Virus record (IMG/VR): IMGVR_UViG_3300042317_001198
Span: 1 to 44,597 of that record
Reading direction: 5' to 3' (one strand)
DNA: 44,597 nucleotides
From: a virus
A program made the position numbers and the translations under genes. The notes below the pieces were generated by a model. It did not search any database. It was not told the origin of the DNA and worked only from the letters and a program-made list of their open reading frames with translations. How positions within the stretch are numbered: the first letter of the stretch is position 1; the number at the start of each line of letters is the position of its first letter. Positions 1 through 44,597 of the stretch are shown here, piece after piece.

Positions 1-1
1 A

Positions 2-100
2 AACTATGATTTAGGTTTGGCACAAATATATAACAGAGAGCTTACTGCCGCCGAAATTTCTCAGAACTTTTTTGCCCGTAGAGGAAGGTTTGGATTGTGA
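2..100 (+). CDS. 3' end of a lectin-like (LamG/concanavalin A-like) structural protein, partial
   Basis: An open frame enters from the left edge and stops at TGA 98-100, leaving 32 codons. The visible peptide ends with IYNRELTAAEISQNF followed by ARRGRFGL. This is the pattern that closes many phage LamG-type jelly-roll domains (Y-N-R-x-L-s/t-x-x-E-I-x-Q-N-F). Established knowledge: such domains sit in tail fibres and other carbohydrate-binding virion proteins. The next gene starts 33 nt downstream behind a late promoter that begins on the stop codon's last base. The rest of the gene lies outside the window, so its full role is unknown. Confidence 0.6.
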   Translation, partial: NYDLGLAQIYNRELTAAEISQNFFARRGRFGL

Positions 101-107
101 ATAAATA
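100..107 (+). promoter_or_regulatory. T4-type late promoter AATAAATA
   Basis: The octamer AATAAATA begins on the last base of the upstream TGA and lies 26 nt before the GTG start at 134. It fits the NATAAATA consensus of late promoters in T4-like phages, read by a gp55-type sigma factor. The same octamer recurs at eight other gene boundaries here. Confidence 0.6.
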
Positions 108-133
108 TAACTGTATAGATATAAGGAAAACCA

Positions 134-2182
134 GTGGCATCTAAACTCTTAATTACCCCATTCAACGGTTCCACGACAGCCGGCCAAGATCCCACGATTA
201 AATTCCAGGGTACGGGTAATGCATCCGACATTACCTTGCGAGTTGCTGCTGACGGAAACCTGTCGTTCGAGGGCACTGCTGGGCAATTAATGTCTATTAC
301 CAACTCAATGTCTGGGACAATATTCTCAGCCAATGACGTGTCAGGTATTCCATCGATAGAAGTTCTTGACACAGGTCTCGTCAAGCTAAATGAGTTCAAC
401 GGCAACCTCCAAATTGGCGGCACAACCAATACTGCAAACCAAGTTACTCTCAAAGGAACCACAGAATCGACCAGTATTACAACTGGATCGTTAGTATTGT
501 CTGGTGGCGCTGCTGTAACTAAAAACCTCTATGCTGGTGGATCGGTGGTTGCTGCATCAGGGACAACAGGGGCGGGATATTTTGGATTAGGAACAGTATT
601 GTCCTCTGGTGCGGGAGCAAATGACACCACATTGCGGTGGGATGGTTCGTCCGGATCGCTGAGATTCTCTTACGGAACATCTATCGTAGGCACTCTAAGC
701 TCAGCAGGAGCACTGACAGTAAACGGAGCAGTAAACGGAGCATACTTCTCTACTCAAGCAGTATCGTCGTATGGGTACGGGTTCTGGACTGGCGTACCTG
801 GAACATATGGAATACTGATGTCTCCAGCAACAGATGGGACATATGGCGGTAGAATAGCTGGTGAAACAACTTCTGATTATAACATGTACTTCACGATGAC
901 CCAAGCAACTAATCGTGGATTCATGTTTAGAAATGCATATGCCACACCTTTATTTGCAATAAATGGGGACGGGGTTAGATCTAACGTAGCAATTACTTCA
1001 ACTGGGGCCATTACTGGAACGTCCCATGTAGTAACAAGTAACTGTACCTTATCGGCCGGTACAGGTAGTACTACCAATAATTTAAATATTAAAGGATCAG
1101 CTGCTGGAGCTACAGGCATATCACTGTATGATTCTGCTAATGCCTGGAAAATGCAGATCTATGGTGATGGCGCAGATTACGGCTGCTTGGGTTCTAACTG
1201 GGGTGCTTGGGATCTTAGGAAAACAATTAGTGGTGCATTGTATTTAAACAACAATGCCACTTACTATCTCAATCCAGCATCGACCACCAACCTGTCGTCT
1301 TTGACCGTAGCGAATACAATTACTGGGAGCGTCAGCGGCAGTGCTGCCACCTTAACTACGGCTAGAAATATTGGTGGTACCTCCTTTAATGGCTCAGCTA
1401 ATATTATACCTCAGTATATTGCAGACTCGGGGCTTTATAGAATCACTAATCCTGGTGGTGGTGGTAGTACTAGTGCTACAAGTTCTCAAGTAGGTGCAAT
1501 AAGAATTTCTTTACCTGTTGCAGGTGCTCAAAACACAATGGTAAGGTTTTCAGTAAAGATATATGAATATACTACTAATGAATCTTTTGAAGTCCATTGT
1601 GGCGGTTATGTGTATACTGGAAATACTTGGGCTAATAACCCATTTGCCTACATAATTGGTAATCCTGGAATTGATCGTAATTTTACTGTTAGATTTGGAT
1701 ACACTGCTGGCGGTAAGATGTGTGTCTATATAGGAGAGCTAGCTTCATCATGGTCCTACCCACAAGTTAATGTTACGGAAGTGCAATGTGGTTATTCTGG
1801 TCAATCAACCAATTGGACTACCGGATGGGCAATAGGATATGAGGCATCAGCATTTGAAAGTGTTACCGCTACTATATCTAATTGCCAAGTTGGCCAGTTA
1901 GCTGTAGCAACCCCCGCCGCATTAGGAACTGCGGCGGTTGGCACGAGCTCTTTAGTGGCTAGATCAGATCACGTTCACCAGTCTCCGACCACTATTTCTG
2001 GTAATGCGGGTAGTGCTAATGCGCTGATGTCTGCAACAACCACAGTAAATGTATCGGCTGCTACTGCACCAAGTACCGGACAAGTACTAACAGCAACAAG
2101 TTCCACAACTGCAACTTGGCAGACTGCAGGCGGTGGTGTTTCTGTTGGTGATGCTATGGCATATGCTATAGCATTAGGATAA
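134..2182 (+). CDS. Tail fibre-like virion structural protein, 682 aa
   Basis: Starts at GTG 134 with AAGGA at 123-127, six bases upstream; no better start is visible. The product is rich in Gly, Ser, Thr and Ala with short beta-type repeats. Residues near 117-137 carry a TGSLVLSGGAAVTKNLYAGG module that recurs in the two giant fibres at 26339 and 30069. Near the C-terminus LGTAAVGTSSLVARSDHVH is a motif common in phage tail fibres; its HVH could bind metal on a trimer axis, as HxH does in the T4 gp37 tip (inference). The last residues, AMAYAIALG, match the end of the 30069 protein (LMYSIALG). No enzyme motif was seen. The PAAR gene follows after 4 nt. Fibre assignment is by composition and motifs, so the exact role is uncertain. 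Confidence 0.7.
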   Translation: MASKLLITPFNGSTTAGQDPTIKFQGTGNASDITLRVAADGNLSFEGTAGQLMSITNSMSGTIFSANDVSGIPSIEVLDTGLVKLNEFNGNLQIGGTTNTANQVTLKGTTESTSITTGSLVLSGGAAVTKNLYAGGSVVAASGTTGAGYFGLGTVLSSGAGANDTTLRWDGSSGSLRFSYGTSIVGTLSSAGALTVNGAVNGAYFSTQAVSSYGYGFWTGVPGTYGILMSPATDGTYGGRIAGETTSDYNMYFTMTQATNRGFMFRNAYATPLFAINGDGVRSNVAITSTGAITGTSHVVTSNCTLSAGTGSTTNNLNIKGSAAGATGISLYDSANAWKMQIYGDGADYGCLGSNWGAWDLRKTISGALYLNNNATYYLNPASTTNLSSLTVANTITGSVSGSAATLTTARNIGGTSFNGSANIIPQYIADSGLYRITNPGGGGSTSATSSQVGAIRISLPVAGAQNTMVRFSVKIYEYTTNESFEVHCGGYVYTGNTWANNPFAYIIGNPGIDRNFTVRFGYTAGGKMCVYIGELASSWSYPQVNVTEVQCGYSGQSTNWTTGWAIGYEASAFESVTATISNCQVGQLAVATPAALGTAAVGTSSLVARSDHVHQSPTTISGNAGSANALMSATTTVNVSAATAPSTGQVLTATSSTTATWQTAGGGVSVGDAMAYAIALG

Positions 2183-2186
2183 CACA

Positions 2187-2474
2187 ATGCCAGCTATAAC
2201 AAGATTGGGAGTTGACCCTAGTGCAGGACATTGTTGGCCTTCACGACCTGCAGATTCGGGTTCGCCCAATGTATTTGTAAATGGGATTGCCACAACTCGC
2301 ATAACAGACCATTATCCAACACATTGCTGCTGCAATTCTTGCCATGATGGTGTGGCGTCAAAAGGATCGTCTACTGTGTTTGCAAACGGATTGGCTGTTC
2401 ATAGAATTGGTGATGATATTAGTTGCGGCGATATATCAGCATCAGGGTCATCAAATGTGTTCGCAGGTGGGTAA
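2187..2474 (+). CDS. PAAR-repeat tail spike tip protein (T4 gp5.4-like), 95 aa
   Basis: A 95-residue protein with the PAAR pattern: paired repeats around NVFVNGIATTRITD (28-41), TVFANGLAVHRIGD (63-76) and NVFAGG at the C-terminus. T4 gp5.4 is about the same length. In the family, a PAAR protein forms a sharp zinc-bound cone that caps the central spike (gp5 or VgrG) and first touches the host envelope. Candidate zinc ligands are His15, His42 or His46, His72 and Cys80. An unusual HCCCNSCH cluster spans 46-53. AGGA at 2176-2179 lies within the end of the upstream gene, and the gap is only 4 nt, so the two are likely co-translated. The spike gene gp5 is not in the window. Confidence 0.9.
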   Translation: MPAITRLGVDPSAGHCWPSRPADSGSPNVFVNGIATTRITDHYPTHCCCNSCHDGVASKGSSTVFANGLAVHRIGDDISCGDISASGSSNVFAGG

Positions 2475-2479
2475 TCTTT

Positions 2480-2487
2480 GATAAATA
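2480..2487 (+). promoter_or_regulatory. T4-type late promoter GATAAATA
   Basis: GATAAATA lies in the 40-nt gap between the PAAR gene and the gp25 gene, 27 nt before the ATG at 2515. It matches the NATAAATA late consensus and should drive the gp25-gp6-gp7 unit. Confidence 0.65.
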
Positions 2488-2514
2488 ATCAAACATAACA
2501 TCAAGAATACCATA

Positions 2515-2901
2515 ATGAAATTCACATATTCTGACTTCGGGTTATTATTCAAAAAACACCCATCTACTCAAGATATAATTGTTAAGTATGACGTAGATGC
2601 AATTCGCCAAGCACTAACTGTGTTGTTTTTGACAAACAACTATGAAAAACTGTTCGATCCAAATTTTGGGATTGGTATGAGGGGATTGTTGTTTGAAAAC
2701 ATGACATCCATCACCAAAATTGCGCTGCTCAAAAAGATAAAAAATCAAGTTGCATTTTATGAACCTCGTGTGGTTGTTGAAGATATAAAGATGAACAATG
2801 ATTTTGATTCAAATGATCTTAGAGTAGACTTTTATTTTTATCCTGTTGGGAATCCTTCCCAAAAAGAAATATTAACACTGTCATTTGAAAGAATTAGATA
2901 A
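2515..2901 (+). CDS. 25: Baseplate wedge subunit gp25
   Basis: A 128-residue member of the GPW/gp25 family (T4 gp25 is about 132 aa). Visible hallmarks are the N-terminal DIIVKYDVDAIRQAL segment (around residues 20-35), the LFDPNFGIGMRGLLFE stretch (about 41-60) and the YEPRV segment near residue 83, which holds the conserved E-P-R signature. In T4, gp25 joins the gp6/gp7/gp53 wedge core, contacts the tube/sheath interface and takes part in sheath initiation. It is the first gene after a late promoter and is followed after 3 nt by gp6, so the wedge genes form one unit. The ribosome site is weak (AAGA). Confidence 0.92.
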   Translation: MKFTYSDFGLLFKKHPSTQDIIVKYDVDAIRQALTVLFLTNNYEKLFDPNFGIGMRGLLFENMTSITKIALLKKIKNQVAFYEPRVVVEDIKMNNDFDSNDLRVDFYFYPVGNPSQKEILTLSFERIR

Positions 2902-2904
2902 CCC

Positions 2905-4695
2905 ATGAGTACATTCAATAATAGCAACATTCGTGTCTCAGATCTCGATTTTGCGTCTATAAAGAGCAACTTTATTGAGTATCTAAAATCTCAAGCAGAA
3001 TTTGCAGACTATGATTTTCAAGCATCGGGAATGTCTATTTTGCTTGACGTTATGGCATACAACACATACTATAACTCTGTCCTAGCTAACTTTGTTGCTA
3101 ATGAGACATTTATCGACAGTGCAGTTAAGCGTAATTCTGTTGTGGCACATGCTAAATCTTTAGGATATCGCCCAAAATCAGTTAAGTCTGCGAAAGCAAA
3201 AATCCAATTGACATTGACAAACGCTGTTGGTGAACCAAACCAATTGGTAATGAAAGCTGGTACTCCATTTGAAACTACAGTTAGGGAACAAACATTCCAG
3301 TTTGTTACTCTGAATGACATTAAAGCATCTGTCGATAATAGCGCATACAACTTCGGGGAATTCCACATTTATCAAGGTCAATTCCAACAAAACACATTTG
3401 TTGCAAGCGGGAAAAAGGCTGAGAAATTCACATTACCAAATGCAGGTGTTGACTCATCTAGTATTCGTGTTGTGGTTCAAACATCTGCAACAGTTCTTGA
3501 TTATGCATTTTATAACCCATCAGATACAGTTGTTGATATTGATGGCGACTCAAATACATTCTTCATCCAAGAGGGCATTTCTGGTAAAGCAGAGATCTAT
3601 TTTGGCGACGGCGTTATTGGGAAACAGTTGGCAGCAGGAAACATTATAACTGTTACTTATATTACATCATTGGGCCAGAGTGCCAATGATGCAAAGGTTT
3701 TTAAATTGACAGGAACAATCGAAGGTAACAGCGTGGTTAGTGTTTCGACAATTGAAACTGCCAGTGGTGGTGCAGACCCTGAGGATATTGATTCTATTCG
3801 ATTCAATGCAACAACATATTTTGGTGTTCAAAATAGGGCTGTAACCGCAGGTGATTATCGGGCCCTAATTTTGCAGAATTTCCAAAACGTGAAGAATGTG
3901 GTAACGTGGGGTGGAGAAAAACAAGTTCCACCAGAATATGGCAAAGTGTTTGTTTGCATTCAACCTAAAAATACGGATTTTCTTACTGATTCAGAAAAGG
4001 CGGAAGTTTCTGAAATTGTAAGAAAACGAGCAGTTGCAAACGTCTCAGTTAAGTTTTTGGATCCAGAATATATTGACATAGAGCTTACAACCTCAGTATT
4101 TTATGACCCAGTTAAAAATGATAAGAACACATTGGATTTACAGAATAGTGTGATAACTGCAATATCACAATACGGTGATAATTATCTAGGTAACTTCGAT
4201 AATACATTTAGGTATTCTCAGCTTAGTAGAATCATCGACAATTCAGATTTTTCGATTCTCAATAACCTGACAAGTTTTAGAGTCTTTAAATCATTCATAC
4301 CGGTCTTGTCTGAATACAATGGTATAGACTTCATATTCAATAACAGTATGTCACCAAACGTTTATGATCCTGTTGTGTATTCCAGTGGGTTTTATATTGC
4401 TGGTGCAACAGAAAAGATGTTTATAAAAGATAATGGTTTGGGAATATTGAGACTGGTTTATAACGATGCTGCTGGTGTCGAGCGAGTTTATGATGCTAAT
4501 GTTGGAACGGTTAAGTATGATGTTGGTTCGATAAGCACTAAATCATTAGACATAACCGAATATGATGGTAATGAAATACAAATCTTTATAAAGCCCAAAA
4601 TCAATGACATATTATCCAAAAACAACAACATTGTGCGACTACAATCGAAAAATGTAACTGTTAACATATTAACCGATTCGACTGAGAACAGATAA
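2905..4695 (+). CDS. 6: Baseplate wedge subunit gp6
   Basis: A 596-residue homologue of T4 gp6 (about 660 aa; baseplate J-like family). The N-terminal segment, about residues 11-100, has the family pattern: FASIKSNFIEYLKSQ, then DYDFQASGMSILLDVMAYNT, a run predicting helices, and NSVVAHAKSLGYRPKSVKSA. The central DPEDIDSIRFNATTYFGVQN and RAVTAGDYRALI segments (about 290-325) are also typical of J-like proteins. In T4, gp6 dimers form the inner ring of the baseplate and change shape when the sheath contracts. Its stop TAA (4693-4695) overlaps the next ATG by one base (TAATG), which suggests translational coupling with the gp7-like gene. Confidence 0.93.
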   Translation: MSTFNNSNIRVSDLDFASIKSNFIEYLKSQAEFADYDFQASGMSILLDVMAYNTYYNSVLANFVANETFIDSAVKRNSVVAHAKSLGYRPKSVKSAKAKIQLTLTNAVGEPNQLVMKAGTPFETTVREQTFQFVTLNDIKASVDNSAYNFGEFHIYQGQFQQNTFVASGKKAEKFTLPNAGVDSSSIRVVVQTSATVLDYAFYNPSDTVVDIDGDSNTFFIQEGISGKAEIYFGDGVIGKQLAAGNIITVTYITSLGQSANDAKVFKLTGTIEGNSVVSVSTIETASGGADPEDIDSIRFNATTYFGVQNRAVTAGDYRALILQNFQNVKNVVTWGGEKQVPPEYGKVFVCIQPKNTDFLTDSEKAEVSEIVRKRAVANVSVKFLDPEYIDIELTTSVFYDPVKNDKNTLDLQNSVITAISQYGDNYLGNFDNTFRYSQLSRIIDNSDFSILNNLTSFRVFKSFIPVLSEYNGIDFIFNNSMSPNVYDPVVYSSGFYIAGATEKMFIKDNGLGILRLVYNDAAGVERVYDANVGTVKYDVGSISTKSLDITEYDGNEIQIFIKPKINDILSKNNNIVRLQSKNVTVNILTDSTENR

Positions 4696-7600
4696 TGGTT
4701 TCTAATTTAAAACCAAAAGTTGCAAGTGTTGTAAGTGATCAATTGCCTGAGTTCATAAATGACTCATATCCAAACTTCACGAGATTTTTAGAGGCTTATT
4801 ATACGTGGATTGAAACTAACGGTAATCCACTTGGGTTTGTTAGAAATATCAACGAACAGCATGATTATGATACAGCAGATGAGATGTTTAAGACGCTCAT
4901 CGAAAATAACATTCTCAGTAACTTACCTTCGGCATTGATTGTTGATAAGGCACTTTTAGTTAAAAATATCAAAGACATTTTCAGAACTAAAGGAACAGAA
5001 GCGTCATTTCAATTTCTCTTAAATGCATTATATGGTGAGGAAGCAAGTCTTGGTTGGGGAAAAGATACTTACACCAAATTATCAGAAACAGAATTTACAA
5101 GGGAACAAACACTAACAATAAGAAGGCCGAGAGTAACTGCAACTGCAAGAATATTCCAAGGCAAAGTTGTTGATGTTGAAATGATTAATAATGATCCTGG
5201 ATTTTTGACTGTACCTGAAATAACATTCAGCAGAATATCAGACGATATTGATATTCCTGATATTGATTATCACCTTCATGGTAGCATTACATCAGCTAAT
5301 GTTATGAGTGGCGGATATGGTTATACGACTGCCACAGTGACAGTTAGTGGTGCAAGGGATTTAAGTGGCCAAGCTGCAGTTGTAACAGCAAACATACTGA
5401 ATGGGGAAGTTTCTTCGTTTAACATAGCAAATTATGGTTCAAAGTATAAAGAGAAACCAATACTAACAATAACCGGTGATGGCACTGGCGCAACAGCATC
5501 CGTTGAATGGTCTGCAGTTCTGGGCGAGGTTGAGATTATAGATGGTGGTATAGGTTGGACTACAGCTCCAAAAATCTCATTCATTGGTGGTACAGGGACA
5601 AAAACAGTTTATAAAAGTGGACTAGATATTGATGGACTACCAGGCATCGTTTCTGTTACTGTACCTAATAGAGTTGCCAATGTGATATTTAATTTGAATA
5701 CAGCAGGGACAATTACATCAGCCACAATAATTAATCCTGGTGAGGGATATCAATATAAACCAACCATCAGATGGGACATTCAACCATCAGCAGATGCAAA
5801 AGCTATTGTAAAAATAAACAACGGTCAAATTTCATCGATTGAGATAAAAGAAGGTGGAACAAATTATACCGAACCACCTTCCGTGACATTCACAGCCTTC
5901 GATTATGATTACTTCAAATTGATAGGTAATCGTATAACACAGCAAGGAACAGTATTTGCATCAGCAGTTGTCGATAATGTTACATCTTATATAGTGGATG
6001 AAGAAGAATACTTTGTTTTGACTTTGCAAAAGAAAGGTATTAGAGGAACATTTATTCCAGGAAGTGTGTTGTCCGGCAATGACAATATTGCAATAGTAAC
6101 ACCAATGTTCACTTCCGTTGATATAAGAAATGCAGGATCAGGATATTTGAAAGGCAACATCATACATTTTGATGATGATGGTATTGGTGGTAGACTAACA
6201 GTTGAACACACATCACGTGGTAGTGTCGATGAATTGATCATAGCAAATCCGGGATCGAAGTATGTTGTTGGTGATGAAATTGTTGCTGCAGGCAACGCAG
6301 TTGGGACAAATTTCTTAGGTAAAGTTACTCATGTCGATGGTATTGGTGCGAAGGCTGATGTTGTCATGGGGATTGACGAAGCCAAAATTCTCGACAACGG
6401 TTACGGTTATACATTAAATGATGAAATATACATTTATGGTGGCGCTCAATTCGACCCTAAAGCGAACAATAAACTAGCAAGATTGCGTGTTAGCCAAATA
6501 ATATCATCCAACGATTACAAGGGCGCAAACATAATATCTGGTGGTAGTGGGTATCAGTATGTTTCATTAGCTATTCTACCAGATTCTGGATCATCGACAG
6601 CACTAAGAATTATTCGTCCTGATGGCACAGCATTTAAATGGACAGGTTCATATGTGTCCCAAACCGAAACATTGGTTAAATCTGTAGTCAATGGGGCAAT
6701 CAAAACTGTCACATGGACAATGGAAGATCCGGACTTGGGTGATTCATCCGTAACTATGATAGTTAATGGAGCTAATGCCCTCCTATCAGGAACGTTCTCA
6801 GCTGGTGCATTGTCAGCAACCATAACAGTAACAGACTCGGGTGTAAATTATGTTGATCCGGTTGTTAGTGTGACCACGGCTGCAGGTTTACCGTCAGCAG
6901 GTAGTGGTGGTGAAGTTAAATTGACAATGGGTGCTCAAGGACAAATTCTAACCGCAACAAGAATATCAGCAGGATCAGGTTATGCTAATGATGATGTGCT
7001 TGTTGTTTCAGAACGTGCAGGGAAATATGCTAATATTGCTCCTATACTAAAAGATGGTGGTATTGGTTCATTGACATTGATCGATTCTGGTGAATTCACT
7101 GAAGTTGATAAGTATGGAAAATACAAGTACACTATTGTTTCGACAGGGACGGGTTTGGGTCTAGAATTGGACTTATATTACAAACCGGTCAAAGTAAATG
7201 TTACTGATACAGGAAAATACTACACAGATTATACAGTTGTTTCGTCTGAAGGTCATGGCTCTGGTGCTATATTATGGCCTGTCATTTCGGGTGGTGTCAT
7301 TACAAGAGTTGATGTGAAATATGGCGGTGCGCACTATCATTATGACTGCATTCTCGAGATAGTAGCTAACACAGGATCAAATGCAATACTAACACCAGTT
7401 ATTGAGGATGGGATTTTAAAATCTGTGACTGTTGTTGCTGGTGGAACAGGTTATCCAGCCAATACAGCTGTCAATTTAATTTATTCAACTAGCACAATTG
7501 ACCCTGACCCATATCCATCTTTATTGGTTGGTGTGTCGGCAGCACCTGATAATTATTTTAGAATGATAAGTAATGTGCAAACCGCCGTAACCTCTGTTTC

Positions 7601-10600
7601 ATACAAGGTGGATAACGTTGTTGGCGAAGCAACAGTAGCGGGAGATACCTCACCATTATGGCCTTTGAGTAGCGGCGGGATTGTAAATACAATGTTCCAG
7701 TTTGTCGATTTTGTCGATATCTGGCCGCAGGATGTGGATTTCCCTAATGAGGCTGAATATGTTGTAAGCTCTGAGGAATATGGCAAAATAATCGAGGTCA
7801 AATTAACATCACCTGGTACAGGGTATTTCTCTGATGATGAGCGAATTCCTCTGACAATGACTGTTGTTGGTGACGGCACCGGCGCAATGGTGCGACCTGT
7901 ACTGAAAGATGGCGGCTTTATTGAAGTTGTTATTTTAGACGGTGGCCAAGAATATACTTCAGCTCAGATTCTACTGAGCGGCGGCCAAACATCTGGCACC
8001 ACGGCAACATTCAATATAACTATCGATAACGGAGTTATCACTTATGTAACTATAGTGGAAGGCGGTACAGGATATTACTACGGTACGAGAGCAGTAATTT
8101 CGGGTGACGGTGTAGGTGCTAGTGTAGAAGTAGAAATAGACACTGGTATCACAAAAGTGGATATTGTTGATGGTGGTAGTTTATACGGTGATAATATTAC
8201 CAGTGTTATCGATAACATAACAACATCAATTATTGACTTGTCTGTTACAGATGATCCTCCAACAGATGTTTCTCCTGGCACTGGTGCTGTGTTGAAGGGC
8301 ATCGCCATCGATGGTGTCATAACCGAAATCCAAATTATTAACCCAGGAGTCAATTACCACAATCCGTTGGTTACTGTAAATTCGATTAACGGTTCCGGCG
8401 CCGTCATATTAGCATTTGCTGAACGTCCAATAAAGAATATCAATGTAGTTTCCCCTGGCACAAAATATGTAAATGCGTCATTAAGCATTTATGGTGATGG
8501 TACTGGTGCAGCAGCATCAGTAACTGTATCGAAAAATTCACTTAATGGAATACACATCCCTTATGCAGGCAATCGATATTCAAGAAAACCATCTTTGAGC
8601 ATTGTTGATAATAGCGGATATGGAGCGATATCAGAAGCAACAATTATCAATCCTGGATTTGGGTATGACGAATTCCCGGCTTTGGTTGTCAATAGTCAAA
8701 ACTCGGTTGATGGATCTATTACAAAAACAGCAACTGATGCAGCAGAAAACGGATTTGAAATCACATTATCTGATGTATCTGGTGTCGAAGTTGGTATGCA
8801 GATAAACGACACCTCAGGCAACAATGTTATTCAATCTCTATCATTTATAACTAACATAGTTTCTAATGTATTGACATTGAATAAAACTTTACTTGCCAAC
8901 ATAAACAATAATACTCAAGTGAAGATCATAAATGAGCCTAAAGCAGCTGGTGGCGAGGTTGTGTCATTTAGTAAATCAATAGGCAAAGTCAATAGTGTAA
9001 GATTTGACGAGTTTTCCATAGGTGAAACATACATTCCACTTGTCAGGTTCCCTATAAGAGGTATTGTATCGGAAAATGTGAGTTTCTATGCAAATGAAAT
9101 GGTGTTTGTGGAAGGCGCTGTCTATCCTGACAATGACTATACTAATGGGCCACATGCAACTGTCAATTCTATTGACTATGATAAAAACATGATAACTTTG
9201 GTTGATGCAACTGAGAATTTCATCATTTCAACAGAAAGTGGATTCTCAATTATTATGGAAGGAGAAACAGCCAATACTATCGATGGTAATTATGTGGTAC
9301 ATGAAGCATCATTTAAGATTGCCCCAGGCGATGTACTGGTTGGTGCTAAGTCGCAGTCAAAGTGTAAATTGTTACAAATGAACCGTGCATCAGGTTATGG
9401 CGTTTTGGGTGGTGTTGGAAATGGGCCAATTAAAACGACACTAATGCAGGGTGCAGTCAACGACTCAAAATATAAGATGCATGATAACAAGCGGCATCAA
9501 GATTTCTCATACATCATTTCGACAGGTATTTCAAAATCAGAATATGAGAAATTTATCGATAAGAACTTGCACTTAGCTGGTTACTCAATGTGGGGCAACA
9601 TTGCACTAAACACAACGCTACAGAGTAAGATGAAACTTCCTCTAACAACAACCGGACAAGCTATCTACGATTTGATTGTGTTAGATTTGACAATGCAAAT
9701 GGGATATCTACCTAAGTCATTTTATCAGCAATGGCGCACAGAAAACACAACAATTGCTAGTATGCTAAATCAATCAATTGAAGCAACAGAGCTGTATGTT
9801 GCCAATGGATTTGAAACCAATACAACGTGGCCTGCTGAGAGGACATATGCACTGTCAATAACTGGAAGTTCGTATGTGCTATCGGGAACAACATTGACTG
9901 TAACAACACTGTCAGCGCATGGTTTAGTAATTGGTGATAAGGTTAAATTGGACTTCTTAACTGGTGGCGGAATTTCCAATATATACTATGTTACAGATAT
10001 AAATGCTGGTGCTAACACATTTACAGTGGACACAACTGGCAAGAAATACATCGCTAGATATGAGTCAACAGGTGGTGTAACTTCAACATCGATAACTGTG
10101 TACTCAAAATTATATACAGGTGTTGATGCTAACGGAGATCATGTTTTAATATCACACAAATTAGCAGCAAATGATGTGATCACCGCAACTAAGATATCAC
10201 CAACAACCAGTTTGATTTCTGGGCCCGATGTGAATAACAATAGTAATGGAAATGGTCTTCCGGAAGATTGGCCCGCTTGTGCGTATTATGTCTCATCAGG
10301 AACTATAAGTGGTGGGTCATATGTTAATGGATCGCAGACAATAGCAAGTATTGCATCAAATTCATTCACGTTCACCAATGGTGCTGTCAATAATGGAGGA
10401 AGTGGGGTAAATACATCAGGTTACATGGAATTTTATCCCACAACCACATCGGGAACAGTCACAATACAAAAGATAACATCAAGACAGTATGGTGGGACTA
10501 CATATAAACCTTGGAAAACTGGAACAACATACAATATGGGTGACTGGGTCGAGCTGAGTCATAATGAACTGTTCTATGCAAAAACAGAACATATTTCTGA

Positions 10601-10679
10601 TGGATCAAACAAGCCATTAGGAGTGAGTTCCGAGTGGATACTACGGGAAAATTTACAGAGAACAGACCTAGTTCTCTGA
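4695..10679 (+). CDS. 7: Giant gp7-like baseplate wedge protein with GGxGY repeat array, 1,994 aa
   Basis: Residues 1-120 (YPNFTRFLEAYYTWIETNG, then LLVKNIKDIFRTKGTEASFQ and LLNALYGEEASL) match a domain in the C-terminal third of T4 gp7 (YDFYSTKGIEASYKFLFKVL). A second gp7-like stretch lies near 1592-1637 (FSYIISTGISKSEYEKFID, then HLAGYSMWGNI). Between them, about residues 160-1336, are more than twenty degenerate repeats of roughly 45-50 residues built on GG-x-GY followed by a P-x-V-x-V strand and GxGTGAxAxV. The C-terminus adds an AHGLVIGDKV module (about 1733-1790) and a terminal GTTYNMGDWVELSHNELFYA segment resembling carbohydrate-binding CBM5/12 modules. T4 gp7 is about 1,032 aa, so this is nearly double. 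It directly follows gp6 and precedes gp8, as in T4. The gp7 identity is inferred from two short regions plus synteny. Confidence 0.75.
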   Translation: MVSNLKPKVASVVSDQLPEFINDSYPNFTRFLEAYYTWIETNGNPLGFVRNINEQHDYDTADEMFKTLIENNILSNLPSALIVDKALLVKNIKDIFRTKGTEASFQFLLNALYGEEASLGWGKDTYTKLSETEFTREQTLTIRRPRVTATARIFQGKVVDVEMINNDPGFLTVPEITFSRISDDIDIPDIDYHLHGSITSANVMSGGYGYTTATVTVSGARDLSGQAAVVTANILNGEVSSFNIANYGSKYKEKPILTITGDGTGATASVEWSAVLGEVEIIDGGIGWTTAPKISFIGGTGTKTVYKSGLDIDGLPGIVSVTVPNRVANVIFNLNTAGTITSATIINPGEGYQYKPTIRWDIQPSADAKAIVKINNGQISSIEIKEGGTNYTEPPSVTFTAFDYDYFKLIGNRITQQGTVFASAVVDNVTSYIVDEEEYFVLTLQKKGIRGTFIPGSVLSGNDNIAIVTPMFTSVDIRNAGSGYLKGNIIHFDDDGIGGRLTVEHTSRGSVDELIIANPGSKYVVGDEIVAAGNAVGTNFLGKVTHVDGIGAKADVVMGIDEAKILDNGYGYTLNDEIYIYGGAQFDPKANNKLARLRVSQIISSNDYKGANIISGGSGYQYVSLAILPDSGSSTALRIIRPDGTAFKWTGSYVSQTETLVKSVVNGAIKTVTWTMEDPDLGDSSVTMIVNGANALLSGTFSAGALSATITVTDSGVNYVDPVVSVTTAAGLPSAGSGGEVKLTMGAQGQILTATRISAGSGYANDDVLVVSERAGKYANIAPILKDGGIGSLTLIDSGEFTEVDKYGKYKYTIVSTGTGLGLELDLYYKPVKVNVTDTGKYYTDYTVVSSEGHGSGAILWPVISGGVITRVDVKYGGAHYHYDCILEIVANTGSNAILTPVIEDGILKSVTVVAGGTGYPANTAVNLIYSTSTIDPDPYPSLLVGVSAAPDNYFRMISNVQTAVTSVSYKVDNVVGEATVAGDTSPLWPLSSGGIVNTMFQFVDFVDIWPQDVDFPNEAEYVVSSEEYGKIIEVKLTSPGTGYFSDDERIPLTMTVVGDGTGAMVRPVLKDGGFIEVVILDGGQEYTSAQILLSGGQTSGTTATFNITIDNGVITYVTIVEGGTGYYYGTRAVISGDGVGASVEVEIDTGITKVDIVDGGSLYGDNITSVIDNITTSIIDLSVTDDPPTDVSPGTGAVLKGIAIDGVITEIQIINPGVNYHNPLVTVNSINGSGAVILAFAERPIKNINVVSPGTKYVNASLSIYGDGTGAAASVTVSKNSLNGIHIPYAGNRYSRKPSLSIVDNSGYGAISEATIINPGFGYDEFPALVVNSQNSVDGSITKTATDAAENGFEITLSDVSGVEVGMQINDTSGNNVIQSLSFITNIVSNVLTLNKTLLANINNNTQVKIINEPKAAGGEVVSFSKSIGKVNSVRFDEFSIGETYIPLVRFPIRGIVSENVSFYANEMVFVEGAVYPDNDYTNGPHATVNSIDYDKNMITLVDATENFIISTESGFSIIMEGETANTIDGNYVVHEASFKIAPGDVLVGAKSQSKCKLLQMNRASGYGVLGGVGNGPIKTTLMQGAVNDSKYKMHDNKRHQDFSYIISTGISKSEYEKFIDKNLHLAGYSMWGNIALNTTLQSKMKLPLTTTGQAIYDLIVLDLTMQMGYLPKSFYQQWRTENTTIASMLNQSIEATELYVANGFETNTTWPAERTYALSITGSSYVLSGTTLTVTTLSAHGLVIGDKVKLDFLTGGGISNIYYVTDINAGANTFTVDTTGKKYIARYESTGGVTSTSITVYSKLYTGVDANGDHVLISHKLAANDVITATKISPTTSLISGPDVNNNSNGNGLPEDWPACAYYVSSGTISGGSYVNGSQTIASIASNSFTFTNGAVNNGGSGVNTSGYMEFYPTTTSGTVTIQKITSRQYGGTTYKPWKTGTTYNMGDWVELSHNELFYAKTEHISDGSNKPLGVSSEWILRENLQRTDLVL
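5180..8700 (+). repeat. Degenerate protein repeat array (GGxGY module) inside the gp7-like gene
   Basis: Reading the translation gives at least twenty variants of one module: for example MSGGYGYTTATVTV, IDGGIGWTTAPKISF, KEGGTNYTEPPSVTF, ISGGSGYQYVSLAI, VAGGTGYPANTAVNL, VEGGTGYYYGTRAVI and INPGFGYDEFPALVV. Spacing is roughly 45-50 residues. Each unit looks like two or three beta strands with a GDGTGAxA turn between copies. The DNA copies have diverged, so this is an old expansion, unlike the near-identical DNA repeats in the gene at 30069. Confidence 0.8.
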
Positions 10680-10687
10680 CATAAATA
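10680..10687 (+). promoter_or_regulatory. T4-type late promoter CATAAATA
   Basis: CATAAATA begins one base after the stop of the gp7-like gene and lies 24 nt before the gp8 start at 10712. It fits the NATAAATA consensus. Confidence 0.65.
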
Positions 10688-10711
10688 TATCGATACAATT
10701 AAGGACTAACT

Positions 10712-12187
10712 ATGTCAGCCATAATCACAAATAACTATAGAGTCACAAATGTCGAAACTTTTCTGAAGTCCCTCGAGGGATCACCAGCATCTAATTACCT
10801 ATATACATTTATTGGTAATTCATTGACTTGGTCTGATTCTCGTGGTGCTGGTGCTGTGAATGACACAACAGTTCCGCCACCTGTCGATACTCTAGACGAC
10901 TTTAACTTTATATGGAATAACATGCTTGCTCTTAAGAGAGTTCAAAGGGCAAATGTGTCTGCAGGCATATTGAAGCGAAATTGGACTGCAAACACATATT
11001 ATGACATTTATCGACATGATTATGGTTTAACTGGTGTCACTGGATTAAGTGAGAATGGTTCAACAACAACCCCACTTACTCTAGCAGATGCAAGATACTA
11101 TGTTGTAACTAAAAATGGTAACGTGTATATTTGTGTAGGTAATAACCGTGGTCAGAACGCATCATTGATTGATCCTCAAACGCAAGGAACAGGCATAGGG
11201 TTCTCCAATTTCACATTATCAGACGGGTATGTTTGGAGATATATTGCTACTGTCTCTTCCACCGACTATGCAAATTTTTCAACTATAGAATTTCATCCTG
11301 TTAAAACTATAACAACTCCTCCTGATATCGGAGATTCGTATGAGTCACAATATCTGGCACAAGAGGCAGCAAAAACGAACGGCGGCGCAATTTATAATGT
11401 ATTGGTCGGTGCAGCAGGTAACAATACTGACCCTGCCACTCAATCACAAATAATTGATAGCCCAAATGCACTCATATCAATAAAAGGCGATGGTACTGGG
11501 CTACAAATAAGGCTGCACACAAATGCAAGTGGCGGCGTATCTTATGTTAGTGTATTAAACCCTGGATCTGGTTATTCTTACTGTAGTATAACACTACCGT
11601 CATTTTCTGGAACTAAATTAACACCAATTTTGACACCCAGGTATGGCCTGGGCGCTCGCCCTGTTCAAGACTTAAATGCGTATTATTTGCTGATTAGTTC
11701 AACTCTAACAAAGAATGAAGGTGATGGGGATTTCACAACATCGAATAACTACAGGCAGGTTGGCTTGGTATTAAATCCATTGATAGGTGGTGGCACCACA
11801 GTTGCTAATGCATCAACATTAGATGCATCAATAACTCTAACTTTAGCTAATGCAACTGTGTCATTTGAAGTAGATGCTGAGGTTGTGAATAATGCTAATG
11901 GAACTCGAGGGCGGGTCATTGATTGGGCACCTGATGTATTTAAATTGAGGGTGAACTTCGGAAAACCTACACTTCTAAGTAATTGGGGCCCAGTGGCATC
12001 ATTTTCTGCACTCGATACCATATATCAAATAACCTCAGGTGGGAATAGTGATAATGTGGCTATCGCATCAGTAACAGATCCTGAAGTTTCACATCACACT
12101 GGTGACATCTTGTATTTTGAGAACAGAAGACCAATTCAGAGAGACCCAAACCAAATTGAAGAAATACATATTGCAATCGAATTCTAA
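10712..12187 (+). CDS. 8: Baseplate wedge subunit gp8, enlarged, 491 aa
   Basis: Start ATG 10712 with AAGGA at 10701-10705. The N-terminus (FLKSLEGSPASNYLYTFIGN, then LTWSD) follows the T4 gp8 pattern, with FSLSDGYVW-like wording (LSDGYVWRYIATV) near 168-180. The C-terminus HHTGDILYFENRRPIQRDP with IEEIHIAIEF aligns closely with the end of T4 gp8 (RHSGEMIYMENRPPI, then TEEINILFTF). T4 gp8 is 334 aa; the extra length lies in a central insertion around residues 235-310 that contains one GxGTGLxI and NPGSGYSYCSITLP unit, the repeat found in the neighbouring gp7-like protein. In T4, gp8 dimers link gp7 and gp10 in each wedge. The next gene starts 15 nt downstream. Confidence 0.88.
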   Translation: MSAIITNNYRVTNVETFLKSLEGSPASNYLYTFIGNSLTWSDSRGAGAVNDTTVPPPVDTLDDFNFIWNNMLALKRVQRANVSAGILKRNWTANTYYDIYRHDYGLTGVTGLSENGSTTTPLTLADARYYVVTKNGNVYICVGNNRGQNASLIDPQTQGTGIGFSNFTLSDGYVWRYIATVSSTDYANFSTIEFHPVKTITTPPDIGDSYESQYLAQEAAKTNGGAIYNVLVGAAGNNTDPATQSQIIDSPNALISIKGDGTGLQIRLHTNASGGVSYVSVLNPGSGYSYCSITLPSFSGTKLTPILTPRYGLGARPVQDLNAYYLLISSTLTKNEGDGDFTTSNNYRQVGLVLNPLIGGGTTVANASTLDASITLTLANATVSFEVDAEVVNNANGTRGRVIDWAPDVFKLRVNFGKPTLLSNWGPVASFSALDTIYQITSGGNSDNVAIASVTDPEVSHHTGDILYFENRRPIQRDPNQIEEIHIAIEF

Positions 12188-12202
12188 CTTAAGGCAATAA
12201 CA

Positions 12203-15200
12203 ATGACGATTAATTTTTCAGTTGCTCCATACTATGATGATTTTGACTCAACCAAAAACTATCACAAGATACTTTTTGTCCCGGGCCGAGCACTACAATC
12301 ACGTGAATTAACACAAATTCAGTCCATATTGCAGCATCAGATTAAGCTCAATGGGGATTACATGTTCAAAAATGGTGCAATGATTGTACCAGGTAATGTT
12401 GATCTTTTGAACAACGTCAGATATGTAAAATTGGAATCGACAATAGATGGTGTTTCAACTGACACGATAATCGACAGCTTCTTAGATAAAAAAATTGTAG
12501 GTGCAACTACCGATGTTAAGGCAGTTGTTATTCATGTTGAAAAATCGACTGCCTCCGAACCGCCAACCTTGTTTATTAACTACATTTCGGGTGGTGTGGT
12601 AAACAATGTATTCAGCACTGAGTTTATTAGAAACGAAGAGCTGTGTTTAGAAGAAGATGCCAACACTATTCTTAAAGTGTTGAACCTGTCCACTTACACT
12701 GGTTTGGGGTCATTGGCAAATATCAAAGAAGGTGTTTACTACATTAATGGATTCTTTGTTCAGAATGTTGCACAAGTAATCTCGCTCGATAAATTTGGCA
12801 TTACACCAACATATCGCATAGGTCTTAGCTTTGTCGAGAACATCATAACAGCATTTGATGATCCGACACTTAATGATACAGCAGTCGATTCCAATAACTT
12901 CGGTGCACCTGGTGCTGATCGATACCAAGTTGTTCTTACATTGGATAAGAGATCATTATTTGAAGACCAAGAAAACACCAATACTACAAATGATCAATTT
13001 ATCGACCTTCTCCACGTTAAGGATGGTCAAATCCAATTCAAAGTTAACAAAACCGAATTGAGTGAATTTGAAAGGACGTTGGCAAGGAAAACATACGACG
13101 AGTCTGGTGATTATGTTGTCAGACCGTTTAAATATGAAGTACATGAGTACCGAAACAACAACAGAGGCGATTGGGCGCCATCAACAGTCTATATTGAAGG
13201 TGACATTATAAAGAAGAGTGTGACTGTTGGTATCACAACTAAAGATCAGTACTTTGTTGCATTGGTTAATGGTGTATCATCTCCAACAACATTTGTCCCC
13301 ACTAACACATACGGTGAATTTGACGACTCCACAATGCGTTGGCTGGCTACTGATAAGCCAGTATTTAACACAGGGTTTCACAAATCAACATCAGCAGAAA
13401 CATTTGACAAACAACTACTAGACTCCTCACTCGGACTGATAAAGATATCAGAAGGTACAGCATTTATCAAGGGATTTGAAGTTGATGTGTCGGGATACAG
13501 AACTGTCACGTTCAACAAAGCAAGAGAAATCAAACGTGTGGCGAACAGCGTAATAAAGTGCAATACGGGAGCATACATTCTTGTTAATACAGTTAGAGGA
13601 ATTCCACCACTAACCCATATCGACTCGTCAAATAAAGTGCTGTCAAAATTGACCATTAAGAATGCAGTCGGCGCTTCTGTAGGAACATGCAGAATAAGGA
13701 ACGTAGAATACGATTCAGGCACCACAACTCTAGATTCTTGCGTATATAAGTGCTTCATTTTCGACATTGTTATGGATGACGGAAAACTATTTTATCGGGA
13801 TGCTAAAAAGATCATTACAGCTAGCAACACAACATTCTCTGCCAATGTTGTGGGGACAAGAGTTGCTTTGTCGGGGTCAGTGACAGGGTCAGCAGGAACT
13901 ATAAATGGTGATGGTACTCAGTTCTCGTTGGATCTTGTTGTTGGTGACACAATTGTCATTTCTGGCGTTTCGTATCGTGTTTCAGCTGTAACCGATTCTG
14001 TTACATTGACATTAGATACAGCAACACCAACTATAGCAACCGCTGTCCCAGTGTATTTGGAAAGAACGGAACTTGTTGGTGCGGCGTCATTACTACAGAA
14101 ACTACCTACAGGTTTTGTGAGGTCTCTGAGAGGTTCTGATGACAGTGAATTATCAACTGAATACTACACCAAACGTGTTGAGCAATTTGTGGCGAGTGGT
14201 ACAACTAAGGCGATACCTCTGACAGTTACTGGTGAGACATTTGCCCCAAACACAACTGGTAATTACTTCATTGCATTGGCTGACGGATCAGCTATACCTG
14301 TAGTTGCAACTGTTGCTGGAGCAGGCACAAGCAGTATTACAATCTCAGGATTGACGAATGCAGTAACATATCGTGTGATGTACACCGTTAAAAAGATATC
14401 AGCTGCTGCTAAAGAAAAGCAAAAAATAAGAAAAATAAAAACGGTCGACTTTACGACAGTTAATTCAGTGAGTGGCGAGTTCATGCAGCTGACTGAAGCA
14501 GACTGCACAAGAATAATTTCGATATCACAGTCTGGTGGCACACAATTCAATTATGCGAGCCCTGCTGCAACTGTATCATATGATGTATCGGTGTTGGCAA
14601 CAGATGTCACATCAAATTACAGACTGGACTCGGGTCAAACAAACACATATTATGGCCTCGGTAAAATTTATCCACTAAATGGGTTCAAACCAAGTGCGCC
14701 TATTCGTGTGACATATGAGTATTTTGATCACACTCAAGGTGATTACTTCTCTGTAAATTCGTACAATGTCCCATACAATATGCTACCTGTATTTAATGGT
14801 GTTAGTGCGGCAGATTACTTGGACTTTAGGCCACGCATCGATGATAATGGCACCACATTCGACGCTGCAACTGGAGCATCAGTTACAGAACCATTATCAG
14901 AATTCTACTCACTACAAACAGACTATTCTTACTACCTAGCTAGACGTGATATTCTACAACTCGACCCTAAAGGATCATTTAGGGTTGAAGAAGGTATACC
15001 TGCTGATCTACCAGTTGCGCCGCTGCCTAATGATGATAATGTCATATTAGCTTACGTCGATTTGGATCCTTACACATTTACTTCCAATAGTTCAAATGTT
15101 CATATCACCAATAATCCTATGCAAAGATACACCATGAAGGATATTGGTGCAATAGATAACAGACTAAAGAATGTTGAATACTACACTGCACTAAATGCTC

Positions 15201-18200
15201 TGGAACAACAAACAAGTCTACTTCAAATCAAGGACCAATTTGGACTTGACAGATATAAAAATGGATTCATTGTTGATCGATTCAAAGATCATGGTGCTGG
15301 TAACGTTTCCAACCCCAACTACAGATGCGCTATCGATCCCGGTAGTTTAGAGTGCCGCCCGTCGTTCTACTCCGACGATGTTAGACTGCTAGAGAAGGAA
15401 GGCCAGTCCAGGACAACGAATAGTTACCAGGTTACAGGTGATATTGCAACACTCCCTTATTCTAGTGTTGTTTTGATGGAGCAAAAAACAGCAACAACAC
15501 CCGAGTATATTACACCATACACCCATGTTAGATCAATGATTGGTGACTTAAAGATATTCCCTGCATCAGATACATGGGTTGATACAGTAACATTGCCTGT
15601 GATAAATCAAGTCGGAAATGGAAACTTTGCCGCTGTTCAAGTTATGGCACAATCAACAGGCATACTTGGTACAGTATGGAATTCGTGGCAAGCTACAGGC
15701 AGAACAACAATTGCATCGACACTAACCAATAGTGTTAGTAGAGTTGGTGTTGGTGCTCAAGGTGCCGAAACATCAAGAACGAATGTGGTTTCGACAAACA
15801 CATTAAATGGAACTGACTTACTAACTTTTGGTCGTGGCGGGATAGAGACATTTGTTCAAGAACAGATAGACGAAGTTGGAAGAGTAACTTCAGTAGTTGA
15901 TGAAAGTTGGTCGCCATTTATCAGACAAAAAGCTATAGTTCTCTTTGCTAAGAGAATGCTTCCTATAAACGGGTTCGATGTGTATGTTGATAACACAACT
16001 TTGACTCAATATGTTGTACCTGCAAGTACATTGAGATTAACTGATAAAGTCGGCACATTCTTGAACTATAGTACATCGAATATCGATCACTCCAACTTAA
16101 CTTCTAGGCAATATGGATCAAATTCATATGACATATTGGAGAGAGGTGAAGTTATACGAGGTGCCACATCCGGTGCAACAGCAATTGTTGTGTGCGAAGA
16201 AACACAAGTGGAGTTAGGTATCTCGGAATTGGTCCTTAAGGTGTTAAATGTAAAAGGTACATTTGTTGCCAATGAAAAGATTGTGGGCACCACTTCAGGC
16301 GCTTCTGCAACCTTTACATCTGTTACGACAGAAACGAATATCAGAACAAATAGTGCTGGTAGTTTCTACGGAATTTTAATGTTACCTAACAACAGTCAGG
16401 TTAGAATAACTGCTGGTATTGTGACGATCTCTTTAAGAGATAACATCGATCAGAAAAGTGCCAAAACAACCTCATTTGCAATGTACGATGGTCAAGGCAT
16501 AATTCAGACAATGCAGACAACTATAATGTCTATCAGAAATGGAGTCATTAGTAGGAGAAATGCCTCGGAGACGTCACAAACTACTGAGAATTGGTCAACG
16601 GTCGTATCCAGTACAGTCATTGCAACTGAAGTGACAAACTGTAACTGTGCATGTAACTGTGCATGTGATTGCGGCTCAGACCCATTATCACAAACATTTA
16701 TGCACAGTGATCGGGGCGGCATATTCTTAACATCAATCGACTTGTATTTCTATGACGTGGATCAAGATGAGTCGACAGGTGTATCATTCGAGATTCGTGA
16801 GGTTGTGAATGGGTATCCCGGCCCAGGTGTTGTGCCGTTCAGTCACGTTGTGAAATATCCTAGTGAGTTAGTTGCATCGAAAACATCATTGGTACCTACA
16901 AAATTCACGTTCGATTCACCGGTTTATCTACCTGACAATAAAGAATATTGTTTTGTTGTTGCATCTGGCATCAGCAATACGAGATTGTGGATTGCTAAAA
17001 TGGGAGAAGTTTCCTTAGATGGTAGGTCTGTGGTGTCACAACCAAGTTTAGGGTCAATGTTTAGGTCACAGAATAACTCAACTTGGGATGCTGATCAACT
17101 TAGTGATATGTGCTTTACATTATACAAAGCTAAGTTCAACATCACAACTCCGGGTCATGTTGCATTCAAGAACATTCCTCTGGGATCGACAAAGTTAGAT
17201 AACAACCCATTCAAAATCAATGCAAGTTCTACAACTGTCAGAGTGTCGCACAAAAATCACGGCCTATATGATGGTGCAATAATAACCTTCTCTGGTGTGG
17301 TGTCGGCTCTAACTCATCCAACCTCTGTTGAATTGAATAAAGACTTTACCATTAGTGATGTTGAGTTAGATTCCTACACAATCACAATTCCTGTTGCTGC
17401 AACAAATTCTGGCTGGTACGGCGGCGCAGCATGTATGGTCACAACAGGCAGAAGAATGGACACAATGCATGTTAGCGGAAAGGATTTTGTCCTCCCTGGC
17501 ACTCACATAAATTACACATACCGTGGCACAACTAGAATTAACAACGTTGTTGAAAAGCTTGCAATCGATTATCCTGTCCAATTGAATAGGAACATCGAGT
17601 TTGATAATCCTAGATATGTTCTGACACCTGCGAATGAAACAGATACTGTAAATGAAGACTCATTTTCTTTTGATGCTTTCTTATACAGCAACAATGAAAA
17701 CTTATCGCCTGTTGTTGATTTACCAACATACTCATTACACACAATCAGTAACAAGATCAATAACCCAACAAGTGCAATAAACAAAGAAATCGATAGTAAT
17801 TTGATTTTTAGTGTGGCTGGTGGTCATTCTGGTGTCATAGTATTCAACAATGCCGGTTATTTTATTATTTCTGGTGGGCTTTATGGGTCATATGTCACTG
17901 AATTAGGAGGTATAAAGGTTGGAAAGTATGTCAAGTTTACAGGGACTGTATCTAATAATAGCCCTCTGTTAGTGACAAAAGTTGAAAAACTATCTACACC
18001 TTCATATAAGATATACACATCATCAACTGTTGTCACTGAAACAGCACCAACAACGGCAATTACTTTGGTTAGGTATGATCATTATGTTGATGCAATCTCT
18101 CCTGACACAGCAAGCAATTTGGCATCGTATGTATCGAAGATTGTAGAGTTACAGAAGCAGTCCTCAGGATTTAAATTGATGTTTGATTATAACAAACCTG

Positions 18201-18448
18201 TGGATGCTCATATTGATGTTTACTATAAGGTGAATCTAAAATCAGCGTATGGTAATATCGAAAGACAAAATTGGACAAAACTGAGTGATGCTACATTCGT
18301 TGAAGGCTTAACGTCAGTTTTCAGAGAACAGTCTATAGATATGGAAACCGCGTTGTACGATCAAATAATGATTAAGATTGTGTTGAATTCTGATAATACT
18401 TCAAAGGTTCCTAGAATAAAGAATTTCAGATTGATTTCCTTGGCATAA
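12203..18448 (+). CDS. Giant DUF4815-type baseplate/tail protein, paralogue A, 2,081 aa
   Basis: Start ATG 12203, AAGG at 12191-12194. The N-terminus, VAPYYDDFDSTKNYHKILF, PGRALQSRELTQIQ and FKNGAMIVPG, is typical of the DUF4815 family of large myovirus virion proteins. Other modules: WAPSTVYIEGDII near 324; a GTQFSLDLVVGDTIVISG unit near 573; TSGATA and TSGASA units (about 1319-1375); six alternating Cys at 1480-1490; then DPLSQTF opening a jelly-roll-like domain with EIREVVNGYPGPGVVPF; and a KNHGLYDG module near 1686. Two further Cys, 1042 and 1051 (C-x8-C, ECRP), recur at the same spacing in paralogue B. It follows gp8, where T4 has gp9-gp12, so an outer-wedge or fibre-anchor role is likely (inference). 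Confidence 0.8.
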   Translation: MTINFSVAPYYDDFDSTKNYHKILFVPGRALQSRELTQIQSILQHQIKLNGDYMFKNGAMIVPGNVDLLNNVRYVKLESTIDGVSTDTIIDSFLDKKIVGATTDVKAVVIHVEKSTASEPPTLFINYISGGVVNNVFSTEFIRNEELCLEEDANTILKVLNLSTYTGLGSLANIKEGVYYINGFFVQNVAQVISLDKFGITPTYRIGLSFVENIITAFDDPTLNDTAVDSNNFGAPGADRYQVVLTLDKRSLFEDQENTNTTNDQFIDLLHVKDGQIQFKVNKTELSEFERTLARKTYDESGDYVVRPFKYEVHEYRNNNRGDWAPSTVYIEGDIIKKSVTVGITTKDQYFVALVNGVSSPTTFVPTNTYGEFDDSTMRWLATDKPVFNTGFHKSTSAETFDKQLLDSSLGLIKISEGTAFIKGFEVDVSGYRTVTFNKAREIKRVANSVIKCNTGAYILVNTVRGIPPLTHIDSSNKVLSKLTIKNAVGASVGTCRIRNVEYDSGTTTLDSCVYKCFIFDIVMDDGKLFYRDAKKIITASNTTFSANVVGTRVALSGSVTGSAGTINGDGTQFSLDLVVGDTIVISGVSYRVSAVTDSVTLTLDTATPTIATAVPVYLERTELVGAASLLQKLPTGFVRSLRGSDDSELSTEYYTKRVEQFVASGTTKAIPLTVTGETFAPNTTGNYFIALADGSAIPVVATVAGAGTSSITISGLTNAVTYRVMYTVKKISAAAKEKQKIRKIKTVDFTTVNSVSGEFMQLTEADCTRIISISQSGGTQFNYASPAATVSYDVSVLATDVTSNYRLDSGQTNTYYGLGKIYPLNGFKPSAPIRVTYEYFDHTQGDYFSVNSYNVPYNMLPVFNGVSAADYLDFRPRIDDNGTTFDAATGASVTEPLSEFYSLQTDYSYYLARRDILQLDPKGSFRVEEGIPADLPVAPLPNDDNVILAYVDLDPYTFTSNSSNVHITNNPMQRYTMKDIGAIDNRLKNVEYYTALNALEQQTSLLQIKDQFGLDRYKNGFIVDRFKDHGAGNVSNPNYRCAIDPGSLECRPSFYSDDVRLLEKEGQSRTTNSYQVTGDIATLPYSSVVLMEQKTATTPEYITPYTHVRSMIGDLKIFPASDTWVDTVTLPVINQVGNGNFAAVQVMAQSTGILGTVWNSWQATGRTTIASTLTNSVSRVGVGAQGAETSRTNVVSTNTLNGTDLLTFGRGGIETFVQEQIDEVGRVTSVVDESWSPFIRQKAIVLFAKRMLPINGFDVYVDNTTLTQYVVPASTLRLTDKVGTFLNYSTSNIDHSNLTSRQYGSNSYDILERGEVIRGATSGATAIVVCEETQVELGISELVLKVLNVKGTFVANEKIVGTTSGASATFTSVTTETNIRTNSAGSFYGILMLPNNSQVRITAGIVTISLRDNIDQKSAKTTSFAMYDGQGIIQTMQTTIMSIRNGVISRRNASETSQTTENWSTVVSSTVIATEVTNCNCACNCACDCGSDPLSQTFMHSDRGGIFLTSIDLYFYDVDQDESTGVSFEIREVVNGYPGPGVVPFSHVVKYPSELVASKTSLVPTKFTFDSPVYLPDNKEYCFVVASGISNTRLWIAKMGEVSLDGRSVVSQPSLGSMFRSQNNSTWDADQLSDMCFTLYKAKFNITTPGHVAFKNIPLGSTKLDNNPFKINASSTTVRVSHKNHGLYDGAIITFSGVVSALTHPTSVELNKDFTISDVELDSYTITIPVAATNSGWYGGAACMVTTGRRMDTMHVSGKDFVLPGTHINYTYRGTTRINNVVEKLAIDYPVQLNRNIEFDNPRYVLTPANETDTVNEDSFSFDAFLYSNNENLSPVVDLPTYSLHTISNKINNPTSAINKEIDSNLIFSVAGGHSGVIVFNNAGYFIISGGLYGSYVTELGGIKVGKYVKFTGTVSNNSPLLVTKVEKLSTPSYKIYTSSTVVTETAPTTAITLVRYDHYVDAISPDTASNLASYVSKIVELQKQSSGFKLMFDYNKPVDAHIDVYYKVNLKSAYGNIERQNWTKLSDATFVEGLTSVFREQSIDMETALYDQIMIKIVLNSDNTSKVPRIKNFRLISLA
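16640..16675 (+). other. Cys-rich motif CNCACNCACDCG encoded in DUF4815 paralogue A
   Basis: Codons 1480-1491 encode six Cys at every second residue. At the DNA level TGTAACTGTGCA (16640-16651) is repeated exactly at 16652-16663, followed by TGTGATTGCGGC, so one CNCA unit looks like a 12-nt tandem duplication. The motif lies between a Ser/Thr-rich stretch and a DPLSQTF-led beta domain. Possible roles are metal binding on a trimer axis, disulfides, or a substrate for the radical SAM enzyme; none is shown by sequence. Confidence 0.85.
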
Positions 18449-18451
18449 ATA
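18444..18451 (+). promoter_or_regulatory. T4-type late promoter CATAAATA over the stop codon
   Basis: CATAAATA contains the TAA stop (18446-18448) of paralogue A and lies 27 nt before the ATG at 18479. It should drive the unit DUF4815 paralogue B, 63-aa protein and radical SAM gene. Confidence 0.65.
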
Positions 18452-18478
18452 TACAATTGAATACACGGAAATGCACGC

Positions 18479-21400
18479 ATGACACTTAATCTAAATTCTG
18501 CACCATATTATGATGATTTTGATCCTGCTGACAATTATCTAAAGATATTGTTTCTGCCAGGTAGAACTATTCAGCCTCGTGAACTAACGCAATTACAAAC
18601 CACCATTCAAGAGCAAATAAAGAAGCACGGCGACTTCAATTTCCAAAATGGTGCAATGATTGTTCCTGGGTATATCAACTTTAGCAATAGAGTTACATAT
18701 GTAAAATTGAATGAGTTGGTTTCTGGGGTGTCAGTCAATAGTGTTATAGATGCACTCTCAGGGAAAATTGTTGTTGGTTCGACCACAGGAGTAAAAGCAT
18801 TAGTTCTGTTTAGTGAAAAATCAACATTAACAGATTCAGCTGCATTGTTTGTTCAATATGTGTCAGGCGGATTAGATCCACTGGATACCTCAATACTGTA
18901 TTCAGAATTTAAACCGGGTGAGGTTCTTACATTAGAAAATTCATCTAATTCAGTTATTGTTAGTGATGATGTAACATATACCGGTACTGGATCATTTGCG
19001 GAAATAGCCGAAGGCATATACTATGTAAATGGTTATTTTGTTCAAGTTGCTGCCCAAACAATATCACTTGACAAGTTCGGAACAACCCCATCATATCAAA
19101 TTGGACTGCAACTAAAAGAATCAATTGTAACAGCAGAAGAGGATTCTACATTATACAACAATGCGAGTGGGTTCTATAATACAACAGCTCAAGGTGCTGA
19201 TAGACTTAAAATCGAACTTATTTTAGAAAAGAAATCGTACTTTGACACCGCCGTAACAAACGAGTTTATACCGTTAATGTTTGTTAAGGACGGCGAATTG
19301 CAGAGTAAAGTTTCAACAACAAAACTAAATGCAACAGGTAAAATATTAGCTGACAGAACATATTCTGAATCAGGTAACTATACTGTCATTCCATTTAAAT
19401 TTGCGCCGGTTAGACATCGTTCAAACAACAGGGGAGAGTGGCAACCCAATACTCCGTATGTTGTGGGTGATGTTATCAATTATACAATTGACTCAAAAAC
19501 ATATTATCTAACGGCATTAAACACATTATCTTCCGGGTATTTGACACCAAATGTAACATACGGAGAATTTAATGATGGAGGCATCAGATGGTTAGTCGTA
19601 GATGCGCCAAGATATAATGGCGGTCTTTATGACGCAATTGGCACTTTAGATGCTCATGTGAGAGACTACAATACAGGTGATATTAGAGTAACAAAAGGCA
19701 AAGCATATATTAAGGGTAATGAAATTGATATATCAACTGGGTTCAGAAATGTTGAATTTAATCTAGAACCAGTATTTACAAACGCCTCATATAATTCTAT
19801 AACACCAATATCTGGTCAATATTTTTATATCAACGATATCAAAGGTTTGCCATCACTTGCAAACATTGATTCTGTAAATAAAATGTATTCAACATTTGAT
19901 ATAATGGACAACAATTTATCCATTACAGGGTCATGTCGTATTAGGAGTTTTGAGTATGATTCGGGGACACTAGGGGCAGCTGATTGTTTGGCTCGTCTTT
20001 ATATTTTCGACGTTGTTATGGATGCTGACAAGCCATTTGCACAATATGCTCAAAAGATTAAATCACAGAGTAATGGTTCATTTTCTGCAAACATTGTGGG
20101 AACCCAAAATGCACTTAGTGGTAGTGTATCAAATGGTGCTGGTTCAGGTACAATAACTGGAAACGGGACGCTGTTTTCTTTAGAGCTTTCTGTCGGTGAT
20201 TCCATTGTTATAAAAGGTTCGACAGTATCTTCTCATAAAGTGACAAACATCGCAAGTGCAATATCGATGACGGTTGTTCCCGCTGTGGTTGGTGCAAATA
20301 GTAATGTGATCTGCTATAAGGAAAGTTCCGCAATATCAGGTGTCAATTCTCTGATACAACCTTTACCTGATTCTTTTGTGAAGACCATTAGAAATGATTT
20401 GGGTGATGTGAAAACATCATATCATGTCAAGCGCATGTATCAAGCTAGAGCAATAAACGATACCATCACCCTAAACGTCTCTTCACAGAATGAATTGTTC
20501 TCATCAACCAGTCCTGATTTACATTTAGTATCTTTAGAAGATGGAACAGTAGGTCCGATTAATGGACTGACAATAACAATATCAGGCACAAACAACTCGC
20601 AGTTACAGATATACAAGGCAGGGTTGGGGAATAGTACATATCGTGTTTTAACAACAATCAAGAAACTTTCATTATCAGCTAAAGAAAAAGTAAAAACACG
20701 GAAGTTTAAAACCATTGTATTGAACACATTGAATGATGCTGATATACCAAAAATTCCATTAACAGAAGCAGATGTTGTTCGTGTTGTTTCTGTTACTCAA
20801 TCTGGTTCAAATTATTTCGATTACACAAAACGATCTGAGTTTAAAGAATATGTTGATCTGGATGAAATTGATATTACATTATACTACACGATAGAATCAA
20901 CATCAAACAACACTTATTATAATGTTAGTTATGTGCAACCAACATCAAATTGGTCGCCAACAGCACCAATTAAGATTACTTATGAGTATTATGATCATGG
21001 CCCGGGAGATTATTTTTCTGTAGATTCATATGATGTTCCTTATTCCATGATCCCTAAGAATGGGATGAATAGCTTTGCTGATTTTCTAGACTTTAGATCA
21101 AGAATATCAGACGGCGGCCTAAGTTTTGACACAGCTGATGGTGCATCTATTTCTGAGCCACTTTCAAGTATTCATCCAATAGAACTATTCTATTCGATAT
21201 ATCTGCCTAGGCGAGATGTAATAGAAATAACATCTGATGGAAGCTTTAGAATTGAGCAAGGTCAGCCTAGCTTAAATCCTGTTGCTCCAATAGCTAATGA
21301 CGGTTCAACTATATTGGGCATAATGCAAATACCGGCATATGTTTTCAATATTAGTGATGTCACTATCACCAACGTCAATATAAAACGATACACAATGAAG

Positions 21401-24400
21401 GATATTGAGTCGATAAAAAATAGATTGGACAATGTCGAATCCGCCGCATCATTATCTATGTTGGAATCGTCTGCATACTTAGAACAAATACAAGATGGGT
21501 TTGGACTTACTAGGTTTAAAAACGGATTCATTGTTGATCAGTTTAAGGATCATAGCACAGGAAATGTCGGTGACCCTGATTATAAATGTAGTATAGACTC
21601 AACAAGGCAAGAATGTCGCCCAATGTATGTTGCCAATGATATAAAGTTGATAGAAACTGACAATCATTTACGCAACCTAAATGGATACACTGTAACTGGT
21701 GATCTTGTTACATTGCCTTATACCGAGACAATTCTATTCCAAAACATAAATGCATCGACACCAGAGAATATAACACCGCTGACTCATATCAGTTCTTCTG
21801 TAGGTAGTTTGAATATATTTCCTGCAGCAGACACATGGATCGATGAGATAACAATTCCGAGTATAGAAGTTCGTAGTCAGGGGTCGTTTGCCTCAACAGA
21901 ACTTGTAGCAACTCAGTTGGGTGTGTTGGGTACAGTTTGGAATGCATGGCAAGAGGTTGCAAGAACAACAGTTGCGACTGAAACAACCATCAATAGGAGT
22001 GCTTCTAATTCGTCTGTTTCTTTTGATTCAACAACTGGTGCTGAAATATCTGCAACCACAACAATAACCACTAGAACTGACACTGTTGTTACTATTGTTG
22101 ATGGAACAGATGAGGTTACAAGAGAAAGAACAGGTATAAACACATTTGTTCAAGAACAATGGGACGAACTTGGTAGGGTTGATGGACTGTCTACTCAGAA
22201 TTGGGTGCCATTCATTCGCCAAAAGGCAATTGTAATGTATGGCAAAAACTTCATGCCACGTGTCCCTTTATATGCGTACATAAATCAATTTAATGTAACT
22301 GATTATGTTGTGCCCGCTTCAACACTCGAGTTCACTTCTAAAACTGGCACTTTCTTAGATTATAAATTCTCTAATATCGATCAAACAGATTTGAGCACCA
22401 GACAATACGGCGCAAATTCATATGACATATTGGAAAAGGGTGAAATTATTTACGGTGCAACTTCTGGTGCTTCAGCTATTACTATAGCTGAAGAACTTGT
22501 TGATGGAACAAGTTATCTAAGGATACTCAATGTCAAAAATGGCCCATTTGTTGATGGGGAAACTGTTAGGGGTAAAACTAGCGGCGCTTTCGGTGTAATA
22601 AATGGTACCAACGAAGAAGGCGAAATGGCTACAAGTGTAGATGGTTCGTTTTTCGGACTGTTGATGCTGCCAAATAATGACACCATTAAAATAGCTGCAC
22701 AGATTATCAATATACAGTTAAGAAATACATTGATGGGCGAGCAAGAAATAACAAGTGCAATTGCATTGTATGACGCCCACGGCATTGCAAATCAAAAACA
22801 AACAACTATATTATCTGTTCGCAATATCAATATATTACGAAGAGGCGTGTTGGACACAACTATAGTTAATGAGAATTGGCAAACGTCATCGTCTGTATCA
22901 ACAAACACAGTAGTCGGCAATACAAGAACAGTTGTGAACTGTAATTGCGCTTGTGATTGCGGCGGCGGTGGGGGCGGTGGTGGTGATCCATTAGCACAAT
23001 CATTTGCTCACACTGATAGTGGTGGTGTTTTTATCACCAAAGTTGATCTTTATTTTTATGCATTAAGTCAATTGGATACAGCACCTATATTCTTAGAAAT
23101 CCGTGAAGTTGTTAATGGATATCCAGGACCATCTGTGGTGCCATTTAGTAACGTAACAGTTCCACCTAGTTTCGTTGCAAATAAAGTATCAACAACAAGC
23201 CTTATACCAACAACATTCACATTTGAGTCACCGGTGTTTTTATCTGATAATACAGAGTATTGTTTGGTAATTGGATCAAACTTTGATGCATTCGCAGAAA
23301 CAAAAGTCTGGACTTCCAAACTAACAGAAGTAAATATTAGAGGTCAGGTTATAACTAGTCAACCGCTGTTAGGTTCAATGTTCAAATCACAAAATGGATC
23401 ATCGTGGAATGCCGAGCAATTAAGTGATGTGTGTATGACTGTGTATAAGGCACAATTTAACACATCTAAGCAAGGCCACCTGAAATTCAAAAATAATCCA
23501 ATCGCTTCAGAGAATATGATGATTGATCCATTCAAAGTGATAAATGGAACTACATTGGTTCGTGTCCTTCATAACAACCATGGTTTAGTAGCGGGTGATA
23601 AAGTCACATTTAGTGGTGCAATTGCCCCTGTTACGGCATTGAATGCTCAATACACAGTAGCTAATGCAACAATTAATGCATTCACTGTTACACTTGGTGG
23701 CAATGCGACATTTACAGGTTGGGTGGGTGGAAATAACGTCAAAATCACAACAAATAAGAGATTTGATACTTTGTACCTAGCGGGTGAAGATCAGGTGTTA
23801 CCAGGGTCACACATCAATTATACTGTCAGAGGAACCAATGCTAGTAGGGTAAAGCCTGCACTCGATTACCCTATTCAAATAAAGCAGAACTACGTAATGG
23901 ATGCGCCGCATTACATAATGTCACCTGAGAATGAAACATTGTACTCAACAGGGGATTCAGTCGAGGTTGATGCATACTTATACAGTAACAACCCTAATAT
24001 ATCACCAGTTATCGACTTAAACACATTCTCACTACATGCAATATCCAACTTGATAAACAATGAAACTGAGGCTGATAATAAGAGTGTCGATGCAAACACA
24101 TTAGTAAATAATGATGACTTAGCTGGCAATGCAGTGTTCAATAATGCAGGATACTTTACCATCACTGATCCTCTATACCTCGATGCTGTCAATACAATCA
24201 AAGTTGGACAATATGTAAAGTTCACTGGAACTGCATCCAACAATAGTGCTATGCTGGTCACAAGAAAAGAAACTGATATCACCACATATTGCACAATATA
24301 CACTTCGTCTCCTGTGGTTAATGAAACAGCATCAGGTTTAGTTACTTTGGTTATATACGATTTCTTTGTGGATTCTATCGCCCCAAGTGCAACGAGCAAC

Positions 24401-24733
24401 TCAGCAAATTACATTTCGAGAATATTCGAAACAGAACGAGTGTCATCAGGTATTAGATTATTCTTCGATTATGTGAAACCAACAGAGGCGTCCTTACGAG
24501 TGTTCTATAAAGTCAATCTAAAATCAGAAATGCAATCGATTGAAACAAAACCATGGACTGAACTAACAGGATTATCATTCATAAACTCATCAAACTCGAA
24601 CTCATACATAGAACAGAAGATTGATAAAGAGCTGGGCAGTTTTAATGAAATCACTATTAAAATTGAAATGAGAACCACCAACACATCGAGGGTACCTAAA
24701 TTGAAAAATATGAGATTGATTACATTAGTATGA
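18479..24733 (+). CDS. Giant DUF4815-type baseplate/tail protein, paralogue B, 2,084 aa
   Basis: A full-length paralogue of the preceding gene, nearly equal in length and colinear; about 47 of the first 79 residues are identical by hand count. It shares the APYYDDFDPADNYLKILF start, WQPNTPYVVGDVI (near 321), the TSGA units, Cys1037 and Cys1046 in C-x8-C spacing, a DPLAQSF-led beta domain with EIREVVNGYPGPSVVPF, and the NNHGLVAGDKV module. The Cys-rich linker differs: four alternating Cys (1488-1494) then eight Gly. A CGGAAA at 18466-18471 serves as ribosome site; an out-of-frame ATG at 18471 stops at once. Its end overlaps the next ATG by 4 nt. A tandem duplication with divergence is the simplest origin. 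The virion position is inferred from family and context. Confidence 0.8.
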   Translation: MTLNLNSAPYYDDFDPADNYLKILFLPGRTIQPRELTQLQTTIQEQIKKHGDFNFQNGAMIVPGYINFSNRVTYVKLNELVSGVSVNSVIDALSGKIVVGSTTGVKALVLFSEKSTLTDSAALFVQYVSGGLDPLDTSILYSEFKPGEVLTLENSSNSVIVSDDVTYTGTGSFAEIAEGIYYVNGYFVQVAAQTISLDKFGTTPSYQIGLQLKESIVTAEEDSTLYNNASGFYNTTAQGADRLKIELILEKKSYFDTAVTNEFIPLMFVKDGELQSKVSTTKLNATGKILADRTYSESGNYTVIPFKFAPVRHRSNNRGEWQPNTPYVVGDVINYTIDSKTYYLTALNTLSSGYLTPNVTYGEFNDGGIRWLVVDAPRYNGGLYDAIGTLDAHVRDYNTGDIRVTKGKAYIKGNEIDISTGFRNVEFNLEPVFTNASYNSITPISGQYFYINDIKGLPSLANIDSVNKMYSTFDIMDNNLSITGSCRIRSFEYDSGTLGAADCLARLYIFDVVMDADKPFAQYAQKIKSQSNGSFSANIVGTQNALSGSVSNGAGSGTITGNGTLFSLELSVGDSIVIKGSTVSSHKVTNIASAISMTVVPAVVGANSNVICYKESSAISGVNSLIQPLPDSFVKTIRNDLGDVKTSYHVKRMYQARAINDTITLNVSSQNELFSSTSPDLHLVSLEDGTVGPINGLTITISGTNNSQLQIYKAGLGNSTYRVLTTIKKLSLSAKEKVKTRKFKTIVLNTLNDADIPKIPLTEADVVRVVSVTQSGSNYFDYTKRSEFKEYVDLDEIDITLYYTIESTSNNTYYNVSYVQPTSNWSPTAPIKITYEYYDHGPGDYFSVDSYDVPYSMIPKNGMNSFADFLDFRSRISDGGLSFDTADGASISEPLSSIHPIELFYSIYLPRRDVIEITSDGSFRIEQGQPSLNPVAPIANDGSTILGIMQIPAYVFNISDVTITNVNIKRYTMKDIESIKNRLDNVESAASLSMLESSAYLEQIQDGFGLTRFKNGFIVDQFKDHSTGNVGDPDYKCSIDSTRQECRPMYVANDIKLIETDNHLRNLNGYTVTGDLVTLPYTETILFQNINASTPENITPLTHISSSVGSLNIFPAADTWIDEITIPSIEVRSQGSFASTELVATQLGVLGTVWNAWQEVARTTVATETTINRSASNSSVSFDSTTGAEISATTTITTRTDTVVTIVDGTDEVTRERTGINTFVQEQWDELGRVDGLSTQNWVPFIRQKAIVMYGKNFMPRVPLYAYINQFNVTDYVVPASTLEFTSKTGTFLDYKFSNIDQTDLSTRQYGANSYDILEKGEIIYGATSGASAITIAEELVDGTSYLRILNVKNGPFVDGETVRGKTSGAFGVINGTNEEGEMATSVDGSFFGLLMLPNNDTIKIAAQIINIQLRNTLMGEQEITSAIALYDAHGIANQKQTTILSVRNINILRRGVLDTTIVNENWQTSSSVSTNTVVGNTRTVVNCNCACDCGGGGGGGGDPLAQSFAHTDSGGVFITKVDLYFYALSQLDTAPIFLEIREVVNGYPGPSVVPFSNVTVPPSFVANKVSTTSLIPTTFTFESPVFLSDNTEYCLVIGSNFDAFAETKVWTSKLTEVNIRGQVITSQPLLGSMFKSQNGSSWNAEQLSDVCMTVYKAQFNTSKQGHLKFKNNPIASENMMIDPFKVINGTTLVRVLHNNHGLVAGDKVTFSGAIAPVTALNAQYTVANATINAFTVTLGGNATFTGWVGGNNVKITTNKRFDTLYLAGEDQVLPGSHINYTVRGTNASRVKPALDYPIQIKQNYVMDAPHYIMSPENETLYSTGDSVEVDAYLYSNNPNISPVIDLNTFSLHAISNLINNETEADNKSVDANTLVNNDDLAGNAVFNNAGYFTITDPLYLDAVNTIKVGQYVKFTGTASNNSAMLVTRKETDITTYCTIYTSSPVVNETASGLVTLVIYDFFVDSIAPSATSNSANYISRIFETERVSSGIRLFFDYVKPTEASLRVFYKVNLKSEMQSIETKPWTELTGLSFINSSNSNSYIEQKIDKELGSFNEITIKIEMRTTNTSRVPKLKNMRLITLV
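22940..22987 (+). other. Cys/poly-Gly motif (CNCACDC then eight Gly) encoded in DUF4815 paralogue B
   Basis: Codons 1488-1494 encode C-N-C-A-C-D-C and the next eight codons are all Gly, followed directly by DPLAQSF. The position matches the six-Cys motif of paralogue A. Gly codons vary (GGC, GGT, GGG), so the run is not a simple slippage tract. It lies in the same operon as the radical SAM gene about 2 kb downstream. Confidence 0.85.
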
Positions 24734-24921
24734 GTGAGAAGTTTATACAAAAAGATTCCGCAGTAATTAACACAGATGATCGAGCATATGCAGAATACCT
24801 TGCGGCGAGGAGAAGACTTCGAATTGAAAAGTCTGAAACAGAATCTATTAAACACAGGGTTTCTGTTTTGGAAACAGAAGTTGAAAACTTAAAACAAGCA
24901 TTGAATAATTTATTAAAGTGA
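24730..24921 (+). CDS. Small coiled-coil protein, 63 aa
   Basis: ATG 24730 overlaps the stop of paralogue B in an ATGA, implying translational coupling. The N-terminal part (about 1-28) reads FIQKDSAVINTDDRAYAEYL; residues 32-63 show heptad spacing (IEKSETESIKHRVSVLETEV, then ENLKQALNNLLK) and predict a coiled coil. There is no Cys, no signal peptide and no membrane segment. I do not recognise a named family. Coupled to a giant tail protein and 7 nt upstream of the radical SAM gene, it could be an oligomerisation or assembly factor, or an adaptor for the enzyme; both are inference. Confidence 0.75.
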   Translation: MSEKFIQKDSAVINTDDRAYAEYLAARRRLRIEKSETESIKHRVSVLETEVENLKQALNNLLK

Positions 24922-24928
24922 GGTAGAT

Positions 24929-26302
24929 ATGTCTATTTTTTATGTGCATGGTGAGAACTGGGATACCGGTGAAAAGAAAGTGTTTGTTTATGATAATGAG
25001 ACGTCTTCTCTAAGTGTTTTGGGTGGTGAAAAAATTGACCTGGAAAAATTCTCAGACTACAAAGGGAATTTCTACAAGAAGGCAAAACAATTTTCGATTG
25101 ACAAGCCACTTGGGAAAAGTAATAGCCCTAAGAAATTGAAAATTCAGCTTGGACTTAAGTGTAACTACTCATGTGATTATTGTTCTCAGGCATTACATGC
25201 AAGTGATTCAGTAGACTTCACACCTAAAGAAATTGAGACATTTTTAAATAGGCTTAAATCACTCGATTTGAGTAAAGTTAATATGATTGAATTTTGGGGC
25301 GGTGAACCATTTGTGTATTGGAAAACAATTCGTCCATTAACAGAAAAACTTAAAGTTATGATCCCAAATGTGAAATTTCTGATCATAACAAATGGATCTC
25401 TTTTATCGGATGATATAATCACTTTTCTAGATGAGAACAACTTCGCAGTTGCAATTTCTCACGACGGCCCAGGGCAATCAATTAGAGGTCCGGATCCTTT
25501 CGACGATCCTGAGAAACGTGAGAAGATATTAAAGTTGTTTAATTTACTTCACCCAAAAGGTAAAATAAGTTTCAATGCAGTGCTTCATGCCAAAAATTAC
25601 AGTAGAAAAGCTATTATGGATTTTTTCATCGAAAAGACAGGATGCGAAACAGTTGGGTTTGGGGAAGGTGCCGTGATCGATGCATATAATGATGGTGGAC
25701 TAGAACTATCATTCTATGATTATCAAGACATGATTAAATTTAGGAGAACTGCATTTTCTGAACTTAGTGAATTGGGTCGTGGGCAATTATCAATTAAGCA
25801 CAATAAGATAACAGGGTTTATATCAACCATTGTTAATCAGAGAAATTGGCACACTTTAGGTCAAAAATGTGGCATGGATAGTGAAGATAATTTAGCTGTT
25901 GATATGAAGGGTAATGTTGTCACTTGCCAAAACGTGAGTGCCAATCTAAAATCCTTTAATGGAGAAAGTCATAAAATAGGAACAATCGACAATATCGGTG
26001 ATGTGAAATTGAACACCGGCACTCACTGGTCTTTAAGGGAAAATTGTCAGAAATGTCCAGTTCTTCAACTTTGTGGTGGGTCTTGCTTCATGCTTGAGGG
26101 AGAACATTGGGATAGGTCATGCGATAATTCATATAACGATAATGTGGTATTTTTCATGTATGCAATCGAAATACTAACAGGATTTATACCGTATTGGATT
26201 GAGGGTGTCGATTTGCCTGAGTGGAGGAAAGATGTGTTGGGAATGCAGTATCCTGACATGACTCGCAAGAAAAAGAGTGTCATACCGATAAAACTAGTAT
26301 AA
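24929..26302 (+). CDS. Radical SAM/SPASM-domain enzyme (peptide/protein-modifying type), 457 aa
   Basis: Start ATG 24929 with GAGG at 24920-24923. The radical SAM signature is C78-x3-C82-x2-C85 (CNYSCDYC), with the SAM-binding WGGEP at 123-127. The C-terminus holds a complete seven-Cys SPASM pattern: C314-x13-G-x4-C333, then C373-x2-C376-x5-C382-x3-C386, then C398. So three [4Fe-4S] clusters are expected. Family knowledge: SPASM enzymes include anaerobic sulfatase maturases, PqqE, and sactipeptide and ranthipeptide maturases, which act on peptides or proteins. No RRE-like (PqqD-like) domain is evident in residues 1-70. It sits in a late structural operon right after a Cys-rich giant protein, suggesting a virion-protein substrate (inference). 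All key residues are intact, so it is probably active. Confidence 0.93.
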   Translation: MSIFYVHGENWDTGEKKVFVYDNETSSLSVLGGEKIDLEKFSDYKGNFYKKAKQFSIDKPLGKSNSPKKLKIQLGLKCNYSCDYCSQALHASDSVDFTPKEIETFLNRLKSLDLSKVNMIEFWGGEPFVYWKTIRPLTEKLKVMIPNVKFLIITNGSLLSDDIITFLDENNFAVAISHDGPGQSIRGPDPFDDPEKREKILKLFNLLHPKGKISFNAVLHAKNYSRKAIMDFFIEKTGCETVGFGEGAVIDAYNDGGLELSFYDYQDMIKFRRTAFSELSELGRGQLSIKHNKITGFISTIVNQRNWHTLGQKCGMDSEDNLAVDMKGNVVTCQNVSANLKSFNGESHKIGTIDNIGDVKLNTGTHWSLRENCQKCPVLQLCGGSCFMLEGEHWDRSCDNSYNDNVVFFMYAIEILTGFIPYWIEGVDLPEWRKDVLGMQYPDMTRKKKSVIPIKLV

Positions 26303-26305
26303 ATA
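26298..26305 (+). promoter_or_regulatory. T4-type late promoter TATAAATA over the stop codon
   Basis: A perfect T4 late octamer TATAAATA contains the TAA stop (26300-26302) of the radical SAM gene and lies 33 nt before the ATG at 26339. Confidence 0.75.
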
Positions 26306-26338
26306 TTTAAATAAGTCACATCAACAAAGGTGTAAGAA

Positions 26339-29300
26339 ATGACAAAACCAATCGTAAGCAGAGATCACACATTAGATCAATGGAGAACAATCACCAATAG
26401 ATTGGCCCACAATATCGGTGATCCTGAAAGAATTATGGAATCTGGTGACGTCCCAAACACCTCTGGACTTGTTGGCGATTCTGTTTCGAATTCAACAGAC
26501 CCATATATGCATGACGCAACAACAGAAGGTGATGTTTCAGCTTCTCATGTTGGTGAGATAAATGCAATCGTTTTGGCAATAAACAATCTGAATTCCAGAA
26601 AAGTTAAGCGAACCGGTGATGTGATTACAGGTGGGTTTGGTGTAACTGGTGTTCTGCAATCACAAGGCGACACCCATCTAGGTCGTGCGGCAAGTAACCC
26701 ACAGAATACAACACTTACAATTTATGGAACTGCAGTTGCAATTCCGAATAGCTTAAATTTCAATTCAGCAACTCTGTATGTTGATGTTGCATCAAAAGTA
26801 GGTATTGGTGCAGCGCCATCATCAACAGAGACATTTCAAGTTACAGGAAACTCAAAATTAACAGGCACGTTGCAAGTAACAGGCAATGCACAATTTGACG
26901 CTGACATTGATGTTCGTGGCAGTGATATAACAACAAACCAGACTACATTTAATTTACTTGCAAGTACTGCAACAACAATAAATGCATTCTCTGCTGTGAC
27001 GACATTGAATTTGGGTAATGCATCTGCTGCCCAAACAGTTAATATTGGAAATGCATCGACAGGAACATCGACTTACAATATTGGTACAGGTGCTCCATCG
27101 ACAGGGAACACCAAATCAGTAAATATAGCTACAAATGGTGATGTTGGATCCACAACAAATATTAATGTCGGATCGTCCGTTGCAGGAACATTGACTGTTC
27201 TAACACCGTTATCAATCATCCCTAAAGTTGCAGGTTCGATCACAACAACACAAGATCTTCAACTACAAGCAAATTCGGCCAACACATCAACAGGAAGAGT
27301 TATCATCCTCACCACAACTGATAATGGCGGTGACGCATCAAGTGGCGCATTAGTTGTTGGTGGTGGAGCTGCAATTGCATCGAAATTATATGTTGGTTCT
27401 GATACATTGCTTAAAGCAGCAGTGACAGTGAATGGTACAGGTAATGTCCTCATCACCACAACAGGAACTGCAACAATAAGCCCAACAAGCACAACAACAT
27501 TGGGCACACTAGCGCAAACAACCACACTATTAGGAAATATTTCAGCTGCATCAGCTGCACAAACAATCATTCTTAGCCCAACCGGTGCAGCAGGAACAGT
27601 TACAATTGCTCCTGGAACTTTGACTGGATCGATCAACAATATGAATGTGGGTGCAAGTGTCAGAGGCACTGGTGCATTCACAACATTGGCATCCAATGGA
27701 GCAACAACATTCACGTTAGCAACTGATAACACATTAGGAACAGTGGCATCTGGTGCTGTGCAAGTCACAAGTGGACTTGGTGTTGGTGGTAACGTAACCA
27801 TTGGTGGTGATCTTCAAGTTAAAGGTGGCGATGTTGTTATTGAAGGTACACCTGTACTATCCGCATCAGTTGCAGCTAATGCTGTATCACTGTTTGCTTC
27901 CAGTACAAGTACAATAACAGTTGGTAGTGCATCATCGACCACTTTGGCATTGAATTCTGTTAGTCAAACAGTCGGCCAAGCAGCCGGAACATTCACATTA
28001 AACTCAGGAACAGCCACACTTAATAGTAACACAACAGTTACAGGAACAAAGACATTTACTGTCGGCACTGGCCTGACAACATTGGGTGGAGCACTGACAG
28101 TTACTGGAGTGGCAACATTTAATGGTGCATCATTATTCACATCAGTAACAGATAACTCATTGGGAACAGTTGCATCCGGATCCGTACAAATTTCCGGTGG
28201 CATGGGCGTTGGCGGAAATGCAACAATTGGTGGTGATGTTCAAGTCAAGGGCGGCGACATTATCATTGAAGGCACTCCTGTAATATCCGCATCAGTTGCA
28301 GCTAATGCAGTGTCATTATTTGCATCATCAACAGGCACAATAACATTAGGTAGTGCAACATCAACAACATTGACATTGAATTCTGTTAGTCAGGTAATTG
28401 GACAAACCGCAGGAACATTCACATTAAATTCTGGAACTGCAACAATAAACAGCAACACATCGATTACAGGAACAAAGACATTTACTGTTGGCACTGGCTT
28501 GACAACATTAGGTGGCGCATTGACCGTCACAGGCACAACCACATTAAACGGAGCTGTTACAGCAAGTCCAGCTAATGCAAATGTGACCATATCACCAACA
28601 GGCACAGGTACTGTAACTATATCACCTGTTGCTGCCTTGACAATAAATCCAACAGCAGCAAGCACAATAAACAACTGCTCGATTGGCGCATCGACAAGAT
28701 CTACTGGTGCATTCACATCATTAGCAGCTAACGGCGCAACCGCATTCACATCTGCTACAGATAACACATTGGGTACAGTGGCATCTGGTGCTGTGCAAGT
28801 CACAGGTGGTTTAGGTGTTGGTGGCAATGCAACTGTCGGCGGTGACTTGCAGGTCAAGGGCGGTGATGTTGTTATTGAGGGCACACCTGCAATATCAGCA
28901 GCAACCACAATTAGTGCTGTGTCATTATTCACAGGATCAACCGGTGCAATTACTATTGGTAATGCGTCAGGCAGCACGATCGTCAACTCAAGTTTGCAAG
29001 TTGGAGCAACTGGATCCAGTGTGACACTTACTGTTGCATCGGGCGACATAGTTCTAAGTAACGGAACTGATGCTGTCCAAACTATAGTTTCTGGTGTGGC
29101 GGCATCAACGGCGGCAGTATTTTCAACAACAAACACTGCAACGTTAAATTTGGGTCTTGAGGCCGCAGTTAATATCAGTAAGGCAGCCAAATTAACAACA
29201 ATAAACGGAACATTGACCGTTGCCCAAGCAGCAACCTTCAATGGAGCTGTCACTGCAAGTCCAGCCAGCGCAAATGTGACTATATCGCCAACAGGCACAG

Positions 29301-30022
29301 GTAGTGTAACAATTTCTCCTGTCGGGGCATTGACAATTAACCCAACAGCAGCAAGCACAATAAACAATTGCTCGATTGGCGCAACAACACAAAGCACTGG
29401 CGCATTTACGACATTAAGTGCAAGTGGTGTAATAACATCGACTGTTACAACAGGGACTGCCCCATTTACGGTGGCATCAACAACCAAGGTAACAAACCTA
29501 AATGCTGATACACTTGATGGTACAGATTGGTCGGCTCCAGGAACAATTGGTGGAACAACACCAGGCGCTGGTAATTTCAGTACCCTTTCGGCAACTAGTG
29601 GAATAACAGGAACGATCTCAACAGCATCACAAACAAATATAACTGCAGTTGGTACGCTTGGTTCCTTAGCGGTGACAAATGATGTGACATTTGGCACAAA
29701 TACTGTTATTAATACAGCTACAATCACAACAACTACTGCTAGTGCGAATCAAAAAATTGCATCATTTGCAAAAGCAACGTACCGTTCATGTGAATTCTTG
29801 GTTCAAGGTGTTGCAGCTGGTGCATTCACTCTGTCTAAAGTTCTTGTTGTGCATGATGGTACAAATTCTGATTATGTTGAGTATGGAAGGATCGATGTGG
29901 GCGGCGCAACATTTAGCTTAATTGCAACAGCAGTTAATGGCGCCGATATTGAATTGAGAGTAACTCCTGCAGCAGCAGTTTCGACTGTATGGAAAGTGAC
30001 TATGGTATTAACAAAAGTATAA
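26339..30022 (+). CDS. Giant repetitive tail fibre-like protein, 1,227 aa
   Basis: Start ATG 26339 with AAAGG upstream. The first about 90 residues are non-repetitive (SRDHTLDQWRTITNRLAHNI, then GEINAIVLAINNLN) and may attach to the virion. The rest is Gly, Ser, Thr and Ala-rich beta repeats: three long copies beginning DNTLGTVASGAVQV or DNSLGTVASGSVQI at residues 463, 605 and 808, each followed by GLGVGGN, IGGDLQVKGGDVVIEGTP and fibre-type SISGTATINSN-like strands. A NVTISPTGTG unit also repeats near residues 747 and 978. The last about 90 residues are again non-repetitive (SFAKATYRSCEFLVQGV, VTMVLTKV) and resemble C-terminal domains of other T4-like fibres. It is a single-gene unit between two late promoters. 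Fibre or whisker function is inferred from composition. Confidence 0.75.
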   Translation: MTKPIVSRDHTLDQWRTITNRLAHNIGDPERIMESGDVPNTSGLVGDSVSNSTDPYMHDATTEGDVSASHVGEINAIVLAINNLNSRKVKRTGDVITGGFGVTGVLQSQGDTHLGRAASNPQNTTLTIYGTAVAIPNSLNFNSATLYVDVASKVGIGAAPSSTETFQVTGNSKLTGTLQVTGNAQFDADIDVRGSDITTNQTTFNLLASTATTINAFSAVTTLNLGNASAAQTVNIGNASTGTSTYNIGTGAPSTGNTKSVNIATNGDVGSTTNINVGSSVAGTLTVLTPLSIIPKVAGSITTTQDLQLQANSANTSTGRVIILTTTDNGGDASSGALVVGGGAAIASKLYVGSDTLLKAAVTVNGTGNVLITTTGTATISPTSTTTLGTLAQTTTLLGNISAASAAQTIILSPTGAAGTVTIAPGTLTGSINNMNVGASVRGTGAFTTLASNGATTFTLATDNTLGTVASGAVQVTSGLGVGGNVTIGGDLQVKGGDVVIEGTPVLSASVAANAVSLFASSTSTITVGSASSTTLALNSVSQTVGQAAGTFTLNSGTATLNSNTTVTGTKTFTVGTGLTTLGGALTVTGVATFNGASLFTSVTDNSLGTVASGSVQISGGMGVGGNATIGGDVQVKGGDIIIEGTPVISASVAANAVSLFASSTGTITLGSATSTTLTLNSVSQVIGQTAGTFTLNSGTATINSNTSITGTKTFTVGTGLTTLGGALTVTGTTTLNGAVTASPANANVTISPTGTGTVTISPVAALTINPTAASTINNCSIGASTRSTGAFTSLAANGATAFTSATDNTLGTVASGAVQVTGGLGVGGNATVGGDLQVKGGDVVIEGTPAISAATTISAVSLFTGSTGAITIGNASGSTIVNSSLQVGATGSSVTLTVASGDIVLSNGTDAVQTIVSGVAASTAAVFSTTNTATLNLGLEAAVNISKAAKLTTINGTLTVAQAATFNGAVTASPASANVTISPTGTGSVTISPVGALTINPTAASTINNCSIGATTQSTGAFTTLSASGVITSTVTTGTAPFTVASTTKVTNLNADTLDGTDWSAPGTIGGTTPGAGNFSTLSATSGITGTISTASQTNITAVGTLGSLAVTNDVTFGTNTVINTATITTTTASANQKIASFAKATYRSCEFLVQGVAAGAFTLSKVLVVHDGTNSDYVEYGRIDVGGATFSLIATAVNGADIELRVTPAAAVSTVWKVTMVLTKV
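27725..29400 (+). repeat. Three large in-frame repeats within the 1,227-aa fibre gene
   Basis: Copies start at 27725, 28151 and 28760, each encoding DN[TS]LGTVASG[AS]VQ[VI] and the following GGDxQVKGGDxxIEGTP segment. Copies 1 and 2 are the closest and also share FTLNSGTAT and the TGTKTFTVGTGLTTLGGAL segment; copies 2 and 3 share NVTISPTGTG and TINPTAASTINNCSIGA. Spacings are 426 and 609 nt. The mosaic sharing points to unequal recombination. Confidence 0.8.
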
Positions 30023-30025
30023 ATA
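30018..30025 (+). promoter_or_regulatory. T4-type late promoter TATAAATA over the stop codon
   Basis: TATAAATA contains the TAA stop (30020-30022) of the 1,227-aa fibre gene and lies 43 nt before the TTG start at 30069, the longest such spacing here. Confidence 0.75.
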
Positions 30026-30068
30026 ATATACAATAACAATTCAATAAGCCGACTGGAAAGGGAAAGTT

Positions 30069-33000
30069 TTGGCCAATATAAACTTCAAAGTAAAAAATAA
30101 TCTTGATATTCTGGGCACCAGTTTAACTGTAGCTGGTTCAGTATCAGGTACAACAACAATATCAGCACCATCAACTGGCGGTAATACATTAACATTACCT
30201 TCAGCGTCCGGCACTATTGCAACTAATGAATATGTAGTCGGATTAGTTGGTACCAACGTTCAAACGAAAGAGGCTGTTAAAGCTGCCACCACAGCTAACA
30301 TAGATCTAGCAGTAGGTGGTCTATTAGTCATTGACGGGTACCAAACAATCGCCAGTGATAGAATCCTCGTTAAGAATCAAACTGCCCTAAAAGAAAATGG
30401 TATATACGTTGCCGGTGCTGGCGCATGGACACGTTCAACAGACACTGACTCAACCACTGAAATTAAGAGTGCAGTTACATTTGTAGAAAACGGAAACACA
30501 TATTCGGGATGGACTTTCTTATCATTCAACTCAGACTGGAATACATTTACACTTAATGCAGTTGGATCAACAGGCGAATTAACTTGGCGCCTGTTCTCAA
30601 AGCAATCAACAAATATCCCTGTTACTGATAATTCGCCAAGTGCATTTAAAGTATTCGAGGGAACAAACAACTACATCGTTGTTGATACATCAAATGGCGC
30701 AGAAAAACTTAAGTTAGGGAACGATGATTTAGTTCTATATCGTGGTCTAAATTACGGTATCATGGCTAAACTTCAAGGTTCTGGCGGCGCTCTAACTCTA
30801 GCTGGTGGCACAGGAACATCTGGAACCGTTGCAATCCCTGGTGTTACTGATGCAGGTGCTGTCGGTGCATTTACTGGAGCATTGACGGTTGCAGGTGGTG
30901 CCGCAATTGCTGCTGGATTGAATGTGGGCACGTTCGCATATGTGTCTGGTAACCTAACAGTTAAAGGTAACACTCAACTAGGTGATGCTACCGGTGACAC
31001 ACTAACAATATTTCCAGGTGCCGTAACATGGTCTGGAACTAGTCCAATAACACATTCGAATAACCACACCTTTAGCGGCAACATCATAATTTCTGGTTCG
31101 GCAACAATCAATGGTAACATTCAACTTGGCGACAACACCTCCGACACATTAACTATATTTCCAGGTGCCGTAACATGGTCTGGTGCTAGTCCAATAACAC
31201 ATTCGAACAATCACACCTTTAGTAGTAATGTTGTAGTCGCTGGTTCAACAACACTTAACGGTAACGTTCAACTAGGCGACAACTCTACTGATACATTAAC
31301 TGTATACCCAAGTGCTGTAACATGGGCTGCAGGTGGAACTACACATGCAAACGCTCACACCTTTAGTGGTGACGTGACATTTAGCGCAGGTGTTCGTGCA
31401 ACTGCAGGTTCCACTACATTCTTCAGTGAGCCAACCGGTAGTGTGTCTTTATTTGCTGGTTCTGGAGCAACAGATACAATAACAATCGGTGGATCAAGTA
31501 GTAAAGTTATTGTACAGGATCTAGAAGTTCAAGGCACAACAACGACAATCAATGCAACAACATTGACAGTTGATGATAAAAACATTGAACTTGGATCAGT
31601 CGGAGCTCCAACAGATACAACTGCTGACGGCGGTGGTATAACATTGAAAGGCGCAACTGATAAAACGATTATTTGGGATAATGCAAACGATAATTGGTCT
31701 TCGAATCAAAGTTGGAATCTATTAACAGGACTGGCTTACAAAATTAACAATGCTACTGTATTAGATTCAACAACTCTATATGTAAATAAATTAAAGTCAA
31801 CCAGTACAGCTGGCCCAATATATTATTCAGATACTGCCGGCACATATACTTCTGAAGCACAGTTGGCAGTAACTCGTGGAGGAACCGGCGCATCATCTGT
31901 TAATCAATATGGTGTTGTATTTGGTTCATCAACAAGCGCATATGGATCAACTGCAGCAGGAACAACTGGCCAAGTGTTAGTTGCAACAACCGGTGGAAAC
32001 CCTAGTTGGTCGGCCGCACCAGTATTTTCAACCAGCATAACAACACCGATAATTCAAGGCACAGCGGGCGCCGCCGGCACAGTAACAATCCGAGGTGGTA
32101 CTGATACAACTGGAACAATTGCCCTAAATGCAGCAACAATAGACTCCTCGTCGTTGTCAAGTTTGTTTGCCACACCAACATTAGTAACTGCATTTGCAGC
32201 AGCGACAACACTAACTATTGGTGGTGTAGCTACAGCCCAAACAATAACAATTGGTGGCGGCTCAACAGCAGCCTCGACATATAATTTTGGTACTGGGGCG
32301 GTCGCTTCAGCAACAAAAACAATTAACATAGGTACGACAGTTGGGGCAGGCGGAACATCAAACGTCAATATTGGCGCATCATCGGGCATCACAACTATTA
32401 ATGGGACAGCGCAACTAACTTCCGGTTCAACTAAAGTCGGAACAACAGTATTAACACAAGGTGCGGCGACCGCAATATCTTTCCCAGCAGTGAATGGTAC
32501 ATTAGTTGGTAGTGGAGATGTAAATACAGTTGCCAATACGATGATCCGACAATCGGCAGGTTTATCTGTTGTTGGTAGAGCAGCGAATTCGCTGGGCAAC
32601 GTTGCAGATATTACAGGGACAGATGGGCAGGTGTTGCGTGTATCTGGACTTACATTGGGGTTTGGTACAATAACAAATGCAGGTTTGGCAAACAGCACGA
32701 TTTCCGGTGTTGCGCTGGGTAATAATTTATTTGGATTAACTGCAGGCACAGGATTATCATGGACTGTTGGAACTACGTATAACGGATCCGCAGCATCAAC
32801 ACTAACTGTTAGTGGAATAACAAATGCACATTTAAGTGGTACAGCTGGTATAACAAATGCTAACTTGGCAAACAGTACAATATCAGGTGTTGCATTAGGC
32901 GGTACATTGTTTGGATTGACAGCGGGTACTGGATTATCATGGACTGTTGGAACCACATATACTGGTACGGCAGCATCCACATTGACAGTAAGCGGAATAA

Positions 33001-34082
33001 CAAATGCACATTTAAGTGGTACAGCTGGTATAACAAATGCTAACTTGGCAAACAGTACAATATCAGGTGTTGCATTAGGCGGTACATTGAATGGGCTGTC
33101 GGCAGGAACAGGACTATCTTGGTCTATTGGTACAACATACACAGGTACAGCGGTATCAACCTTAGCAGTAAGCGGAATAACAAATGCACATTTAAGTGGT
33201 ACAGCTGGTATAACAAATGCGAATTTAGCTAACAGCGCTGTCACAATTGGTTCTACATCAGTCTCACTAGGTGCAACAGTAACAACATTTGCTGGTTTGG
33301 TTTCTGTAACATCAACAACATTTGTGGGAGCATTGACAGGAAATGCTTCTACTGCAACTACTGCAGGAACAGTAACAACTGCTGCACAACCAGCAATAAC
33401 ATCGGTCGGTACATTAACTGGGTTAACTGTAACAAATCCAATTTCCGGTAGTGTAACTGGCACTGCAGGTTCGATTTCTGGATACAACAACCCAACAACA
33501 GCAGCAAGCGCAAACACAATTGTATATCGTGATGCAAGTGCTTATATTTGGGCAGCATACTTTAACGGTACTGGAACATTTCCACTAACAGGAAGTGCAG
33601 CTGCCTCAGGTATGGGGACATTCACAGGCACCAATGGTATTGATAATTACGGTAGAGGCTATACTGCTGCAGCTGCGGCGACATTACTCTCCGGTCAAAC
33701 AATGAACATTAGCGGCTCATCCACTTCATGTTCCGGTAATTCTGCTACTGCATCAGTATCAACGCACTTGGCGGGTGGTAACAACACAACATTACTTGGT
33801 GCTGTTCATTATCAAGCAGACTCAAATGTAACGTCACAAGTTACACCAAACACAACAACTACCAAGAAGTTCTTAAGACAGACAGGGACAGGGACAAACG
33901 GAGCACATCCTGCATGGGATACAATTGCTGCGGCCGATGTTCCTGTGGCAACCGCAACAACACCCGGAGCAGTTCCAACACCACCTAATAACACAACAAC
34001 ATATCTCAGAGGTGATGCAACATGGCAGACTCTCCCTGATGCCGCCGCTTTGAGTTTAATGTACTCGATTGCATTGGGATAA
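30069..34082 (+). CDS. Giant repetitive tail fibre-like protein, 1,337 aa
   Basis: The best start is TTG 30069, preceded by GGAAAGGGAAAG; no ATG or GTG lies nearby in frame, and the peptide begins sensibly (ANINFKVKNNLDILG). Residues about 70-160 hold a phage fibre module (VKAATTANIDLAVGGLLVI, then ASDRILVKNQT, ENGIYVAGAGAWTRSTD). Next come three 49-residue units (QLGD, LTIFPGAVTW, HTFSGN), an EYV-less linker with TTTINATTLTVDDKNIELGS (a motif common in T4-like fibres), and three 60-residue units (NANLANSTISGVALGGTL, AGTGLSWTVGTTY). The C-terminus YLRGDATWQTLP, then LSLMYSIALG, matches the end of the 134 gene. No enzymatic motif was seen. Assigned as a fibre by composition. Confidence 0.75.
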   Translation: MANINFKVKNNLDILGTSLTVAGSVSGTTTISAPSTGGNTLTLPSASGTIATNEYVVGLVGTNVQTKEAVKAATTANIDLAVGGLLVIDGYQTIASDRILVKNQTALKENGIYVAGAGAWTRSTDTDSTTEIKSAVTFVENGNTYSGWTFLSFNSDWNTFTLNAVGSTGELTWRLFSKQSTNIPVTDNSPSAFKVFEGTNNYIVVDTSNGAEKLKLGNDDLVLYRGLNYGIMAKLQGSGGALTLAGGTGTSGTVAIPGVTDAGAVGAFTGALTVAGGAAIAAGLNVGTFAYVSGNLTVKGNTQLGDATGDTLTIFPGAVTWSGTSPITHSNNHTFSGNIIISGSATINGNIQLGDNTSDTLTIFPGAVTWSGASPITHSNNHTFSSNVVVAGSTTLNGNVQLGDNSTDTLTVYPSAVTWAAGGTTHANAHTFSGDVTFSAGVRATAGSTTFFSEPTGSVSLFAGSGATDTITIGGSSSKVIVQDLEVQGTTTTINATTLTVDDKNIELGSVGAPTDTTADGGGITLKGATDKTIIWDNANDNWSSNQSWNLLTGLAYKINNATVLDSTTLYVNKLKSTSTAGPIYYSDTAGTYTSEAQLAVTRGGTGASSVNQYGVVFGSSTSAYGSTAAGTTGQVLVATTGGNPSWSAAPVFSTSITTPIIQGTAGAAGTVTIRGGTDTTGTIALNAATIDSSSLSSLFATPTLVTAFAAATTLTIGGVATAQTITIGGGSTAASTYNFGTGAVASATKTINIGTTVGAGGTSNVNIGASSGITTINGTAQLTSGSTKVGTTVLTQGAATAISFPAVNGTLVGSGDVNTVANTMIRQSAGLSVVGRAANSLGNVADITGTDGQVLRVSGLTLGFGTITNAGLANSTISGVALGNNLFGLTAGTGLSWTVGTTYNGSAASTLTVSGITNAHLSGTAGITNANLANSTISGVALGGTLFGLTAGTGLSWTVGTTYTGTAASTLTVSGITNAHLSGTAGITNANLANSTISGVALGGTLNGLSAGTGLSWSIGTTYTGTAVSTLAVSGITNAHLSGTAGITNANLANSAVTIGSTSVSLGATVTTFAGLVSVTSTTFVGALTGNASTATTAGTVTTAAQPAITSVGTLTGLTVTNPISGSVTGTAGSISGYNNPTTAASANTIVYRDASAYIWAAYFNGTGTFPLTGSAAASGMGTFTGTNGIDNYGRGYTAAAAATLLSGQTMNISGSSTSCSGNSATASVSTHLAGGNNTTLLGAVHYQADSNVTSQVTPNTTTTKKFLRQTGTGTNGAHPAWDTIAAADVPVATATTPGAVPTPPNNTTTYLRGDATWQTLPDAAALSLMYSIALG
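30975..31412 (+). repeat. Three tandem 147-nt repeats in the 1,337-aa fibre gene
   Basis: Units start at CAACTA or CAACTT 30975, 31122 and 31269, exactly 147 nt apart. Each encodes QLGD, then DTLT[IV][FY]P[GS]AVTW and [HN]xHTFS. Units 1 and 2 share long near-identical stretches (for example the 24 nt around AGGTGCCGTAACATGG), while unit 3 has diverged. Confidence 0.85.
32671..33240 (+). repeat. 180-nt tandem repeats, near-identical at DNA level, in the 1,337-aa fibre gene
   Basis: Units start at TAACAAATGC 32671, 32851, 33031 and a partial one at 33211. The segment 32814-32909 (96 nt) is identical to 32994-33089, and 33171-33220 repeats 32991-33040 exactly. Silent divergence elsewhere in the units is clear, so parts have been homogenised recently by duplication or gene conversion. 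Each unit encodes 60 residues. Confidence 0.9.
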
Positions 34083-34085
34083 ATA
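34078..34085 (+). promoter_or_regulatory. T4-type late promoter GATAAATA over the stop codon
   Basis: GATAAATA contains the TAA stop (34080-34082) of the 1,337-aa fibre gene and lies 20 nt before the ATG at 34106. Confidence 0.65.
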
Positions 34086-34105
34086 ATTTCATAAAGGAGT
34101 AACAA

Positions 34106-34429
34106 ATGGCAACATTCAGAAGCAAGGCGACGTCGGGTCTTACAACATCATTGGCAAATATTGGTAGCTATACTGCACCAGCTGGTACTGCGACAGTTAT
34201 TGGATGCAGTATTTCAAACACATCTGGCGCCGCAATCACTGTAGATGTTGCATTATATCTAAGTGCTGTTGCTTACTATATCGTCAAAGGCGCACCAGTT
34301 CCTGTTGGTGGTACCTTGGTTGTGGTAGGTGGTGATCAGAAGATCGTTTTGAACTCCGGAGATAGTATTCAGGCTAAGGCATCTGCAGGTGCATCAGCAG
34401 ACGCTATTATGTCGATATTGGAGGTTTAA
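34106..34429 (+). CDS. Small virion-type beta protein, 107 aa
   Basis: Start ATG 34106 with a strong AAGGAG at 34094-34099. The sequence YTAPAGTATVIGCSISNTSG, AAITVDVALYLS, VPVGGTLVVVGGDQKIVLN and SADAIMSILEV follows a pattern common to small beta-sandwich proteins encoded among phage tail and fibre genes. The 202-aa protein at 42350 is a paralogue with an extra domain inserted before the last strand. There is no membrane segment. It leads a unit with two adhesin-type genes and a DUF4376-like gene. Role is unknown; a fibre or neck accessory protein is plausible. Confidence 0.7.
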   Translation: MATFRSKATSGLTTSLANIGSYTAPAGTATVIGCSISNTSGAAITVDVALYLSAVAYYIVKGAPVPVGGTLVVVGGDQKIVLNSGDSIQAKASAGASADAIMSILEV

Positions 34430-34430
34430 T

Positions 34431-34955
34431 ATGAGTTATGTAGGCATTGATGGCGGATCATATGTACAAAGTTTCGGGAACTCATGGACTGGAACTCAAA
34501 CATTTGGTGACGGTAAATTAATATTGGCGGGGTCCTCGTCCGGCAATTTGACATTAAAAGCGCCGGCTGCTGCTTCATCATATGTTGCCACTTTACCAGC
34601 CGCAACAACAACTTTGGCTGGCCTTGCGATGGCACAAACATTTACAAAACCGCAGGCAGGCACAATCACTACAGATAACGATGGCAGTTTCGATCAAACT
34701 GTAACCAATAATTTTAAATGCACACCAACAGGGGCAGCCGCACTAACATTCACTAATCACACCTCTGGTCAAAGCGGATTGGTGTTGTTTATAAATGGTA
34801 GCAACTATGCCATTACAGCAGCGGCGACAACATATATTGCAACAGCAGATCTATCAAAATTGAGTACTACAGGAACATATATTATTTCATATCTTGATGA
34901 TGGTACCAATGCATATTGCACAGTATCTGCTGCACTAACTTCAGCAGGTGCATAA
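34431..34955 (+). CDS. Small fibre-like structural protein, 174 aa
   Basis: The start is ATG 34431, supported by GGAGG just upstream (34420-34424) and a one-base gap after the previous stop; an earlier in-frame ATG at 34389 lies inside the upstream gene and lacks a site. The product has NLTLKAPAAASSYVATLPAA, a fibre motif (LTLPAATTTLAG type), followed by AQTFTKPQAGTITTDNDGSF and a beta-rich C-terminal half (FTNHTSGQSGLVLFINGSNY, TYIISYLDDGTNAYC). The C-terminal half resembles small phage domains that cap fibres. It stops directly before the ATG of the large adhesin at 34956. Likely a tail-appendage component; the exact role is unknown. Confidence 0.7.
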   Translation: MSYVGIDGGSYVQSFGNSWTGTQTFGDGKLILAGSSSGNLTLKAPAAASSYVATLPAATTTLAGLAMAQTFTKPQAGTITTDNDGSFDQTVTNNFKCTPTGAAALTFTNHTSGQSGLVLFINGSNYAITAAATTYIATADLSKLSTTGTYIISYLDDGTNAYCTVSAALTSAGA

Positions 34956-37900
34956 ATGAGTGTATTACCTGTAGGATTTGGTAGCAGTGGTGGGTATAGT
35001 ATTTCGAACTCGCTTCGCCTTCGTGCGAGTGCGAGTGCCTATTTGTCGAGGACGTTCGGGACGCCGACTGCCGCAAATACGTCAACAACTTCTTTCTGGA
35101 TAAAGAAAACAGTGGCTCCGGGAGGGTCTGCACAGGTCATTTTCGGCTATGGGGGGGTTACCACCAATAACGCGATATGGCATCAGTGGAATACATCAGA
35201 TATTGTAGGAATATCGAACTCAGCAGGGTCGGCGCTATGCACTTCGACCGCTGTTATTCGTGATCCTTCTGCGTGGTATCACTTCTGCATAGTCAATAAC
35301 GCAGGTACATGGACGATATACCGCAACAACGTATCAATCGCAACAGGGTCAGGAACCTGCAATATCAATGGAGCATCAACACTGCACTATATTGGGTGTG
35401 GTGGGGGGACAACGTACTTTGCCGACTGCTATTTGGCTGAGTTTGTGTTTGTGGATGGAACCGCTCTAACACCTTCCAGCTTTGGTGAAACCAATTCTGA
35501 TGGTGTGTGGGTTGCGAAAGCAATCTCGGGGCTGACCTATGGCACTAATGGTTTTTATCTAAATTTCAAAGATGCCGCAGTCACCGCAGGTAGCAACGCA
35601 GGACTTGGCAAGGACGTTTCCGGCAACGGGAACTACTGGAATACCATCAACGTAAGCACGGCGTCGGGCGTGACCTACGACCAGATGACGGACACGCCGA
35701 CGAATAACTATGCGACCTTGAATAGTATCGCAAAGGCAGCAGGTACGTTTACTGAGGCAAACCTGAAATATGATGGTGGGTCAGGAAACAATCAAACTGT
35801 AGCAACCATTGCGATTCCCAAGTCGGGTAAGTGGTTCTTGATGATTCAGCGGACTTCCGGAGCCTCGACTACCTACCCAGCATTTGGTATTGCTGGTTTG
35901 GATAATGCTTCCAAGATACCGAATGCATCAGGTGGGACGACGCCTGGGGATTATTCAGATGGGGCGGCATTTTTGTGGAACGGGGCAAAACGTAACAGTC
36001 TTAGTGATACTGCCTCTTACTGGACGCCCCCTGCAAATGGCTCTTGGGCATGTATCGCCTTTGATGCTGCAACCGGAAAGATATGGGTTGGGACCATCAG
36101 TGGAACAACAATAACTTGGGTCGGTGATCCTGCTGGGGACACATCCCCAGCATATACGTTGAGTACGACTTCGACGCACTGGCTTTTCGGACTAACAGGA
36201 AATGACAATTCAGTATTAGCTATGGAATTCGGCCAGCGCAATTTTCATGGCGTTACTCCACCTACAGGCTTTAAAGCCCTCTGCACCGCCAACCTTCCGA
36301 GCGTGGCGATAACAAAACCGAAACTGCACTTTGCCGCTGACACCTATACAGGTAATGCCGGCTCTCTTGTTGTTCGTGACAGTGTCAATAGTGGATATAA
36401 TGAGGCTGTACCCGTTACTAACTCATTGCGTTTTGATGGTGTGGATGCTCGTCTAAGTAGGTCATTCGGTTCAGGTGGAAATCGTAGAAAGTGGACGTGG
36501 AGTGGGTGGGTTAAACGCTCCCAGTTCGGCAGTGTGCGCTTTCCATTACTTCAACTCGGAACAGCTAGCTCAGACTCCACCTATTTCTCGATGGGATTTC
36601 ATAATACTACATTAGACGATTCATTTTATGTCGGTGGTGGATTGACTAATTGGCGTATATCGAATGCAATTTATCGTGACCCTTCTACTCATTATCATGT
36701 TGTTGTGGCTATCGACGTTGATAATGGTACCGCAAATAACCGTATTCGAGTATGGATTCAAGGAGTTGAGATTACTTCATGGAATACTATAAACAATCCG
36801 AGTGCCATTGATCTTGCAGTTAACCAGTCTGGCGTAACACATTATATGGGATTTAATGAGGCTGGCACTAACTACGGTGACGGATATCTCTCCAATATTC
36901 ATTTCATAGACAACCAAGCATTAACAGCCAGCGACTTCGGCCAATTTGATGCAGATAACATTTGGGTTCCTAAAGCATATACTGGATCTTATGGCACCAC
37001 AAGTTTTTACCTTGACTTCTCCACTACCACAAATACTACAACATTAGGTGAAGATGCTGCGGGCACTAATGATTGGACATTGACTGGCATGACACGTGCG
37101 GCCGGTGCAGATGAGTGTCTGTCATCGGACACACCAACGAATAACTTTTGTGTAATTAATGCTGTACGTCGTGGAACTGCTTATCGTGCTACAATAAGCA
37201 ATGGCGGACTCGTTGCAACAGCTATTGCAACAGCTACACAACATCCTGCATTGAGCACACTCGCACCTCGAACCGGCAAGTGGTACTTCGAGGTTGTATT
37301 TACAGCGATATCATATATCCCCAGTATCGGTGTAAATGATCCAGCTGCATCACTCGGTAATGGTGATGACTGGAGATCGTATCAGAAGGGTGCTTCATTG
37401 ATGGCCAACGGCACATTATACACGAATAGTGTCAGCTCTTCGCCTGGTTACACTTTTGCAGTTAATGACTGCATGATGGTTGCTTTCGATGTGGATGTGG
37501 GCAAACTGTGGATTGGTAAGAATGGTACGTGGTTCAACAGCGGGAATCCTGCTGCTGGTACTGGTCAAGTCGCCGGCCTGTCTGGATATAGTGCATTAAC
37601 CCCTATTATAGATACTACATACTCAGGCGGTGCTGACGTGGCAAAGGCTTCATTCGGACAAGCCCCGTTAGATGCCGCAGCTACATGGAGTTCAACAGCG
37701 AAGGGCTACTTTAAGTATGACCCCGCCAGTTACAATGCAACGGGTTTCAAGGCACTATGCTCCGACAACCTGCCTGATCAATATGACTTTGCCCCCGACC
37801 TTATCTGGCTCAAGAATAGAATTAATGCAGTGGAGTGGGTTAGAGTAGATTCTGTGCGTGGATGGGGAGTGAAGTCAAAAGAGACATTGGCTGGTGAGGT

Positions 37901-38816
37901 TGCTGACGTTAATGTTATAGATAGAGTGCTAGACGGCGGGTATGTCGTCGGCAATAGTGCGAACTCAAATACTTCAAACAATACTTATGTTGGTTACTCT
38001 TGGAAGGCCGGCGGTGCTCCCACAACAGACAATGCAGCGGCTGCTGGCGCAGTCCCGACACTGCATTCAGTAAAAATTGACGGAGTGAGTTCCACTGCTG
38101 CTTTAGCTGGAACCATGCAGATTACACGTCTCAGTGCAAATACTACTGCCGGATGTTCGATTGTAACATACACAGGCACTGGAAGTGCCAAGACAATACC
38201 ACATTGTCTTGGGGTTGCTCCATCAATGATAATTGTAAAGGCCCGTACAGTAGGATACAACTGGACTGTATATCACAAGAGTGCAAGTGATGGGTATCTT
38301 TATATGAATACGACAGATACTAAGCAGACTGCTGTTGCTGCCACCGTCTTTGGCAACGGAACCATAGTAGTAAATCCCGATTCTACAGTATTCAGTGTCG
38401 GCAGCGATGGAATAGTGAACTATTCAACATACCCAATGATGGCATATTGTTTCGCCGAAATCCCCGGTTACAGCAAGTTCGGGAGCTACACCGGAAACGG
38501 CTCAAGTGATGGCCCCTTCGTGTATTGCGGATTCAGGCCGAGGTATGTGTTGATTAAGAACACGAGCGCTGCTGCTGCTTGGTACGTTTATGACACAGCT
38601 AGGGACACATACAACTTGTCGGTACTTGAGCTAAACCCGAATAATGCGCAATTGGAAGAATCGAATCTCTACGGCAGTTTGGACATCACTTCCAATGGCT
38701 TCAAGCTGCGATTTGCGGGCGGTGAAGTAAACAACACCACCAACACATTCATCTTCGCCGCATTCGCAGAGCACCCCTTCGGCGGCAGCAACGTCAGCCC
38801 CGCACCTGCACGTTAA
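34956..38816 (+). CDS. Large lectin/SPRY-type adhesin, 1,286 aa
   Basis: ATG 34956 follows the previous stop with no gap. Domain order, by reading: LamG-like lectin fold 1 (about 19-195: SLRLRASASAYLSRTFG, FVFVDGTALTPSSFG), SPRY-like 1 (about 260-450: SGKWFLMIQ, FGQRNFHGVTPPTGFKALC), LamG-like 2 (about 490-680: SLRFDGVDARLSRSFG, SDFGQFDADNIWVPKA), SPRY-like 2 (about 745-940: TGKWYFEVVF, FGQAPLDAAATW, TGFKALCSDNLP), and a C-terminal phage module (about 943-1286: FAPDLIWLKNR, DSVRGWG, YVGYSWKAGG). LamG domains often bind glycans, so host-surface binding is likely. The DNA is patchily GC-rich (36 of 60 at 35641-35700 and at 38461-38520), unlike most of the window, which suggests acquisition from elsewhere. 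No hydrolase motif was seen. Confidence 0.8.
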   Translation: MSVLPVGFGSSGGYSISNSLRLRASASAYLSRTFGTPTAANTSTTSFWIKKTVAPGGSAQVIFGYGGVTTNNAIWHQWNTSDIVGISNSAGSALCTSTAVIRDPSAWYHFCIVNNAGTWTIYRNNVSIATGSGTCNINGASTLHYIGCGGGTTYFADCYLAEFVFVDGTALTPSSFGETNSDGVWVAKAISGLTYGTNGFYLNFKDAAVTAGSNAGLGKDVSGNGNYWNTINVSTASGVTYDQMTDTPTNNYATLNSIAKAAGTFTEANLKYDGGSGNNQTVATIAIPKSGKWFLMIQRTSGASTTYPAFGIAGLDNASKIPNASGGTTPGDYSDGAAFLWNGAKRNSLSDTASYWTPPANGSWACIAFDAATGKIWVGTISGTTITWVGDPAGDTSPAYTLSTTSTHWLFGLTGNDNSVLAMEFGQRNFHGVTPPTGFKALCTANLPSVAITKPKLHFAADTYTGNAGSLVVRDSVNSGYNEAVPVTNSLRFDGVDARLSRSFGSGGNRRKWTWSGWVKRSQFGSVRFPLLQLGTASSDSTYFSMGFHNTTLDDSFYVGGGLTNWRISNAIYRDPSTHYHVVVAIDVDNGTANNRIRVWIQGVEITSWNTINNPSAIDLAVNQSGVTHYMGFNEAGTNYGDGYLSNIHFIDNQALTASDFGQFDADNIWVPKAYTGSYGTTSFYLDFSTTTNTTTLGEDAAGTNDWTLTGMTRAAGADECLSSDTPTNNFCVINAVRRGTAYRATISNGGLVATAIATATQHPALSTLAPRTGKWYFEVVFTAISYIPSIGVNDPAASLGNGDDWRSYQKGASLMANGTLYTNSVSSSPGYTFAVNDCMMVAFDVDVGKLWIGKNGTWFNSGNPAAGTGQVAGLSGYSALTPIIDTTYSGGADVAKASFGQAPLDAAATWSSTAKGYFKYDPASYNATGFKALCSDNLPDQYDFAPDLIWLKNRINAVEWVRVDSVRGWGVKSKETLAGEVADVNVIDRVLDGGYVVGNSANSNTSNNTYVGYSWKAGGAPTTDNAAAAGAVPTLHSVKIDGVSSTAALAGTMQITRLSANTTAGCSIVTYTGTGSAKTIPHCLGVAPSMIIVKARTVGYNWTVYHKSASDGYLYMNTTDTKQTAVAATVFGNGTIVVNPDSTVFSVGSDGIVNYSTYPMMAYCFAEIPGYSKFGSYTGNGSSDGPFVYCGFRPRYVLIKNTSAAAAWYVYDTARDTYNLSVLELNPNNAQLEESNLYGSLDITSNGFKLRFAGGEVNNTTNTFIFAAFAEHPFGGSNVSPAPAR

Positions 38817-38831
38817 TTAAAGGAAATTTAA

Positions 38832-39371
38832 ATGTTTATAGACCAAGAAACCCTAAAGCGAGTTAATATCAACGGACCATATAAAGGCCGCAGCAAACTC
38901 GACACACTACAAGTTCGTGCAGAGGTTGGTGTCGTAGAGATTCCTGACCCAATAAGAGAGTCAGATGAGACCCATTACAATCAAGAAGTAGTAGATCCGC
39001 CGTACTTGATTAGCACACCAAAGTCTGCAGAGCAGCTGGCGGATCTAAGGTGGACCAAGTTGAAACAGATCAGAGACGACCTGACAGAAAACGGCGGCTG
39101 TTTTATTGCCGATAAATGGTTCCATACAGATGTCAAGTCTAAGCAACAACAAATGGCGCTGGCAATGCTAGGTGCAAACATTCCAGCTGGTCTGCAATGG
39201 AAAACGATGGATGGTTCGTTTATTGAAATGACTGCCACTTTAGCGCGGCAATTGTTCGCAGCACAAGTAGCTAGAGAGCAGTCGTTGTTCACTATTGCAG
39301 AGACAAAGAAACTCGACTCATCTGATATCAATGATGGGTGGGGCGCAAGGTATGATGCCACACCAGTATAA
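38832..39371 (+). CDS. DUF4376-like tail fibre assembly-type protein, 179 aa
   Basis: Start ATG 38832 with AAAGGA at 38819-38824. Residues about 65-165 follow the DUF4376 pattern: LADLRWTKLKQIRDDLTENG, a wF-x-T-D segment (KWFHTDVKSKQQQMA), GLQWKTMDGSFIEMT and a helical C-terminus. DUF4376 proteins commonly sit next to tail fibre genes and are thought to help fibre assembly or be attached to fibres. It is the last gene of the unit with the large lectin-type adhesin, whose folding it may assist (inference). Family call is from memory of the pattern. Confidence 0.65.
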   Translation: MFIDQETLKRVNINGPYKGRSKLDTLQVRAEVGVVEIPDPIRESDETHYNQEVVDPPYLISTPKSAEQLADLRWTKLKQIRDDLTENGGCFIADKWFHTDVKSKQQQMALAMLGANIPAGLQWKTMDGSFIEMTATLARQLFAAQVAREQSLFTIAETKKLDSSDINDGWGARYDATPV

Positions 39372-39374
39372 ATA
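39367..39374 (+). promoter_or_regulatory. T4-type late promoter TATAAATA over the stop codon
   Basis: TATAAATA contains the TAA stop (39369-39371) of the DUF4376-like gene and lies 20 nt before the ATG at 39395. It should drive the adhesin-methyltransferase unit. Confidence 0.75.
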
Positions 39375-39394
39375 ACAGTATGAGAGGATAAGAA

Positions 39395-39931
39395 ATGGCA
39401 TACATTGGAACAAAACTTAATGACGTCTATTCCATAAACGGGATAGTAAAAGGGAACGGTGGGGCGAACCCATCTGCCGCTACTGGTGCAGAGATTCTCA
39501 GTCCGATTACTGGAGGTCAAATTCTTGCTGCAATCGGCTCCGCTACTGGTGGAACTACACAGTCAAGTTTAGATAACAGCACTAAGCTAGCTACAACTGA
39601 ATATGTTGATAACCTACGTAATGTGGCAGCCAATGCACAGACGGCCCAATACACAATCGCTCTAACTGACCGAGGCAATTCAATCGACATTACAACTGGC
39701 GGAGTTCTTATTCCTACAAATGCATCGGTCGCATTTCCAGTAGGTGCTGTCGTAGCAGTGTATAACAATAGCGGCAGCGCACAAGACATTGCCGCTGTAA
39801 CTCCTGGTACAACTACTGTCCGTAAAGCAGGGACTGCCACAACAGGAACATTATCACTCGCCCAATACGGTGTTGCCACTATGCGTAAAGTTGCAACTGA
39901 TGTGTGGGTTGTTTCAGGTACACTAGCATGA
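39395..39931 (+). CDS. Short tail fibre protein, 178 aa
   Basis: Start ATG 39395 with AGAGGA at 39383-39388. The N-terminal half carries STKLATTEYVDNL (about 62-75), the T/A-T-x-E/Q-Y-V-D signature that recurs in T4-type long and short tail fibres. The C-terminal half (about 82-178: YTIALTDRGNSIDITTGGVL, FPVGAVVAVYNNSGSAQDI, RKVATDVWVVSGTLA) is a small beta domain widely found at phage fibre ends. The gene ends in an ATGA shared with the Gly-rich adhesin. This is reminiscent of a T-even fibre followed by its gp38 adhesin, though this fibre is much shorter. Probably the shaft or adaptor that carries the adhesin. Confidence 0.8.
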   Translation: MAYIGTKLNDVYSINGIVKGNGGANPSAATGAEILSPITGGQILAAIGSATGGTTQSSLDNSTKLATTEYVDNLRNVAANAQTAQYTIALTDRGNSIDITTGGVLIPTNASVAFPVGAVVAVYNNSGSAQDIAAVTPGTTTVRKAGTATTGTLSLAQYGVATMRKVATDVWVVSGTLA

Positions 39932-40740
39932 GTGGAATGCTAATGATGATGATGGCCGGGGGTGGCGGTGGCTTTCAAGGGGTAATTTCTTCTAATCAGC
40001 AGGAATTGAATCTTGCAACTTGGGCCACTTCAAATGGGTGGGATGGATCTGCAGAGGCAATAATTACCATCAACAGTGGCATTTACGTTTGGTCCGATAA
40101 CACTGCAACTGCTGCATTGACCACAGGTAATTTCCCGGGTGGACTGATTATAGTTAACAATGGGTACATCATGGGGAAAGGGGGTGTGGGTGGCGGGTAT
40201 ACTGGAATGAATGGTGGTGCTGGTGGTAATGCAGTTTCTCTGGGGTGTAATTGTTCCATAAATAATGGCAATGGATACATCCTCGGGGGAGGTGGCGGGG
40301 GAGGTGGCGGTTCAGCAGGTCAATGTGGCGGGGGAGGTGGCGCCGGGGGAGGAAAAGGCGGTCGCCACTATCATGACGCAAACTCAGGTGGCGCAGGCGG
40401 CACAGTTGGAAACTCAGGCTCAAACGGAGTTGTGTATGATGCAAATAACGCTTCTGGCGGCGGTGGCGGACGAATTCATAATGGATCAAATGGAACAAGT
40501 TACACTACAGCAACAAATGCCGGCGGTGGCGGCGGTGCAGCGGGCGGTGGAGCAGCAACTGTAGTTGGATATGGTACTGGATTTGGTGGTGCTGGTGGCG
40601 GGTGGGGTGCGGCAGGCGCTCAAGGAAATAATCAAGGATCATGGGTATCATCAGGCGGCGACGCCGGCAAGGCCGTAGCGAGAAACGGATATACCCCGAC
40701 TTGGCTTGCGAATGGTAATGTTAGTGGAGATGATTCATGA
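39928..40740 (+). CDS. Poly-glycine receptor-binding adhesin (T-even gp38-like), 270 aa
   Basis: I place the start at ATG 39928, which overlaps the upstream stop in ATGA; a GTG at 39904 in the same frame would overlap by 28 nt and is less likely. After a Met-rich N-terminus (MSGMLMMMMAGGGGG) comes a compact beta segment (about 30-85, ending VNNGYIMGKGGVGGG), then Gly-rich runs to the C-terminus, the longest nine Gly (residues 120-128), interrupted by short loops such as RHYHDANS and RIHNGSNGTS. In the phage S16 and T2 gp38 adhesins, Gly-rich runs form a sandwich of polyglycine II helices whose loops bind the receptor. C107-x-C109 recalls the CxC runs of the giant proteins. Translationally coupled to the next gene by another ATGA. 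Confidence 0.8.
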   Translation: MSGMLMMMMAGGGGGFQGVISSNQQELNLATWATSNGWDGSAEAIITINSGIYVWSDNTATAALTTGNFPGGLIIVNNGYIMGKGGVGGGYTGMNGGAGGNAVSLGCNCSINNGNGYILGGGGGGGGGSAGQCGGGGGAGGGKGGRHYHDANSGGAGGTVGNSGSNGVVYDANNASGGGGGRIHNGSNGTSYTTATNAGGGGGAAGGGAATVVGYGTGFGGAGGGWGAAGAQGNNQGSWVSSGGDAGKAVARNGYTPTWLANGNVSGDDS

Positions 40741-41180
40741 CGGATCAAGAATTAGCAACTGAATTTATACGGGCAAAGATTGGCGACAGTTCCGCTATTG
40801 CGATCCTGTATTTCAAATCATATAACATGACAACTAAGACTGACTTGGGCTTAGGATTTAAGGTTGGTCACAAGTATATCATAAAAGTCATCGGGGGCAT
40901 GGTTGTGGAATGGTATATGTCTAATGTAGAGATTGATGGTGTGGCTTATAGGTGGGTGAGTTTGGACATTGTCACTGGTGAGGTTGTCGACCATTACTTT
41001 GAGGAAGGGGCGACGCTGACAAAAACAGACCCTAATGGGAATATACAAATAACAAATTATATTGGGATGCCATTAAGTGCAGAACTTCCACATGAAGTTA
41101 ATGATTTCCCTTATGACGTTAGTATGATTTTTGCATGGGCAAATAGACCATATGGTCTTATCTTGGAGTATTTTGTATGA
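40737..41180 (+). CDS. Unknown protein coupled to the Gly-rich adhesin, 147 aa
   Basis: Both ends use ATGA overlaps (start 40737 with the adhesin, stop with the methyltransferase), so it is tightly coupled to both. Features seen: an N-terminal helix (MTDQELATEFIRAKIGDSSA), a beta-rich middle (FKVGHKYIIKVIGGMVVEWY, AYRWVSLDIVTGEVVDHYF) and an aromatic C-terminus (MIFAWANRPYGLILEYFV). There is no signal peptide, membrane segment or Cys. I do not recognise a family. Its position suggests an adhesin chaperone, a cap, or a partner of the methyltransferase; these are guesses from context. Confidence 0.75.
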   Translation: MTDQELATEFIRAKIGDSSAIAILYFKSYNMTTKTDLGLGFKVGHKYIIKVIGGMVVEWYMSNVEIDGVAYRWVSLDIVTGEVVDHYFEEGATLTKTDPNGNIQITNYIGMPLSAELPHEVNDFPYDVSMIFAWANRPYGLILEYFV

Positions 41181-42046
41181 CAAATATTGTTGTTCCTTTT
41201 AAATCAGACCATGTTGTCTCTCAATCAGCCATAAGCAATGCAGTCTATCGTTACTACAACAAAAAACGTGACGACAGAAATCAGCGGCAGGCGGGAGACA
41301 CAATGATCGTACATCACCACTTTGGTCTAGGGGATCTTCAAATTGACCTCGACGTCGCAACACAAGACGAAATCACTAGTGAAATTCAGAGATTGGAATC
41401 AAACCTCACTAATCATATATTGATGTTACTAAACCCTAACTGCAACGATACGATACTAGATCTTGGGTGCGGGCGAGGTGGTAATATGATCACAATAGCA
41501 AAAGCTACAGGCGCAACTATTGTGGGTAGCAACCTTTCAGAGTATCAGGCCGAGTATTGTAAGAAAGCATTCGAATTCAACGGCGTCTCGGATAAATGTA
41601 GAGTTGACATAAATGATTTTACTAATTTACCTTATGATGATAATTCATTTTCTGCTGTGTATTCAAGTGAAATTACAGAATATGTTTTCGATTTGGTCAA
41701 ATTTTTCGCAGGGATAAATCGCACAATGGCGGTTAATGGGAAGTTCGTGATTGCAACTTGGTGTTACGACAAGACTTTTAATGAGAATGATTTAGTTAAA
41801 TTAATAGACCCTATTAATTTGCATTACGCTTCGACAATACACCCATCCGATGAATATTTAAGCGCATTAAAAGAATCAGGATTTGATGTCGTTCATTTAG
41901 AGGACAGAAGTAAAGATTTTCTACCGTACTGGCATTTGCGAAAGAGGTGGAATGATGCAAGTGGTATCGAAGATTCTTTCATTGAAGGACACACAAATGG
42001 TATGTTAAAGTACTTATTCATTACTGCTAAAAAGCGTGGCTGTTAA
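41177..42046 (+). CDS. SAM-dependent methyltransferase resembling geranyl diphosphate 2-C-methyltransferase, 289 aa
   Basis: A class I methyltransferase: motif I is ILDLGCGRGGN (93-103), with a NLSEYQAEYCKKA segment (119-131) and an acidic LPYDDNSF motif (151-158). The rest follows the geranyl diphosphate C-methyltransferase (GPPMT) pattern as I recall it: RYYNKKRDDRN (25-35), a triple His HHHFGLGD (46-53), EIQRLE (69-74), YSSEITEYV with Glu165 at the place of the reported catalytic Glu, a WCYDK segment, INLHYASTIHPSDEYLSALK, LPYWHLR and GIEDSFIEGHTNGMLKYLFI. GPPMT makes 2-methyl-GPP for 2-methylisoborneol synthesis; no terpene cyclase is visible here. It is coupled by ATGA to the 147-aa gene in an adhesin operon, so its substrate may differ. 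Fold is certain; the GPPMT-like subfamily is likely; substrate is unknown. Confidence 0.88.
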   Translation: MTNIVVPFKSDHVVSQSAISNAVYRYYNKKRDDRNQRQAGDTMIVHHHFGLGDLQIDLDVATQDEITSEIQRLESNLTNHILMLLNPNCNDTILDLGCGRGGNMITIAKATGATIVGSNLSEYQAEYCKKAFEFNGVSDKCRVDINDFTNLPYDDNSFSAVYSSEITEYVFDLVKFFAGINRTMAVNGKFVIATWCYDKTFNENDLVKLIDPINLHYASTIHPSDEYLSALKESGFDVVHLEDRSKDFLPYWHLRKRWNDASGIEDSFIEGHTNGMLKYLFITAKKRGC

Positions 42047-42060
42047 ACAAGGAGAATTTT

Positions 42061-42303
42061 ATGGATCCAGTATCGTCTGTTGTAATAGTTTTTTTCATTA
42101 TTGTAGTTGGATTTTTTTCACTTACAAGCTATCGTCATCGAAAAGTGCTGCAAGAACGCGATGATCAAATAATAAATTTAAATATTGAGCTTGGTAAATA
42201 TAAAACTTCATATACAGCAATGCGTGCATTATCACCAAACATATCTGATACTGATATTATCGAATGGGTTGCAGCAAATCCCAGCAACGTAGGTATTTTG
42301 TGA
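42061..42303 (+). CDS. Small single-span membrane protein, 80 aa
   Basis: Start ATG 42061 with a strong AAGGAG at 42049-42054. Residues 7-21 form a hydrophobic segment (VVIVFFIIVVGFFSL) followed at once by RHRK (25-28), then a helix with coiled-coil spacing (RDDQIINLNIELGKYKTSY) and a polar C-terminus. Positive charges after the segment favour a cytoplasmic C-terminus, which argues against an inner-membrane spanin. I do not recognise the family. It ends just before a late promoter and could be an unrelated late membrane protein. Confidence 0.7.
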   Translation: MDPVSSVVIVFFIIVVGFFSLTSYRHRKVLQERDDQIINLNIELGKYKTSYTAMRALSPNISDTDIIEWVAANPSNVGIL

Positions 42304-42315
42304 GTCAAATTGAAT

Positions 42316-42323
42316 TATAAATA
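42316..42323 (+). promoter_or_regulatory. T4-type late promoter TATAAATA
   Basis: A perfect TATAAATA in the 46-nt gap after the small membrane protein gene, 26 nt before the ATG at 42350. Unlike most others in the window it does not overlap the stop codon. Confidence 0.75.
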
Positions 42324-42349
42324 AATGATAATACAAAGGAAATTATAAT

Positions 42350-42958
42350 ATGGCAACAGTAACTAACACATTTCAAAGGTATGTCAAGCATGTAACAAGT
42401 GCAATGACGATTTCTGATGTTCTTATAAGTGGCGTACCTGCAAACACTGATATGACGGTTATGGGATTAATTGTAACCAACACTTTCGATTCTCCCACAA
42501 ATACCCCCTTGACTGCTGATGTGATTCTGAAATACAACGGTGCTGGTCCCGGGTATTACTTGATCAAAAATGGTCGTATCCCTGAGGGTGAGTCATTGAT
42601 TGTTATTGGTTGGGATCAAAAGTTGGTTCTAAAGCCAACAGATGATATTTCTATTTTACCAAAACCAGAAACAACAGTGACAAGTGTAACAGGCGCAGTA
42701 TTCAATGCTGGTGCAAAAACAATCACAAGGTCTACAGGAGATTGGACAACAACTAGTGGTATAATTACAGGGTCAGCCATAACTATTTCTGGGACAACCA
42801 GCAACAATGGTAGTAAAACATTAGCATCTGTAACTCCATTGGTTCTAACTCTAACAGATACAGTTGTTGGTGAAACATCAAATGCAACATTCACTGTTGA
42901 AAATGCAACGACGGCCGATGTTGTAATGTCTGCGCTTGAAATAAAAACCACAGCATAA
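42350..42958 (+). CDS. Enlarged paralogue of the 107-aa virion-type protein, 202 aa
   Basis: Start ATG 42350 with AAAGGA at 42335-42340. Residues 1-104 and the last about 15 match the 107-aa protein at 34106: YLIKNGRIPEGESLIVIGWD, QKLVLKPTDDISI and ADVVMSALEIK parallel YIVKGAPVPVGGTLVVVGGD, QKIVLNSGDSI and ADAIMSILEV. Between them about 80 residues are inserted (TITRSTGDWTTTSGIITGSA, ITISGTTSNNGSKTLASVTP, LVLTLTDTVVGE), a beta module seen in other phage proteins. So this is a domain-in-domain insertion. The role is unknown; a tail accessory protein is likely from its place before a fibre gene. Confidence 0.75.
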   Translation: MATVTNTFQRYVKHVTSAMTISDVLISGVPANTDMTVMGLIVTNTFDSPTNTPLTADVILKYNGAGPGYYLIKNGRIPEGESLIVIGWDQKLVLKPTDDISILPKPETTVTSVTGAVFNAGAKTITRSTGDWTTTSGIITGSAITISGTTSNNGSKTLASVTPLVLTLTDTVVGETSNATFTVENATTADVVMSALEIKTTA

Positions 42959-42967
42959 TTTATAACC

Positions 42968-44597
42968 ATGTCATTTAAATATCGCACGATTGGCTACTCC
43001 CCAGAATATGCTGTTACGACTGGAAATCTTTTTAATGAATTTCATAGTAACAGCAATTTCGAATCGGGATCAGTAAACACGCATAAGCTGGGGGCAACCA
43101 CAACTTACGATACAGGTTCTTTATTAAGGATCACTGATGCTCCGACAAACACATTGGACGCCACCAACAAACTGTACGTTGATACTGGTCTTGCTCTAAA
43201 ATTTGATAAGGTTGGAGGCACGATTACTGGTGCAACAATATTAACTCACAACTTCACTCAAACTGGCGCATATACTTTATCGACTGGTACAGGTGCAGTG
43301 TCATTGAATGGTGATACAACAATTGCCGCAACTAAAACATTAACACTTGCAATTGACCCCGCTTCAGCAATGCAAGCAGTAACAAAGCAATATGCAGATA
43401 CTAAATTGTCTCTTGCTGGTGTTCAAAGTTCTTTAGGTATTGCCGCAGGGACAATGACTGGGCAGTTGATGCTAAGTTCAACTGCATCACAAACAATAAA
43501 ATACGGAACATACACTCAGTCGGCATATGTCATAACAGTTACAACTGGTTCGAATCATGGATTTGTAACTGGCAGATATCTCAAATTTGAATTCTCTGGT
43601 GCGGCATCTAGTGACAATGGCGATTACAAAATAACATACATTTCCCCAACATCATTTAGTATAACTGTTCCCACATCACGAACAGTGTCGCCGGCAGAAG
43701 ATGTGTCGATGACTGACCCGGATCTTCAAGCAGCAACTAAAGAATATGTTGATGCTAAGTTGGGAAAATTTCAAGCGGGTGATGGCCTTTTTGTTGAGCA
43801 GTCGTTGGTTGCAGCTTCACAAGTAGCATACGATTGGGATGACACAACATGTACTATAACTAGTACAAATCATAGTTTAGTTGATGGCACGTTATTAAAT
43901 ATAAACTTCACAACTGGAACTGGTGCCGATGGGAACTACACCATAACTGTAGTTGACAGCGACACATTTACAATAACAGGCACCTCATTAACAACTTCTG
44001 GTCTGGCAGACTATGTTGCAACTGGGCTATACATAAATCAAGTTTCTATTCGCTCACCGTTGGATACACTTGATGTTGATGCTGATGATTTGGATTTAAA
44101 AACAATCCATGCCAATAATCTGTTCTTGGGCGGCGGTGCATATTCGGGATCCACTTGGTATAATCAATGCAAGATCGATCAATGGGGCCGTGTAACTGCC
44201 GCACAAAATTCGCCATTGGTTGCTTCAAACAACGGATTTTACAATAAGATACATGTGCAAGGCGGGTACATAACTAGTGCAACAAGTGAGCCGTACCTTA
44301 TTGAAAACCAAACAATCAACGTTTCCGGGGATGTTTCTGGTTCAGGTACAACAGGATTAACCTTAACTCTGAATACAGTTAACAGTTCCCCTGGTGTTTT
44401 CACTAAGGTTACTGTAAATAATAAAGGTTTGGTTACTTCTGGTGCACAATTGAGTGCATCTGACATATCCAACGCATTGGGATTTTTGCCTAGACAAGAA
44501 TCAGATATTCAATTCTCTCATTTCAAGGGATATGTTGTTGGTAGTTCATATGGAACATCGCCAACATCATTGAATTTCGTTGATGGATCGTTAAATG
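42968..44597 (+). CDS. Tail fibre-like protein, partial at the window's right edge (at least 543 aa)
   Basis: An open frame from ATG 42968 runs off the end without a stop. There is no clear ribosome site; the start is 9 nt after the previous stop, and no alternative start lies upstream. Three fibre signatures of the T4 type are present: DATNKLYVDTGLA (about 70), AVTKQYADTKLS (about 140) and AATKEYVDAKLGKF (about 258). Two Ig-like GL modules follow the pattern SNHGFVTGRYLKFEFSG (about 190) and NHSLVDGTLLNINFTTG (about 300), kin to modules in the gp7-like and DUF4815-type proteins. Toward the right edge NVSGDVSGSGTTGLTLTL-like text (about 452-467) and ALGFLPRQ are also typical of T4-type fibres. 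Full length and C-terminal receptor tip are unknown. Confidence 0.8.
   Translation, partial: MSFKYRTIGYSPEYAVTTGNLFNEFHSNSNFESGSVNTHKLGATTTYDTGSLLRITDAPTNTLDATNKLYVDTGLALKFDKVGGTITGATILTHNFTQTGAYTLSTGTGAVSLNGDTTIAATKTLTLAIDPASAMQAVTKQYADTKLSLAGVQSSLGIAAGTMTGQLMLSSTASQTIKYGTYTQSAYVITVTTGSNHGFVTGRYLKFEFSGAASSDNGDYKITYISPTSFSITVPTSRTVSPAEDVSMTDPDLQAATKEYVDAKLGKFQAGDGLFVEQSLVAASQVAYDWDDTTCTITSTNHSLVDGTLLNINFTTGTGADGNYTITVVDSDTFTITGTSLTTSGLADYVATGLYINQVSIRSPLDTLDVDADDLDLKTIHANNLFLGGGAYSGSTWYNQCKIDQWGRVTAAQNSPLVASNNGFYNKIHVQGGYITSATSEPYLIENQTINVSGDVSGSGTTGLTLTLNTVNSSPGVFTKVTVNNKGLVTSGAQLSASDISNALGFLPRQESDIQFSHFKGYVVGSSYGTSPTSLNFVDGSLN

Follow-up and report, generated by a model that had tools for sequence, protein, structure and literature searches.

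Here we propose that an uncultivated T4-like phage encodes, among its baseplate genes, a RiPP-like radical SAM/SPASM maturase that modifies alternating-cysteine tags on virion adhesion and baseplate proteins, folding them into a thioether knot, a reading to which we assign a probability of roughly 0.7. The window analysed is a 44.6-kb fragment (44,597 nucleotides) of this virus. In the proposed tag, hereafter the tract, cysteines alternate with Asn, Ala or Asp residues; it was noticed in the neighbours of 62 viral relatives of the enzyme. Both giant proteins upstream of the enzyme carry one (Table 1), and these tracts are its candidate substrate, an element absent from the earlier note on this DNA and added here. 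The evidence that enzyme and tract are paired across many phages and several carrier proteins is strong, and it is highly probable that the two act as enzyme and substrate.

Table 1. Positions of the genes, tracts and promoter-like motifs of the window.
Feature	Position	Strand	Basis
Baseplate wedge gp8, start of conserved gp8-VrlC block	10712..12187	+	PHROG 438 match
First of two VrlC/DUF4815-type baseplate giants (paralog 1, 2,081 aa); contains tract 1	12203..18448	+	DUF4815 6e-58; PHROG 358
Proposed substrate site in VrlC paralog 1 (aa 1479-1490): alternating-Cys tract NCNCACNCACDC	16637..16672	+	insertion absent from 5 homologs
CATAAATA, T4-late-promoter-like, one mismatch, before VrlC paralog 2	18444..18451	+	motif match, weak
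Second of two VrlC/DUF4815-type baseplate giants (paralog 2, 2,084 aa); contains tract 2	18479..24733	+	similarity to paralog 1
Proposed substrate site in VrlC paralog 2 (aa 1487-1494): alternating-Cys tract NCNCACDC, then eight glycines	22937..22960	+	sequence and alignment
Small coiled-coil virion protein, 63 aa	24730..24921	+	PHROG 473 'virion structural protein'
Radical SAM/SPASM enzyme, proposed maturase, PHROG 1802 family	24929..26302	+	457 aa, ATG start, complete ORF
TATAAATA, late-promoter-like, overlapping end and stop codon of the enzyme gene, upstream of fibre gene	26298..26305	+	exact motif
Repetitive fibre-like protein, 1,227 aa, after the enzyme	26339..30022	+	ORF; no tract

The earlier note had described a complete radical SAM/SPASM enzyme, and this reading holds: the open reading frame is intact, and the radical SAM motif CNYSCDYC (C78, C82 and C85), GGEP (residues 124-127) and seven SPASM cysteines (C314, C333, C373, C376, C382, C386 and C398) are invariant in an alignment of 49 relatives. 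Loss of cluster cysteines was looked for and found in none of the 136 full-length relatives tested, all of which keep CxxxCxxC, GGE and the seven-Cys SPASM pattern. The protein matches Pfam Radical_SAM (43 bits, cut-off 29.5) and, over residues 59-407, the profile of PHROG 1802 (1.3e-62), a family filed under the PHROGs category 'other'. Structure prediction with AlphaFold2 gave a confident fold (mean pLDDT 92.4, pTM 0.90), for which the nearest PDB structures in a Foldseek search were CteB (5why, 5wgg), anSMEcpe (4k36-4k39), TigE (8vpo) and ChlB (9gm3), with the epimerase EpeE also among the matches. Cluster motif and core fold make the protein a member of the radical SAM superfamily, while the seven-Cys motif places it in the SPASM subfamily, with auxiliary clusters predicted. 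It sits on a long branch, with roughly 32-48% identity to its relatives. At seven loci (L132, L133, L139, L143, L154, L212 and L220) a second, highly diverged ORF of the family (about 90-100 bits) adjoins the main enzyme, and Campylobacter phages CP220, CPt10, CP21 and others encode another radical SAM protein that is only remotely similar (29% identity across some 120 aa).

In a profile search the enzyme rose above the cut-off of none of the curated NCBIfam equivalogs. The three best profiles include those of CcpM, a Cys-rich peptide maturase (TIGR04068), and PapB, a ranthipeptide maturase (NF047865), both with Cys-rich substrates, but scores of 74 against 500 and 62 against 340 bits mark the phage enzyme as a non-member. 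QhpD is a SPASM enzyme that places several Cys thioethers into a real protein subunit, the QHNDH gamma-subunit; its profile (TIGR03906) is matched at 1e-15, yet with 57 bits against a cut-off of 453, and its substrate and genome setting differ. The top Foldseek match, the SCIFF/thermocellin thioether maturase CteB (E 2e-12, TM-score 0.5-0.55), likewise combines a radical SAM core and SPASM domain with a Cys-rich substrate. However, identity is only 17%, the substrate of CteB is a small leader-bearing peptide and not a virion protein, and CteB has a full RiPP recognition element (RRE, the N-terminal PqqD-like domain of RiPP maturases), whereas in the phage model the core is preceded by just three strands and a short helix, some 45 structured residues, and a Pfam search returned no RRE match. 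In the case of anSMEcpe (TM-score 0.54-0.68), which shares the seven-Cys SPASM motif and acts on a protein, TIGR03942 stays far below its cut-off (64.8 bits against 349), no sulfatase gene is annotated near the enzyme, and the tracts hold no CxPxR-type motif. Achromobacter phages JWF and 2-1 carry members of the same family (E 1e-62, 42-46% identity; PHROG 1802, 'radical SAM domain-containing protein') next to a tail protein bearing NCNCDCNCNCSC right before a Hint domain; there the carrier is this Hint-fused tail protein and not VrlC, and the annotation is by domain only, with the substrate not noted.

The structural-gene setting described earlier, with a giant baseplate-type protein and a small coiled-coil protein in one unit with the enzyme, is borne out by our annotation, in which a gp8-type wedge is followed by two tandem VrlC/DUF4815 giants, the 63-aa coiled-coil protein, the enzyme and two fibre-like proteins of 1.2-1.3 k residues each. 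The giants are VrlC/DUF4815 baseplate proteins by DUF4815 profile and by gp8-VrlC-small-protein synteny: cyanophages and pelagiphages have gp8, one VrlC and a small gene in this order, and the equivalent small gene of cyanophages comes after VrlC. The two paralogs share 50% identity over their C-terminal 930 aa. The tandem duplication, with a tract in both copies, was seen in the window phage, while the cyano-, pelagi- and methylophilales phages examined have a single copy without tract. VrlC forms part of a two-layered baseplate, and in pelagimyophages the region right after it is the 'host recognition cluster', where radical SAM gene cassettes lie between VrlC and gp14 (PMC7029224). Random placement away from tail genes was looked for among the relatives; related genes sit with tail or baseplate genes, with the exception of one distant chromosomal branch that adjoins YcaO/nitroreductase genes. 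In this Variovorax/Ramlibacter branch (L246:5285-7690 and L248:5358-7694, from Variovorax and an uncultured gammaproteobacterium) the relative lies beside a YcaO cyclodehydratase, in one case (L248) fused to a nitroreductase domain, with RHS-like ORFs near in both. The alternating-Cys tract was not found in this apparent RiPP cluster, whose YcaO gene fits a RiPP-maturase ancestry of the enzyme family.

The claim that a late promoter drives the enzyme unit proved weak. One-mismatch CATAAATA is the only promoter candidate ahead of the second VrlC gene, and the nearest exact TATAAATA overlaps the last bases of the enzyme gene, where it would be a promoter-like site for the next gene and not for the enzyme itself. 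Exact TATAAATA sites at 26298, 30018, 39367 and 42316 are all on the + strand, each shortly ahead of a gene start; these 4 compare with 3.15 expected in the window by chance, and the T4-late-promoter claim was rejected on this count.

Linkage of enzyme and tract was examined from both sides. Searching outward from the enzyme, up to 4.5 kb away and on its own strand, recovered a tract-bearing ORF at 54 of 62 viral and 61 of 80 bacterial loci. In the other direction, a search for DNA encoding NCNCAC[ND]C that took no account of the enzyme matched 116 new viral fragments of which 87 held the enzyme (99 of 116 records with the 12 found elsewhere in the record), although near-duplicates and shared ancestry among loci mean that these counts are not independent events. 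The eight viral exceptions comprise three loci cut off upstream of the enzyme (L012, L039, L050), one with the tract in an open-ended ORF (L038) and four whose usual partner protein has a degenerate Cys-rich stretch (L029, L042-L044). Some of the 19 bacterial exceptions are incomplete and others represent a distinct YcaO-linked branch; most of the 17 records without enzyme in the tract-first search end a few kb from the tract on the enzyme's side. Among these 17, the candidate tracts in L110 and L128 were rejected as chance matches, the motif frame being antisense to a tail-region gene. A tally of 204/232 was left out of the evidence because loci picked by motif are mixed into it.

The cleanest evidence for linkage, though small, comes from contrasts within the Hint-domain and VrlC proteins. 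When 13 loci were taken by a pattern for the Hint start (FPAGT.V.MADG) regardless of tract, the enzyme was present in the record at 5/5 loci with a tract and 0/8 without (Fisher p = 0.0008). Five VrlC homologs from cyano-, pelagi- and methylophilales phages lack the tract by alignment and the enzyme family by record search, and against them the tract of the window VrlCs is a clean insertion directly ahead of the conserved DPLAQ[ST]F. CDCDCDC, a control that alternates in the same way but has Asp as its spacer, was accompanied by the enzyme in 1 of 120 cases. In a replicate with NCNCNC plus stop, 44 of 62 loci with a real-sized ORF had the enzyme in the record; among the negatives are incomplete contigs and plainly unrelated proteins that happen to have the minimal motif, so a run of three Cys is not specific by itself. 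NCNCNC-ended proteins of unrelated families occur at L293, L296, L334, L341, L352, L371 and L380, in whose records the enzyme family was not found.

With the tract masked, its carriers fall into 12 single-linkage groups, at least two of which are probably spurious ORFs, giving roughly ten plausible families that include collagen-like tail fibres, 80- to 130-residue tandem tail proteins, Hint-fused tail proteins and VrlC. Sactipeptide and ranthipeptide systems differ in that a small leader-bearing precursor is freed as a peptide, whereas here the tract sits on tail or baseplate proteins of 80 to 2,084 aa. Its cysteines are near-invariant and its spacers are 60% N, 25% A and 10% D. The tract is encoded by 132 different DNA versions in which Cys, Asn, Ala and Asp codons vary freely, so it is the protein sequence that is conserved and not a DNA repeat, pointing to selection at the protein level. 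In 153 cases it is C-terminal (within 12 residues of the end), 57 belong to a long form in which a C-terminal domain of 170 residues follows the tract, about 9 lie right before Hint, and the VrlC cases are internal. The long form of cluster c2 (e.g. L004:11425-12306) has this domain conserved (SKIICAKLYEFG...) and missing from short forms; it is perhaps a removable chaperone-like domain. Hint domains as a class cleave themselves at their first Cys, and if those found here do so the tract would again become the mature C-terminus; on the enzyme tree the Hint form turns up at scattered places (4 changes, at least 3 forced). In T4-like relatives with a tract-less VrlC (e.g. L138, L071) a separate small neighbour gene ends in the tract, and the genes after VrlC in L146 encode, in order, a coiled-coil protein, a fibre, three small tract proteins, a protein termed c18, a 2OG oxygenase and the enzyme. 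The tract arrangement of the window was found in only two other contigs, near-identical and incomplete. An AlphaFold model of the C-terminal part of VrlC was too poor to be used as a structure (mean pLDDT 53.5); the tract falls within its residues 267-356, all below 50, which is consistent with disorder without proving it.

SPASM enzymes cleave SAM at the radical cluster, while their auxiliary clusters bind substrate or accept an electron, and sactipeptides, ranthipeptides and the substrate of QhpD provide precedents for Cys thioethers. The substrate proposed here would be the N-C-[NAD]-C-[NAD]-C tract shown on virion adhesion or baseplate proteins, in the window phage the two upstream VrlC proteins. 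Expressed late, the enzyme would bind the unfolded tract; its radical [4Fe-4S] cluster would cleave SAM to a 5'-deoxyadenosyl radical that may abstract H from the Asn, Ala or Asp between cysteines, and the SPASM auxiliary clusters would hold the Cys thiolates, leading to thioether links. A tract linked in this way would be a rigid and redox-proof knot, displayed at the tail tip or baseplate. Near-invariant Cys and N/A/D spacers make Cys-to-spacer thioethers the simplest product, for which, by analogy with these precedents, we see about even odds; a role of the tract at the virion surface is a plausible, if weak, proposal. The internal position of the tract in the window's VrlC, set against its mostly C-terminal position in relatives, counts against this explanation, as do the long branch of the window's enzyme, the rarity of its tract arrangement, the lower figure for NCNCNC and the 19 bacterial loci with no tract inside 4.5 kb. 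Of the two targets suggested in the earlier note, a virion protein or a host peptide, the former gains good support from a specific candidate substrate motif common to the window and most related loci. Since tract-tagged tail proteins almost always lie beside the enzyme in relatives, these phages probably remodel their own tail proteins by radical chemistry.

The enzyme might act on the tract through other chemistry, such as epimerisation of alternating residues, anSME-like conversion of Cys to formylglycine, or C-C/cyclophane links. Each of these reactions is known from the SPASM group, the fold is about equally close to anSME and CteB with ChlB and EpeE also matched, and strict alternation recalls alternating-residue epimerisation; nevertheless, near-invariant cysteines with variable spacers suit Cys as the reacting partner, and the low TIGR03942 score and missing CxPxR-type motif argue against anSME-like chemistry, so that we consider this alternative possible though rather unlikely.

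Two further explanations separate the enzyme from the tract. The tract could bind metal or form disulphides at the tail tip, with the enzyme co-travelling in a host-recognition cassette and modifying something else, for example c18 or a peptide of the host. Metal binding is known for CxC motifs, many copies of the enzyme are accompanied by c18 and 2OG oxygenases, and the pelagimyophage cassettes offer a parallel (PMC7029224), but the tract switches between unrelated carriers while staying with the enzyme, and a c18-like gene was not found in the window although the tract is present, which leaves this account quite unlikely. Very improbable is an ordinary auxiliary metabolic gene, a host-derived SPASM enzyme that serves host metabolism and has nothing to do with virion proteins: phages commonly carry radical SAM genes and the PHROGs category would allow it, but the conserved tail or baseplate location, tract linkage and active site intact in 136/136 relatives speak against it, and the Hint and VrlC controls largely refute it.

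Maturation of the tract by the radical SAM/SPASM enzyme may in some lineages be one step of several. Tracts ending in Trp (..CACACW) are accompanied by a tryptophan halogenase at 10/11 loci versus 2/193 other loci, where one Trp-ended locus is incomplete and the association may reflect one or two evolutionary events because the loci come from few related branches of the tree. This suggests that the halogenase may act on the last residue of the tract. Trp-ended tract and halogenase occur together at L025, L026, L033, L036, L040, L045, L046, L051, L087 and L107, with L030, L031 and L160 as exceptions. Frequent neighbours of the enzyme also include 2OG oxygenases and an Asp/Asn beta-hydroxylase-like protein, which are common in such phages anyway. 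Between tract protein and enzyme, many C-terminal-tract loci encode c18 (265 to 340 aa, no known family; L030:11478-12398, L146:4992-5789, L151:1761-2645), a candidate tail adaptor or partner. We tentatively envisage a modular, multi-enzyme post-translational pathway that would give tail proteins modified tips: the radical SAM/SPASM enzyme would modify a mobile Cys tag on many unrelated adhesins, and some lineages would add further tailoring through 2OG oxygenases and a tryptophan halogenase that acts on the C-terminal Trp; if true, RiPP-like chemistry would be built into virus particles.

The earlier note knew of no characterised phage tail maturase of this type, and our search of the open-access literature (open-licence papers only, hence weak evidence) likewise found no description of one, the nearest being PMC7029224. 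Enzymes of this class are known, but we found no account of virion proteins that a phage's own enzyme matures by radical chemistry at a mobile alternating-Cys tag. An enzyme family annotated by domain only becomes directly testable because a candidate substrate motif is now named and the cultured Achromobacter phages JWF and 2-1 carry the pair. If the proposal is true, tailed phages modify their own structural proteins by radical SAM chemistry, and the exposed parts of some virions would be unpredictable from sequence alone, which bears on receptor binding and particle stability.

Follow-up and report, generated by a model that had tools for sequence, protein, structure and literature searches.

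Quinones, carotenoids, lipid carriers and tRNA modification all draw on isoprenoid building blocks, and methylation of prenyl diphosphates occurs in bacteria making unusual terpenoids and in the synthesis of R. fascians cytokinins. An enzyme of this kind for which solved structures (PDB 3vc1/3vc2 and 4f84-4f86) and a curated profile (NCBIfam NF041943) are both available is geranyl diphosphate 2-C-methyltransferase (GPPMT; EC 2.1.1.255). In the S. coelicolor enzyme, the diphosphate and Mg2+ are anchored by Arg34, Val36, Asn37, His49, Tyr51, Glu81, Tyr256 and Arg260, with His49 directed to the beta-phosphate, Tyr256 and Arg260 to the alpha-phosphate and Glu81 anchoring diphosphate/Mg2+ (PMC12929941), while Asn37 is described as a Mg2+/diphosphate ligand in two reports (PMC7862628, PMC12929941). 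Glu173 is the catalytic residue and, together with Phe222, stabilises the cation (PMC7862628). Gly202 is reported to control the acceptance of GPP versus C5 substrates, the G202M substitution allowing GPPMT to use DMAPP (PMC10881772), and the R. fascians methyltransferases MT1 and MT2 act on IPP (PMC9401056, PMC10881772). Prenyl diphosphates are likewise the substrates of BezA (PDB 7fbh/7fbo) and C6-FPP-MT (PDB 9tb4), both of the class I fold, the latter being devoid of the GPPMT Mg2+/diphosphate residues (PMC12929941). In the literature searched, the coverage of which is incomplete, no earlier report of a phage prenyl-diphosphate methyltransferase was found.

Genomic location of the methyltransferase gene

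The stretch of DNA analysed here (named the window) corresponds to the full 44,597 bases of IMG/VR virus record IMGVR_UViG_3300042317_001198, a linear record. It carries T4-like baseplate and tail genes with matches to PAAR, gp25, gp6 and gp8, the nearest relatives of its gp6 being found in marine cyanophages (approximately 36% identity), while a large structural protein (34956-38816) has matches in pelagiphages, cyanophages and a Methylophilales phage. An earlier note on this DNA had placed a GPPMT-like methyltransferase gene in a phage tail operon, a description which is right for this window. The ORF is preceded, in order, by tail-fibre-like ORFs, an adhesin-like ORF and a 147-aa ORF (Table 1). 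Similarity searches with the latter returned no clear relative, and its stop overlaps the start of the methyltransferase ORF by 4 bases, which makes translational coupling possible.

Table 1 Features of the methyltransferase locus, with coordinates in the window
Feature	Coordinates	Strand	Basis
Glycine-rich adhesin-like ORF	39904..40740	+	weak matches: Gp38 (E 0.08), tail-fibre
147-aa ORF, directly before the methyltransferase ORF	40737..41180	+	ORF list, similarity searches
Prenyl-diphosphate C-methyltransferase-like ORF, 289 aa	41177..42046	+	profile, PDB, region-wise and structure comparisons
N35 (Asn37 of S. coelicolor GPPMT), predicted Mg2+/diphosphate ligand	41279..41281	+	alignment
HHHFG block, residues 46-50; H47 (His49), F49 (Tyr51)	41312..41326	+	alignment
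E74 (Glu81), predicted diphosphate/Mg2+ anchor	41396..41398	+	alignment
SAM-binding motif LDLGCGRGG, residues 94-102	41456..41482	+	sequence matches
E165 (catalytic Glu173)	41669..41671	+	alignment; PMC7862628
W195 (Gly202 of GPPMT), substrate-size position	41759..41761	+	alignment; PMC10881772
H216-Y217 (His221-Phe222), aromatic stabilising the carbocation in GPPMT	41822..41827	+	alignment; PMC7862628
PYWHLR, residues 250-255; Y251 (Tyr256), R255 (Arg260)	41924..41941	+	alignment
GIEDSFIE family block, residues 263-270	41963..41986	+	alignment

Evidence for membership of the prenyl-diphosphate C-methyltransferase family

The best PDB matches of the 289-aa protein were GPPMT structures (4f84, E 2e-35; 3vc1, E 7e-35), values which exclude a chance resemblance; the GPPMT match spans residues 22-285, whereas the next family (E 1e-12) covers residues 90-256 only. 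The comparison of GPPMT with other class I methyltransferases at the profile level, as proposed in the earlier note, gave 162.2 bits over residues 21-286 for the NCBIfam GPPMT model NF041943 against 53 for the next model, and a profile built from the two phage proteins (see below) gave 152 bits for GPPMT versus 63 for the next match.

In order to separate the generic SAM fold from family signal, three region-wise profiles were built from bacterial prenyl-diphosphate methyltransferases. With the N-terminal cap profile the window protein scored 33.9 bits, compared to at most 1.1 for generic methyltransferases and 5.6 for the best of 200 shuffles; with the C-terminal profile it reached 64 bits, generic methyltransferases not exceeding 5.4 and 200 shuffles not exceeding 7.4. 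The core region profile placed one generic methyltransferase between the two phage proteins, and the core SAM fold matches many families, as would be expected of a generic small-molecule N- or O-methyltransferase resembling GPPMT by chance; the N-cap and C-terminal signal, the active-site residues, the tree and the 100-bit gap to the next family make such an identity very improbable. The homology to the GPPMT/IPP methyltransferase family in the broad sense is full-length, including the N-cap and C-terminal substrate-binding regions, and the 289-aa protein is very probably a member of the prenyl-diphosphate C-methyltransferase family.

GPPMT in the strict sense is a different matter. The curated cut-off of the NF041943 equivalog (400 bits) is missed by both the window protein and the second phage copy (171.1 bits), whereas six high-scoring bacterial loci obtained 485-540 bits; R. 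fascians MT1 and MT2 are also below the cut-off (314 and 333 bits). Identity to any characterised family member is only about 30%, and the best 80 loci of a genome-collection scan, nearly all with actinobacterial record names, are 29-33% identical to the window protein. The likeness to GPPMT proposed in the earlier note therefore stands insofar as this is the nearest solved and curated relative, and is not supported as regards GPPMT itself in view of the score, the identity and a Trp in place of Gly202. The unusual observation is confirmed as a deep branch of the prenyl-diphosphate C-methyltransferase family which is carried by phages and distinct from GPPMT proper. So far this lineage has been seen in two phages only, and the closest relatives found among solved structures and the genomes sampled are bacterial enzymes methylating isoprenoid building blocks.

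Several other candidate relatives were rejected. GenBank 'phage' relatives (Enterococcus phage Efs 1-1-1 and others) are 25-29% matches; the Efs 1-1-1 match does not contain the active-site set, and a match equal in extent and identity is found in an E. faecalis plasmid record. The match of a further IMG/VR contig (L120) is mainly to the SAM core. The phylum sample obtained with a genome labelled Melainabacteria (L074) is the one also obtained with a Nocardia genome, so that the sample holds no cyanobacterial relatives.

Conservation of the active site

The residue numbering of S. coelicolor GPPMT was checked against its sequence, and its eight anchors were found to align, in the order listed above, to D32, R34, N35, H47, F49, E74, Y251 and R255 of the window protein, with E165 and Y217 at the positions of Glu173 and Phe222. 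Six of these residues (Asn37, His49, Glu81, Tyr256, Arg260 and Glu173) are shared without change by the two phage proteins and every aligned bacterial member, while five generic methyltransferases are without this set; at the Phe222 position the two phage proteins retain an aromatic residue, Tyr. The ORF described in the earlier note is real, and the family blocks named there as reaching beyond the generic SAM fold are all present and align to GPPMT residue by residue (YYN at 26-28, HHHFG at 46-50, E165 at the catalytic position, NLHYASTIHPSDEY at 214-227 and GIEDSFIEGHTNG at 263-275). The loss of diphosphate-binding residues, which according to that note would count against its reading, is not observed in the alignment, where N35, H47, E74, Y251 and R255 are kept.

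The likeness to GPPMT thus comprises full-length homology, the catalytic Glu, the Mg2+/diphosphate residues, the HHH and PYWxLR blocks and the fold. The retained Mg2+/diphosphate residues also distinguish the window protein from C6-FPP-MT, and its identity to BezA and C6-FPP-MT is 17-20%. Position 34 of GPPMT is not conserved, the bacterial members having R, D or N there. Departures from GPPMT that weigh against the function proposed below are Y51F, V36R and Asn-to-Ser changes just before the catalytic Glu.

Phylogeny and structural model

A tree was generated from 25 proteins (two phage, 20 bacterial and three generic methyltransferases as outgroup), in which the phage proteins pair (99/97), the 20 bacterial members fall together (97/90) and a 100/99 branch parts phage and bacterial members from the generic methyltransferases; its branches are long, and those bacterial members that are named are actinobacterial. 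Consequently, the grouping with generic methyltransferases that would have spoken against family membership is absent with these three outgroups. This tree replaces an earlier one with five HMM-trimmed outgroup pieces, which was spoiled by long branches, one long-branch outgroup having fallen between the phage rows.

The AlphaFold model of the window protein (pLDDT 85) was superposed on GPPMT as the earlier note had suggested, giving a Z score of 36.2 and 1.8 A over 268 residues, the N-terminal helices among them, against 30.5 for the next family, C6-FPP-MT (29 to 30.5 for BezA and C6-FPP-MT taken together); the underlying alignment, from which all plasmid-record rows were left out, is rich in bacterial family members, so that the GPPMT likeness of the model is partly built in and is supportive rather than independent. 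A model produced from only the two phage sequences was of low quality (pLDDT 53) and was set aside.

Position 202 and substrate size

The window protein is devoid of the Gly at position 202 which gives room for the geranyl chain. A Trp occupies this position in the two phage and the two R. fascians proteins as well as in the second methyltransferase of Herbihabitans rhizosphaerae (L071), the other aligned bacterial members having Gly. The R. fascians pair is located on plasmid pFiD188 beside a P450, a ferredoxin and a transketolase gene, a place by which the two were identified as MT1 and MT2; they share the same active site with the window protein, yet are only 26-28% identical to it, and their genes differ in setting from the phage gene, which lies among virion genes. 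The H. rhizosphaerae protein, the function of which is putative, shares RYY and HHHF variants with the phage proteins, but belongs to a terpenoid-type gene cluster (two polyprenyl synthases, a squalene-hopene-cyclase-like protein and a P450). Judged from these residues, the pocket looks made for a chain shorter than geranyl, and the substrate is probably a C5 (IPP/DMAPP-type) prenyl diphosphate, because W195 is as in the IPP-methylating R. fascians enzymes and in the H. rhizosphaerae protein. Three generic methyltransferases also have Trp here, and this residue may therefore be ancestral, which leaves it suggestive only.

A second phage copy and neighbouring radical SAM genes

IMG/VR scans covering 2.9 million contigs, performed with the methyltransferase family and the neighbouring proteins as queries, retrieved one other viral family member, 43% identical to the window protein. 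It is located on contig IMGVR_UViG_3300042691_026427 (L092), a linear record of 149 kb which carries NrdA, ferrochelatase/2OG and tail or virion structural families. At E 1e-4, the window proteins had no match on this contig beyond the methyltransferase and a short tail-fibre stretch, and the phage is otherwise unrelated to the window phage.

The second methyltransferase lies in an AT-rich gene run (34% GC) between structural genes. This run (L092:3593-20591) interleaves radical-SAM-like ORFs with ORFs that have no recognisable relatives. It contains eight CxxxCxxC (radical-SAM-like) ORFs, the motif of the ORF at 16924 being assigned from its B12/radical SAM match, and the majority of the eight match radical SAM families; SPASM peptide maturases are the best match for several, and one is KedN5-like with a B12-binding domain. 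A 220-aa ORF in the run (L092:6973-7635) ends in CHSSCHNNCHGSRGRR, a C-terminus with counterparts in Burkholderia phages FLC6, FLC8 and SURPRISE13 (56% over 39 residues). The FLC6 gene, gp72 (L117:5557-6117), has a cupin gene and an Fe-S oxidoreductase gene next to it and a radical SAM gene at a greater distance, and the shared C-terminus resembles a conserved core peptide that phage radical SAM enzymes would mature.

In the window there is a single radical SAM/SPASM gene (24929-26302), located among tail genes 15 kb upstream of the methyltransferase. Its product is CcpM- and sulfatase-maturase-like and is 42% identical to a protein of Achromobacter phage JWF. Just upstream of it are the genes of two giant tail proteins of approximately 2080 aa each (12203-18448 and 18479-24733), both with a dense cysteine motif (CNCACNCACDC / CNCACDC) near residue 1480.

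The occurrence of both methyltransferases among virion genes together with radical SAM enzymes is notable, and comprises two cases only. It could be read as modification of a virion protein, with a tail or adhesin protein as the target of both the methyltransferase and the radical SAM/SPASM protein encoded among the tail genes. Each phage copy is found in a structural region that also encodes radical SAM/SPASM peptide-maturase-like proteins, and the window gene follows the glycine-rich adhesin-like ORF and overlaps its 147-aa neighbour; against this, the radical SAM gene of the window is 15 kb away from the methyltransferase gene, the two phages have no adhesin in common, and the conserved N-terminal segment, which in GPPMT provides diphosphate ligands over a small-substrate pocket, would better fit a small molecule. 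We regard such protein modification as improbable, and methylation of an adhesin side chain, one of the substrates listed in the earlier note, obtained no direct support.

Proposed function

The gene probably encodes a class I SAM-dependent C-methyltransferase acting on a short prenyl diphosphate, the chemistry being proposed by analogy with its homologues. The Mg2+-bound substrate would be held under the N-terminal segment by N35, H47, E74, Y251 and R255, the methyl group of SAM would be transferred to a C=C bond of the prenyl diphosphate, the resulting cation would be stabilised by Y217 and E165, and loss of a proton would yield a methylated prenyl diphosphate during infection, which may then enter host isoprenoid metabolism.

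Partner genes for such a product were sought on both contigs. Neither a polyprenyl synthase nor a MiaA-type transferase was detected in either, which is weak evidence since both are linear records, and the terpene synthase model PF19086 had no match on either contig (both may be fragments) and passed its cut-off in no control genome; the window contig thus differs from the GPPMT setting in that no terpene synthase was found. Given that no partner genes were detected, the product would be used by host enzymes, or host isoprenoid metabolism would be disturbed, or the enzyme would have been recruited to another substrate. The last of these corresponds to an enzyme of the same family repurposed for another small diphosphate or for a non-prenyl small molecule (nucleotide-sugar, lipid-linked or secondary-metabolite-like) from phage or host. 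Besides the undetected partner genes, the deep divergence from the bacterial members and the biosynthesis-like island around the second copy, with its eight CxxxCxxC ORFs and KedN5-like protein, would agree with repurposing; however, the two phage proteins, at only 43% mutual identity, have the same five diphosphate/Mg2+ side chains and the same catalytic Glu as GPPMT, and both keep the aromatic of F222 as Tyr, so that we consider repurposing rather unlikely, albeit a serious alternative. A more elaborate scenario, in which the phage lineage and the radical SAM maturases jointly assemble or attach a methyl-branched group of prenyl (or similar) type on a virion protein or on a small molecule produced during infection, is speculative and quite doubtful.

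A short prenyl diphosphate is the favoured candidate substrate. A phage enzyme in which the diphosphate site is complete would imply that viruses are able to modify the basic isoprenoid units of their host.
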